A program made the translations under genes and the position numbers. Shown in pieces: positions 1-64,000 of a DNA stretch of 64,000 nucleotides (positions are counted from its first letter, which is position 1; every line of letters begins with the position of its first letter). Location of the stretch: contig JAVLRN010000002.1 in the NCBI GenBank assembly GCA_032821775.1, positions 3,968,001-4,032,000 on the forward strand. Reading direction: 5' to 3'. Source of the DNA: Sanguinoderma infundibulare (lineage: Eukaryota > Basidiomycota > Agaricomycetes > Polyporales > Polyporaceae). The notes under the pieces are model-generated. The model was not told the origin of the DNA. It was given only the letters and a program-made list of their open reading frames with translations, and did no database searches.

Positions 1-557
1 TCTTGCCCATGAAGCGGTGCATGGGCGAAGGCTAAAGGCTATTGTCGCCTGACCGAGAAGCACGAGATGGTGGTACTGACCGCCATGTTGGCCAAGCAGA
101 GGCGGTAGAACATGCTGTGGTCTGCATCCTTGAGCTGGCTCAAGTAGATGTACTTTTCAATGCTCTTGTCCTTGGAACGGAGCTGGGCGAGGCAACGCTG
201 GGCGTGAATGCCGTCATCGAGGGCGGGGGGGAGGAGGCCCTGGGGAAGTTTGACGGGCGCTAAAGGGGATGAGTGGTGAGTATCGCGAGCGATGGCATTG
301 GTCGACGAGTACGAGGGATGGTGGGTGGTGAGATTGGCAAGGTGGGAAGAACTGTGCGGGGCCAAGGAAGGAGGGGGATGCGGGGGTGCCAAGAGACGAG
401 AGGTGGGCGCGGGAGAAGGCCGTGCGGAGAGGGAAAGCGAGGCGAAAGAGGGAAGGTAGGAATGGAAGCGAGGGATCTGCGGAGGTAACTCACGGGCAGA
501 CGTGACCTTGAGCTTTTGGACGCCGTTGGACCAGACGGGGGTGAGAACTATCGTCAT
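1..557 (-). CDS. NAD(P)-dependent malic enzyme, N-terminal exons (partial)
   Basis: Malic enzyme oxidatively decarboxylates malate to pyruvate. Only the first two exons are inside the window: 494-557 and 81-259, joined in phase across a 234-base intron with donor GTGAGT and acceptor TTTAG. They encode 81 residues. The second exon has the conserved N-terminal signature of the family: GLLPP, then a basic stretch, then EKYIYLSQLKD and FYRLCLANMA, which in malic enzymes leads to the YTPxVG motif. The next donor (GTCAGT) is at 75-80 and the third exon lies beyond base 1, so neither the NAD-binding domain nor the cofactor preference can be seen. The start ATG (555-557) is the only one in frame before the intron. 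An ordinary host gene; family call from motif memory. Confidence 0.68.
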
Positions 558-3511
558 TGTCGCGGTGCGGGATGGGAGGGTGAGTCAGTGACGGTTCGAG
601 CGAGGCGATGAGGTATCGACGATGGGGGGTATTATATGAGTACAAGTAGCGTTCCAGAAGCGAGAAAAGCAGGAATGGTGCAAGAGGGGAACAGGGGAGA
701 AATGGTACGAGAGCAAGAGACTGGGAGAGGGGTCGGAGCACGGCACACGATGAATTTATAGTATGAGGCGCCGCGGAGGACAGCAGATTGAGCTGGACCC
801 CAGCTGAGGCCGAGCGAAAATGACCGCCCAGGACCGTCATCCTGGGAGCCGGCAGATCGTCATCACCACCTGGGCCTCTCCTGGGCACCGCTCGCTGATT
901 TGCCCGCGATGGGAGCGAATGATATTTGCGCGAGACGGACGCCCGCATCGACGACGGCAGCCGCGGACGGACACAGCAACGGCCATGACGCCCGTAGTGA
1001 CAGGCACCGCTGCCATTCCACACACAAATCAGCCTCCGTTCCTTCTCCGTCCCACTGGCCACCATCCGCTCACGTTCGTGTTCGAATCACTGCACCATCC
1101 GCCGCTGCAACGGCCGCGCGGCAGTCTCTGACGAACCACAAATCATTCGGAATGCGCAGCTGCTTACCTTTTGCTGCCCGCGCTCTCACTGCGTTCATCC
1201 CAGCAATTTTCACGTGGCGCGGGCCTTTACGGGTCTAGGGGACAGTCTGGTGATCTAGAGGTGTAGGAGAATTACTAGGATAGTCTAGAACCGGTATGGA
1301 GTCGATCCTTGGGCCAGGAGTGGGCGGGGGGCGAGGGAACGTGAAAAGAGGGTCGGACGAACGCGGAAGGCGTTGGGGTTCTGCCGGACGTTGAGCAATT
1401 TAATAGGGCCACTATGACTCGAATCGTACGCTTGGCCCCCACCGTCGGTCGCATGATGTTGGGGACGTTTCAGCCTTCACGGAAGGGCGCGCACGCCATC
1501 TCATGGGGAGAAACGGAAGGGCGCGTTGGACGACGGCGAAAAGGACGAACCATTGACAGTGTGGAGCTCGAATCGTCCAACGTCTACCCAGGACCCCAAC
1601 CAGTGTCGGCACGCCGTGGAGCGTACCCGGCCGTCAGCTGGCCTCGACACGTTGGGGCAGGGCGAGATCGTGAAGAGCGCAATACAGTCGGCGCGCTGGC
1701 AGACCGGGCAGGCGACCGGAGCTCTCTCGTTCCCGCGCGCTGCGATAAGCGTGGTCCTATAGACCACCCATCGAGGTCCTCTCGACGTGTCTTGGCCTCC
1801 TCTCGCCGTGTCCTGACCGAACCCTGGTTACCCAACTTGTTCTCCACCCTGTCTCCACCTATCTTCCGCTTGTCGCCTCCAGAACCGTGGCCGTGTACTG
1901 GCCACATACACAGCGTGGTGCCTGGTGTCAGAATCACCTTTACCGATCTTCCCGGTCATCAAGCCCTCCTTGAAACATCCTGCGCTTGATTGGCCCGAGG
2001 ACATTGATAAAACACCGGTTTGTCCTGGCTTTAGGTTCCGAAGAACGGCAGAGAACGGCGTCTCCGCAGGATTGGTGCCGACGGAAGAGAAATGGTCGAG
2101 AGGTCAAGCTTCAAGTACAAGACCCAGGACAACTCAGTATATATGCAAAGACGAGCAGGACTCGGACGAAAGTGAGCCCGTCGTCATCGCCAGCCGCAGT
2201 CGAGCATGCGGCAACTTCCGATGTTGTCCCAAATAGGTAACTTAGGCGCTGATGGGCAACACTTAAGTATATTCAAGTGCTTAGTACATGCAGGCTACAT
2301 ACGAGATCGCAGGTGGATAGCCGTCTTTAATAGGCACACCGTTGATGACGCCAAAGAGAACTGTCAACTATTCAGTGTAATGGAACGCGACAGCATTCCT
2401 GGAGGCAACCAGGTCCGTCGCGACCTCGGAAGCTTAAATAGCGTGGATGCTGGAGGTCAGTCGAGGCTCGGTGGTCTCGGGGTGAGATCACGCAAGCGTT
2501 TGGTAGAAGGCGCACTCGCGCAGCACCGCGACTGCGCATTGGGCATGTTGTCATCGTTGACATCGACCCGAGGCCTCCGCCGACGATCCCCCTGACGTTA
2601 TTCAAGCGCTACGTATGCGTTGACTGCACCGAAAATAATAAGCCGCCCCTCGAAACCTCCCACATCCTGCCAACAAATTTCGACGGAAAAGTAGTAGCTC
2701 GCGTTGTGGCCCGACCGCGTCTCGACATGTCCGACACCACCGCGTGAGCTAAGCACAGGTGCCCGGTCTCGATCTGTTCAGTGGCGGTTACGCACACGTG
2801 CAACAGTTACATACAATATGGGTCTATCTTGCTCATCTCTTCTCCGCTCAACCATCCGTCAATGCCACGACGAGACTAGGCGGCACGTACATAACATCGC
2901 AATGCTTGATCAGGATCCACTAGTGATCGCAGCGCAGCCTGAGCTAATACTCCAATTCGTCAGACGCAGGACTCGAGTCGCAGCGGTCGCAGCCACCGTT
3001 GGAGATGGTGATCGAGAGGTGGTGCACAGCCGGGACGATGACGGCAGAGACAGTGTGTCTCGTCGCGTAACCATTTCCCACCGTGTCCCCTTCTCCATCC
3101 CGCGCCCTTTCCCCGGCTGTCGATTGGCCAGACGGTGAGCAGCCATACCAGTGCGTTCTACTGCTGGCATCCACATCTCTCCTTTTGTGCACAGGGGTAC
3201 CGCACAGTGGCTGGCAGTCTCCGTCTGGCACTATCCTTGTCGATGGAGCGCGCCGTCTTCGCAGATGCTAATTGTGCCCGTCAGTGTGTGCCCACCGTCC
3301 CACCGCTCCGTCCCCGCACGTCCATCTCTCCCTTGTTCTCCCATCCTCTTAACCTCCTCGCGGCCGTCCATCCCTCCGCCTTCCGCCTCCGCTACTAATC
3401 TCGTCCCTATCCGTCTCCCGTTCTCCGCCCCCTGACCGCCAACGACACAGGAGAACCTTTTGTCCAACTTTTCTCGTTACTGCTACCGAAAGCCAAAATA
3501 CGACTACGACC
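558..3511. other. Intergenic region, no recognised gene
   Basis: Nearly 3 kb between the divergent malic enzyme and membrane-protein genes. Open frames of 60-190 codons exist on both strands but have no recognisable motifs, no chain of phase-compatible introns, and skewed Arg/Ser/Pro-rich compositions typical of chance frames in GC-rich DNA. It presumably holds the two promoters. I see no tRNA, repeat or transposon fragment in it. Confidence 0.5.
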
Positions 3512-4468
3512 ATGTCGAACACGACCCAGAGCCAGAGCCCGACCCCGACCGGCGACTTCTCCTCCATCTTCCAGTCTCCCGGCGGGCCCCCGCTCATCCT
3601 CGTCTGCATCGCCGCCGGCCTACTCCTGGGGGCCTTCATCGGCGTCCTACTCATGCGTCGCATGCGCCCTCACGTCGTCGTCCAGCGCATGCCCGGCGCC
3701 GCCTTTTTCGGCGGCCTCAATCCGTACTTGGGCGAGAAGCCAAAGCTGCTCGACATACATCTCGTGCGCGAAGACGCAGTCGCACTCGGAGAGGCAGGCA
3801 AGGGGAGACCCGGAGTCGAGCTCGGAGCTTGGGGCTGCGTATCCGTGAGTTCCCTGTCCTAGTCTGTTGCTTTATTCCCCGCGTTCCCACTCCTCGGCCT
3901 CGCACGGATCGTCTTGCTCTTTTTCTGGCACAGAGAAGAATGGGTGAACTTACGACTCGCCCCTTTCTTCCAGCCCTTCGCCGCGGTATGCCTGCCATCG
4001 CCCGCTGGCGAGCCCCCCAGCTCGCAATCCCCTTCCACATCCCCATCTCGGAGCCCGAGCCCGAGTCCGAATGCGAGCCGGAACCGCCTCCCAAGGTTCC
4101 TCGCGCGCGTCCGCCGCGCCAACCCGCCCTGGCGCGCCCGCGCGCATGAGCACCCCACGCCCTCGTCCTCCCAAGACCAGCTGTCAGAACCAAAGCTCCT
4201 GCAGCTCGCGGTGACGATATCCCTGCCGTCGCCCGAGCGCCCCACCCACCTCCCGCCACGCCCGTCGTCCACGCGACGGAACAGCCTGAGCGACGCTGGG
4301 CCTCCAAACGACGAGTCGCCCGCCCACGACGACCACCACGAGAAGGAGAACGCCATCCCCGACTGCTGCATCGGCACCGTCGTCGTCTCCTACCGTCCTG
4401 CCTCCGACAATGACGCCGCGGCGCCACCTCCTAGTTCCAGCACTGGTAGTGCGACCGCTGCGACCTGA
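3512..4468 (+). CDS. Single-pass membrane protein with conserved C-terminal AVTIxLPSP motif, function unknown
   Basis: Two exons, 3512-3844 and 3974-4468, join in phase 0 across an intron (GTGAGT...TTCCAG) to give about 275 residues. Residues 25-50 form one hydrophobic helix (PLILVCIAAGLLLGAFIGVLL) followed by Arg-Arg, suggesting a single-pass anchor with a cytosolic C-terminus. After a GEKPKL motif comes a Pro/Ser-rich linker, then LLQLAVTISLPSP and, near the end, CIGTVVVSY. This layout (short N-terminus, one helix, E/QPKL, then VAVxIxMPSP and an IGxxxV ending) matches a family of uncharacterised proteins I recall from many Agaricomycete genomes. No enzyme motif is visible. The second exon frame was chosen by intron phase and by that motif; a long opposite-strand frame is a shadow. 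Confidence 0.62.
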
Positions 4469-5582
4469 CGCCCGCCCGATCCCAAGGAGAACTCGTGTGT
4501 GTGACTCATACCTGGTTTTCGCATCTCCTTTTCTGCGCTCCGGAACACACGGAATACCTGGCGCGCGCACACCCACACGCATATAGTCGGTCAACCGGTC
4601 ACCCGTCGCCCGTGTCTCATCGCACCACACATCCACATTCCGACTCGGGCGCGGGTGCCATTGCTGCGCAGAGGGAGACCGGGGTTCCTTGCGCCCCTTG
4701 GGATCCGTGCGTATCCCGCTTGGTCCTGCGTGTGCTATTCGAATTTCGCAGTGCGCGCGGAACGCAACCTTCTTCCTTCCCAGGGTCGCTCGATTCCGCT
4801 CCGAGTTGTCGCGTGGGCTTCCCCCCGATGGCGATTTCACATGTCGTGCTTTGAATGTCGGTGCGCCGTTGCGACCGCGACGTGGGTGATGGGTCGGTAT
4901 GGATTTTGGATGCATGATTGGTTGGTTGGATGGATGGATGGACGGATGGACGCCGGACTATTGGTGTGGCTAGGCGTTGTAAAGTACGTCGTGTTTGTAG
5001 CCTTGAGCATCGACCATCGCTTTCGCATTTTTAGACAATCGCGTATGTATCCCCGGAGATGGTAGGTGTACGTACGTACGTTGATGTCGTCGCAGTAAGT
5101 CCTTACTAGTATGCAGTACCGTACTCAGCACTCAGGCCACAGGCTTTGATCTTTTCTGCGTTTGAGAATGTTTGGCGTCCGGGCACCCAGCAGGTTGAAC
5201 GTCAACGCGTTAACGCATCCTCAGCCATGCACCCTCTCTATGTAACCGGAACAAGCAGTTGTTGGCAGGGCGAAGGGCACCATTTTATGGTTATGTGTCA
5301 AGAATCACGTCCAATGCCCCCCCTCGCAACCGGTCGAAAGTGCTCAACAGGGTTTCGTGAATGGTGTGCGGAGGGCATGCAGTTAGTAAGTGATTGCTTA
5401 ATGTGCGTGGAACGCCGTCGGACGAGTCGTCGTGTTTAGGTCGGGATAGAGGTCGAAATCGTGGAGGAGCTCGGCAACCGACCGGTTCTGGTCGATAGAA
5501 ACGGAGATCCATACCGCTCGAGTGTACGCAGCACACGAGGTGGCGGATCCACTCACAGCAAGTACCGAACAAAGTGCTCAGC
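4469..5582. other. Intergenic region with convergent 3' ends
   Basis: Space between the 3' ends of the membrane-protein gene (plus strand) and the SURF6-like gene (minus strand). It holds a short tetranucleotide microsatellite of GGTT/GGAT/GGAC units (about 4916-4950) and a run of ACGT repeats near 5071-5080. No gene is supported. Confidence 0.5.
4916..4950. repeat. Short tetranucleotide microsatellite (GGTT/GGAT)
   Basis: Direct reading shows GATTGGTTGGTT followed by GGATGGATGGATGGAC units. A simple-sequence tract in an intergenic region. Confidence 0.8.
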
Positions 5583-7058
5583 TCACTTCTTCGCCTTCTC
5601 CTTCCCTTTGCCCTTGCCTTTCCCAAACGACTTGCCCTCAAAGCCAGGCCGCGCCTTGTCCTTGCCCTTGCCCTTGCCTTTGCCCTTGCGCCTCTCCGCC
5701 CTCGCCGCGATGTTGTCCTCGCGCTTCTTCTGCCGGGCGGCCATGCCCGCCGCGAGCTGCTCCTTGCGCTCGTCCCAGCCCTTCTTGCTCTTCGACTTCT
5801 GCTTCTCCTTGCGCTTCACCGCCTTCTTCAGCCGCCCCTCGTCGTCGTGCACCTTGACGCCCTCGACGCGCGCCCCGGCCTTGTCCCACTTGTCGCGCTC
5901 GGCGCGGGCGGCGCGTTCCGCCTCGGGGAGCGCCGCTTGCTTCTCTTTGTGCTTCTCGAGCTGGGCGAGAGCTTGCGCCGGGTTGGACGCGCTCGTGGGC
6001 AAGTTTTTCTTGATCTTGTTGGTTGATTTGGACGCGGCGGCGGTGGAGGTGGAGGCAGCGAGGTTGGAGAAGGTGATGGAGGCGAATTTGGACTGGGGGC
6101 CTTGATGTGCAGGTTTGTTAGAGTCGGGGACGAGCAATTGTGTCTGTAAAGGCAATGTCAAATCTTGGCATCCATGTATTGCTCGCAAGATGCGCACCTT
6201 GGTTTGCGGACCCTTGTGCTGCTGCTGCTGCTGTTGCTTCTCCTTGCCTTTGCCCTTGCGTTCCTCCTGTTGCCTGATCTTCTCCTTCGTCTCCTTTCTC
6301 CTCCGCTCGCGCATCGCCGCGCGCTGCTGCCGCCGCTCCTCCAACAGCTCGTCCCTGCTGTTCGGCTCTCCGCCTGCGCCTGCAGCTGCACCCCGTCCCC
6401 TGCCCTTGTTCCGCAACTCTGCCATCCTCGCGTGCAACTTCGCCCTCAACGCCACGATCCCGCCAGGCTCGGGCATAGGCACCGGAGAAGGATCCGCGTC
6501 CACGTCCATCGCCCCGTCTGCATCCTCGTTCGCCTCGTCGCCAGAGTCCGACATGGGTGCATCGAGGTGCACTGCGTCCTCGTCCTCGTCGTCTTCATCG
6601 AGAACGGCGGCTTTCCGCTTGCCCTTGCTTTTGCTGCTGTCCCGTTCCCCTTCTTCGCGCGCGGCGAGGGCTTCTCTCTGTAGCTCGACGATCGTTTTGT
6701 TGTTCGCGGGGTCGAGCTGGGCAATCGGGGTTGAGCGAGACAAAGAGAGGAACGAGATGGATGGAAACAGGAACGTGCCTTGTCTTTCTTTGCCTTCTTC
6801 GAGGCCTCCTTGATGGCCTGTTTGGGAGCCTTCTGCTTTTTGCTGTTCTTTTGGTATTTCGATGCGTGCTGAACGCGACCAAGACGTGTGTTTTAGCCAA
6901 AGCTCGTGTCTAGCAACCGTTTAGCTGAAGGACAGTACCTGGGCATCGGCATCGTCCTGCACGAGGTAGTACTTTGCGGGAATGAGCTTCAGAAGCGACT
7001 CGAAAGCCTCGTTGTGTTTCTCGAGTGATTCTCGCACCACAGATATGGCGGTGGGCAT
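5583..7058 (-). CDS. SURF6 / Rrp14-type nucleolar ribosome-biogenesis protein
   Basis: SURF6/Rrp14 proteins act in the nucleolus in early maturation of both ribosomal subunits. Four exons (6939-7058, 6779-6868, 6198-6716, 5583-6143) give about 429 residues. The first exon carries the Rrp14 N-terminal domain (LEKHNEAFESLLKLIPAKYY). The third has LRAKLHARMAELR. The last has the C-terminal SURF6 block: WDKAGARVEGVKVHDDEGRLKKAVKRKEKQK, with basic repeats after it. All introns agree in phase, but the one at 6717-6778 uses a GC donor (GCACGT) instead of GT. The 54-base intron at 6144-6197 is a multiple of three and open, so it could also be retained. Lys/Glu-rich and Gln-repeat stretches are normal for the family. 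The gene is divergent from PTPA, 135 bases away. Confidence 0.82.
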
Positions 7059-7193
7059 GGCTAGTTATAGACGACGGCGAGAGGGTCGGCAAGAGGGAGG
7101 TAGAGGCGTTGTGGAGGCGAGTCTCGGTTCAGGCTCAGGAAAAGTTGGACAGGCGCCCATTTGTAGACGCGCATGCACCCTCCTTCCACCACC
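7059..7193. promoter_or_regulatory. Bidirectional promoter, SURF6-like / PTPA
   Basis: Only 135 bases separate the start codons of two divergent housekeeping genes, so they almost certainly share a promoter region. No TATA box is visible. Confidence 0.55.
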
Positions 7194-8802
7194 ATGGCAG
7201 ACCCCGTATTCACCCCTACCATCACCAAGTTCACTTTGGATCCAGCGGAATTGAAGGATCACGAGTACATCGTCCCGCGCAAGCTGATCCTCACAAAGGA
7301 GAACCTCGAGGCGTTCCAAGCATCGAAAACGCACGAGGCCATCGTCTCGTACATCACCACGCTCAACGAACGCGTCGTGGGCGTGAAGCTCACGGACGAG
7401 ATTCCAGTTTCACCTGTGCGTAAGTCTATCTGTCGGGCTTCTTCCTGTCATCATGTAAACTGACTGTAAACGGCGGCCTCCGATCAGAGCGTACAAGCCG
7501 TACTACATGTGCTCGAGCGGATATCTGAGACGGCCGAGAGCATACCGCCCGTGGATAACAAGGCGTCGCGGTTTGGAAACCCAGCGTTCCGGACGTTCTA
7601 CGACAAGGTCCAGGAGGTACGCTTGTCCCCCGAGATGCTTCAGTTACCGACCCTTCCTTGCCATCTGTCTCCGGTGTTGAATTGAACACATGTTCGGTTC
7701 GCCACAGATTGCTCCTGAGCTGCACAAGACCATCCCTGGTCTTCCGGGCGCAGCAATTCCTGAACTCAGCGTATATCTTACCGAGGCTTGGGGGAACCGG
7801 TCGCGTATTGACTATGGAAGCGGGATGGAGCTCAACTTCCTGTGTTGGATGTAAGTCGCTAGACACGCAGTCTCGGATGACCAATTTTGAAACCGCGTGT
7901 CGGCCAGGATGTCACTAGAGAAACTCGGCGTGTTCCAAGAAAGTGACCACACCGCGTTAGTGATCAAGGTGTTTTGGAGGTCGGTGGTCGTCTTCCCCCG
8001 CCCCCAACCTACTAACGGTGACACCTTGCAACAGATATATCCAGGTCATGCGCGTGCTGCAGTCGACATACTGGCTGGAGCCTGCCGGATCGCACGGTGT
8101 GTGGGGCCTGGACGACTACCACTTCCTGCCATTCCTGTGGGGTGCTGCCCAGCTGCGAGGTTCGTAATCCTGCCCGTCTTCCAAGTGCACGAGTCAGAAC
8201 GTCGACACCGCGTTCCAGGCCACAAGTACATCCGACCAAAATCGATACACGACGCGGAGACCACAGAAGAGTTCTCAAAGCACTACATGTACCTCGCCTG
8301 CATCGCGTTCATCAACTCGGTCAAGACCGCCTCCCTCCGCTGGCACTCGCCCATGCTCGACGACATCTCCGCGGTAAGTCCGCTTATCTTCCGTTTACCT
8401 CTCCTCGTCCTGCTCCGCTCCTTCTTCCTCCATCGTGCTCACTTGCTCCTTCAGGTCAAGACCTGGGACAAGGTCAACTCGGGCCTCATCAAGATGTACC
8501 TCGCCGAGGTCCTCGGCAAGCTCCCCGTCATGCAGCACTTCCTCTTCGGCTCCCTCCTCCCCTGGGACGGCCCCCTGCCCGCGCCGCCCCCTGACGCTTT
8601 GGACCCGAATGACCCCCATTACGGCCATGCGCACGCTGGGGTGGCGGATCTGGGAGGTGTCGGCCAGCAGCAGGCGGGCTGGGGCGACTGCTGTGGGATC
8701 CCCGTGCCATCAGCGTTTGGCGCAGCGGAGGCGGCGAGGAGACCTGCTGTCCCGGGAGCGCGGCTGGCGGGACCGGGCATTCGCCCTGTGCCGTTCGACT
8801 GA
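7194..8802 (+). CDS. Serine/threonine phosphatase 2A activator (PTPA, Rrd-type prolyl isomerase)
   Basis: PTPA activates PP2A catalytic subunits and has peptidyl-prolyl cis-trans isomerase activity. Seven exons (7194-7415, 7488-7616, 7708-7850, 7908-7979, 8035-8159, 8219-8373, 8455-8802) splice in phase to about 397 residues, the usual length. Recognised blocks are the N-terminal Y(I)[25 protein letters not shown], the [22 protein letters not shown] block, and [20 protein letters not shown] plus [10 protein letters not shown], all strongly conserved in PTPA. The C-terminal 50 residues are Gly/Ala/Pro-rich, as in fungal Rrd2-like proteins. The start at 7194 has a good context (CCACCACCATGG); an ATG at 7173 is also in frame. 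The first donor was set at 7416 (GTGCGT) because the nearby GTAAGT breaks the frame. Confidence 0.9.
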
Positions 8803-8950
8803 GCGTGTCTCCGGAATCGGAAGCGGTGTGCTTGGTAGAACATGTGCGACTACCGTTCGGACATGTGTGTCGACACAGTGGTGTTGAGAGGGTCGGAAGA
8901 AGGGAACGAGCAGTGAACTCGAAGCGTCCGATGATACGATCTGTAGTTGC

Positions 8951-9595
8951 GTGATCTTGTTCTCTTCCCAAGAGCGCGAGGGCTCTGGATTCGACAATCA
9001 GTATGCTGCGAGAGCCTGCACGGCGATCTGCGCGAGCGCCACCGGTGTTCCCGACGATGACAGGCTATGTCCTGATTTCGAGGTCGGAGATTCCGAGGGG
9101 GCTGTTGACGAGCACCGTGTTATACCCTTTTGCGTACCCATGTGGACCAGGCGATGCCAGTGCATGGTGAGTGGCAATTTTTGAATATCCAGAATCTTGT
9201 CCGTACTACTCCCGGCTCACCGCTGACGGAGTCTTAACGCATGGCGACTGACTCCTGCAACGTAAGAGGACTGCAACGCGTTCATCTGCTGGGACTGCGA
9301 CGAAAAGCACGCCGGCTTCAGCAATGGCGTGCGTCACCTAGCGACGCACAACCTCATCCGCTGCATAGAGGCGCAGGAACAGGAAGAGGGGGCGGACAAG
9401 ACAGAGAAACGGCTGGGAGCCCTCGAACGCAAGTTGGAGGGGCTCACGAACAAGTTGGAAGGTCTCACGGGGCACATGGAGAGGATTGAAAAGCCACTGC
9501 AGTCGTTTGCCATCCCGCGCGTCGAACGAATTATGATCGACCAGTGCCCTGCTTCTCGATATATATGTCCCTCCAAACACACCTTCGGCCTTTGA
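8951..9595 (+). CDS. Small ZZ-like zinc-finger / coiled-coil protein (tentative)
   Basis: Two exons (8951-9166 and 9269-9595, donor GTGAGT, acceptor AAGAG) would give about 180 residues. Around the junction there is CxCMDC-x4-CWDC followed by HAGF...RHLATH, which resembles the second half of a ZZ zinc finger (CxxC-x4/5-CxxC, then two His). After it, residues about 115-155 form heptad-like Leu/Glu/Lys repeats (KRLGALERKLEGLTNKLEGL), a likely coiled coil. The first Cys pair of a ZZ domain is not clear, so this may be degenerate or wrongly started. It lies only about 150 bases after PTPA on the same strand. ZZ fingers bind proteins; no specific role is inferred. Confidence 0.4.
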
Positions 9596-10551
9596 GCACG
9601 TAGAATACAAGACCCCGCGAGCTCAACAGCCTAACATTCAAGCCATATTCGACTGCTGCCTTTGTAACTAACCCACTTCAAGTGTTCATGCCATATCATC
9701 GACGTCGGCTTTTTCTCCCACAGTGGACTAGTTCACCCCTCTTATAAACAGTACAGTACTTCCCTGAACATCTTTAACACATCATCGAAGAGTCACGTGC
9801 ACACGAGCAAGCAGTTCTCGATTCAGCGAATATCATTGAGCTCGACTATACAATACGAAACATAACGAAATAAAACCATATGGATATCTTCAAAGAGAAG
9901 AGCGCGCCATGTACGGGACCTCACCTCTACAGGCTGCAGAGGGACGCCCCGGGAGAGCGCCACGGGATACCCGCCCCAACGTTGTAAGGACGGGTAATCA
10001 ACAGACAACATACGACCATGACACGAGCAAGCAAGCAAAAAGGAGAGAAGCAAAGAGCAAAGCGAGAGCGATCGGCGACCTGAAACGACGACGACGACGA
10101 CGACGACGGAAGGATGACGACCGGCGGCGAATGCGTACGTAGCGTTTTGAGAACTAGGATTCTGCGATTTTGTACAGCTGTCGACAAAGGACATACGGGG
10201 GGGTTGGGAGCGCGAAAAGCAAAGGGTGAGCGACCTGCCAACAAAGGCGCGACCGAGCACTCACCTTACAGCGTGCGCATCAGCGGAGCGCGTAACGCCC
10301 CCTGCGTGCAGAATCTACATTAGACATCCTCGGTAAAACGTAACTGAACTACTCCCTAGCGCTGCGTCGAGCAATCGAGAATCTTCTGTCTGTGCTTTTG
10401 GTCCCATACATGCATATCTTGAGCGACGACAACGACTTGCAAAACGTTCATAGCAAAGCAGAAAACATAACAAGCAATACCTGCGCTGCACACAGAAACA
10501 CAACACAACACAGCCTCAACATACCTGACCGGCCGACCGAACACATGGGGA
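9596..10551. other. Intergenic region, convergent 3' ends
   Basis: No gene recognised. It contains a short (ACG)n trinucleotide tract at about 10,086-10,108. It probably includes the 3' untranslated region of the minus-strand RRM-like gene. Confidence 0.45.
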
Positions 10552-13500
10552 TCAGTCGGCCTCATCATCGCTCACGATGATGATCATCTCGCGGGCGGTC
10601 TCCGGCCACCGAAACAGAGCGGTGACGGTGGGCGGAGACGTCCGCCGCTTTTGCGGGATGCTGCTGGACACAGGCATTGGCGTCGGCATCGGGGTCGCGG
10701 AAGGGGTTGGGTTCGGGGTCTCCGATGGCGTGCGCGAGTGCGGCACTGGCGTAGGAGTCGCGGAAGAGGACGATGATGACGACGTTGTGGAAGGGGGGGT
10801 CGTCGATGGCGTCGAGGTCGACGTGAACCCGGAGTCGATCTCGCGCTTCAGCACGTCTGCGGCTCTGCAAAAAGATGACGGGATGGAAGGTCTCAGTCGC
10901 ACGCGTTCCGGAGCCTCGCCTACCACATGTCTGTGAACAATGCACAGGAAACGAGGGACTTACTTGGTCTTCGCCTTCAGCATGCGCATGAGGAGGCTCT
11001 TCTCTTCCTTATTCTTCGCCGCGGCGATCTTCTGCATTAGCGACTTGCTTCCCGAGACGAGTTCCAGCCACTTCTTCTGCTTCGCCTGCTTCTGTTCCTC
11101 CGTGAGGGGGATAGACGCTGCTAGCGGTTGCACAGGGGTAGACTTGGGGGTGGGGGTGGGTGCCACGATTGGAATGGCGTTGGGCCGAAGCGTCGGGGTC
11201 GGCGGTAGTAACTGCACAGAGGCTAGCATGGTGGTGGACGACATCGCGGGTGGTGTGACAGATGACGACGATGAATGCGACGAAGAGACGGTCTGGATGG
11301 ACTCCGCAATGAAGGACACCGCCAGGTCGTCCAGCGTGACGGCGGCGGACTGAGTCTTAGCCACAACGTCAGCCGTCTGGACCGAATCGCAATCAACATC
11401 CATTGCATCACCCCTTGCGTCCGCAGAAGCGATGGCCACCTGGACGCCATTGACATGCGGCGGGTCGACAGGCGTTGAGGGCTCTGGGGACTCTGAGCTC
11501 CCATTGCTGGACACGAGGGAGGTGCGCGAGCTCAATGCGGTCTCGCGAAGGGCAAGCTGCGCCTTGGTCCGCGCGATCGCTTCCTGAAGCTTCCGTCGAC
11601 GCTCTTGCAATGCCACTTGAACGGCGCTATCTGCCTCATCGTCCACAGGCGCAGATGGGGTTGAAGGCATAGGTGTGGGCACAGCAGCCGCCTCGGAAGG
11701 TCGTGGTGGGCGCGGTGGCGATGGAGGCGCTGGCACAAGAGGCAAGGGAGGCTCCTCGACTGGGCTTGAGATCGCCATGTCTTCGTCCTCATCCATATCC
11801 ATGTCTTCCTCCGCAATCCCATTGCTCTTGACACCCACTTTGACGACCTGCTCAGCCTCCACAGTGACGACCTCATCCTGACGATCGCTCGTGACAGCAG
11901 CGGAGTTCACAGGCGGAGGAGGCATCTGCTTATCTTCGTTGTCCGAATCGAGTTCCATCTCCTCCTCCCCTACCTCTGTCACTGGAGGTACGGCAGGTGG
12001 ACGCTTGGACATCCTCTCGAGTGCAGGACGAAGTGCGGTCGCGGCAGCGATTATTGCAGCAACGTCGGGACTCGAAACAACGGTCGCATTTCCTCCAGCA
12101 GGAACGGGCGGTAAGTGAGGTGGGTGATCATGCGTGGAAGGAGGCGGAGGTGGAGCAGGGGGAGCGGGGAGAGAAGCAGGAACAGAAGAGGAAATGGGTG
12201 CAGGACGCGGTGGGGCGGCGGGCTGGGCGACCCCTTGCTGCAGCTGCGTCTTGTTCTTCCCTTTGTTCTTCTTTTTCTTCTTTGTCTTCGTCTCCACGAG
12301 CTCGCCCTCCTCAATCTCGCCTTCCTCAATCTCCTTTCCCTTGACAGTCTTCACGCCAATATAGCGATAAGCACGAATGTGCTCCTTGCCTTCCCCGCGC
12401 AGCCGCAAGCTCGTGAATGCCGCTTCCGCGATAGTGGGGCTGCCCCACTCGACGAGGGCCTTGCCGAACTTGACATCAAGCGAGATGCGCAACGCATTCC
12501 CGTAACGCTTCGCCCACGACTTGACGAAGTCCTTCGTGCGGAACTTCTTGGGGATCTGCCCAAGGACAATGGTATGCGCAGGAATCGGCGGTGCTACTTT
12601 GGCGGGCGGTGGAGGATCAAGGTGCTCGGCTGTGAGGTTGAAGTAGCCGTGGCTCGCCTTGTCGTCCGCAATGCCGATGATGCGCTTGATTGAATTCTCG
12701 GGGACCAGCAGTGGAGGCTTCGCAGGAAGGTCAGGTAGTGATGAACGATGAGGGGCTTGAGAGTGCGTGGACGGTGATGTACTCGGGGAGGCTGGTCGAG
12801 CAGGAGGTGAAGTGTAGGAACTCGCAGAAGTACTGGTCGAGGGGACGTTGGTGAGGGCGAGCAGGGAAGCGGAGAGGGCCTCCAGTTGGCGCAGACGATC
12901 ACCAAGGTTGGAATCAAATGGTCCGTCGAGAAGGCTTGCCACTGGGGACGACGAAGGCGCGTCGGTCCTTGGTTCCTGCTCGGGAACAGACGCAGAAGTG
13001 GCGGCAAGGTGTGGAGAAGACGCAACCGTGGTAAGTGGTGGGGAGGGGAGACGTGCATAGGTTGGAGGATAAGAGAGGGTCTCCGGGTTTGGGTACAGTG
13101 GAGGGACGTATGCAGGGAACCAGGGAGCGGCGTATGGCGAAAGAGTCGACGGTCGCTCAGCTGCGTTCCACAGAGGACCATCAGTCGGATGATACTCGTC
13201 CATGGGCGAGAAAGGGAAGGCGCTGATCGGGTAGGGGTCCATCGGGATGTAGCCCGAGAAGGCATCGTAAGGTAGGTGCACGTTCGGCAGCGTTGATGGA
13301 TAGTCGTCTGGGTGGAAGCGTCGTGACGTATCGACGGTAGTTCCGTTGCTGCGGTGAGGTGGCTTGCCGGGGCCAGTAGTCGAGGAAGACTGGGTGCGTT
13401 CGCGCTGTGGCACTTGACGTTCCTTGCGCTGCTTCTTCTTCTTCTGTTTGCCATTGGGGTTCTCGAATGTCGCACTTCGGCCTTGGTCTCGCATGTCTGC

Positions 13501-13868
13501 CCACTTGCGCTTCTGTCCCAGCACGGGGGATGTAGGGGTGGCTGGTGCTAATCAAGGATACAATTCCGTGGGAGCCCGAGCTAGTGAGTGTCTGGGACGT
13601 ACCTAAAGACGCCGATGGCTGAGAGAAAGTCTTAGCGGGATAGGATGATGATGTTGAGGCGTGTGGCGTATTGTTGCCGTATGGGGGAGAGTTGTAAGCA
13701 GAGCTCGAGGCAGAGTCGGTAATCCTTTCAGGGCTCAAGTGAGTGTGATGCCTCGTGCCATCAAGGGTGTGCTACGCACCGGCTGAGCTCTTTCTCCACA
13801 AAAGCAGCATCCTCTTCGTCTGAAACAACAATGGGCTCCGAAAACGAGCCTATGCCGTATGCCGTCAT
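10552..13868 (-). CDS. Large RRM-like, Ser/Pro-rich putative RNA-binding protein
   Basis: Four exons (13780-13868, 13603-13733, 10964-13547, 10552-10864), all phase-consistent, give about 1,038 residues. Most of the chain is low-complexity Pro/Ser/Ala, predicted disordered. A single folded block at roughly residues 380-455 (AHTIVLGQIPKKFRTKDFVKSWAKRYG...KFGKALVEWGSPTIAEAAFTSLR) has the beta-alpha-beta pattern of an RRM: an RNP2-like VLGQIP and an RNP1-like FGKALVEW. A KTKKKKKNKGKNK run may be a nuclear localisation signal. Near the C-terminus LTEEQKQAKQKKWLELVSGSKSLMQKIAAAKNKEEKS looks like an amphipathic helix. The extreme C-terminus is acidic (VSDDEAD). I do not recognise a named orthologue; RNA binding is inferred from the RRM-like fold only. 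Confidence 0.65.
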
Positions 13869-14391
13869 TGTGTTTTGAAGGATGACTTGCGAGGGCCAAC
13901 AAGAAGACAAAAAGGGGGAGACGGGACAGGCAAGATATGCACAAGTCGGTCAGAAGGTCGAAGGATGACAAGACTTGAGAATGAGCGATGTTGGTAGAGG
14001 GGATGGGTAGGGTGGCGACGCCAGCAAACACGTTTGTGAGCGCACTGCGGTCGACGTCGAGGACGATGGTGAGCAAGCAACATCCGTGGCTTTTAGCGCG
14101 CAGCACGCAATATCCCTCGGCATTCTCCGATCACACTCCGGCATCGGCCACCGCCAAAACGGTTCAGGACACCCCTTAGATTAATATTCCACTCGACTGG
14201 CAAGAGCACCCCAAGTCCTTGAGGACCTTCACAATCGCCTGCAGCCGACAAAGGGCGAAGATTGTACCGGCGTCCGTCATTGCAGAATAAACTCTATGCG
14301 CCCCGTCACTTCCAACTTCATTACAACGGATGGTAAGGAGCGCGGATATGTCCCAAAGCTCTACTTGTATCTAAATATCGTCCGGCTCGAT
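13869..14391. other. Intergenic region
   Basis: About 520 bases between two minus-strand genes: the promoter side of the RRM-like gene and the 3' side of the S41 peptidase. No feature recognised. Confidence 0.45.
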
Positions 14392-17119
14392 TTAGAACAC
14401 AGTCTCCGCAACCTTCTTCCAGATCGCAACTGGGTTGTTGACGCTGCAATGACAGTCAGCACCAGTCTACGACAAGAGGTCCCCCGAATCGCAGCAACTC
14501 ACATGTCCGCAGTCAAGGCGAGGTTCACGTCCGCCGGGTGGTTCTGCCACTCTGCTCGTTGGAACACAGTCAATATCGACGGCTAGTAATACCGCAACTA
14601 GCACGCACCCTCAGGCTCGTTAGGCTCGTCAACACCAAAGCCGAGCCGCCAGGTGATGCCCTGGACGGAGTTGGTGAGGAAGTCGGGCGGCGCGAGCTCG
14701 TTCTCCTTGAGGTGCGTCGTCTTGATCTCCGAATCGATCGTCGTAAAGTCTGTCGACTGCCCGCCGACGGTCCCGCAGTACTGCTGGCCGACCGTCTTCA
14801 GGCCCCCATACACGACCGTCTTCGCGCCCTCGCGCTTCGCCATCGTGACCTGCATCATCCCCGTTCGTCAGCGCCTCCCGACGCACACAAAAGCGAATAC
14901 ACCCACGGAGAACAGCGAGCACGAGCTCGCGCACCTCCCGTTGCCCACAATCGCGACCTTCGTCGGGTCGAACAGCGCCTCCTCGGGCGGGTCCACGTTG
15001 AACGGCTGGCACTCCTGCCCCAGCCGCTGCGAGAACGCGTCCGCCTGGCCGTTGATCGTCTTCTTCACCGGCGGCTGCAGCCAGTCGTAGCCCGCGGGCA
15101 TCTGCGTGTTGTTCGCGAACGCCCACGCCACCGGGTTGTAGAGCAGGAACACCTCGGGGTCCAGCGACGGGTCCTCCGCGATCGTCTGCGCGATGACCTG
15201 TGCAAGTGGGCCTGCGCGTGCCTCGGTGTCGAGCCCAGCTTGAGGTTCGGTCGTGGGCTTGGCACCGGCGATGATGCGGTGGAGCCACTGAGGGACGGCA
15301 GGCGAACGTCAGTTTCGTCCTCGGTCGGAGAAAACAACACGTAAAGGACGTACGTGCGCAATGCAGATATATCCACCCCCATTGTTCGAAACGTCCACCA
15401 CGAGCCGCGTCGCGCCCTTGTCCTTCAAACCCTGCAAGCCCGTCAGAAGGTTGTTCTCCAAGTTGTTAAACGTGTCCCCCGAGAAGCTTCCCAGCGCGAG
15501 CACCCCGGTCTTGCCGTCGTCAAGCAAGAAGAACTGCACGACGCTCCCGCTCCCCGGCAGCGGGTCCGTCGGCTGTAGTCCGGGCGGGAGCGCGATGTCG
15601 ACCTGCGGTGACGAGTCCAACATGACGTTCATCGCGCACCGGCCCGTCTGCTCCGACGACGTGGAAGGCATCGGGGCCTGGCGGAACTTGTTCGCGGGGT
15701 TCACGCGGAGGTCGCGCTTGTCGTTGGCAGTCGAGACTTGGGAAATGGAGGATGGGGGGGCGTAATAGTCGACACCATTCGTGTCCAACTCGGCGACGCA
15801 ATTGTTCGCGCGGTATGAGGCGGAGTTAGTGAATTGCGTGCCGGTGGTGCCAAAGCGCGAACGATAAGGGAGCTATCGACAGCATGAGCTCGTTCAGTCT
15901 CGCACGCGGCTAGCAAGGGAGGGGATCCGAACATACAGTGACGGTCTCTATCCTGGTGCTGTTCACGCGCTGGATCGTGAGCTTGACAGAGTCGGCAAGG
16001 GGGAGTGACTGTTGGGCGAATTGGCCAAGGGAGTAAGTCCATCCGGTGGCGCCGGCGTTGTAACTCGAGAAGAATCTGCAAATGCCCTTCAGTCACACGC
16101 TATTCCCTTGGCCAAGCAAAAATGGCAGGATGCACCCATTCTGCCGCGTACCGAAGCCCTCGTACGAGCCGGAAATCGCTGCGTTCGCGTCGACGGCTTG
16201 CCACGGGTCACCGCCGTTGATCGCGAGGACCTTTGCCCCAGAGAGCTATTCGATTCACAACGTATGTACGGATAAGTCTCGACCACAATCCAGGCAAGTG
16301 CAGTGGACTCACCGAGGCGAGCTGGCCTTTGAGCTGGCCAGGGAGAGCGTCCTGCCAAGTCTGCACCTCGTCCTGGAACTCAGCGGTCGCGACCGAGAAC
16401 GCCTCGGGGGCGATGTGCACGGATTGGAGGCCGTACTCGTCGGTGAGAACAACCAAAGGAGTTGGTAGGTAGTTGATAAAGAGTGCTTGGCATCAAATCA
16501 CGCGTCAGCATCCACTTCTGGGCAGGAAAGGTGCGGGAGATGGGATGGGGACACTCACAATCATAGCAATAGTTGATGTAGACGCAGTGGCCGTCGTTGA
16601 GGCGCTTGAGCGTCCGCGAGAGGTCGATATGGAGGTCGTAGTCGCTCGCGTACCTCTGCTGCTGGATCCGAGCAAGGTCCTTGAGGAGGTCCTCGTGCAC
16701 GTCGGACGTGAAGGGCTCGGGCGCACGCCGCTGGTAGTTGACCGACGTGTGGAACGCGAGGGTCTTGTTCACGACGTCGATGATCTATTCCACGGACCCA
16801 TTGGCAGGGAGATGTGTGGGTCACCAAATAATCTCCAGGGGGTGTGTTCTCTCGCACTCCAGACACATGCGCAGAGATCAAGAGAAGGACTCACGTTCGC
16901 CTTGGTGGTCTCGTTCACAGGAAACGATTGGTAGCACGCGCGTACATCTGCGGGCGACACCCACGTCTTGCCTCCAATCGTAGCACAGTGGTCCACCGAG
17001 CGTCCTTCGAGGTCATAACCGTCCGTGGGGTCCGCGCGCGCGATCTTGACCGATGCGAAGACAGCCGAAAGGAGCGTGAAGAAGCGACCCGCGATCAGCA
17101 TGGCCGATACAGAGAGCAC
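14392..17119 (-). CDS. Secreted peptidase of the S41 (tail-specific/CPAF-like) family
   Basis: Ten exons (16895-17119, 16559-16784, 16313-16485, 16136-16245, 15937-16075, 15354-15872, 14907-15287, 14609-14849, 14503-14551, 14392-14443) join in phase to about 704 residues. The N-terminus has a hydrophobic signal peptide (about residues 1-29, ending ARA). The middle has a PDZ-like block (SGAKVLAINGGDPW). A RLVVDVSNNGGGYIC strand is followed by VAIVGNGRCASSCSLFS, the place where S41 peptidases carry the catalytic Ser. The C-terminus (EWQNHPADV...NNPVAIWKKVAE) matches fungal S41 proteins I recall. It presumably acts outside the cell on proteins. ATGs at 17119 and 17101 are both possible. The exon 4 donor was set after the GTRQNG stretch, the only choice that keeps phase. 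Confidence 0.74.
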
Positions 17120-19103
17120 AAAGCCTCACGAAGAGCAGGTGCTGAGAAGAGCCGCGGTGAATTGCGGGAAGCGAGAAGCACTGGTAGTAGAGCTTAGTAG
17201 AGGCGCCCCCATATTCTGCATCACGTCTTGTTTATCGCCCTCTTGTAGTCGACCGCGGGATGTGTGTCGTGACGACCGGCCGTGCGCGTGATGGAGTCGT
17301 GCTGTAGCCGTTCCCAAGCCGAAGTCTTGGGTGATGACAGGAAGGCCGTGGGGCGGCGACGGTCCTCCATTCAGACGCTGCCTGATGACGGTGCGTCTTT
17401 GCACTTCCGGGTGCATGTGGCCTTGCTGTGGTCACGTACCGCGCGATATCTCCGGTCGCAGTCCTTCCGTCTTATCGAAATGGGCTGATCCTTGGACTTG
17501 CAGCTCGAACACCGAAATAGACGACGCGGCCTCGCATGCCAACCCGAGCTTGGCTGGCGAGGAAGCGAAGATAAGCAGCACGGAGATTCATAAGCACTTG
17601 TCGGTGTCCGACGTTCGAGGGCAGCTGGGTTGCGACAAAGAAAAGAGAAAGCTGAGGGCACTGCATCCGCTGGCGTGGCCCAGAGATCAGATCTCCAGAC
17701 CCCAAGTACCTGGACATCGACGATCTCCCAGCGACGTCCACGACACCGCGCGGTCCTCTGGTGAGCACTTGCACCTTGGACCCTTCCGTCGCCATTTAAC
17801 GATGCCAAACATCAATATCCGGCCCGCTCGAGTGAAGGTTGTACGGTTTCGAGATCTGAGGAAGGTCAGGCTCTGTGCTGGAAAGGGTGAAGTGGTATAA
17901 AACTTACCGCCAATCGCGTCTTCTCTTGTTCGTTGAATGCACCGAAGATTCAAGAAGCGTCCCAGTGGTGGCAGAAGAGCGGGCAGCGCGGGTTGTCGAC
18001 GGGGAAATATAAGGATAGGAAAGCAATTACCTATAAGAACAGTTCCTTCTCGGACGGCGGAAGTCTCGCGTCCCGCCACGTTCCCCCCGAAGACCGCCTG
18101 ATCAAGCCGCTGCGATGGTGCATACATCCAGCTAGCATGCAAGAGGAGGCGTCCGTATCCACGCGCATGCTCAAGGGAGAGTCATGGTAATTGACTGAGC
18201 GCGCAACGTCAGTCGGTGATTCTACCTAAAGACTGCGAGTCAATCAAGACGATATATATATCGGCGATCACGCGCACGGCTCTTCGGGCGTCGCATAGGA
18301 GAAAATGCGCACATTGCCGGGAGTAGACTCTTCCGGATTTTTTGTCGAGAAGCGGGGAAGCGTTGGCTGAGCTTGAAGTTGAGTCAGCGTGCACAGGCGG
18401 GAACTAAATGTAAACGAACAACACACTCGTCCGCGGACAATTCACGGGACCGTGCATGTCGGGGTTGCAATCCAAAGACAGGCGAAGTGAGCTGTAATGC
18501 GTTTGGACCGACACATCGCAGGAGAGAGCAAGCCATTTGGGAATTCCGACCGCGAAAGGCCGTTGGGATATACTAGGGCCACCCCTGGGGAGCAGCGCCG
18601 AAAAGTATCAATCGAACTTATAAAGGGGCCTAGGCCTAGGCTGCAGGAAGAGGCTGGAGGGCACGCTGCCGTGGGCAGGTTGGTCGCAGACAATTCAGTC
18701 AGGTGGCAAAAGGAGGCGGGGAAAGAGAGCCGAGAGGAGGGCCGAGGCTTACATTGCACAAAAATTCATACTTGTCCTACTACCCCGGTACCTACATCTC
18801 TATTTCTATTCTAACTACTAAGCTGTTACGGAGAAGACGACGACATGGGCGGTTGATTATCATCGCGGCGGACCGTTACGGGGAACTTCATGAGGTGCAG
18901 AGCGCTGTCTTACGGAGTGATCGATATGCAACACGGGCCGCAACATCCAGTTTCGAGTCACGGTGTCTGGGTAGAGAGCTCTCGCGCCGTACGCGCGTTG
19001 CGTCGGTGGAAGGTTGACGTGCTGAGGACGGAAAAATACTGCTCACGGTATTGGTATTTGGTAATAGATACACCAATGACTCGGAACCGTGGTTGAATAG
19101 CTA
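17120..19103. other. Intergenic region, no recognised gene
   Basis: About 2 kb with only short frames lacking motifs and splice continuity. Probably the promoter of the S41 peptidase plus unassigned DNA. Nothing else supported. Confidence 0.45.
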
Positions 19104-19830
19104 CTAGCCCTGTACCTCTGCCTCAATTTCTGAGCCATGTTGTCCGGAAGATGAAGCCACAGGCGGTGGACCGTGGTCGTCGCAGCCGGCGATTGGCTCT
19201 GGCCTCTCCTCTAATCCATCGCTCTCGAATTTGGTCTCCACAGATGTGTCTCCATCGACTGCTTGCCAGTAGTCTTCGGGTGTGAGATGAGCAGCAAGAG
19301 AGCCGACCACCCTGTCGGAGACAACCGAGCTACGACGAGTGGATTCTTCCCCAAGTTGAACGGAGGACATGATACCGACTCACGCCTGCTGGCGGTTCAC
19401 CGATTGGAGGTGCAGCAGGAACCGCTGGACCAGGATCGCCGTCAACCTTGAGCAAGACTCAGATCAGAATCTATGATGCAAGATTGACATTGTGACAATT
19501 TACGTACGGCGCAATGAATCCAGTGATGACACTGGCCTCTTGGAAGGGGGAGATAGCCACCTGAAATGTGATCGTAATCATAAATTTCAATCCTATGGAT
19601 CTTCCGACAGGATCAACTCACAGCTAGCATTGAGAAACAAAGATGCAACGGGTTGAGGATGAGGAGAATGCTAGTGGGGAGTCTTAATGTCAAGGCGTTC
19701 ATCTCGCGAGGGGCGCACAGAATTACTGACAAAAAGTAGATAATCCCTGTAACGTCCGTATGATCACACGACGTTTGAATACCCTCATGTCGTAAAACTC
19801 ACCGTCCAGGAGAAGCACGTTCGGTTGAGG
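19104..19830 (-). pseudogene. C-terminal remnant of a DUF6533-like multi-pass membrane protein
   Basis: Five exons (19803-19830, 19622-19746, 19508-19560, 19384-19446, 19104-19329) are phase-compatible and encode about 164 residues. They contain two hydrophobic segments (GIIYFLSVILC, LPTSILLILNPLHL), a LVQRFLLHLQSVN stretch and a C-terminal VSDRVVGSLAAHLT tail. This is the usual ending of the abundant basidiomycete DUF6533-type proteins (seven-helix-like, function unknown). Upstream, 19,831-20,280 on the same strand shows none of the expected N-terminal helices or a start codon in a membrane-like exon. The gene therefore appears 5'-truncated, although an unusual far-upstream exon cannot be excluded. 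Confidence 0.5.
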
Positions 19831-20472
19831 CTAATGAAGACAGCGGGACGTATTCATGTGCGTGGGGCACTCCGTCATTGCACAAGCCCGGTGTGCATCG
19901 TGGCTGACTCGGAGGGTCTTTTCGTCGTGCACATATACTGCGTAGGTGTCGACTTGAAGGCGTGATACATGTCTAGTAGTGCCATAGATCGCGAATAGTG
20001 GATTCAACGACCGGCGCACTGGGCATGTACATCAAGTTGATCCAGCGAGAGCCTAGAGATCGAATGGGGGTCAACCGGTCAAGGTCAAGGCTGGGTCGAG
20101 CACTCAGAGTCATATGGCAACCGTCGCGCACCGGGCCGACGAGCCAGCACCGCGTTTCTGAGTCCCAATCCACGCGTCTCGCTGCCCCATCGACACGACT
20201 TCTCGCGCACGGACTCAGCTCATGAACCTCACAGATATCATCACATACGCCAAGCCTTTCGCATGGTCTTTCCACTGCCAAGGTACGCGTGTGCGCCTCA
20301 TGAGTGGGGTTCCAGAGCAGTCACAGTAAACCTTCATGTACGATGCACATGCCCGATACTTGGGCTAAAACACATAGGACGTCCACAATCAATTAATGTT
20401 ATCGACGCTTATAAGAATGACTGTCCGGTTTTCCATCTACTATGAGGTGAGCGGCTGCATTACGTTCCCCGT
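19831..20472. other. Intergenic region
   Basis: No recognisable coding exon. Searched by eye for the missing 5' exons of the DUF6533-like remnant without success. Confidence 0.4.
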
Positions 20473-21675
20473 TCAACCCCTCCGCCTGACCTCGGCATTC
20501 CCAATGAACCCCTGGAACGCCTTCAAAGCAGCCCGCGCACCACCCGGCGAAAAGCAAACCGAGAGATTGTTGCTCGCGATGACCGCAAACTTATTCGCGG
20601 CGCTCATCATCTCCCCCTCCCAAACCGCAACCGCCGCCTCCCGCTCCTCGACCGTCTTCCCGCCCTTGATCGCATCGGCAAGGACATGCCCCAACTCGAG
20701 TGCGTCCATCATGGCAAGGTTCACCCCCGCGCCCGCGAACGGGCTCATCAGGTGCGCCGCGTCCCCGATGACCGTCACGCCCGGGACATGGTCCAACCGG
20801 AGGTCCGTCGGCATATGGTACAGAGGGCGTGTGTAGATCGCATGGTCATCGCAGTGCTCGATGATCTTCTTGAAGGCCGGCGCCCAGGCCGCGAACTTCT
20901 CCAGCAGGACCTTCCGTGCCTCAGCAGGCTCAGCGGGGACCACCCAGTCTGCTGGCGCGCGGAACCACGCGTACGAGCGGATGCGGCCGTCGCCGTTGAG
21001 CTGGCCGGTGATGGTGCGGGAGTCACCGTACGCGTACATGGACCCGCCCCCGACGAGCTCCACGACGTCCTGCAGTTCCGGCTTGGCCAAAACCTCGGGC
21101 GGGATGGAGACCTCGGCGCCGTTGATGCCGTGGTAGATCGGGGTGGCGGGCGTGATGAGCGGTCGGATGCGCGAGTGCCCGCCGTCGGCGCCGACAAGGA
21201 TGTCGACGGTGGTGGTGTGGCCATTGGCGAACGTCAACTCACGCACGCCCTGCCCGAGGTCGTGCACGGACGTGAGCGCGTACCCCCACTTGATGCTCTC
21301 GGCCGGGAGCGCGTCGACGATGATCTTCCGCAGGAGAGGGCGGTCGATCTCAGGACGGACTTCGATCGGGTTCGCATTGGGGCCCGCGGCCTGGGAGAAG
21401 ACGACGGTGCCTGAGGCGTCGAGAAGCCGCATCGTGTCGGCCTCGGGGCGAGAGTTGCGTGCGAACGCCTCCTCGAGGCCGTTCTCGCGGAGGGCGCGCT
21501 GGCCGCTTTCGTACCCGAGATCGAGCATGCCCCCGAGGTGGGCGCGGGAGTCGTAGCTCTTCTCGCGCTCGTAGATGGTGGCGGGGATGCCGTGACGGTG
21601 GAGGGTGAGGCAGAGGGTGAGGCCGGCGGGTCCGCCGCCTATGATCGCAATGCGAGGGTACGTGGGTGCAGACAT
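20473..21675 (-). CDS. FAD-dependent monooxygenase (TetX / PHBH-type)
   Basis: An intronless frame of 400 residues from the ATG at 21675. The N-terminus has the Rossmann dinucleotide motif IAIIGGGPAGLTL, an E/R pair after it (YEREKS), the second FAD/NADPH motif VGADGGHSRIR at about residue 155, and the GDAAHLMSPFAGAGVNLAMMDA block at about 300, where the GD motif contacts the FAD ribityl. These three elements define class A flavoprotein monooxygenases, here close to TetX-like fungal proteins. The substrate is unknown. An in-frame ATG at 21822 adds 49 residues without motifs and was not chosen, because MSAPTYPRIAIIGGG is the usual family start. The neighbours do not form a metabolic cluster. 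Confidence 0.85.
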   Translation of the reverse strand: MSAPTYPRIAIIGGGPAGLTLCLTLHRHGIPATIYEREKSYDSRAHLGGMLDLGYESGQRALRENGLEEAFARNSRPEADTMRLLDASGTVVFSQAAGPNANPIEVRPEIDRPLLRKIIVDALPAESIKWGYALTSVHDLGQGVRELTFANGHTTTVDILVGADGGHSRIRPLITPATPIYHGINGAEVSIPPEVLAKPELQDVVELVGGGSMYAYGDSRTITGQLNGDGRIRSYAWFRAPADWVVPAEPAEARKVLLEKFAAWAPAFKKIIEHCDDHAIYTRPLYHMPTDLRLDHVPGVTVIGDAAHLMSPFAGAGVNLAMMDALELGHVLADAIKGGKTVEEREAAVAVWEGEMMSAANKFAVIASNNLSVCFSPGGARAALKAFQGFIGNAEVRRRG

Positions 21676-23342
21676 TCTTGCAGGGTCTGTTAACCAAAGG
21701 TCAATATTTACCAGCAGTGGTTTCGGACGTTTGCGAGGGCGGCGTACCTTTATTGGGGCCTCTGGCGAGCAATTGGGGTCGGTGCGAACTGGAGTTGCTG
21801 GGTGAGTGCCGCTACTGAGCACATTTCAGAGTATTTATAACCCGGCCGTAGCGTTCTGAAGCATTTCGCGAACAGCATCGACCACCCGGGCACTTTCGTC
21901 CGAAACAATTCGCGACACGTAGAATATCCGCTTCCGTTGGCGTCGGAGGTCCTGATGCTTGTCAAGGACTCTCGGCACAGTACATTGTGGAAATTCATAG
22001 TCAGATGCCTGGCCATTTGTCAACACATCCACTCGGGAAGCATCGGTTAACACAGGTTTCTCAATATGCGTAGCAGCTGTGAGTGAAAACTCGAACAACA
22101 TGTGAACATTCTCACAGTGATCGATGGCGGACGATGCAGCCCGCCTGGTAAATTGTGCTTCGGGATCTTCATTGTGTACATTAACCTCAAGGCTCGGGTC
22201 CGGTCGGCGATGACACTAAAATCATCTGATACACACAATGTTGGTGCGATGATATGTAAGGACATCAGCGAATCTGCGCGAGGGAGATGCATGGTGGTTA
22301 GACCTAACTATTGATCGCCGAGGAGTCCAACACCTCGTGTGGCATTATGGGCAGGATGACGCCGCTTCATCTCGAGCTCGCCTCGGTTTTCTGCAGACAG
22401 TTTTCAGTACTCACAGTAAGAGCGCATGCAATTCATGAACGGCATCCTTCAATTGCAAATATAAAGCGTGGAATGCATGTGTCCTGTTCGGACAATCTGC
22501 CAGTTTCATGTTGGCAGTCTGACCTCACCGTACAGCAACGCAGTACTCCGCTCCGACCATGGCCTCACGGCGTCCGTTTCCGATATACACGAGCGGATCA
22601 CTCGCAGGTGCCGGCACGAGGAGCTTGGGGAGCAGTGTGGAGAGGTCGAAGATGCGGCACGTCTGTGCGTATCTGAGAACTGTGCGTGTGAGGAGGCTAT
22701 TCAGAAAACTCTGCGGCTTGGTGTCCGAGTCGACGTGTAATCAGTACTCTGGAGGCTTCGACTGTGGCCGTCACGGTGAAGTCCCGGAAACTGATGCGCC
22801 ATCAACCGGAACAGGGGTAACGGTGGTTGAGATTGGACTCAAGAGACCTCGATCGTGGCGATGGTGAAGTCATCCGTCCAAGTGAGGGACGTGCAATATT
22901 CGACCGGTATCGTGGACCGGCGTGCTAACTGTAAAATTGCAGGCCGTCAGCCGTGTTTACGTTGCTCGGATGCGCGGGGAATTTGAGCGAACAAAAGATG
23001 CACTGCGACGCGGTCGCCGATTACGTATGGGATTTTGTGCCACCGGAAGCCTGGATCTCAAGCCCGGTTGCCGCGACATCCTCGTGCACGAGGTTAGTTA
23101 ACTAGAATCTACAAACGAGTTGCAGGATTGTAAGGCCCTCCGATTTCTCCTGAAGTAGAGTATAAGCACTTGCCTACAACACGACTCGAAAGGAGGTCTC
23201 CGGAGCAAGCCCTCCTTCGGCTCCAAAACTACGTGATGGCGATTAGCCCACTGTCCACGTTTTCGCGACGCTTGACATACCATTGGCAATTTGATGTACC
23301 GCCCCTCCGATCGGCCCATCCACTGCGCACAGGGATCGACAG
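21676..23342. other. Intergenic region, no recognised gene
   Basis: About 1.7 kb. Short plus-strand frames near 22.3-22.9 kb and 22.94-23.1 kb were read but show no family motif. Nothing can be supported here. Confidence 0.4.
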
Positions 23343-24855
23343 CTAAGAAGGCTGTGTCCCGATCTCTGCCTTCCTAAGACCTCCGTATCGAGACCGAGGC
23401 ACGCAGATGTCGGTGTACGGGAGCGACTGAATGGCGTCCATGAGCTGACTTGCGAGGGCATCCACGTCCACCGAATCCAAAGACAGCTCGCCGCGGGTGA
23501 GAGGCGGGGGCTCCGAGGAGGGAGATGCCATCCAATCCCTTTTAATGTGTTTGTATTTGAGGTCTTTGTCCACGACGTCCAACTCCAGGGCCTTGAGCGG
23601 CAGGACCGCCAACGCGTCAATGAAATTCTCCTACATTAGCCGTTCTGTTTTAGTGCCCGTTCCGTTCCCCCGGTGCGGCAGCGAGCGGACACACCAACAT
23701 CGCCTTGACATCCGAATCCCGTTCTGTCTTCTGGAGCCAGACGGAGATCTTGAGGTGGCTGATGTTCGCAAAACCCGGCGCGCAGGCCCGCCGTTAGCCC
23801 CACTCCGTGCCTTTCTCCGTCTTCCAACAGCGATGCTGGGAAAAACCCAATATCGAAATAGTGCGGGCGCGCATACCTCATGCAGGTATGGAGGGGATCG
23901 AGGTAGTTCGTGATGTAGGCTGGGCTGAGGAGGGTCACACGTGGCAGACGGGTCAGACTCGGACGTAGAGGTCGACGAGGGTCCCCGTGAAGTGTTGGAG
24001 GTGTTGCCAGGTGCCTCCGCCGCCAGTGGATTGGTATTCGACGTTCGTTTGGTGACTTTCGTCCATGTTCTCATCCCACCAAGGGTAGTTGCCATTCATC
24101 GTCACAAAGCGAAGATCGACGACGTTGGGGAAGGCGCGGATGTACGGTTCGATCGGCATCGGGTACTCGTCGTCCTCCATAGAGAACTTGCGCAGTCGTT
24201 GGTATACCGGGATGGGGGGAGTGTCCTTGAAGTGGGTTATGCTGCGGGACACTTCAAGCTCCTCCAGAGTGTCGGCGTGCTTCCTGAAGAGCTCGACGGG
24301 GTGAAAGTCCCACCAACGCTCGCGAACGATGGTGCCCCAGGGATCGTTCGAGTGTGGGCTGATGAAGTCGATGTACGCGGAGGTGAGTTTCGACTGCATG
24401 GTAGTCAGCATGAGCCACGCTTGCTCGCCTGCCCAGGACAGATCGACGTGGCGCAGCGAGGGAAGTGTGGCGAACGCTGGGGCGAGTCCCTTGTTCGATC
24501 CAAGGATACCTTCTGTGCGGCTGAATCCAAGGTATACGAGGCCTTCTAAGCGTGGCACGACTTCTGCGAGGCTTCCTGCTGTGTCTGCGAGCAGGTCGTC
24601 GCTCTCGAACTGTAGCCCCTTCACGTATCGACAACGACCGAAGTCCTCGGCGTACAGGAACTTGAGGAATGAAGCGACGTCGTTGTGTGCGCGAAGGGAT
24701 ACTTGTTCCTGAAGCAGTATCTTTCCGCCTTGACGATACAGATATTGACACGTTGCCATGAGCGAGGTCGCAGTGCTTGGGTGACCGGTCGTAGCAGACA
24801 AGATGTGGAGAAGCACATCGAAGTTCAACAACATTTCCGAGTGCCCATACGCCAT
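23343..24855 (-). CDS. F-box-like / leucine-rich protein with a broken reading frame
   Basis: The start at 24855 gives MAYGHSEMLLNFDVLLHIL followed by a CQYLYRQGGKILL block, an F-box-like N-terminus. The protein continues about 300 residues with the irregular L-rich repeats typical of expanded Agaricomycete F-box-like families. The frame then stops at 23953-23955 (TGA) just after LVDLYVRV. Coding resumes at about 23938 in another frame, continuing through exons 23877-23938, 23695-23758 and 23343-23630, which are mutually phase-consistent. No GT-AG intron bridges the gap, so either a small insertion or duplication has disrupted the gene or an unusual splice exists. If intact it would act as a substrate adaptor for SCF ubiquitin ligases. 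Confidence 0.55.
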
Positions 24856-25572
24856 CTTCAAAGCGCTCGTGTCACCCTGAATGGGACTTTTGTGCATGAT
24901 CAAGACTCACAGAGATCGTCCGTGAGTGGCAGCCCACGATAGTCTTGCGACTCGGATGTTCTCTGATTTGGTCCTTGAAACCACGGAAGTGGTTTCCGTC
25001 AATTCATTGCCTTCGGTCTCGAGAGGAAGACGTGACATGACATACCAAATTGAGACGACTGAGCGTGGTAAAGCCCTCGCCTGCAAAGTAGTCGCCAAAG
25101 GATGAGCTGAAAGCGATAGTACAACCCGGCCGCAGCGAAGGTGACGTCCCGCACTGCCATTCCCATTTTGGAAATGCTAGCGCGCACGGAAGCGAGGCCC
25201 AAGTGGCATGCCTCAGGCTTGAACGTTAAAGCACACATGAGACTATGTTCCGAGTTGACAATTTTATATTATTGCGTGTTTTTGTGCCGGACTGCGTGTA
25301 CACAACGAACTCGGTGATCGTGCACATGCGCCGCCCGGGGGTTTTCTCTTTTCTCCCAACTGACATCGACCTCACGAGCCCTCCATAAACGACCGCGCCA
25401 AAGCCTCATCCAAAGCCCATCAGGTCCTCCTGGCGCATCCCTCTCGTTCCACCCCACGACCCCGGCCGAAGGCAGGGGATGGGAGAGACGCGCGCGCAAC
25501 CGTGGACGAGACCTGCGCCAGTCCCGCGGGGGCTGGCGAACGCCCACATAGTTACACCACTATATATAGGAC
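24856..25572. other. Intergenic region left of the KDZ element
   Basis: About 700 bases between the F-box-like gene and the left terminal repeat of the transposon. No gene supported. A CTATATATAGG tract lies directly next to the element end. Confidence 0.45.
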
Positions 25573-25614
25573 TTACCAGTTACCCGGCGGTAACATAACC
25601 CTGGGGTTGCTAGG
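25573..25614 (+). repeat. KDZ left terminal inverted repeat
   Basis: Starts TTACCAGTTACCCGG and ends TTGCTAGG. Matches the reverse complement of 44770-44811 at about 34 of 42 bases. Confidence 0.8.
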
Positions 25615-26064
25615 GAATCGGGCCCGGCCGGAATACCGCGTATCATAGGGTTAGGCAGGCCGGCCGGTCGCGTGCCCCAGTTAACCACAGATTGTCATGC
25701 TCATGTATCCTGACTGTCCAATTGTTGTAAATACATGCCCTCTATAGCGGTATTCACAAAAATGTACAACAAGTTCGAATTTACGCGGTCTAGGTGTACT
25801 GGGTGAAGTCACCGGCCGGAAAGCATCTACAGGGCAGAAGTATCTCGGCCGGTGGGTAAGGCTTATTACAGCTGATCCTCGGCCGGTGTAGTGAAGCAAT
25901 TCCTTTCAGTTTCCGGCCGACTACTAAGCCTTGGTACCAAGTATTGTGAGTACCTTGCATTATGAGCACTGGCACACCCCCCAATCTCTTCCCCAACTGA
26001 CAATATCATCGAATTTCAATATGCAATGGCGAGATACAATTACAACGAAACATAATGCCCAAAA

Positions 26065-27413
26065 TCACTCCTGTAGACTCTCCCATACTGTATCCACTGC
26101 CGTGACTCGCCGGGCCAGTGAATCTTGGTATGCTCGCCAATATTGTGGACCGCTGGTGAAAGCGGCGCTGTGCAACTGGCGAGCGATCAATTCAGCCTCC
26201 GTCAGCCCTTCTATAGTAGCTGCAAGTATTTCTCGATCAGCACGCATGCGGGATAAGCGAGAATGTACCCCAGCTTGGGGGTCATGCGTCACCACGGCAG
26301 GCTCCTTAGCCTCTTCGCTTGGGGGTCCCAGGGACATGTTACCCTGGCCTGTAGATTCGATAGCGGGCACAGGGTGAGCTGCCAGATCAAATGGGCGAGT
26401 GGCAAAGAGACCGTGCAGGTTGATCGGATCGTTCATCACTTCGGCAGGCCCCCTAGCCTCTTTGCTTTGGGATCTCCGGGATGTGTCGGTCTAAGACGGC
26501 GATTGAATGGGGGATATTGGAGGAGCTGCTGATTCGAATCCACGATTGGTGAACAGACCGTAGATCATCTCCGGAAACACCGACTCTGCCAGCGGCCCTA
26601 TTCAACACAATTGCAATTAAATGTCAATTGGCCAAGTAGATCCAAAGTCCACTCACTCGTGATTGTGATTTGGGATTCTTGGACGACAAGCGCACCGTCT
26701 GTCTGGTCATCTGACCACATCAGCTGGTCCTCGCTGAGCTCTCCCATTATTGGCAGGTCGAACGTAGCATCAACGGGCGAAGGGGACGACGGCAGCTCGT
26801 CCTCGCTGAGCTCTCCCGTTATCGGCAGGTTGAACGTAGCATCCACGGGGTAAGGGGATGACGGCGGCTCGTCCTCGCTGAGCTCGCTGGTTATCGGCAG
26901 GTCGAACGTAGCATCGACAGGGGAAGAGGACGCCAGCAGCTCATCCTCGCTGAGCTCGCCGGTCATCGGCAGGTCGAACGTAGCATCGACAGGGGAAGAG
27001 GACGCCGGCAGCTCATCCTCGCTGAGCTCGCTGGTCATCGGCAGGGCAACGTCCATGCCGACGGTGGAAGGGGACGACGGCAGCTCGTCCCCGCTATGGG
27101 TGCCCGTCATCGGCAGGTCGATTTCGCTGCCGCCAGTGGAAGGGGATAATGGAAAGGGCACCACCGGCTCTCCGGAGAGTGGTGAAGATGGATCAAATGA
27201 CAATGAGGACTGCGACGGTGGTGCCGATGTGGGTGAGATGTCTCGTCGGCAGTCCAGAAATCCTGTCGTTGGATCGTGTTCTTGCGGCGGAAGCTGCTTG
27301 CTACGTTCTGGAGATGCTTCACCAATTATGCCGGCCAAAGATGGAGGTGTTTGAGGTGGAGTCGGAGACCTGATACGAACTTGTTTCAATCCTGTATTAA
27401 TTTCCAGTCGCAT
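26065..27413 (-). pseudogene. Acidic 24-residue-repeat protein of the KDZ element, with an in-frame stop
   Basis: Exon 26657-27413 encodes a Pro/Ser-rich start and then about seven copies of a 24-residue unit (DATFDLPxTGELSEDELxSS). It splices (GTGAGT...GAATAG) in phase to 26597 and reads PLAESVFPEMIYGLF onward. An in-frame TAG follows at 26491-26493. Downstream the same frame stays open to 26065 and contains a second, related unit (GLFATRPFDL...EEAKEPAVV versus GLFTNRGF...KEARGPAEV). That continuity suggests the stop is a recent nonsense change, or that an unseen intron removes it. No known domain. It is divergent from the Zn2Cys6 gene. A possible further 5' exon lies near 27594-27860 but is unproven. 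Confidence 0.5.
26731..27120 (-). repeat. 72-base coding tandem repeats
   Basis: About five to seven imperfect 72-base units encoding DATFDLPxTxELSEDELxSSxxPV. The first and last copies are the most divergent. Confidence 0.75.
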
Positions 27414-27907
27414 GAGTACATTTGATTTCGCAAATTAAAACCGTTAGCGCACCTTCGCTTGGGGCACGGGAGATGCTGCGGTTCCGCAAGACGGGTGCTG
27501 GAAATGTTTGTGATTGAGCTACCTGTTCAATATGACCTATCCGAAAGGGCTCAATGTAAATGTTTTACTTCAATATGGGCAAATTGACGATCGTTACGCA
27601 CCTGCCGTAGGGTTTTTTGAGGTCCCCTGCCTGGACTCTCTGCCCCTAGCCCCCCCTCGCCGTGATGATCCTGTAAATAGTTTCAGCAACTGATAGACAT
27701 TGGCAGCTCTCGATATACATTCCTTTCCTTGGTGCCATATGCCTCCAGGACCTGCGAGAGTTGTGATGAAGGTACCGGGACAGAATCGATGGGCGCTAGT
27801 GTGCCACAACCTTTCCACTCGCGTTTTGCCGCTGATCTGATCGCGATCAACTGCCTTCATCCTCTGGCAGCTTTCACTTTTTTCGTATCAACGAGCTCAC
27901 TATCACA
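27414..27907. promoter_or_regulatory. Probable divergent promoter between two KDZ-element genes
   Basis: Lies between the minus-strand repeat-protein gene and the plus-strand Zn2Cys6 gene. It may contain an extra upstream exon of the former. No core promoter element identified. Confidence 0.3.
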
Positions 27908-30900
27908 ATGGCTGAAGCAGATGCAACAACGAACAAACAGCTGCCGCCCCTGAACAAACAACAGATCCAAACCATGCGCGAATATGCAAGCCGCCTTGAA
28001 TATGCCTTCCGGTGCCGTCCCCCTGTCAACCACCACAAATGGCGTTCTTGGCATGTCCATTTCCTGTCGGACTTTGCTGCCTTCCTCCAGGCTCTCGCAG
28101 TCGCAGATTTTCCGCGTATTCCACCGTTCGCTGCTGGATGTATTTGGGCCAACAATCTTCGGCAGCGTGCAGGAGAGACGACGTTCGATCCGGAAACGAT
28201 TACGTTCACTGGCCCTGGGCATAAGGCGTACAAGAAGGGAGTACTCGGCCGCCTTAAATGGGAGCCTGCCGGCGAGGAGGGCGATCTGTACGGGACCATT
28301 CCCGAGGATCAGCTGTATAACGTTTGGTGGGATCAGCATCGACGCGGTACGTAGCGGTCAGACTGCATTGATCCTACTCTCGCTAATTTCTATGCTACAT
28401 TTAGTGCTGAATGAGCCGCATCTGTCGCTCCCGATTAAAGCTGTGGAGAATGCGGAACGCTCCCGCCTGGCTGCCGCAGAAACGCAGAATACAAAAACAT
28501 CCCGCCATGCACGACCGGCCACCAGCAGGACGATAGGGAAACAGGGTACAGGTCATGGCTTCGGCACTGCAGTGATTCACTACTTACATTCTATTTCAGA
28601 CACAATTGGCAGTGGTGCCGCCGACGACGACGAGATGGCCGTCGATGGCGGTGATCACGACACCGGCACCTCGAAACCGACATCAGCACGTCGTGTTGAC
28701 GCATCGACGGCCGTCCTCGATCGGGACACTTCCGGCATCACCGCTAGCGGGCGCATGTTGCGCTCGTCATCTCGCCAGACGGCCGCAGAACCGGACTCAG
28801 ATGGGGAGAGCGAAATCGATGTGGATGACGAGCCGGAGGCCGTCGGTACCTTGAAGAAGAAGTCGGGACATCGCGGCCGCCAGCCCGCAAAGGCTGTGAA
28901 TTGGAACCCGCCAACGGACAGCTCTGCCGGGCCTCGCTTGCGGTCCGTCTCTCGATCCAGAGGTGCCGGTACCTCTACTCCACGCTCCACCACTACCATG
29001 CGTCCATCATCCACGAAGCCGCGCCCGAGACCTGCCGGAAAGGCTCAGTCCAGTGCCGGCACCTCCAGCAAGCCTTCCGGAAAGGTAGTGAAGACCCCGA
29101 ATGAGCTCACGGAGGAGAATTCCGCAGGTGCCATCGTGCCGCGATCGGGGCAGCGAAGCAAGGGTCTTCGGACCTTGTACGATATTGCGCCGGAGCAAAT
29201 TGAATTCCAATGGGTACCGCACGTACGTGTATTTGTCTTCTACCATGTGTTTTTGACTGATATATTATCAGCCGCGTCCATGCGAGCGGTGCCGGGGAAG
29301 GGACGAGCCGTGTCTTGTTATGCTGTTGATGTCTTCCGCTTGCAAGAGATGCCTATCCGCAAAGCATGGCTGTTCGCTCGCGTTCAACGTCAAGATCGAG
29401 GTTCCTCTCGCGATTTATCTTGGGTTTGCCGTCTGGCGCATGCGTTCCTCTCCTGACCTCTATGAAACTCCAAATTTCTCCCCTACGAAGCTCCCGAAAA
29501 CGTTTCCTGCCCAGGAAACATACGAGTGGTTTTCGAAGCAGTGGCGCGCGATTCCTCGGACGAAAGAGGCGAAAGCCAGTGCTCTTCGCGGAGCCACTCG
29601 ACCCGAGGCTGCCGGTGATGCTCATGATGATGCTGAACAGTCTGCTGATGAGCCGGGACGTGGTCGCGGTAGTCGGGCAAGGAGGGGTTCAGTCGCTCGG
29701 GCATCTCGTTCTCTGTCATGGGCACAATCACGCAATTCGACTACTCTTCCCGGCTCCTCTCGTGTTTCTGCAGAGCCGCCTCCAGCTTCTCCAACAACAG
29801 TATCCCGCCGCACATCGCCATCGTCGGCAGGTCGCATGTCGGTCGACCGGGAGGATGCAGACGACGAGCTCCGACTTGCGGCAGATTCCGGGACGACTGG
29901 GACATCGCGTACGTCTCGTGCAGCTCTTCGAGGAGCAGCGCAGACCTCAAACTCGCGTCCCGGACGGTCGAGAAGATCGCGTGCATCCGTGCCAATCGTG
30001 GTACTCCCGACCAAGGTGGACGAGGCCGCATTTTCTACAACGCTTCAGCGTGCCCCTCCTGCTCTCCCACTCAGGCACCGGAGCTCTGGACCTGCCACTC
30101 GGACCGAGTGGACTGTCGGTAGCATCAAAGGTGCGATTTGATTGCACATATATCCGTTGGCAGCTTGCTGATCTTGCGCTGCACAGGATCATGGAAGGAT
30201 CTGCCGCGGGTGACGAAGGACATGTATCGTGGACTGTATCGAGTGGCCGACCCGCCGCATGCAGACGGAACTGCAAACGCGGCACCGATCGTGCCTCGCA
30301 TCGATCGCGATGGTTTCGAGATCCTGGACAGCCTTCGAATCCATCCAGCCGACCTGCCGGACGGGTCGGATGCGACTGATTTCCAGGCGTTCCGATTCAC
30401 GGATCCCCTCGCGCAGATGATCGAGGCGACAAAAGCTAAATTCGATGAAATTGTCTCACTGGGTACCGCTCTCACGCGCGACGCCGTCATGTTGCGACGA
30501 GAGGCCAGCATTGTTACCAACACTCGGAACGAGATTCACAGCACTGCCCTTGCATCGGAAGACGGCTGGGACGCTTATCATGACTTGGTTCGATACAGCG
30601 ACCTTCTCGGTGACCATCTTGTCAATGCCCTGGAGTCCATTGCAGCACTTCGCGACATCCTTGCTCGTTTCTCGGCAGCATTCTCGAGTATCCCGCCAGT
30701 TCCGTTGAACTGGATCGCGATGCGGGACATGCTGCAGCTCGTCCAGGACCTTCGAACCCTATACGCAACAGCATTGGAGCGCATGCATATGTTTGAGGAA
30801 GACTTCCGTCCTGTCCGGGAGCGGTTACGCCGTGTGCAGGTCCAGGTGGACCGCAACGAGGACGAGTTGGCAACGTTTGCGAACATGGCCGCCTCCACAT

Positions 30901-31595
30901 GCGAGCCGATGGTGCGCAATCTTGGCCAGCATCTCGCCGGCAGCATCGCGCTGCTCGACAGCCGTGTGCGGCAGCTCGAGGGAGTGGAGACAGAGGTGCC
31001 GGATGCCTCGCGCATCGGAGAGGAGGCGGAGGCAGAGGTCGTGCGGCAGCTCGAACGAGTGGAGAGCGAGGTGCCGGAAGCTTTTCGCACAGCCGAGGAG
31101 GCAGAGGCAGAGGTCGCAGAGCTCGCGATGGAGGACGTGCCGGTTGCTCAAGGTAGAGAGGCTGAGGTTCCTGGACTGCGGGACGCAACAGTTGGTGAAC
31201 TTTTCAGCGCGGTCAAAGACTTGTCAGAACGTGTCGACACTTTGGAGCGTGGACTTCCCCAGCGTAACGAGGACGACATGAAGCTCGCTGTCTCGACATA
31301 CCTCACAGAACGCGGTCTCTCAGACGACCTCCTGCGCGGACTCGCGGTGGCTCTGACCACTGGTACTGGTGATGCCCCCACAGGCGGCAGCATCAGCGTT
31401 GGGCCCCAGTCCTTCAATATCCAGGTGATCGCACGCCATGGAGGAGAGCGTGAGGATGACGATGGTGGCGGATCATCATCGCAAGCAGCTCCTCCCGCTG
31501 GTGAGCAGCCGCCAGATCTCGGCATAGCTGCCTCTCCTTCTTCACCCAGACCTGTTGCTAGAGGAATGCGAGCTCGAGCTGCCGGAGGAAAGTAG
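27908..31595 (+). CDS. KDZ-element protein with Zn(2)Cys(6)-type cluster and C-terminal coiled coil
   Basis: Five exons (27908-28346, 28405-28545, 28600-29222, 29272-30130, 30187-31595) are all phase-compatible and give about 1,156 residues. Residues 405-435 form C-x2-C-x6-C-x9-C-x2-C-x6-C, which fits the spacing of the fungal GAL4-type binuclear zinc cluster. On either side are long Ser/Arg/Thr-rich disordered stretches. Residues from about 790 to 1,050 contain helical, heptad-rich sequence with two near-repeats (RQLEGVETEVPDASRIGEEAE and RQLERVESEVPEAFRTAEEAE), a likely coiled coil. The first 140 residues contain conserved-looking Trp/His/Cys positions but no family I can name. DNA binding is inferred; a role in transposition or in regulating element genes is possible but unproven. 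Confidence 0.68.
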
Positions 31596-31760
31596 AGGAT
31601 GCATAAAACGAAAGCGCTGTGTACAATGTACGTTACATATGGAGTGGTCGTGAATGTCTCTGGAATCAATGCCTTAGCGAATTTCTACATGTACATATCT
31701 GAACGAGATGCTGAATACGAGGAAACGTGGTTGGAAAATTAACGGAGGGGGATGAGAGTT

Positions 31761-34742
31761 CTACGTAGCCGTTTTCTTCTTCTGCGTCGAGCGCCGCCTG
31801 GTGGCACCTCCTGCGGCTGCCGAAGTGCTCTCAGCAGCCGGCGGAGGTGCCGCTACCTGTTTTCCCTTCCCCTTCAACACTGGCGAATCGCGCGCAACAT
31901 CTGCCGAATGCGTAGCCGACCCCAAGGCGTCAGAACAAGCCTGCAACACGATCGCCCGATGTCCAACCACCAGGTTCGAGTTCGCCATGTAGTCCGGCAG
32001 GCGAGTTGTCTGCGTGTTGGATTTCTGAGCCTCTGCGAGAAGCGACAAATCACGCAGCACGATGCCCAGGACGAGGCAGTAGCGTTGTGTGTCTGCCGGT
32101 CCAGCGGCGGCCTCAACGCCTCTCTTGATCCAGTTCAAGAGGGTCTCAACGGTCTTCGCAGATGCCTGCACGGTAGCCGGCACATGTGCGCCCTTGAACG
32201 CCCAGGTTTCCCAGAGCACGGGAGCTCTCGCGGGAATACCACAGAGCTGCTGGAGCTGAGATGTATGTCAGTGAGACTGTGTACCATGCAGCGATACCAA
32301 CCGTACCTTGTCACCCATCCGCATGATCATACCTTGATAGTCCTGTTCATCGGACAGCCTAACAAGAAATTGGTGGCGCACATATGCATCGTAGCCTACG
32401 GCCGTTGGTGTGAGCAGTGGAAGGGTTTGCGGCTGTTCCGGACATGTGTTGCCTCTTGCGTCCGTGGTTGCAGCGTTGAAGCTGTCACTTTGAGCCTCTG
32501 GGGCGTTGAATGGTTCGGGATTGGCTGCACGACCTGCATAACCAGCCACAGAGTCGGTCTCAGCGGAAGCCGACACAGCGGGAGCTTGAACGCGCTGTGG
32601 ATCGGATGAGGGAACGGATGGATGAACGGGAGAGGTATGGTTTCCGAGAGAGCCGACATCAGCAGCGGTTGCGGTGCCGATTGTAGGGAGTGTGCTCACC
32701 GGTGATCCGAGATGATCGGGAGCAGGAGCTGAAATCTGAGAGACAGTGGGGGCACGAGCAATTGGTACCAGTTGCTCGACAGGGAGAGAGGCAGGTAGGA
32801 TGTCCCCGACGCTCTCACCATCGCTCACCATATCGTCTGCACCCTCCAGCAACCAATCTTCCACCTCGTCATCGGACACCTCCGGCTCGTCTGCGGCATC
32901 CGGAACAAATGAAGGGTCACCGTCATCGTCACTTTCTTCGGCATTCTCGGTCGCGGCAGCATCCACATCAACTTTGGAAGCGAGCCACGGCTGGGGTCCG
33001 CTGTTGTCCCGTCCGGAGGCCTTCATCTGCCGACGTGGCCGTGATGGTCCGGGCGTTGGAGGGGGTGCCGGAGAAGAGCTCGCTCTCTCTGCCTGAAGCG
33101 CAGCCCGGACCTTTTCGATATCCATGGAGAGGGCACGCTGGACTCGTGATCCGACATCCGGCACGGTTGGCTGAGATGGCGCAGGGCTGCCGGGAGCGTT
33201 CGACGGGCTTCCGGGAGTGTTTGATCGAGTGTTGTCACCGGCGGCAGGGGGACCGGTCTCAAAGTTGGGAACACGAACCGCTTTTTTCGTGCGCCGAGTT
33301 TCCGAAGCAGCTTCGAAGCTGCCGGCATACACGGCAGGGATGTAGATGCGATGGGTGCAGGGGCCGGACTCGTAGTGACTGAAGCGGAAGCGGCGGGGAG
33401 GGGTGTCCAGGTCAAAACGATCGGGAGCTTCCATTCGGATGACATGGTTGAAGAACGCGAGAAGCTCTGGCTCGTTCAGTTTGCTTGGTTCTTGAAAGCT
33501 GAACCCTTCCAGCAGCATACCAGGCTCGAAGAAGGACACAGGATGCTGCCCCAACGACTGCCATGGCGCTGAGCGCACCTCCCGCCCAGTCGCGTGACCT
33601 GCATTGTGTCGGTGAGACAATACATGGCGGGGAAGGGCATGTCGAGCACGTACTGTAGTGTTGCTTGAAGTATTCCTGGAATATGTCCTGCCGACGGCTG
33701 TTCAGAATGCTGTTGCCGTTCTCCTCGTTCACCAGGATAGGAGTGCCATCTGCATATAACGCGAACTGAAAGGGGGCTGCACGAACGCGCTTGATTCCTT
33801 TGACGAACTCGAGCGTATCGGGCTCAGCAAGGTCGGGACGGAGTGCTGCTTGAAAGAACGTCCATGCCTGCCGGCGAAAGTCTTTGTCCCATCCCGGCAC
33901 GTTCCGAAACAGCAGCGAACTGCTGTCAGACTGATTCCAGAGCTGGGACGTGTCGTAGCTATCGGAATCCGTATGTCAGTTTGTATTGCAAGCTGCCGGG
34001 ACATCGATAGACTTACACGGCAGCACGCATCTTGCCATTCGTATCCTCGAACATGCCGTAGATGAAGATCGGCATGTTGCACTGTTCTAAAAAGAGGCTT
34101 GCGACGGCACGCATCCACGATGGTGCCCTCCTCTCAGCCATCCTGGTAAATGTACCGGGAGGGTCAGGCTGGCGGCACGCATGGGCAACTGTGAACATAC
34201 ATTGGCTTCAGATCCTCGTCTGGACCCTGCTGACTCCAAAGCTCGGCCAACCTGTAATAGACCAACTGATCCTCTGCTGAGAGCTGAAGCCACAGGTTTC
34301 GGCAGGTCGCGTTCCAGGCGACAATGTATGCGCGATCGTCGGGATCGCCACTCGATTGTTCCTCGCCCAGTGTCTGTCGAATGAGGTCTGCGTTCTTCAT
34401 GCCGAAGACGCGCTGAGGATGAAAGGATTGGTTGATGCGGAGTGGAAGGCGAACACGCTTGCGAGTGTCGGCGTTGTTTTGGAACCAATTTCGCACCTTC
34501 TGCTCTGCGGAATCAGCAATTTGTGAGCGTACTCCAGGAAAAAATGGACATACGGCAACAAAGAGGTCGACAATGTAGACGTTGGTGGAGTCTAGATTGC
34601 GGCTCTCGATGATGACCTTGGCACACTCCTCGCGGAGAGCTTCCTTCCCGGCCGCTGCTGTGTTGCGATAGTCGACGAGGCGCGAGTTGAGATACGTCTC
34701 ATCCGCATTGGACAGATCGCTAGGGCGCGGAGGCATTGGCAA
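31761..34742 (-). CDS. Uncharacterised 902-residue protein of the KDZ element
   Basis: Six exons (34554-34742, 34201-34502, 34017-34142, 33654-33958, 32307-33598, 31761-32255) splice without any phase conflict. The N-terminal half is compact and rich in aromatic residues (KVRNWFQNNADTRKRV, SWMRAVASLFLEQCNMPIFIYGMFED, GWDKDFRRQAWTFFQAAL), suggesting a folded domain. The centre is an acidic, Ser/Pro-rich linker. The C-terminus is helical and ends in a basic RRRSTQKKK tail, a possible nuclear signal. I do not recognise the family. ATGs at 34742 and 34736 are equally possible. It converges with the Zn2Cys6 gene and is divergent from the TET/JBP gene with about 350 bases between, a likely shared promoter. 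Confidence 0.62.
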
Positions 34743-35088
34743 AAGTTACAGCTGGATTAGGAGGTCAGAGAGAATACTAGCCGGAAGACAACATAATCAA
34801 TATGGAATGGACGTACAGACGTGCCACTGAATAATGGCTCATAGGATACTGTGGAGGGTGCGTGCCACCTGTCTTTGAGTCAAATAGCGGAGGTCAGAGC
34901 GGTTGCGCTGGGTGCCGACACAGGGGGAGACAAGCGAGACATACGGTGGTGGCAGAGAAATGAAGCTGGGCGTAAGGGAACGGCGGGAAAGGTGCTCTGC
35001 CGGTCTAGCTTTCGTCGGATCGAGGGGGTAGGCTAATAAATGTTGCGCTGTTCCGTGCAACTAAGTAACTGTATTTGGTAAGTGGATA
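34743..35088. promoter_or_regulatory. Divergent promoter region, 902-residue protein / TET-JBP gene
   Basis: 346 bases between divergent start codons inside the KDZ element. No TATA box recognised. Confidence 0.35.
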
Positions 35089-36858
35089 ATGCCGGCCGGG
35101 TGCACAGCTTTCTTAAGCGATCAATCAAATCATGTTTTCGGCTATTGGGATCCTCTGAATATCCAACTTCGCCCCAAGTGCGCATTTTCACAGCTGTTTG
35201 CATGGTCTCCTGTCATGGACAACGTACTCCACACCCCATCTGCCCAATTCCAACGCCGCGCAGCGACTGCACAGTTTATAGTCAACCTCGAACAGTATTT
35301 CACGAAGCACGGTGATAACATAACGCCCCACCAGCAGCTCATTTCGCAATGGCCCTTGCCCCCTGATCACCTGGATCGAGTTGCGGTGGACGACTGCCGA
35401 ACCGTCGCCTTCACGCTGTCCAAAGCCCGCTCCAATCAATGTATGTATCTGATTCATTCCGATAGCACTGTTCACACTGATTTCTTCCAGATTCCGTGAA
35501 TTGGGATGCAACGGCGTACGCCCATGAGGTCTCCCAAAAGGTCATTCCTGACCTGGAGGTGGAGAATCATCTGATGCAGAAGTATGAACCGCTCATCGGC
35601 GTCGAGGAGTTCCATGCCCGATGCGACTGGAACCTTCCGTTGGTCGTCGACCCAGCCGTCTTTACAGATAAGAATGGTCGAGTTCTTGCCTGGTCGCTCC
35701 CGAATGTTCTCTCCGAGAATCGGCAGGTATGTATTACATTGCGGCAGCTGCACCGGGGGTGCTGATCATCGGAAACAGCAAAAGATATTAAAGACGACGC
35801 GGATCCTTGAGGCTCAGCTGACAATCAAGACAGCGGAAGCCAACCAGCCGATCACGAAAGGATGGCGCACGGCGGACACCTTTTTCTCAAAAGGGGCCGA
35901 ATGGGACTCGGGGACGGTTCTACTCTATCCAGCGGGGTTTCAGCAAGGGCACACAGTACGACCGGCAGCCGAAATTCATTTCCGGCACCTACTGATCTCC
36001 ACGACAGGGTCAACACTTTGATCCGGCACCTAGCATGGACGTGCAGTCAGCCCGAGCTTCCGACTGGATGCTGGACTTTGAGGAGTCTGGCGGTATCCTG
36101 GACGGGATCCTCGCGGTAGCTCATCCAGAACTATACGAGGCCAGCCAAGACCTGATGGAGCGGTGTGTCATGAGACACGCATCTTGCGCTTCCCTCATGG
36201 CCACCTGGCCCATGACTTTCACATCTGTGCAGATCATTGTGAATCGCTCGACTCTCCGCCACCGCGACACCAGTGCGATGCCAGGTTGGCTCGACCTGCT
36301 GCTCACGCTCGGCAGCTACGGTGAGACAGGTATCTTTGAGATTCGTAATCTCGGCATCTCGCTCCCGTACGGTTCCGGCTCTGTGGTTTTGCCAACCTCG
36401 AGGCTTCTCATTCACGGCGTTCCGAATGTGCTGAAGGATCGCATTGCATACGCGTTGTACATGAACAAGGCCGTGTACGAGTGGTTCAAGGTGCCGATGG
36501 TCAGCACAACGCAGCTAGCCACATCCGGTGAGTCCTTCGTTGGCTGAGCCGGTCCACATGATTCACCTCCTGTTCAGAGAACGCAGACGTTGTGGATGAC
36601 GTGCCGAGCGGAGCTGGACCACACACGGCAGATCAGCAGGACCTCCCGGCACCCATCGATAAGGGAAAGGGCAGGGAAATCGAACCGCCGGCTCCCGTGG
36701 CACCGGCAGCCGACGGGAGAGGGGATGGAGGTGCCGGTGTGGAACGCGATGAGCCAATGGACGAGGAGTCTGATCTGACGGAGGAAGAGGAGTCAGATCT
36801 GACGGAGGAAGAGGAGGATGCGGATGGCGAAACAGACGGCAATGACATGGAGGAGTAG
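35089..36858 (+). CDS. TET/JBP-type 2-oxoglutarate/Fe(II) dioxygenase (KDZ-associated)
   Basis: TET/JBP enzymes oxidise 5-methylcytosine or thymine in DNA. Five exons (35089-35440, 35491-35726, 35779-35955, 36008-36527, 36578-36858), phase-checked, give about 521 residues. The catalytic block is in exon 4. NRSTLRHRD supplies His340 and Asp342 of the HxD iron motif. LLIHGV gives the distal His391. Arg400 of KDRIAYALYM is placed to bind 2-oxoglutarate. Upstream, the DKNGRVLAWSLPNVLSE and GGILAVAHPELYE-like blocks match fungal Tet-like proteins. The last exon is an acidic low-complexity tail. The gene ends 70 bases before the transposase start on the same strand. All key residues are present, so it could be active. 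Substrate (5mC versus other base) is inferred from the family. Confidence 0.8.
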
Positions 36859-36928
36859 AGTACCAACACGGCATCAAACATTTGTCGCTCCCCATCCCCC
36901 TGCGCGCGCCACTGTCTATGATACTGTG

Positions 36929-39900
36929 ATGGCTAGACGACGATTCTTAAATGCACCTACTGGCTTTGACGAGATCACGGCGGGTACTCGAAAGACGAAA
37001 CGGGGAGTTCAGATTGTTACAAAGAAATCAAAAGTACATTTCACCGCGCCCGAAGCCGTGCGCGAGCCATCGACATCGACTTCCCGCCGTACACCGCAAG
37101 AGGCTGCCGAAGCCCCGCCCCCGGCAGCTATCGATGACTACAGCGAAATAACACTGGAATCGCACATACGTCCTCAGCGCAAAGGGAAGGTAAGGAAATA
37201 CTTTTATGAAATAATACGCTAAGCATTGACATCGCCGGGACGTCCAGTCGCAAAACGATTTCCAGCGCGAGTACCTCATCGTCCAAGATGAATACATCGA
37301 CCGGCAGCTCATGCTCGAGGCTCAGCCGCCCGGGAGAGTTGGAACATGTGGTCATCAAGCCCTCTGGAGGTGTCTGACATGCCATGCGACACCGACCTTC
37401 TGCAGCAGCTGCTGCCGTGATGCTCACCAGTCTCATCCCCTTCACCGCGTCGAATTTTGGGGCGGCACATTTTATAGACCAGCATGGCTACGGCAGCTCG
37501 GACTCCAAGTACACTGTGGCCACCGCGGTGCGCAATGCCCCGCGTTAGGTGCATACGACACTGCTGAAGAGCAGCAGCCGCGAGTTCCTTCCATTGTCGA
37601 TGATCTGCCGTCCCTAGATCCCGCCAGGCAACCACCCACACCGTTTCCCTTCCTCCCCCTTGCCGAATCCGTAGCTACCGACGATGAAGATGGGAATGAA
37701 GACGATGAGCTGCCGTACCTGGAGGAGGAGCCTGACTCTGAGATGGAAGATGAAGACAGCAACTTCTACCTGGGTTCTGGTGACACTCTGTTGCCTGAGG
37801 TGTCTGACCTACCGTGGGTCGGTGAAGGCCCTCGCCGTCCTGCGCCGAGCACCTCGCCTGCTGCCTCTGCATTCTACAGCAATGACCGGATGATTGTCGT
37901 TGTTGACACGGACGGAGTTCATGAGTTGCCGTTCACCTTCTGTGCTTGCACAGCTGCCGAACGCCAGGACTTTCAGCTACTCGATCTCGGCTACTATCCC
38001 GCCTCTATCACTCAGCCAAAGACAGTCTTCACGACTCGCGTTCTCGACGATTTCTTGCTCGCAAACAAGGAATGCAAGACTTCGGCACGAAACTACTACA
38101 ACAAGCTTCGTCGGACAACCAATGCTGCCTTTCCCCATATGGTGCCGGTGTGTTGCCCAGACCCTCGTTGCATATAATGGATTGAAACGCTGACAGACAG
38201 TGCTAGGATCGATACAAGGAACTGCTCCGTGTATCTCGTCAATGGCGCAACCAGCAGATGCGGAAGCTGGCGGGTTTTGCTCACCGGCAGCAGGCGATTG
38301 GGCCCGGCGATTTGGCAGTGCGTTGTCCCGCATGTCCCCAGCCAGAGGTCAACCTACCTGAGTCATGGCGAGATGATCCTGAACAGTACGTCACCTACTC
38401 CTCCTCTCGGCTGATTGTGATCCTCATTTGATTAGATGGAAGTACACCCGATCCGTCGTTCTCGATGGCAATTTCAGCGCGCAACATCGGCACATGCGAA
38501 ATCCTGAGGACGACATTTCCTTTGCCGATGGACACGCCTTCATGGTAACTGATGCACCGTACAAGCAACACCTCAAAACCGCAACTGAATACCAAGAGGT
38601 GCGTCACGTAGTCGCATCGGCTGCCTCGCCTAGACGTTAAGTGAGATGCACTGTCTTGGGCAACTCAGAAGTCAACATGCAATGATCACCGTGCAGTGCT
38701 GAATGCAACCATTGACTGTGCAAAGCTGGAAGCTACCGGGATTGGCGCGGCAGCGTGTTCTAGGCATGGCTTTTTCGCCCCACACGCATCCGTCGACTTC
38801 CAACAGGGCGAGCGGTATGCATCTATGAATTCAGGAATCGTTCCGACAGCCACACTAACCTGCCGATAGCCAGCGGAACATGGACTACGTACTTAACTGG
38901 GTCCTCGCATATCTCAACGGCCTCACCCGCATTCTCGTCCTCTATGACATTATGTGCCAATATTTCATTCATTTGTACGCCAGGTTTGAGAAGAGCCCGT
39001 TGCTTCACATGCCCGAGGGCCTCACATTCCTGTGCGGTATCGGCCAGTTTCACGTCCATGGGCACATCCCGCAATGCTTCCCTCGCTTCTCGTGCAACTT
39101 TGTCGTTGGAGCCGGTGTCCAGGATGGTGAAATATTGGAGACACTATGGAACAAGGTCAATGCGATCGCAGATAGCACCAGGGGAATGTCGGCAGCACAC
39201 CGTCGGGAGGTCATTGACGACCACATGAACGACTCCAATTGGATGAAGGTCACCAGAATTAGTAAGCTACGTATGACCCCATAATTTTCGGCAGCTTACT
39301 GACCATCGTATCAGCCGCACTACTCACTCGGAAGTGGAAAAGGGCATGCCAACAATGGAAGCCTGCAGTATCCGCATTCGAGAGCCTTGCGGCAGCTACC
39401 GATGCCACCAAATGTACCAAGTGGAAGGCTGAGGCTGATGCCGCAGATGCCGAACGATTGCGGGACCCATCAGCGATGGACATCTATGCTGTCTCATCAA
39501 ATCCTTGTGAGTAGTTCGAGGTACACTGTGAACGAGAAATGAATTTTTGTCAATAGTGCCGACGAGGAAGGAGGTGCAGGTCATGCTTGCACAGGAAGAG
39601 CTCACCGATGCTGGGGCGTCCGATGAGACTCTTGGAGCTGCGGACTGGATTGCACATGGGCTGATGATTGAGGAAACAAAGTAGGTTTCTGAAGCGTGCC
39701 GAAAACGCACACTAATGACAGTGTTTCAGACTCGCGATTGCTCACACCGCTCGTTGCACCAAGGACAGTGCCGGCACCCAGGCAAGGCTGTCACTCGTGC
39801 AAAAACGGCAGCGCCTCGCTTCCGCTATTAGCGCATTCCACAAGACGGGACGGAAGCATCTGCCGGGCCACCTACCGGGTGATGGTGGAGTCCTCGGTGC

Positions 39901-40783
39901 GGATCTCACGATGTTCGGTGACGAATGGGATATGCATAACGTCGTCGGTGAGGCCATCCGAGAGCTGCCGGCAGATCGTCCTGAAACCCATCCAATTGGT
40001 CTGCCGTCCACGTTCGGAATCGACTTCCTTGCTCAGAACGATATGCTGGACCTGGCAAAGAAGGAGCGGCAGCTCCGTGAAGGTCAGCTCAACGATGCCC
40101 TACAGGGAATACGCACTGGAATCGGGTACAAATCTCTACTGTACCGCGCTAAGGTCTGTAACGCATCATCATACCGGGCGAAATTGCGCAGCTTCGACGA
40201 TGTCCACGTTGCCGACGAGGGAGTCCGGAAGCACGTCCGGGTCTATCAGCAAGCTCGAGCAGCGATGGGACGGCTATTCTATCTTGACGACCCTGAGGAT
40301 GTGACAGCATTCGAACGCTTCCGAACAACATACAAAGACATCAAGAAGGAAGATCTGAAGACGACAACCGCGGTCATGGAATCCTTTACACCTGGGCTTC
40401 GCAACGAACATTCGGCCTGGTTCTGGAACATCTCAGACACTGAGTCTGGAGAGCAGAGTACGTGGATGCGAGACTGTGAGTCGATCGCGGTACCGATATA
40501 CCATTACAAAGCACTTACCAAATCCACAGACCGTCGCATGCTGTGGCTTCGGGCATATGCTCGTAAGTCCCGATGGGATGAAGAGGTTGTCCTGGTGCCG
40601 TTTGAGATGGACTGCACGGTTCGCACATTCGAATGGAAGGCTGCCGATTGGGAGAAATGGAGCACAACAGCTAAAACGCCGGGTCACTTGGCGTATGCTC
40701 ACCGGCAGGTCTCAATGTGGCGCAGTCTCAAAGACCATGCGGTCGGAGTCTTTTCTAGTGCACGGAGTAAATATGTACCGTAG
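36929..40783 (+). CDS. KDZ transposase with CxC2-type cysteine cluster
   Basis: Ten exons (36929-37189, 37248-38147, 38207-38385, 38436-38598, 38669-38814, 38870-39261, 39315-39506, 39557-39680, 39730-40475, 40530-40783) join in phase to about 1,118 residues, typical for the family. Residues about 121-154 carry the CxC2-like cluster (CGHQALWRCLTC...FCSSCC...HPLHRVEFW). The RNase H-like core shows VVLDGNF (Asp457), VLYDIMCQY (Asp576) and GEILETLW (Glu637 or Glu640) as likely catalytic acids. The helical C-terminus has WLRAYARKSRWDEEVVL, common in KDZ transposases. No frame break was found. It should cut and move the element, presumably acting on the TTACC termini. Confidence 0.85.
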
Positions 40784-41093
40784 AAAGCAGTATGTTAGAC
40801 CGTCTTCGGAAGCATTGACTGGAATATTGAGTGCATGAATAAGGTGCCGCAGACGGCCATAAATCATGGATATGACGAGAAACGCTGCCTGCAATGAAAT
40901 CCTGGCACTTACAATCGTAATAGCGGAATTAGCATCATTTTGGGCAGCCTTGACTGAGACAGAGTGCGGCAGCGAGGTGCTATGGTTGGTGCCTCATTGT
41001 TGAATGCCATGTGACGCTTGGCCCGGGCCGGGACGGCTACAATACCATTATGTACCTTCGGCAGCGAAGCTTGCTATCCCAAAAGCCGCCATC

Positions 41094-41865
41094 ATGATAC
41101 CGGCACCTCAGAATCCTGCTGGTGCCCCGTACCTCAACGTACGCGGTACGGCACGTCTTGAAGTGCTCCTCATTACACGCCGAATCTCCTCTGCGCTGCA
41201 AGCAATGCCGCAACCTCCAAATGACCTCACGATACGTCGATGGAACCACGGAATCGGTCGGGAGATGGTACGCACTAAATCTAAGAAACACCTCGGTTTG
41301 GTGTTGATATACACTCTAATGGTTCCGGATTTATTTGTAGTGGACGGCGATGTGCGCGATTGGTCTCACAGCCGCAATGGAGATGACACTGGCAGACTAC
41401 AATACCGTCAAGCGTGTGTGGTGCAAACCACTCGCGTATCTCCTTCGGGCCTCTGTTTGGGAGAACCGTCGGCTTCACATCGATGTCAGCAACATCAACT
41501 TTGCAACGTATCAATGCCTCGCAACATTCAACGAGCAGGTTTTCCTCGGTATGGAGGACTCATGGATCTATCCGCAGTGGTGGACGTGGGCAGAAGATGG
41601 GCCTGGTCAGGGACACCGCACTCCCGGGTGGTGGATTAACCCTGCTTCAACTGTCGTACGTCAACACGATCCCATTTCAGAAGATACCAGTGCTGACGCG
41701 CAACAGGGCGCCCCGATTCCTATTTTTGAGTCTGACAGGGACGACCTCCGCGCGCTCGCTGGTGAGGTGTATTTGCGTATTGGTCGTATCGTTGAGGAGA
41801 AGGAGGAGGAACGGCACAGACTCGATGTTCGCATCATTGAGGAGGAGATGGAGCTTAGTCGGTAG
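41094..41865 (+). CDS. Small uncharacterised KDZ-element protein (232 residues)
   Basis: Two exons (41094-41267 and 41341-41865) join in phase 0. The protein begins MIPAPQNPAGAPYLNVRG, has a Trp-rich centre (WWTWAEDG, GWWINPAS) and a charged helical end (IVEEKEEERHRLDVRIIEEEMEL). No known domain. It follows the transposase on the same strand, about 310 bases downstream, and precedes the repeat-rich right end. Confidence 0.5.
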
Positions 41866-41930
41866 GCGGATGCACTTGCTGTTTCCGTGCGCCAAGATTT
41901 CGATGTACAACAAGCACCTGAACCAGTAGA

Positions 41931-42130
41931 ATGTATCACCACATTATTGTTCAGCCCTCAGACGTTAGCGCTATAAAACGGTTGTTGGTGCCGAAGCACT
42001 GACCACGTGCTGGAAAGGCTGCCGTCGAGTTGATCAAAATGTAGACCCATCTTACTGTTCAGCCATCACACTTGAGTGCTATAAAACGGTTGTTGGTGCC
42101 GAACCACTGACCACCGGCTGCGACGGCTGC
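41931..42130 (+). repeat. Two direct copies of a ~108-base repeat
   Basis: The core GCTATAAAACGGTTGTTGG and the following GTGCCGAA.CACTGACCAC occur twice, about 108 bases apart, preceded in both copies by TGTTCAGCC. The shared TATAAAA could be promoter-like but no gene follows closely. Confidence 0.8.
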
Positions 42131-42633
42131 TGCGGAGTGAATCTATGGATATTCAAGGACCGGCAGTAGAACACTCTGGTCGAAATCGTGTCCGCCATCG
42201 GCGGTCAACGAATGAATAAAACGGCGATACTACACAGTAATTATCATCATCAAAGCGGCCAACGAATGGCCGTGGCCCACGGCGTAGACCCTGAAGTGTA
42301 ATACTTGAGTCAATTAATTCTCCCGGCACTGCTCTCGCGGTACTGCTCCTGCGGCAGCTCCGTCCCCTGTAGCTCCGGTCCACCCGAGGTCTTTGCGGCA
42401 GCCCGCTAGCGGCAGCTAAGGCACCTTCCGAGGAAGTCGAGCGCGTCATGCCCGATACGTAAATTATGTACCGGTAATGCTAGAATGAGAATAGTAATGA
42501 GCGTAGTCCCAAAACAGAGAAGAAACCTACTTACATCTTCTGTGGCCACCGTGGTAGGGTGGGACCGTGTGACTGCAATTAGACCTCAGCTTGCAAGACT
42601 AACCTTGCATAGTCTCACAAGCTGACGACTAAT

Positions 42634-42725
42634 CCACTGCGGCAAGGTAGGCCATACCACTGCGGCAAGGTAGGCCATACCACTGCGGCAAGGTCGGCCA
42701 TACCGCTGCGGCAAGGTAGGCCACA
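42634..42725 (+). repeat. 24-base tandem repeat, four copies
   Basis: CCACTGCGGCAAGGTAGGCC plus ATAC repeated four times with single-base changes, the last copy incomplete. Confidence 0.85.
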
Positions 42726-42819
42726 TCGCGCGGGCATGCCCCAGCAGCACCGCGACTACTGCGGCGACGGAGGAAGCCTCCCGGGCCTACCCATACATGG
42801 TCCTGCTTGAGCATAGGCT

Positions 42820-43375
42820 AAATTCACATTGACTAGAAGGTTGACTCATGCAGTACACTTCAGGGTCTACGCCCTAAGCCTTGTATGATCCGCGGGGGTT
42901 GAGCCAAAGTCCGAAAACGAGAAGAGGGCTAGAGGCCCTTACACTCGGGACAGCCTCCCGCGGGCTAGGCGAGTAGCCGTGTTCGGACGGGGACGATGGC
43001 TGCGGTGAGCAGCCAGAGGATGAGGAAGGCCGTGGACGCCGCCAAGGAAGGGAGCTGCCGGGGTGAGACCCGAGCTAGACCACAGCTGCCTGGGAGAAGG
43101 CTGCCGCAAGAGCACTACCGCGAGAGCAGTGCCTGGAGAATCTAAGACATTTGAATCAGCATTGGCTCAGTTCACATTGACTAGAAGGTTGACTTACATT
43201 GTACACTTCCAGTTCTACGCCCTAAGCCTAGTACGACCCGCGGGGGTTTGCGTGGACGTGCGAAGGCGAGAATAGAGCAAGAGAGAATTTACACTGAGGA
43301 TTGCCTCAGATGGGATAGGTGAATAGCCATGTTCGGCAGGCAACGATGGGCTGCGGTGAGCAGCCAGAGTACTAC
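42820..43375 (+). repeat. Two diverged direct copies of a ~205-base block
   Basis: Block at about 42,825-43,025 (starting TTCACATTGACTAGAAGGTT, containing CTACGCCCTAAGCCT, CCGCGGGGGTT and GGCTGCGGTGAGCAGCCAGAG) is repeated at about 43,170-43,372 with substitutions and indels. Confidence 0.75.
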
Positions 43376-43439
43376 CTTAGCTGCCGCACACTTTTTATAC
43401 TATTCTGGCATGGATAGTACCATGATGAGATTGGAGAGA

Positions 43440-43860
43440 GAGATTGGGGGCGGTGGACAATGGCTGCCGCTCGAGAGCTACCGTCGAGATCTGCGGTAGA
43501 CTACAGCTACCAGGAGAGAGCTGCCGCAAGAGTGCTGCTGCGAGAGAAATATTGTCTAAAGCTACCGTCGAGACCTGCAGTAGACTGAAGCTATGGGGGA
43601 AGAGCTGCCGCAAGAGTGCTGCCGATCAAGCCTAGCTCCCGTTGAGAGCTACCGTCGAGACCTGCGGTAGACTGCAGCTACCGGGGAAGAGCTGCCAAGA
43701 GCAACGCACGGTAGATGGCAGCTACCTGAAGAGCTTCCGCAATAGTACTACTGGGAGAGTGCTGCATGGAGAGAGCTACCACGAGAGCACTGCCAGGAGA
43801 GAGATGCCGTGAGTGACAGATTGGATAACTAACAGCCGGCAGCTAACGCAGCTGCCGCAG
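43440..43860 (+). repeat. Cluster of GCTACCGTCGAGACCTGCGG / GAGCTGCCGCAAGAG repeats
   Basis: At least four imperfect copies of AGCTACCGTCGAGA(C/T)CTGCGGTAGACT(A/G)CAGCTACC, alternating with GAGCTGCCGCAAGAGTGCTGC, arranged in the same direction. Confidence 0.7.
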
Positions 43861-44769
43861 ACTTGATATGCTGCTGTGCGACCTGTGATGCGATGGTGAG
43901 ATTGGAGAGAGAGATTGGGGTCAGTGGAAAGCGACGTCACAGCTGCCATAAAGTCAGGCTTTCAATGTCCAATGAACGGCAGCCGGGATGGCTGCCGTGG
44001 ACCATACTTTGGTTTCGGGAGTTTGCGGTGGCTCAGGCCGCTGCTATGGAATGGTTGTTGGCGCAGAAATGAATCTGCGGGTCACGGGCGGGACCTGAGG
44101 ATGTTGAGACGCGTGTGCATGACTCCAGTACTGACATCTATGCTGCGTCCGGGTGATCAGTGATGTCAACAAGATAGAAATGTGCCAAATACAAAGTGCT
44201 CCCACTGCAAACCTTCCGGAAAGAGTCAATACCCCACACGCGCAATCTACGTCAACCACTGTACCCAAGGTAGGGTATTGATAAGATCGATTTGGGGAAT
44301 CGCAGGTGGTGTTGTGTATGAGATATGTGACATACAATAAATAATACACATGTATTAATATGTTGTGGACAAACCGAAGCGTGTGGGGGTTCGTGGATGG
44401 TCGTACAATTGAGACTTAACCATGTCGCCGGCCGGCTGGCAAGAGCTTGGAGGGCAGCCACCGGGCCGGCTAGCAAGTGCTGGTATAATGTCTCATGGCC
44501 GGCTGGCAAACACTGTGATGTCATTTAACTGTCTACAGAGCTTGAAAACAAGAGCAACAATAGTATACCTCTGTTTTACATATGTAACAGAGTTTTTAGA
44601 ATGAGGAATCGCACACAGGACCACTGGGGAGGTATCTGCGTTCATAACCGGCCGGTCAGCATAGCCACCTATAGACGCCGACCGGCCGGGGCGCTAAATG
44701 CAGCCACATCGGCGCGCCCGGCCCGGTAGCAAAGGTGGCTATGATGTGGGTCCCGGCCGGCGCCTGCTG

Positions 44770-44811
44770 CCTAGCAAAGCCGGGGATATGTTACAACCGG
44801 GTAATAGGTAA
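44770..44811 (-). repeat. KDZ right terminal inverted repeat
   Basis: Reverse complement starts TTACCTATTACCCGG and ends TTGCTAGG, pairing with 25573-25614. Confidence 0.8.
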
Positions 44812-44997
44812 TATAAGCAATTGTGATGGAATGGTCTCGAACGCCTGTCGTGCTTGTCCGGTGGTCCTCTGTTGATCCGGTATGGGCGTGAGATACAAAC
44901 TTAGGACGACGTGCGAGAGCTACTTACCGAGTGCACCGTATGGGGCACATGACGGAAAGGCATCCGTGCTCGAGGGTGCTGTGGACACGACCTCGCT

Positions 44998-45116
44998 TCA
45001 ACCGCCCACTGGGGCGGGAGCAGTAGTCGTACGCACCAGCTCGGCCTTCTGCACCGCAATTGACAGGGTTAGCCAAAGTAGGGAGGTGGGAGTTGAGAGG
45101 CGACTCACCAAGTGTT
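44998..45116 (-). pseudogene. 3' part of a host gene split by the Plavaka insertion
   Basis: On the minus strand the 8 bases next to the transposon (45109-45116) continue the exon found at 53,110 and above. After a donor GTGAGT comes a 60-base intron and an exon at 44998-45048 reading KAELVRTTTAPAPVGG and a TGA stop. The frame fits exactly if one TT copy is removed. The encoded protein is not recognised. Confidence 0.62.
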
Positions 45117-45128
45117 CATCAGGAAAAA
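45117..45128 (+). repeat. Plavaka left terminal inverted repeat
   Basis: CATCAGGAAAAA, preceded by TT. Confidence 0.8.
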
Positions 45129-45266
45129 CGATTTTCTCTCGAGCATGGCAGGATGCTCGAGAGCGCTTGGGAGGATCGAGAGACACCTAGAGGGCGCGCG
45201 AGCTCTCGAGAGAGCTCGCGAACCGCAGGAGACCGGGGAGTACATGTTGCGCTCGGAGGAGGAGGT

Positions 45267-48200
45267 TTAGGACATCTGTTTGTCAAATAGGTACTTAAAC
45301 AATACAAAGTCATGGTGCCGGAGGTAAGGGTTAACGTAAAAACGAGAACATTTATCAAGCACATTCTTGGACGTCCATGTAGTATCCATCTCTTTACCCC
45401 ACTTGGGAATGAGATGGACACTGCGTACAATCTGGGTTACAGAAATAATGGAGACACGACGGCGATGATTTCGAGAGGAATATGACACTTGGAACATACC
45501 CGTGTGGCTCCGGCTGCCAACGGAATGGTGTAAACCATTCGACAAAGGCGACAGGGTCCTTCTGAAAATCGTCACCGTATGCCAACGGCAGCCGCAGAAT
45601 TGCTCGAACACGAGCAACACGTAGGCCTGTGTGAAGGCAATTAGCTGTTATACCCCAAATGCGACCACAGGTCCACAGCAAGATGTACCATCAAGTGGAT
45701 TGTCTGACTCGGGGTGCCTTGGCGATTCACGCACAAGGACAGTGTCGAAATGAGCGGGGACGGCTGGGTGGAGAGGTCGGGCAGGCTGAGCAGGTGTGGC
45801 GCGGATGACATCCTTGATGGGAAGGCGGGAGACTTGACTCATGGGGGGGAGGAAGACATACATGCGCCTGTACAGTGCAAAGCGAGTGCTGCTATGAATG
45901 GATTGAGCAACCAGTGCAAGCTGGTGATCGTGGGCGCGTGAGGCAGTTCGGAGATACTCCTCAAGGGCACGTACAAAATCCTTGCACCCAAAGTCATGGA
46001 CGAGTTCGCGAACCGTGACTCCACGCAGTCCGGGGTTCTTCGCGACAACGTACTGCGGGAGTTGCTCGCCCATAGCCTCATGAGCTCTGCCATCCATCTC
46101 AATATCTCCATCTGCATCCTCGTCGCCTTCGGGTGGGGAATCGACCTCGGAAACAGGTGGGACAGCCCAGTCCAAGAATGTCTGGAAGCGATGGACCGCC
46201 TCTTGACGGTTCAGCCAGACCGTCATCTGCTTGATGTATGCCCTCTTGTTTGATGCCGCATAGCCCCTCTTTGCATAGTCGATGTGAAGCCGCTCGGATT
46301 GCTCAGTATTGTAACCGTCGGTGGTGCCCAGTTTCCGGATAGACAGTGGATAGTGTTGAGCGGAGTGGAGCTTTGGGATGTTGTAGTGCTGACGGACGCC
46401 TTCTCGAATAAAGACGTGTTTGTGTTGATGAAAGGAAGCCCAGGCAGCATCGAGGCGAGCGAGAGAGTCATCGGAGTGGGTTTCGAAGTGAGAGTAGTAG
46501 ATGAAGTCGAGGACCGCACGCACGGCAGCTAAGACATCCGGATCAGACCCGCCGGTGATGGCGCCAATGAAAACCTTCTCCATCTGCTTGTACTCTGTCC
46601 CTGTCCACTGCGACACGAGCGAGATCCCCTTTTTGAAGTGATGCAACGACGGATGCGACGGCATAGCCTTGAATCGACGATCCAGCTCATCAGCCCCGCC
46701 ATCCAGACAAGCTGTGGCCCAGGAGACGGTGTGGTCCTTGAACACGCCTTTGTGAAGCTGGTGGAGGAGGTCGGGTGTGATGCACGAAAAGATGTCGCAG
46801 TGAGGTAAGTGTCTCCAGAATGGGTCGATGAGGCGCAGTCCGAGTTGCTTGAACTCAGATGGCTTGTCTCCGCGCACCTGCTCCTGAATGATGTCCCATA
46901 TGACGGCCTGATCCTTCATAACAGAATATACCGACTCCCCTCGCTTCGACGAGTGCACGGAGCACTTCGGACAGAAGTTCTCCTGGCAACCCAACACAAG
47001 ACACTGCTCGGGGTGGTCTGCGATATACGCGGCGAGGATGGGGAAGACACGACGGCGCACACCATCGGCACAGGTCATCTCGACGCCATTCTTTCCCGCT
47101 TCGACCAATGGCTCGAGGATCGCCTTCATGCACTCGTGGAAGATGCGGTACCCCTCAAGAGATCGCTGCTTGCCTTTCGTGAAGCATTCGAGCTTCGTAA
47201 CAGGTATGTAGCCTATGAGGACCGTTGCATGTTTCGAAGGCTGACGGCGGATGTCCTTGGAGATGTTGCCAATGGTCAGGTAGACAGGCCACGCTTGTTT
47301 GTCGCCAGAGAACCGCGAAAGCTGCGTCTTGTCAGAGGCGATAATGACAGGGGCAACTGTGGCACCTTGTGGAAGGACGCTCTTCTACATGTGAGTCGAG
47401 CATGCACATTTTTATGAGGAAACCAGTACTTACAAGGATATCCCACCACCAATCAGCTGTCCACATCTCATTGAAGATTCGCTCAGTGCTGTCGCTGTTT
47501 CCGTACAACTTCTCAGGTGCGAACTTCATGAATGCCTTGAATGCGGGGTTTCCAATCAGCTCGTGGATGCATTCGACTGGATTGCGACGCCATAGTTCGA
47601 GGGTTTCAGTCATCCGCTCGCCGTTCTCGTTGACTAGGTCTCCCATCACCTCCCACTCATCACAAACCCACTCCGGGCCCATCGGAAGCTTGTCAACGCA
47701 CTTCAGGTACGTATATTTGTTATGGAATGTGGGGCGCGTCTGATTGCGTGTCTAAAACATCAACTGTAAGACATTCCCGTCGAAGTCTGCGAAAACATCA
47801 TCGACATGGCAGACATACAATGGGAAGGGCAAGAAAGTTCTCAATATCCTCCTGACTGAGCCCGCTTGTGGTCATCCAGCTCCCCAACCCCCATTCCTCC
47901 GCATTTGCGAATGGCGCATAGAGACCCTGCCCACCCGCCTGCTGTCTTTCGAGGAGCTCTTCGAAAAATGTCTTGGCATGCCCGAGGGTTGTCGCGACCT
48001 CCTCGGGATACTCACCAACCCATGGATGCTTCGGCAAGCCCCCAGCCTCAATGTCCTCAACATCTTCCACTGTGACTGTTCGGCGTGGACGTGTTTGTGG
48101 TGGGTAGTCGCTGTTTGCAGTCCGAGCAGGTTCTTCTGGTGGAGCGACGTCTTCGTACACCATGGGATCGTCCATATTCGGTTCTTCATCGGCAGAACCA

Positions 48201-48382
48201 GGCGCGGAGAGAGCGGGAGGTATGTCGACAGCTTGAGTGTCTGCGCCGATAATATCATTGACATGTCCACGCAGCGCATCGCGACAGTCAGGTGTGAGAG
48301 CAATATGGGTACGGAGTCCTTGGAGTGTAATCGTGCCATGGCGGCACTTGCCGCAAAAGTACTGCTTATGTTTTCGAGCCAT
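45267..48382 (-). CDS. Plavaka transposase, C-terminally frameshifted
   Basis: Exons 47819-48382, 47434-47751, 45689-47384 and 45267-45626, with phase-matching introns, would give about 1,080 residues. Exon 1 starts with a C2H2-like finger (CGKCRHGTITLQGLRTH) and has GSWMTTSGLSQEDIENFLAL. Exon 2 has the Plavaka block TRNQTRPTFHNKYTYL. Exon 3 has LAAYIADHPEQCLVLGC and CPKCSV, DIFSCITPDLLHQLHKGVFKDH and HYNIPKLHSAQHY, diagnostic of this family. In the last exon WFTPFRWQPEPH runs out of frame and the expected continuation (GMFQVSYSSRN...VRSVHLIPKWG) lies in the next frame. An extra base in the GGG/CCC run at 45499-45501 explains it. As read, the protein ends early with about 35 aberrant residues. 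Confidence 0.78.
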
Positions 48383-48686
48383 TGTAGAGAGTCTAGCAGG
48401 TAAAGCCTAGAGAGATGTGCAGGGATTGTGTTCCACAGTCGAGACTAAAGTCATTGAGCCATGGCGCATTCAGCGGCGGTCTGTGCACCTGCGCCACCAA
48501 ACGTGGCGAATACAGCCATCGGCACCCGCATTCATTCCCTCCGCCATTGTCTTTCATAGATATGTTATGTCTTAAACCCCTGATAGGGACTGCATGCGCG
48601 ATCAAGCCAGTTCGACATCGAATTTGGACCAGGTACTTGTATACTCCGTGGTAGCCCCCATCCCATACGCTACGTACTCAGGCTAA
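48383..48686. other. Short non-coding stretch inside the Plavaka element
   Basis: About 300 bases upstream of the transposase start; presumably its promoter. No gene recognised. Confidence 0.35.
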
Positions 48687-49844
48687 ACGCGGTACCCAGC
48701 GTATGTCTGCCTCGACACTCGTCGCGTTCGCACTCTGGCTCATCGGCAAAATGGACCCTCCATCGGTCGTCTGGTTTGTAGCCGCATCGACCTCGGTTTC
48801 ATCGCCCGCCTTGGTGTCATTCTCGTCATCGTCGTGCATGCCGGTGAACCCATCGCCTGTGCTCAGCCCACCAGTCTTGAGGCTCCCGGACGTCCACCCG
48901 CTCTTGCTCCTCGCGCCACCGGGGCTCGGCACCCCTGCGGGGCTCGGAAGCCCAACGTTCGCGCTCCGTCCGTTAACTGTGTTATCCCAGCTGCCACGAC
49001 GAGAGCTCCTCAGACGCAACGCACGCACACTCGCATCGACAGCATAATTGACGTACCACTCCCCCTCCTCCATACCCTCCTCGAAGTCTCCCATCATAAA
49101 GTGGCTCCGCACTATCGGTAAGGCCTGCAGCGTTACTGCACTGGGAAACCGAGTCGTTGGCGATCGAGCATCATCCGGACAAGGCGAGCGCCGCAGCACC
49201 AACATGGGGCCCAGGGAACCCAAACGCGGACGAGGCCAGCATGAGCACCGATGCGTTGTCAGGGGGCGGAGAAGATGGGCGAGGCTTGTTTCGTGGATGG
49301 TGAGCAGTGTACAGAGGGGCAGTTATAGTCGCCCCTCGGGTAACCGCGGTGCTGGAGTTGCCTGAGGATGGGCGAGAGGCGCTTGACGGAGATGGAGGGG
49401 GATGGCAGAGAAGGTGATCGATCCAGCGGAGGGACCGGAAGAATGTGTACGGATGTTAGGCGGAAGACGATTGCCTAGAGTCGTCGGAATAGGCGGGACT
49501 TGAGCGATGTGGGCCATGCCCCCAGTAAGGTCAATGCTGAGCAACATTGTGGGCTTGGTGCTCCTGGCCATGCTTCTGAACGTGCGCGAATGGGAGAGGT
49601 ATGAGGAAGAGGAACGAGATGGGGAGGGAGAGGGAGGGGAGCTTGGTGGAAGAGGGCGCACCGATGCATCTTCGTCCGCTTCGAGGTAGCTCGCAGGGTC
49701 CTGTGCGACAGACGATGTTATGTGTCTTCTTGTGCCTCGAGCTGGTGGTATTGCTCCGAACACAAGATTGGAGGGCGAGAGGAGGAGGCGGCGGCACAAA
49801 CAAGCGGAAGCGAGCTCACCGGGAAGGCTGAAAATCGCTGGCAT
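48687..49844 (-). pseudogene. Captured-looking uncharacterised gene fragment
   Basis: Two minus-strand coding-like stretches. One (about 49,323-49,844) begins MPAIFSLPG with a good GTGAGC donor and continues as a Ser/Pro-rich segment containing MLLSIDLTGGMAHIAQV. The other (48,687-49,223) encodes MMGDFEEGMEEGEWYVNYAVDASVRAL and an acidic tail to a stop. A piece in between reads NASVLMLASSAFGFPGP. The parts cannot be joined without a frame change. The sequence is unlike transposon proteins, so I infer a captured host gene, now damaged. Function unknown. Confidence 0.33.
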
Positions 49845-50107
49845 TCCGTAGTCTTGATGTGCGCCGTGTTTGGACTTGACGGTGGCGGTCAGCGCTTACC
49901 TCACGTGTTCCGTGCCCTGTACGATTTGGTCGGTCGCCGCGTCACATATACCCATAGCCCCTTCTATACTATTCCCCGGGACTCTCTGGCTCCCCCATCG
50001 TCGTCCCCAGCAGTTCTCTCGCCGCTTTTTGTACCCTGCATTCAACAACAATCCGATCTCTGCTCCTCTGCCGCCATTCTGCCCAGTGCTGCCGAGCACC
50101 GCCACCG

Positions 50108-50625
50108 CTGTTATCTGGACGCGCCATCGTACTCGTCCTTCTCAACCCAGCTCCCTGTCTCTCGATACAGTCCCCTCGGGTTCTATACAGGACACACGCA
50201 TCGACTCAGTCCTTCAACACCGCCCCGACCAAGAGCACGTCATTGTGCTCCACAGGCAAGCTTCAGTGCTGCCAGACGACCGAGACGGTGTGTGTCGTGT
50301 TTTGTTTCCCCTCGTACCCGTGAACTGACTGGCTCGGACTTCACGTTCAGGCCGGCTCCCTCACGGGCTCGCTCCTCCTAGGCCTCCTCGGCATCGTCAT
50401 CAGCGACTTGACGGAGGACATCGGCGTCAACTGTTCGCTCCTCTCCATCATCGGCCTCAGACAGGGCGGGTGCTCCGCTAACGCGGTGTGCTGCAAGAAC
50501 AACAACGTCGTACGTGTCATCGTCTACTTGTGGTGCTCTGCAGGAACACAAAGAGCTGACTAAGTTGTGGCTTAGGGTGGCTTGATCTCCGTGGGCTGCG
50601 TGCCTGTCATCCTCAAGCACACCAC
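50108..50625 (+). pseudogene. Captured class I hydrophobin gene lacking start and stop codons
   Basis: Hydrophobins are small secreted proteins that coat fungal aerial surfaces. Three segments (to 50287, 50351-50509, from 50576) splice in phase and contain the eight cysteines with class I spacing: C-x6-CC-x32-C-x12-C-x5-CC-x12-C. The glycine/leucine-rich loop (GSLLLGLLGIV) and the end GGLISVGCVPVIL are typical. A hydrophobic signal-like run (AIVLVLLNPAPCLS) precedes it, but the frame has no ATG upstream and no stop codon right after the last conserved residue. Instead the frame runs into exon 1 of the DUF6532-type gene, whose ATG is at 50626. Host origin, capture and decay are inference; a CTG start at 50108 is conceivable. 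Confidence 0.68.
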
Positions 50626-52761
50626 ATGGCAAAGCGGAAGACGCAGGCCCGGGACGATGACAACGAATCAGATGGGGATCATCAGGTACGTTATCGAATT
50701 GAATCTGTTAGGAAAAATTGAGACCGTATGCACACTCTGTGGAAAAGGCAACAGATCCTCCACCTGCCCAGTCAATGCGCACTCGCTCTGGTGGCAAGAA
50801 GCAGAAAGGCAATGGTAGCCTGTTCCAATTGTTAGAATGTTGATGACTGCTGACAGAAGTTCTTTTCTAAAGATGAACCGGAGGAGACCGAGGTCGAGCG
50901 TCTTAGACGTGAACTCACGATTGCCAAGCAGCGGCTGTCAAAAGTCAAGAAAGGCAAGGCTAAGGCTACGAATGCAGATGCGGAGGGGGATAGCGATCTT
51001 CCGTGCGAGTCTGAGGACGGTGTTGACGAGAGTGGTGAGGAGAATGTCACATCATCGCTCCAGGCTTCGGTACGTCGCAGTACGCCAGTCTAAGTTATGT
51101 TGTTTGACTGATGCAGCAAGAATGGCACATATAGCTTGCCAAGAGGTCAACAACCACTTTGAAACCTGCCCCGAAGGCTCGCGTTGTCCGCCATCGGGGT
51201 GACTCCGAGGTACCATCAACTTCGCCGCCGCAATCTGGTAAGTCATCCTACAGCCTCCTTATCTGCTTCTCATCATCACTACTGTCATCAGAGCTACCTC
51301 AGCCACAATCCGTTCCATCTCCGCCGCCATCACCGGGACCCCCTCCATCATCATCCGAGTCCAGCACGGCAAGAGTTGAAGACATACCTCCAGCTACGAC
51401 TACTGGCGATGGCCGTTCTACCCGGCACGCAGTGGGATCCAGCTCCAAAGCAGTGCGTCGTGAGATTTCTCAGCCTGTGACCACACCATCTCCCTCTCCG
51501 TCTGTGCATGGCACCACACCTCAGGTGCCACCGGCTGGTGCCATCAACAACACCTCTGCCCTGACCCACAACTCGGGTACCAGGGGCACAAACATAGCCC
51601 CTGCTCTCTCTTTACCTACACTTGTTCCCGCACCATTCCATAATGGCCAAAGACCACAGGGTTCGAAACCCAGCCCAAGCGACTACACTGAGGAGGTTAA
51701 GGAGTTACTAACCGAGGCCATCGCGCTGTTTTCATGTTATTTGTTCACAGTGCATGCCTTTCCCGAGCCAACTCAGCAGACCGAGTTCGCGACACGTGCA
51801 TGGAATCGCGTGTGTGCGTCGCGCGAGACACCAGTGATGTATGAGCTTTCAGATCGTATGATCCGTGCTGTGCGTTACTTGCTCATCTCAGCTGCGCATA
51901 CCTCCTTGACTTGTTTGCCTTACAGATCACATCTCGGAAGTCGTCTGCTCGGGGAGACATCTCTGACAACATCCGCCATAAGATTGCTGAAGCCTACGGC
52001 TTCAAGCCGCCTGTCACCACATCGGCTAAACAACAGAATGCGCAGCTGGCGATGCTGCTGGTCGCCAATGGTGCATTCCACCACAAAGTAAGTTTATGAA
52101 CTCTGTCGCTGTGTGGATCATTGGTGATGAGTCGTGCTCGGGCCCAGGAGTTTGATCATCCTACTGGAAAGAAGTCAAAGTTCAGCGAGCATCCGTTTAT
52201 TGTGCGCGCCATCCAGATCGCGTTTTTCGGAAACACACGCTCAGGTGCCGGCTTCACGCACAAGGAGCTCTTTGATCCCATCCCGGATGAGGCGATCGCC
52301 TTCATCCACACAATTGTACGTAGTCTTGAATCTGCTTCCAGTGTTGTTGCTAACCATCAGGAACAATACATCCAGATCCACGCGCACCTCTGCGAGTGGT
52401 CTACCGGAGAAGGCGTTAAGGAAGATTTCTCGGAAGCAAAGAACAAGACACTCTACAAAGGCTTTCTCGTGGACATCAAGACATACGGTGGTGGAAGCAA
52501 TGTGGCAGCGGCATGGTCTAATATTCGCAAGCGCATGTACACGAAGGCATTGTACATCTATTCATATCCTCTATCCATTGCCGCCATCATACTAACTACA
52601 AGGCTTGCTTGCTCAGCCGCTTGGGCGGCGGCATCACTCTCCAGGTTCAGGCCGCCCAGATGTCGACTACTGACATGGAAGCTGCTACCGCGGAGCTCGC
52701 AGATAGGACGGGGAACACCGATAGCGAAGATGAGGGGAATGGTGCCAATGGAATTGTGTAA
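50626..52761 (+). CDS. Plavaka-associated DUF6532-type protein
   Basis: Starts MAKRKTQARDDDNESDGDHQ and extends over about nine exons to TAA at 52759-52761. The N-terminal half is charged and Ser/Pro-rich (coiled-coil-like EPEETEVERLRRELTIAKQRL at about 50,857-51,070). The C-terminal half contains the conserved region: SDRMIRAV, then DISDNIRHKIAEAYGF, EHPFIVRAIQIAFFGNTRS, HKELFDPIPDEAIAFIHTI and HAHLCEWSTG...DFSEAKNKTLYKGFLVDI. This matches the DUF6532 family often found with Plavaka elements. The junction between the exon ending 50814 and that starting 50857 is out of phase, so a lesion or different splice exists there. Function unknown, possibly accessory to transposition. Confidence 0.6.
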
Positions 52762-53097
52762 GTGGTTGTAGTGGTGCTATCCGGGAGTAGCGATACCATT
52801 AGATACCCACTCGTCCCATAGTGATCTCGATTACAGTGCTCGGATGAATGCATTGTATTTCTGCGCATTTTTACACTGTGAACGGACGACAGCAAATCAA
52901 AACAGCCGTGCTAGCTGGCCTCGGCCAGTGCTCGAGGCGAATCGGCGAGTGCTCGAGACGTCTCGAGAGATCACCCATGCATCTCGAGAGTGATAGCTAG
53001 CGGCAGGCGGGTGCTCGACTACACTCGAGAGGGAGGGGGATGTCTCAGCCCGCTCGACCTGCTCTCGCGCCTCGCGAGCGCTCTCGAGCCAAGTGGA

Positions 53098-53109
53098 TTT
53101 TTCCTGATG
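53098..53109 (-). repeat. Plavaka right terminal inverted repeat
   Basis: Complement reads CATCAGGAAAAA; followed on the plus strand by TT. Confidence 0.8.
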
Positions 53110-53510
53110 TTCCTCCACGATCGCTACCGTGCGGTACACGGCGAAGCCTAACGCTTGGTGATCGACGGGGGAGGCACGAGGACGAGAGGACGAAGCGACA
53201 GTAGGTGTCGTCCATATTGGTCGAGGAGGGCTGACCAGACAGTGGGGGCTCGGCAGCAGGTCGTTATACGAAAGGAAAGCGAGGTCGAACGCGGGGGCCA
53301 GGGACACGGCGTGTGGACGGATGTCCGACACGCCGTCCCCGACCGGGAGACGTCGAGTCAGGAGGCCGGGTAGGGTGGAACAAGAACCGAAGCATGAGAA
53401 GGAAACGGTGATGAGTCTTCTTGCAAGCAGGCAGGAAAGGAAGGAGATATGGGTTTTGTTGTTTTCTAGATGCAGATGAGCGAAAGAAGATGATGAACAG
53501 CCGCATCGCT
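53110..53510 (-). pseudogene. 5' part of the host gene split by the Plavaka insertion
   Basis: A minus-strand exon ending at the transposon border encodes LGFAVYRTVAIVEE. Joined to 45109-45116 after removing one target copy it continues HL and meets a consensus donor. Upstream the exon is open for more than 90 codons without a clear ATG in the same frame. A candidate first ATG (MRLFIIFFR, about 53,505) lies in another frame, so an intron is likely. A TATAAAG box stands at 53567-53573. The product is unrecognised. Confidence 0.5.
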
Positions 53511-53566
53511 GGTGAGCGCTGGTAGATGATGGTTGTGGATGAGGAGATGGCGCTCCGGGGGTGGTT

Positions 53567-53573
53567 CTTTATA
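53567..53573 (-). promoter_or_regulatory. TATA box of the interrupted host gene
   Basis: TATAAAG on the minus strand, about 65 bases before the first candidate ATG of the split gene. Confidence 0.45.
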
Positions 53574-54173
53574 CCCTTCCCGATGGTGGCTAACCACCCA
53601 ACCTCCGGGTCCGATTTAGTAGGTAACCTTCCACATATGGCTAGCCTCGGTTGACTTGCAAAGAGCGAGGCTTGCGAGTGGCTTGCGAAGCCCATGTGTT
53701 GAGTTTCCGGACAGCCCTTCACATTGGCTGGGTTTCCGGCGGTGTGAGAGACGATAGATGACGCAATATGTGGCAGACATTGACGTTCGCATGTTGTGTT
53801 CGCCGCCCTCAGACCCGAGGAACCGAAGTAAGACGCGATCAGTTGAGAAACGGAAGAGGCAGCCGTAAGACGTCGAATGGGTGGACTCTGCGTCTACCTC
53901 GAAGTACTAGTGGTACGATAAATCTTTCGAATATGGGAGCTCAAGCCGACGTAGCGCAAATCATAGCACCTCACGCAAGCCGAATTGCCATGGTACCTGG
54001 GCGCTCAGCACAAGACGCGAAGCCAGCATATCCTCTCGCTGACCATGAGACTGTGCAAAGGTCTCCGCGGCGCATTTGGATACGTTTCCGCTAATCGTAC
54101 AAAACTTGTCACCCACCAAACGCGAGAGGACGCTCAGTACGACGACGGGTGCCTGAGAAGGGTCTGAAAGCCG

Positions 54174-55180
54174 TTAAGTCAACCTCCAACACAAAGAGTA
54201 GCGGGTGACACTCACCCCACCGTCAATCAACACCGTCTCCCCGTCGACGAACCAATTCGCGACCAGAAACAGCACAAGCGCACCCATGTCCTTGTTCGAT
54301 CCCGCACGCGCCTGCCCTGGCTGTATCGGGCGCGACACGAGCACCTCGAAGGCGAACGTTGTCCCCGGCGGGAGATGCGACTGTCCCAATTCGTCGATCG
54401 TGCCTGGCGCGCTCATCTCGGTGACGAACAGGCCCGGGGCGATGCCGTTCACCCGCACCCCGAGCGGGAGGAGCGAGTGCGCGAGTGCGGCGGTGGCTTG
54501 ACCGAGGGCGGACTTGGAGTAGCTGTATGGGAAGGAGAAGCCAGAGGTCGCCAAATCCTACCGCGCAAGCGATGAGATGTCGACGATTCTGATGTCCACG
54601 CGGATTGCGGAGGAAGATTGAAGACCGACCTTCGTCCAGCCGTTCATAGAGGATGTCGTGACGATCTGAGGCGCGAACCGCTGACCGCCGGGGCTTTCTT
54701 TCCACTTCTCCAAGAGAGGCAGGAAGGCGAAAGTGAGCTAGTAAGGGCCGACATCATTCGTCGTCAGAACTTCGTCAAAGTCCTCTTCAGTGACCGCGTC
54801 GAAGTAAGCTTTGACGAACATCTCGGCCTTTGCCTCTGCAGGCCTCTCGCACGGGCTGGGGGAGATGGACGTGAGGTCAAATAACCTCACATCGCATCGC
54901 GCGAACATGACAGTTCTTCTCTTCAGATCGACGATTTCTTGCGCTTCCCGGAGCATATCATATCACTGGCAGGCACAACGCTATGCGTCGACCCCTGAAA
55001 TGATCAGCTGATTTCCAGCTCACGGAACCTTAGCCATGGGGAACTAACGTACAGGTGAATGATCATAGGCCCGTACCCGCAGCCTGGCGGATCCTGCCAC
55101 GGACTCATGGCATCGATTGCTTTGAGTGCATTAATGCGATGATCTGCATGAGCGACACGTACCATATGTCAATTCAATCG
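54174..55180 (-). pseudogene. Decayed short-chain dehydrogenase/reductase (SDR)
   Basis: The C-terminal exon (54174 to about 54,555) reads YSYSKSALGQATAALAHSLLP with the SDR catalytic YxxxK. LGVRVNGIAPGLFVTEM follows, and then GETVLIDGG, a textbook classical SDR end. The preceding exon has LTFAFLPLLEKWKES and QIVTTSSMNGWTK, the catalytic-Ser strand. Just before it an in-frame TAG (54738-54740) follows NDVGPY, where SDRs usually have Trp or Phe. Further upstream the NAG motif is absent and only ALKAIDAMSPWQDPPG around 55.05-55.13 kb survives. The N-terminal TGxxxGIG cofactor motif was not found. Multiple lesions indicate a pseudogene. Confidence 0.6.
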
Positions 55181-55485
55181 ACAAACAAAGTCAGACGGTG
55201 AGCGCTGAGCCCTGCAGCTTGCGAGGGATGGAAGGATGGAGAGCTGATGGGGATGAGGACGGGCCAGCCCAGCGTATCGTGCCGGAGTACTAGTCATGCC
55301 GGAGTGTCACGGCCAACTTCGCGTGCTGTCACGGTGTGACGGAACGCGTCTCACGCGTTTGCACACGGCGACGGCGTGACGACGCGTTAGGCTCTCGCAC
55401 TGCTCAGCCCTGTTCGCCCAAGAGCTATCCACCCAACCTCGTCCTCCACGCTCGTCCCCTCACTCTACCTCGGTTAATCAACGAA
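55181..55485. other. Intergenic region / primase promoter
   Basis: About 300 bases upstream of the primase gene; includes two close ACGCGT-containing direct repeats (GACGGAACGCGTCTCACGCG and a GTGACGACGCGTTAGG stretch), a motif resembling MluI cell-cycle boxes of fungal DNA-replication genes. The functional link is speculative. Confidence 0.35.
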
Positions 55486-56999
55486 ATGGCTACCAGCAAC
55501 GCGCAGGAAGTCGAGCCTGTCACCCCCGAGATCATGCTCGCCTTCTACCGTCGACTGTACCCCTTCAAATCCATCTTCTCCTGGCTCAACCACGAGCACG
55601 GACCTACCAAGATGTTCACCCACCGTGAGTTTGCGTTTACGCTCCAGGGAGACGTGTATCTGCGGTACAACTCGTTCGCGAACGCCGAGGAGCTCAAGAA
55701 GCAACTCTGCACGTATAACCCCACCCGTTTCGAGATCGGCCCCGTCTACAGCGCACGAGTACGTCCCCTCCCCCTTTCACTATTCCTATATCCCTCCTGT
55801 GTTAAGCAGTGGGGACGCAGCCACGAGACAAGAAGACCGTCCGCCCCGCCGCCTTCTCCCCCCAGCTCCGCGAGCTCGTGTTCGACATCGACATGACCGA
55901 CTACGACCCCATCCGCACATGCTGCTCCGGCGCAGACATCTGCTCCGACTGCTGGGGGTTCATCTCTGCCGCCGTCCGCGTCCTCGACCGTGCCATCCGC
56001 GACCAGTTCGGCTACCGCCACCTCCTCTGGGTCTACTCTGGCCGCCGAGGGATCCACTTGTGGATCAGTGATAGGGAGGCGCTCGAGCTGACTGACGACC
56101 AGAGGAAGGCATTGGTGGGGTGGTTGACGGTGATCCAGGGTGGGAAGGAGATGCATAAGAAGGTGAACGTGCGAGGGGGAAGCGGGAAATTGCCCCCCAG
56201 TATCAAGTCAGTCCTCTCTTGTTGTTGTGTATGCCTCTCCTGAGAGGGGTCTTAGGCAAGCATACGATATGCTAGAACCGGTCTTCCACGAGCTCGTTCT
56301 TAAAAACCAGAACGTATTCGCAAAGGAGGAGGGCTGGCAAGCGCTGCTGCATCTCATCCCGGACAACCAGGTCAAGGCGAACCTGCAAGAGCGGTGGGAA
56401 GATGGCCCTAAGCGGTCGTCGGAGGATAGGTGGCAGGACTTGGTCGACGAGATTGACAAGAAGTCGTCCAAGTCCCGCCAGGGCGCTTTATCGGTGCGTC
56501 CCACCCAAAGAAGCATCGTCAAGTAGGGTACCCATTATTAACATTACCTCTAGGGGAAGGACGCGATGCAGGACATCATTCTGCAGTACACATACCCCCG
56601 CCTCGACGCCGAAGTCTCGAAGCACCGAAACCACTTGCTCAAGGCGCCCTTCTGCATCCATCCCAAGACAGGGCGAGTCTGCGTCCCCGTCGACCCGGAC
56701 ACCATTGACGAATTCGACCCGGAGAACGTGCCAACAGTCCAGCAGCTTCTCCGCGAGCTCGATCAGCTCGCGCCGGTCGAGTCAGGCGAGGGTGGGACAG
56801 CCGCCGTGGGCGGAGAGCACCACGCCGACTGGGAACGGACGTCGTTGAAGCCATACGTCGACATGCTCGACAAGCATGTCATGGGTCTGATGGAAGAAAC
56901 GCGCAAGGCAAAACAGAAGATGGGTGAGTGTTTGATCCTCTCGAGGTCCGGTCCCGGACTGTTGACTCACTGCGTGCGCTTGCAGATCTGTCATGGTGA
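55486..56999 (+). CDS. PRI1: DNA primase catalytic (small) subunit
   Basis: The small subunit of eukaryotic primase makes the RNA primers extended by DNA polymerase alpha. Five exons (55486-55758, 55821-56206, 56256-56493, 56554-56923, 56986-56999) join in phase to about 426 residues, the expected size. Diagnostic elements are REFAFTLQGDVYLRYNSF near the N-terminus, LVFDIDMTDYD with the catalytic metal-binding Asp residues, CCSGADICSDCW forming the zinc site, and WVYSGRRGIHLWISD with the nucleotide-binding residues. The final exon adds only DLSW before the stop and was fixed by intron phase. Conserved single-copy housekeeping gene. Confidence 0.93.
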
Positions 57000-57814
57000 C
57001 CAAGAGGGGCCTGTGTGTATCGATATCGTGCTATGATGTATGCTTTCTTGCGTTGTCCTTGCCAATATCTCTGGACTTGTGTCCAAGCTACTGGTCCCTT
57101 GCTCAATTGGGTGCCGATCGCGTGTGGTCACATGTGACTCGACGCGACGAGAGTGTGCTTCGACGCGTCTCCGCAAACTTGAACTTGGGAAAACAAGTAT
57201 TGCCCCAAGGTTTCTTTCACGACAGCCTGGACGTTCGACGGTATACATCCAAGTCTGGCAAGAACGGTGGCATATGACAACTTGGATATCCCGGTCCGTC
57301 CGCGGCGCTCCCAACTCAATTACACATCCCGAACTCTGAAGGTATCGGATGGGCATTTCTATGACTTGTGTGCTCTGTGGGGTATCCTTGCACCGTATTC
57401 AGCTCAGGCTTGGGGGCTCGCGCCATAACGTTGGTAGTGTTACAACCACCGATGTCCTTATCTGCCGACGCCGCGCTAACAGCACTTGTGGAAGTTCGTG
57501 CCGTGCTGCCGATGACGCCAGCAAGCGCTTCAGAGTCGATTCTCACTGTGCGCGCGCCGACTCTTCCACAACGTCGGTCCCGACGGGGACTCTCGTTGAC
57601 TAATCGCGGAGCCCAGGGACGCCAGTGGTGGAGAGTTTGATGTACTCGGTCACGATCAAATACTCGTCTATCACTTCCTGCGACGCCCCAACGTAGTCTC
57701 TCCTCCTTCCTGGTTCTGCTTCAATCCCCAGACTTCACACCTGGCGCAAAACCGAGTTCGCATCCAAACGATCTTTTGTCCGGGACACAGTCGAAAGCGG
57801 CTCCCCAAAACCCA
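57000..57814. other. Intergenic region, primase 3' end / ABC transporter promoter
   Basis: Open frames of up to about 120 codons are present on both strands but lack motifs. No gene supported. Confidence 0.45.
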
Positions 57815-60800
57815 ATGCCCGCATACCAGCTGCATGTCGCCCTCGCCCTCGCCGGTACGCTCCTCACCAGTGCAGTGCTGTTCGCATTCCAAACCAGGAT
57901 CAAGGCGGAGGAAGGCAAGCATGCACTGCCGACGTTGGAGGGCGAGGAGGGCCTCGCACGGGACCCGTTCGACGTCACGAAGCCCGAGGACTTGCTAGAC
58001 GGCCAACCTCTGGACGAGGAGCGGTTCTGGAACAGGGTGCGTCCCCAGCTCCTCACACTCGAGCGAAACTGACTGTGCGATGTCAACAGATACGTCTGCG
58101 CAAGCTCGCGCTCACGCTCTTTCTGGGTGCGATCCTCGTCCTCCAGACCATCTCCCTCGGCTGGTCGATCGTCGACACCGCCCGCGCGCAGATCGCGGTG
58201 TACGCGCTGCACGTCGCTTTCGCTCTCTACCTGCTCGTTATCTCTGGCGTGTCCATCAACCAGACGTACACCCCGCACTCGCTCGCTATCATCCATCTCT
58301 CCACCTTGACATGGGTCGCGGTCATGCTTCTCGGCACGACGGCGATCCTCCCTTCGACCCCGTTCCCCCTCTTCGCGCCCGCGCCGTCCTCCGCAACGGT
58401 GAAGGAAGGGACGCCGTTGGGTCTGTGGTACGCCGTGCTCGGGCTGTATGTCGCCGCGCTCCTTGTGGCGGTCACGACTCGCCGCGGTCCAAAACTACAC
58501 TTTCCCAGCGACGCGATCTATTCGGAGAAGACGCTCATGCAGATCACCTCCAAGTACGAGGATAATGTGGACGAGATTACAGGTGTGTACTGTAGTGCAT
58601 ATCATCGACCTTGGTGTTACGCTCGCGAACCGAGCAGTTGGAATGCGACGATCGTGTTACATGCCCATGCGTGTGGCAATTTTGCGATTCGGCTGAAATT
58701 TCACGGAGTGCGCGCTCGCGTCTATGGTGGAAGATGGTGGAGCGCAGACCACACGGTTTGACAGATCGCGCAGCGGCGGTGGCGTTCATGCTCGTTTACC
58801 GCTCAGTGGTCCTCCTCCTTCGGAACACTGCAGTGTCAGTATTTTTGCGGCCGGTTGACTTTCATTTCTACTGTGATCCGTCTCTACACTCGAACTGCGT
58901 GTATTCTGGATGAAAACAACGACCTACGTGCGCCACTTGCGTTGAAGAGAGAGATCCATAACCTATGTACAAGATGCTTACCCTCATCCCCAGGCGCGTC
59001 CGTGTGGGACTTCCTCCTCTTCTCCTACACCACCAAAGTCGTCATGCTCGGCTACACCTCCGAGTCACTCGAGATCGGAGACCTGCCCATTCTGGAGGCC
59101 GCGATGCGCGCCACCGCCATCTATGCGAAAATGCGCGCCGCCGTGCGCGGCTTCCCACTCCGCATTGGTTCGTGGCGACCCAGATCGGGCTCGGGCCTCG
59201 AGCTTGTCTATAGGCTCATCAGGGTGAACGGGGGCGCCCTCGTGCTCGTCATCGTGCTCGCCATGATCGCCGCGGTGATGTTCTACGTTCCCGCGATCTT
59301 CTTGCAGCGCGTGGTGCGGTACTTGGAGGTCGACCCGGCGAGGGAGAACAAAGGGTGGGGATTCGTGTTCTGCGTGGGGCTGTTCGTGAGCCACGCGATC
59401 ACGCAGATTCGTGAGTTCTTCACCGTTCTTGCTGTTCAGGATGTGCAACTGATGTTGGGACGCAGTTACTGGGCAGCTCTGGGGCATCACGACGACGACG
59501 CTCCAGGTACGACTGCGCCTCCAGCTCAACACCATCCTCTTCCAGAAGACGCTCGTCCGGAAGGACGTCGCGTCCTCCTCGGGCTCTGACAGCCCCAAGC
59601 CCGACGCCGAGACTGAAGCTGATGTCAAGAAAGAAGAGAAAAAAGGCGAGGACGACGACTTTTCGTCCAAGGCCCAGGTGATGACGCTCATGACGACCGA
59701 CGTCGACCGAATTGCGACCTTTGCGTGGCAGCTGTTTACGCTTGTCGACGCGCCGATCGAGATCGTCATCGGGACGGTGTTCCTGTACAACCTGCTTGGC
59801 GTGTCATGCTTCTTCGGGCTCGCGGTGACGTGCCTGTTCCTGCCGATGAACCATTTCGCGGGCAAGGTCGTCGTTGGCGCGCAGGAGAACTTGATGAAGG
59901 CCCGGGACGAGCGGGTGTCGCTTATGAACGAGATTTTGGGTGGTATCCGGATGCTGAAGGTACGTTCTGACAGTTCGGTTCGTTGGCGGGGTACGTGAGC
60001 TGAGCGATCGCAGTTCATGGCCTGGGAGCGCAGCTTCGAGAAACGGGTGCTCAAGGTCCGGGACCGTGAGCTCAAGTACCAGAAGCTCAACTATACTATT
60101 GAGGTACTTTGGAATGCCATTTGGTGAGCCGTTTCGCCCTTTCGCGACGAGGATGCTGCTCTCTGATGCCCAAGTCCAGGAATGGATCTCCCATCTTGGT
60201 CACGCTCGTTTCTTTCTGGCACTTCGCTGTTGTCAGGAAGCAAATCCTGACGCCGTCGATTGCGTTCACCTCCATCAGCGGTAAGCCCATCTTTATATCG
60301 CGCTCGTATAGCGGAGCTTGATCGTTCTTTTTCTTGCAGTTTTCAACGAGATGAAGTTCGCTTTGAATGCCCTCCCAGAAACCCTGATCAACATGCTCCA
60401 GTGCGCCGTCTCGGTGCGCCGTATCGAAAAGTACCTGCACGGCGCTGAAGTCACGCCCGTCCCGCCCCTCGACGGCCAGGGGCACCCCATTGCTCTCCAG
60501 TCTGCGACGATCACCTGGCCACAGGATCGCTCCAGGGGCAGCGTCGCGCCATCGGTCGCAGCTACCCCCAAGACCAAGTTCGTGCTCATGGATGTCTCGC
60601 TCAACTTCCCGCTCGGGGAGCTCTCGCTCATCTGCGGCAAGCTGGGCAGCGGGAAGTCTCTGCTCCTTCTCGCGCTCCTGGGCGAGGCCGATCTTCTGTC
60701 GGGCCAGCTGCTCTGCCCGCGCTCGCCGCCGGACATGATCGCACGGTTGGCAGAAGGGGGCGTGAAGGACTCGGAGGAGGAGTGGGTCGTGGAGGGCGCG

Positions 60801-63800
60801 TGCGCGTACGTGCCGCAGTCGGCGTGGCTCAGGAACGCATCGATCAGGGATAACATCTTGTTTGACCTCCCGTACGTGGAGGAACGGTATAGGAAAACGC
60901 TCGAGGCGTGCGCGCTGCTGAGCGACCTCGACATCCTCGAGGACGGGGATCAGTCTGAAATCGGGGAGCGTGGCGTAAGTTGGCTTTCTGGGCTTGGTCA
61001 AGTAAAATGAAGCTGATGGTCGTGGGTGGGTGGCAGGTCAACCTTTCGGGCGGCCAGAAGGCGCGAGTGTCGCTTGCGCGTGCGGTCTACTCCCGCGCGT
61101 CGGTGCTCTTTCTGGACGACGTACTCTCTGCTGGTATGCACCCTCCTTTTATTGACTGCTCCCGACCTGACGGCGTGGTGCTCTGTAGTCGATGCCCACA
61201 CCGCTCACCACCTCTACAACCAATGTCTCAAGGGCGATTTAATGAGCGGCCGCACGGTGATACTCGTCTCGCACCACGTCCAGCTCTGCGCACCTGGTGC
61301 GAAGTACGTTGTCTCGCTCGACAACGGTCGCGTTCAATACACCGGCGACTACGAGGGCTTGCAGGCCTCCGGCGTCCTGAAGACTCTGATGCAGTCTAAT
61401 CAGGACGTCGAGGACAAGGAAAACGCCGCGGCGGAGAAGAAAGTCGAGGCAGTCATCGAGGAGGTCGCGGAGAACCTCACGGTGCGGGAGTCTGCAGCTG
61501 CCTCGGAGGCCAGCTCGACGGTTGGCGTGACAACGTTGGACGGGGACGCGAAGCCCAACAAGAAGCAGAAAGCCCCGAGGAAGCTCATCGAGGAGGAGAA
61601 GCGTGCCGTCGGACATATCGGCACAGATATCTGGATGGCATACGTCACGGCGTGCGGCTCGTACGGGTATTGGCTGACGTTTGCGGGCTCGCTCGCGCTG
61701 GCGGCTCTGTCGCCTGTGCTCGAGAACGGCTGGCTGAGAGTGTGGTCGGGGGCGTATTTGAGTGCGGAGCCGAGGTCCCCTTCGTTCTATATCGGCGTGT
61801 ACGCGGCGGTAAGTCGTTCGCTTCTGTGTTCCAGGGAGGTGCGGTCTGACAGGCGAGTCCTAGATCATGGGTTTCGGTTCGTCGCTTTTTCTGTTTTTCG
61901 AAATGCTATCCCTCTGACCGCTGTGCAGGCTTGGTCGTCACCACTTTGCGATGGTTTGTCCTTTGTAAGTACTCGGCTGACATTTTCAAGCTTGATCTCT
62001 CATGAGGCCTTGAACAGATAATGGAGGTATCCACGCCTCCGTTGTGCTTTATAAGCGTAAGATGTCGACGTCAGTGGTAAGGATCGGGAAGCTCATCCGT
62101 TATGCCAGAACTGCTTGAGGGCGTCCTGTTTGCGAACATCCGGTTCCACGACACTGTTTCACGCGGTCGACTTTTGAACCGCTTCGGAAAGGATTTTGAA
62201 GGCAAGTCCAGACTTGGCTCTCTTCTGACGGCAGGGGACTGACTGTAGAATTAATAGGCATTGATAGCAATCTCCCTGACAACTTCGGACGTAGTATTAT
62301 GTATGGTCTGTCGGTCATCACGACCTTCGTCACTGTCTCCGTGGTGGGCGGACCTGGCTTCTTCATCGCGGGGATCTTCTTCGGTTTCATTTACTACAGT
62401 GGTAAGTATCATTAACCACCGCGTCTGTCCGCCGCTTACAATTGTTCACACGCGCATAGTTGGCAAGGTACGTTGCGTCATGGCTTCCGCACGCCGCTCG
62501 AGATTGACGCTTTCTCCGGAAAGGTCTACGGACAAACATCCCGCGACATGCGTAGATTAGGTACGTTGCTTCCCGCACACCTCACGATCTCCTCACGATC
62601 CCGATCCCGGCGCCGCTGACTCCGTTCCGCAGACTCCGTCACCCGGTCCCCACTGTACTCAATCTACGGTGAAACGATCGCGGGTGTCGCCGTCGTTCGT
62701 GCCTTCGGTGCATCTTCGAAATTCCTGCGTGACATGATGCGTTGCGCCGATACGGTACACGATCTCACTTCAGATTACCACTATGATGACCCCTGACGGT
62801 TTCCCTTTAGAATGCCAACCCGGTCTACTGGATGTGGGGAGGTGAGTCCGAACCATTAGGGGTGGACAGAAGGCGAGTGCTCACCGGCGATCTGGCTCAG
62901 TCAACCGCTGGCTGTCCGCCCGCTTCCTTCTGCTGTCTAGTGCCGTTGTCAGCCTTACTGCCTTCGTCTCCGTGATGAGCCCGAGCATCGACGCTTCACT
63001 CGCTGGGTTCGCGCTCGCCTTCGCGTCGTCACTTCTTTTGGATGTGAGTGCCCTCCCTCAGTATGCGAACGCGTGGACTGACACATGCCCCTCCCTAGCT
63101 TCTCTGGATGGTGAGATTTATAGGCTAGCTGAGCGCCAGACGGCCCAATGACATGCTTCCACTAGGTCCGTCGCTTCGTCGGTCTGGAGCAATCCATGGT
63201 GAGAAGTTACCCCTTCGTCGTTGTGAGAGCGCCCTAATGGCTGCGACCCAGGTCGCTGTGGAACGTGTCAAGGAATTCGCAGAGCTTCCCCGGGAGCCGC
63301 CAGAGTTCATCGAACCCCGACCCCAAGCGTCCTGGCCCGAGAACGGGGAAATTAAGTGCGAGGATCTCGTCATCCGATACGCGGTTCGTCCCCTTGTACC
63401 CCGGGTTTCTGGAATGTGGACCCTGAGCTGACGACCGCCCTGCGACACGATTGGACAGCCCGAGCTGCCAGATGTGCTCCACCATCTCTCGTTTGAGATT
63501 CGCCCTGGTGAGAAAGTCGGCGTTCTGGGTCGCACTGGATCGGGGAAGAGTACCCTGGCCCTGTCGTTCTTCCGTTTCGTGGAACCCGTGGGGGGCCGCA
63601 TCCTCATCGACGGCTTGGACATCTCCAAGATTGGCTTGACCGATCTCCGGAGCAAATTGACTATCATTCCGCGTGCGTCTGGCTCGGCTTCTGTCTTGCT
63701 GTGTTTTGCTCACGTCGGTGCCATTTACAGAGGATCCTACGATCCTGAGTGGGACGCTTCGGTCGACCCTTGACGTGTTCGACGAGTACGAGGATGCTGA

Positions 63801-64000
63801 AATTGTGCGTGTTCGGTCTTCCGTGCATTCCGTGAGGTCGTCTTGACGGTCGCTTCCAGTACGAGGCGCTCCGGCGGGTGCACCTCATTCCGTCTGGAGA
63901 GGAGACAACAGGTGAAGAAAACGAGGGTGTGAACGTAAACGTCTTCCGCAATCTGGACTCTACCGTGTCTGAAGGCGGCGAGAACTTCTCCACGGGGTGC
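57815..64000 (+). CDS. ABC-C (MRP/YBT1-like) full transporter, C-terminus cut by the window
   Basis: An ATP-driven exporter of the ABCC family, probably vacuolar or plasma membrane, substrate unknown. About 25 phase-consistent exons from the ATG at 57815 code for about 1,487 residues before the edge. Layout: N-terminal helices (TMD0-like), TMD1, and NBD1 with Walker A GKLGSGKS, signature [15 protein letters not shown] and Walker [11 protein letters not shown]. An acidic linker and TMD2 ([18 protein letters not shown]...[19 protein letters not shown]) follow, then NBD2 with Walker [12 protein letters not shown]. The window ends in [10 protein letters not shown], just before the second signature. 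Exons of 13 (61864-61876), 8 (62460-62467) and 12 bases (63099-63110) are needed for a continuous frame. The intron at 62202-62257 has a GC donor. The 411-base intron at 58583-58993 is unusually long and might hide an exon. Confidence 0.88.

Follow-up and report, generated by a model that had tools for sequence, protein, structure and literature searches.

A multi-gene TET+ Kyakuja-type transposon in Sanguinoderma infundibulare and the CpG decay of its near-identical copies

Introduction

Arabidopsis VANDAL elements carry the anti-silencing protein VANC. This system is cited in a recent account of Kyakuja elements with a TET gene (Kojima 2025, PMC12730594), the parts of which drawn on here describe two Laccaria Kyakuja families without terminal inverted repeats (TIRs) and with termini 5'-CA..TG-3', a feature given as descriptive and not as classifying, and report that only TET+ Kyakuja were found in the Polyporales. 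In the same parts of that account, the function of transposon-borne TET is stated as not validated, and whether such a TET protects its own transposon is an open question in print.

Here we analyse a stretch of 64,000 nucleotides (the window; contig JAVLRN010000002.1, positions 3,968,001 to 4,032,000) from the polypore Sanguinoderma infundibulare (GCA_032821775.1), in which a preliminary description had proposed a KDZ transposon moving a TET/JBP gene together with partner proteins. As judged from its sequence, the element is best filed as a TET+ Kyakuja, a known kind, since its 7-bp target duplications, its left-end CA, its TET gene like that of Coprinopsis cinerea (CcTET) and its KDZ transposase agree with the TET+ Kyakuja of the partly covered PMC12730594.

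Results

Ends, size and target duplications

In a search of the genome (48,895,467 bases in 87 contigs), the left 128 bases of the element gave at least six matches and the right 112 bases at least seven. Left and right ends combine into five pairs, on contigs C17, C7, C2 (the window copy), C9 and again C2 (family 1); a sixth end pair, on C8, belongs to a diverged copy, and one right-end match on C10 is partial. With the C8 copy included, the copies measure 19,294 (window), 19,294, 24,678, 19,175, 19,320 and 29,683 bp. This whole-genome search, suggested in the preliminary description, therefore yielded four more near-identical copies that have both termini in common with the window copy, and not the differing termini that had been named there as an argument against the element.

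The ends were set by alignment with these four copies of the same genome (Table 1): the element opens with CACATAG at 25545 and closes with GGTCTC at 44838, beyond which the sequence is unique across the five copies. The 19.2-kb element first placed at 25573..44811 thus stands, with ends that had to be moved to a slightly larger span. The 42-base inverted arms that had been taken for its termini do form a pair (34 of 42 positions match) but were rejected as termini, as the five copies continue 28 and 27 bp beyond them on either side; because sequence common to the five copies extends past both arms, the inverted repeats are subterminal. When the two 200-bp ends of the window copy were compared, the repeat extended to the 59-bp match given in Table 1, and a second family of the genome (family 2) has a subterminal inverted repeat of 39 bp at 82%.

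The expected 8-base target duplication was absent, the bases beside the first-proposed ends (TATAGGAC / TATAAGCA) forming none. Exact 7-bp duplications flank all five family-1 copies (GAACGCC in the window, CTGAGCG, CCGCTTC, ATGGGCT and GGAGTCT), with the eighth base matching in some of the five only; the duplication is also 7 bp and exact in both family-2 copies read, and 7 bp with one mismatch in the diverged C8 copy.

The left flank of the element in the window holds ordinary host genes: SURF6 at 5586-6920 (-), PTPA at 7891-8799 (+) and a FAD-binding protein at 20476-21825 (-). About 0.8 kb to the right, a second transposon adjoins, with a Plavaka transposase at 45651-47384 (-) whose domain reaches to ~47727 (Pfam E 4e-91).

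Table 1. Features of the element in the window
Feature	Position	Strand	Basis
Whole TET+ Kyakuja-type element	25545..44838	.	Alignment with four near-identical copies
Left target site duplication, GAACGCC	25538..25544	+	Equals 44839-44845
Left subterminal inverted repeat (42-base arm of the preliminary description, 25573-25614)	25573..25631	+	59 bp, 76% to right arm, E 1.4e-9
Gene A, 271-aa protein with 24-aa repeats (72-bp tandem array 26651-27154)	26598..27413	-	Gene models; pN/pS 0.61 in frame vs 1.02-1.24 in other frames
Gene B, 1174 aa, 4 exons, Zn2Cys6-like motif C2C6C9C2C6C	27908..31595	+	Gene model; pN/pS 0.59
Gene D, about 902-917 aa, predicted N-terminal homeodomain-like then HMG-box-like folds	31761..34736	-	Gene models, Ganoderma relatives; pN/pS 0.49
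Gene E, TET/JBP dioxygenase, 521 aa, 5 exons	35089..36858	+	Pfam Tet_JBP, CcTET match; pN/pS 0.52
Gene F, KDZ transposase, 10 exons + doubtful exon 36757-36791, CxC2 cluster + KDZ domain	36859..40783	+	Pfam; pN/pS 0.22
Gene G, 262-aa protein, start uncertain (232 aa in the preliminary description)	41004..41865	+	Gene model; pN/pS 0.51
Right repeat-rich stretch without gene model	41930..44838	.	~88% to diverged C8 copy vs 67-71% in gene regions
Right subterminal inverted repeat (arm of the preliminary description, 44770-44811)	44753..44811	-	Pairs with left arm
Right target site duplication, GAACGCC	44839..44845	+	Copy of left duplication

Gene content

A simple exon model, with the C8 copy as its guide, gave six genes with predicted exon ends. 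The transposase (F) contains the KDZ domain in full (Pfam 1-217 of 217, E 8e-48) with intact acidic motifs in the window copy, as well as a CxC2 cluster (E 1e-22); the complete ten-exon gene seen earlier is borne out, its ten exons fitting from 36859, with one doubtful first exon now added. The TET gene (E) lies between the mapped ends of the element, and its TET exon matches Pfam Tet_JBP (E 1e-13) and CcTET (E 1.6e-12). Aligned with CcTET, it keeps the HxD motif, the distal His, the Arg and the equivalent of Asp337, in agreement with the metal and cofactor residues initially reported, and residue 331 in CcTET numbering is Ala in all five copies, so activity on 6mA might depart from that of CcTET.

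Gene B carries a C2C6C9C2C6C pattern, which we take to be a Zn2Cys6 motif; Pfam did not report Zn2Cys6 in gene B, and the pattern is conserved across the 10 loci read as well as in one Ganoderma relative. The 902-residue gene of the preliminary description (D) proved real, the new model of 917 aa containing a stretch that is missing in Ganoderma relatives and is best read as a missed short intron. A separate gene C was dropped, as the first model had split D and the Ganoderma relatives show one gene. For D, homeodomain and HMG box profiles gave best Pfam E values of 0.25 and 0.27, in two Ganoderma relatives; neither domain rose above the curated Pfam cut-off, and there was no match for the window N-terminus. 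Foldseek matches to D were not significant (best E 1.8), a model of the D family as a whole was poor (pLDDT 47) and had no significant hit in Foldseek, and a D profile searched against PDB sequences found doubtful matches only, in the low-complexity part of D. Relatives amounted to 10 proteins for D and one for B, all from Ganoderma, and a profile search gave seven (among ~8000 candidates scored each time). From these predicted motifs and folds, B and D look like DNA-binding proteins. The main exon of gene G had no Pfam match. Gene A had no match in family 2 or in a third family (family 3), with both of which B, D, E, F and G do align.

Recurrence of the gene set

To place the gene set in the genome, loci were collected by a search with F, E, D, B and G, in which the best 48 of 171 candidates for F and 39 of 50 for B were scored, and those for E, D and G in full. 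Among the matches listed, 16 loci emerged: five of the window family, the diverged C8 copy, seven of family 2 and three of family 3. All five genes occur in 15 of the 16, which thus span three families and one diverged copy; the sixteenth, a family-3 copy near 330 kb of C2, breaks off in gene G and lacks it. Gene order is the same across the 16 loci, G being inverted in the C8 copy. Comparing the gene content of related copies, as had been proposed, therefore showed five genes to be arranged alike in 15 of 16 loci, and D, B and G had no match outside the 16 loci among the candidates scored. The partner genes accompany the transposase at 16 loci and so are not host genes picked up by accident; the proposal of a KDZ transposon that moves a TET/JBP gene along with partner proteins is supported in that other copies have the same termini and these partners recur beside the transposase.

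From the protein search, with its 16 loci, it had seemed that all TET genes of the genome fall within this gene set, an idea dropped when a search by profile yielded 29 Tet_JBP matches, of which these loci account for 16. As 13 of the 29 lie outside the gene set, B, D and G are not general TET partners in this genome. Five further Tet_JBP matches stand 18.6-18.9 kb from a KDZ match (C12 81-101 kb, C10 363-383 kb, C3 3953-3972 kb, C2 4724-4744 kb and C18 188-208 kb); the near-constant spacing of these pairs probably marks another, larger TET+ KDZ family.

On contig C2, 276-336 kb, a triple nesting was observed, with a family-2 Kyakuja copy inside a CAC..GTG element (TA duplication) that itself lies in a family-3 Kyakuja copy. 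The left end of family 3 (C8:2101-2121 kb, C2:276 kb) bears a second Zn2Cys6-like motif, apart from that of gene B. In the C8 copy, the inverted G was seen when element positions 25.7-26.7 kb were set against window 41004-41930, and identity right of G is ~88%, up from 67-71%; the right side of this copy looks like the product of a recombination that swapped a right end.

Selection and state of the window copy

Between the window and C8 copies, true-frame pN/pS ranged from 0.22 for F to 0.61 for A (Table 1), compared with 0.99-1.90 in shifted or antisense frames of the same alignments, which lay above the true frame for six of six genes; the alignments were made at the protein level, which favours the true frame somewhat. 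By this comparison of sequences, the six window-copy genes are under purifying selection, and the lower true-frame pN/pS, together with the alignment of B, D, E, F and G across families, argues that the partner genes are maintained.

In the window copy, the six models, which were fitted to that copy itself, contain no stop, no frameshift and no lost splice site. This copy differs from the five-copy majority by 154 changes, with 4 missense changes in A, 16 in B, 18 in D, 9 in E, 13 in F and 3 in G. Across family 1, TET is open in all five copies, the transposase has stops in three (C17, C7 and C9), and gene B of the C7 copy is interrupted by 5.1 kb of inserted sequence. Autonomy of the window copy is possible.

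CpG decay of the copies

Compared with their majority sequence, the five copies carry 734 changes at columns free of gaps. CpG transitions account for 655 of these and transversions for 8; of the remainder, 60 are further C>T or G>A changes and 11 are T>C or A>G (CpG changes number 660 when columns with a gap in one copy are kept). Per site, CpG transitions reach 4.1% and transversions 0.008%. The CpG change rate depends on the 5' base (A 6.4%, C 4.0%, G 4.0%, T 2.8%), and the order ACG > CCG = GCG > TCG is that of spontaneous 5mC deamination. NCA contexts changed at 0.05-0.18%, as against 2.8-6.4% for NCG, so that the CpA preference of Neurospora-type RIP was not seen and CpG changes dominate. 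Along the element, the CpG changes showed no strand runs, clusters or trend (chi2 P = 0.62), and they affected 4.8% of synonymous, 4.0% of missense and 3.7% of noncoding CpG sites (synonymous vs missense, P = 0.04). CpG changes common to two copies numbered 46, with 51 ± 6 expected if they were independent, and the copies are alike in age (chi2 P = 0.25); such independence and similar ages indicate a star-like burst from one source. The five copies were recently mobile and later decayed nearly only at CpG, the usual mark of DNA methylation.

CpG-type changes make up 76% of the differences in family 2 and 88% in family 3 (two copies each). The C8 copy hosts an LTR retrotransposon that has no known TET (one LTR at ~131-1617 of sequence L027, and its partner), whose LTRs are 99.3% identical with CpG transitions at 8 of 10 differences; since this pair decays alike, CpG decay is not special to the Kyakuja element. 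A protection of the ends from decay was considered for family 1, where 3 of 230 CpG cells changed in the first 400 bp (element 1-400) and none of 180 in the last 200 bp (element 19094-19294), and was set aside as a weak lead, as family 2 does not repeat it (2/37 and 3/34).

The source lineage

CpG observed/expected is 1.046 for the majority, 1.00 for family 2, 1.04-1.08 for the window flanks and 0.74 for the old C8 copy; within the majority it is lower at the ends, at 0.90 in the right 2.9 kb and 0.86 in the left 1 kb. Transversions separate family 1 from the C8 copy at ~12% of sites (1159/9842), compared with ~0.008% within the copies, and form 50% of this ancient divergence. Decay at the rate of the resident copies would have erased the CpGs of the lineage, which argues that the transmitting lineage was mostly unmethylated or moved on quickly. 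It seems, therefore, that the transmitting lineage escapes the decay of resident copies, as any active transposon may.

Discussion

We read the element as a KDZ/Kyakuja cut-and-paste transposon with a history of a burst from one source, host methylation and CpG loss, in which TET and the products of B and D spare the source copies, and we put the probability of this reading at about 0.7. Its transposase F would recognise both ends and insert the element with 7-bp duplications, and one CpG-intact source would have given the five copies in a burst. The inserted copies would have been CpG-methylated by the host and then have lost CpGs by deamination. TET (E) would oxidise 5mC, by analogy with CcTET, and TET with B (Zn2Cys6 motif) and D (homeodomain/HMG-like) might preserve or establish an unmethylated, expressed state in source copies for as long as it takes them to transpose; B or D, as putative DNA-binding proteins, might recruit TET. 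A self-contained form of anti-silencing, targeted by sequence, with D and B binding element DNA and bringing TET, so that source copies stay unmethylated and CpG-intact while abandoned ones become methylated and decay at their CpG sites, strikes us as decidedly doubtful. Against sparing by TET, the TET-bearing copies have themselves decayed, uniformly along the element, and a CpG-rich source lineage would equally be expected for any element that moves on shortly after it has inserted.

TET and its partners might instead be cargo for transposition itself, for example in regulation or in assembly at the ends, and not for escape from methylation, with CpG decay as unrelated host biology. The uniform decay of TET-bearing copies, and the same decay in the retrotransposon LTR pair, agree with such a role, and D and B, which resemble DNA-binding proteins in their predicted features, could serve at transposon ends. 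We nevertheless hold it to be rather unlikely, in view of the TET active-site residues that are kept, the purifying selection and the open TET frame in five of five copies, and because a 5mC oxidase is a plausible match for a host with methylcytosine-type decay. The dead-relic view, in which the window copy is a remnant of an element no longer moving, is a real possibility at somewhat less than even odds: the changes from the majority, including those in F and E, and the transposase stops in three of five copies suggest it, and the six window-copy genes, free of stops, frameshifts and lost splice sites and with the KDZ acidic motifs kept, point the other way.

The decay itself could stem from active RIP-like hypermutation and not from passive deamination of methylated CpG. 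CpG methylation together with CpG-biased RIP has been published for Ganoderma sinense (PMC4457147), and CpG hypermutation has been reported in Tricholoma (PMC6980582), in the parts of these papers used here; the extreme ratio of CpG transitions to transversions also fits an active process. The lack of single-strand runs and clustering, the uniformity over 19 kb and the similar rates at synonymous, missense and noncoding sites argue for deamination, as does TCG being least hit, unlike the Pucciniomycotina TCG preference cited in the covered parts of PMC12730594, and we accordingly think RIP-like hypermutation improbable.

For the published question of TET and self-protection, this genome lends itself to a natural test: its copies are young and of the same age, several families are present, CpG decay can serve as a clock, and candidate DNA-binding partners might direct TET to a target. 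A literature search that took in PMC12730594 in part found no Kyakuja partner genes among the matches listed, though they may be in print; the conserved partners, the repeats inside the ends and the record of burst and decay are apparently undescribed, and part of this may likewise have been published.

Comparison with known systems

In its proposed role the element resembles VANDAL with VANC, as a transposon that may code for proteins undoing its own methylation; unlike that system, it carries an oxidase and predicted DNA-binding proteins. With CcTET of C. cinerea (PDB 7vpn, 8jkk) it has the aligned HxD, distal His, Arg and Asp337 equivalent in common, whereas similarity is limited to the domain and Gly331 is replaced by Ala in five of five copies. 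Zisupton and Dileera, also KDZ elements, have the same transposase domain but 8-bp duplications according to the covered parts of PMC12730594, as against 7 bp here. The closest likeness in those parts is to TET+ Kyakuja, in the KDZ transposase, the CcTET-like TET/JBP gene of AG type, the 7-bp duplications, the left CA and the Agaricomycete-type host. From Kyakuja as described there the window family differs in its last base, C and not G (CA..TC; family 2 of the same genome has CA..TG), in its subterminal inverted repeats, where no TIRs are recorded, in Ala at residue 331, where Gly or Ser is given, and in four further conserved genes that those parts do not describe. Kyakuja thus includes at least one lineage with several genes, in which transposase and TET are not the whole of the element.
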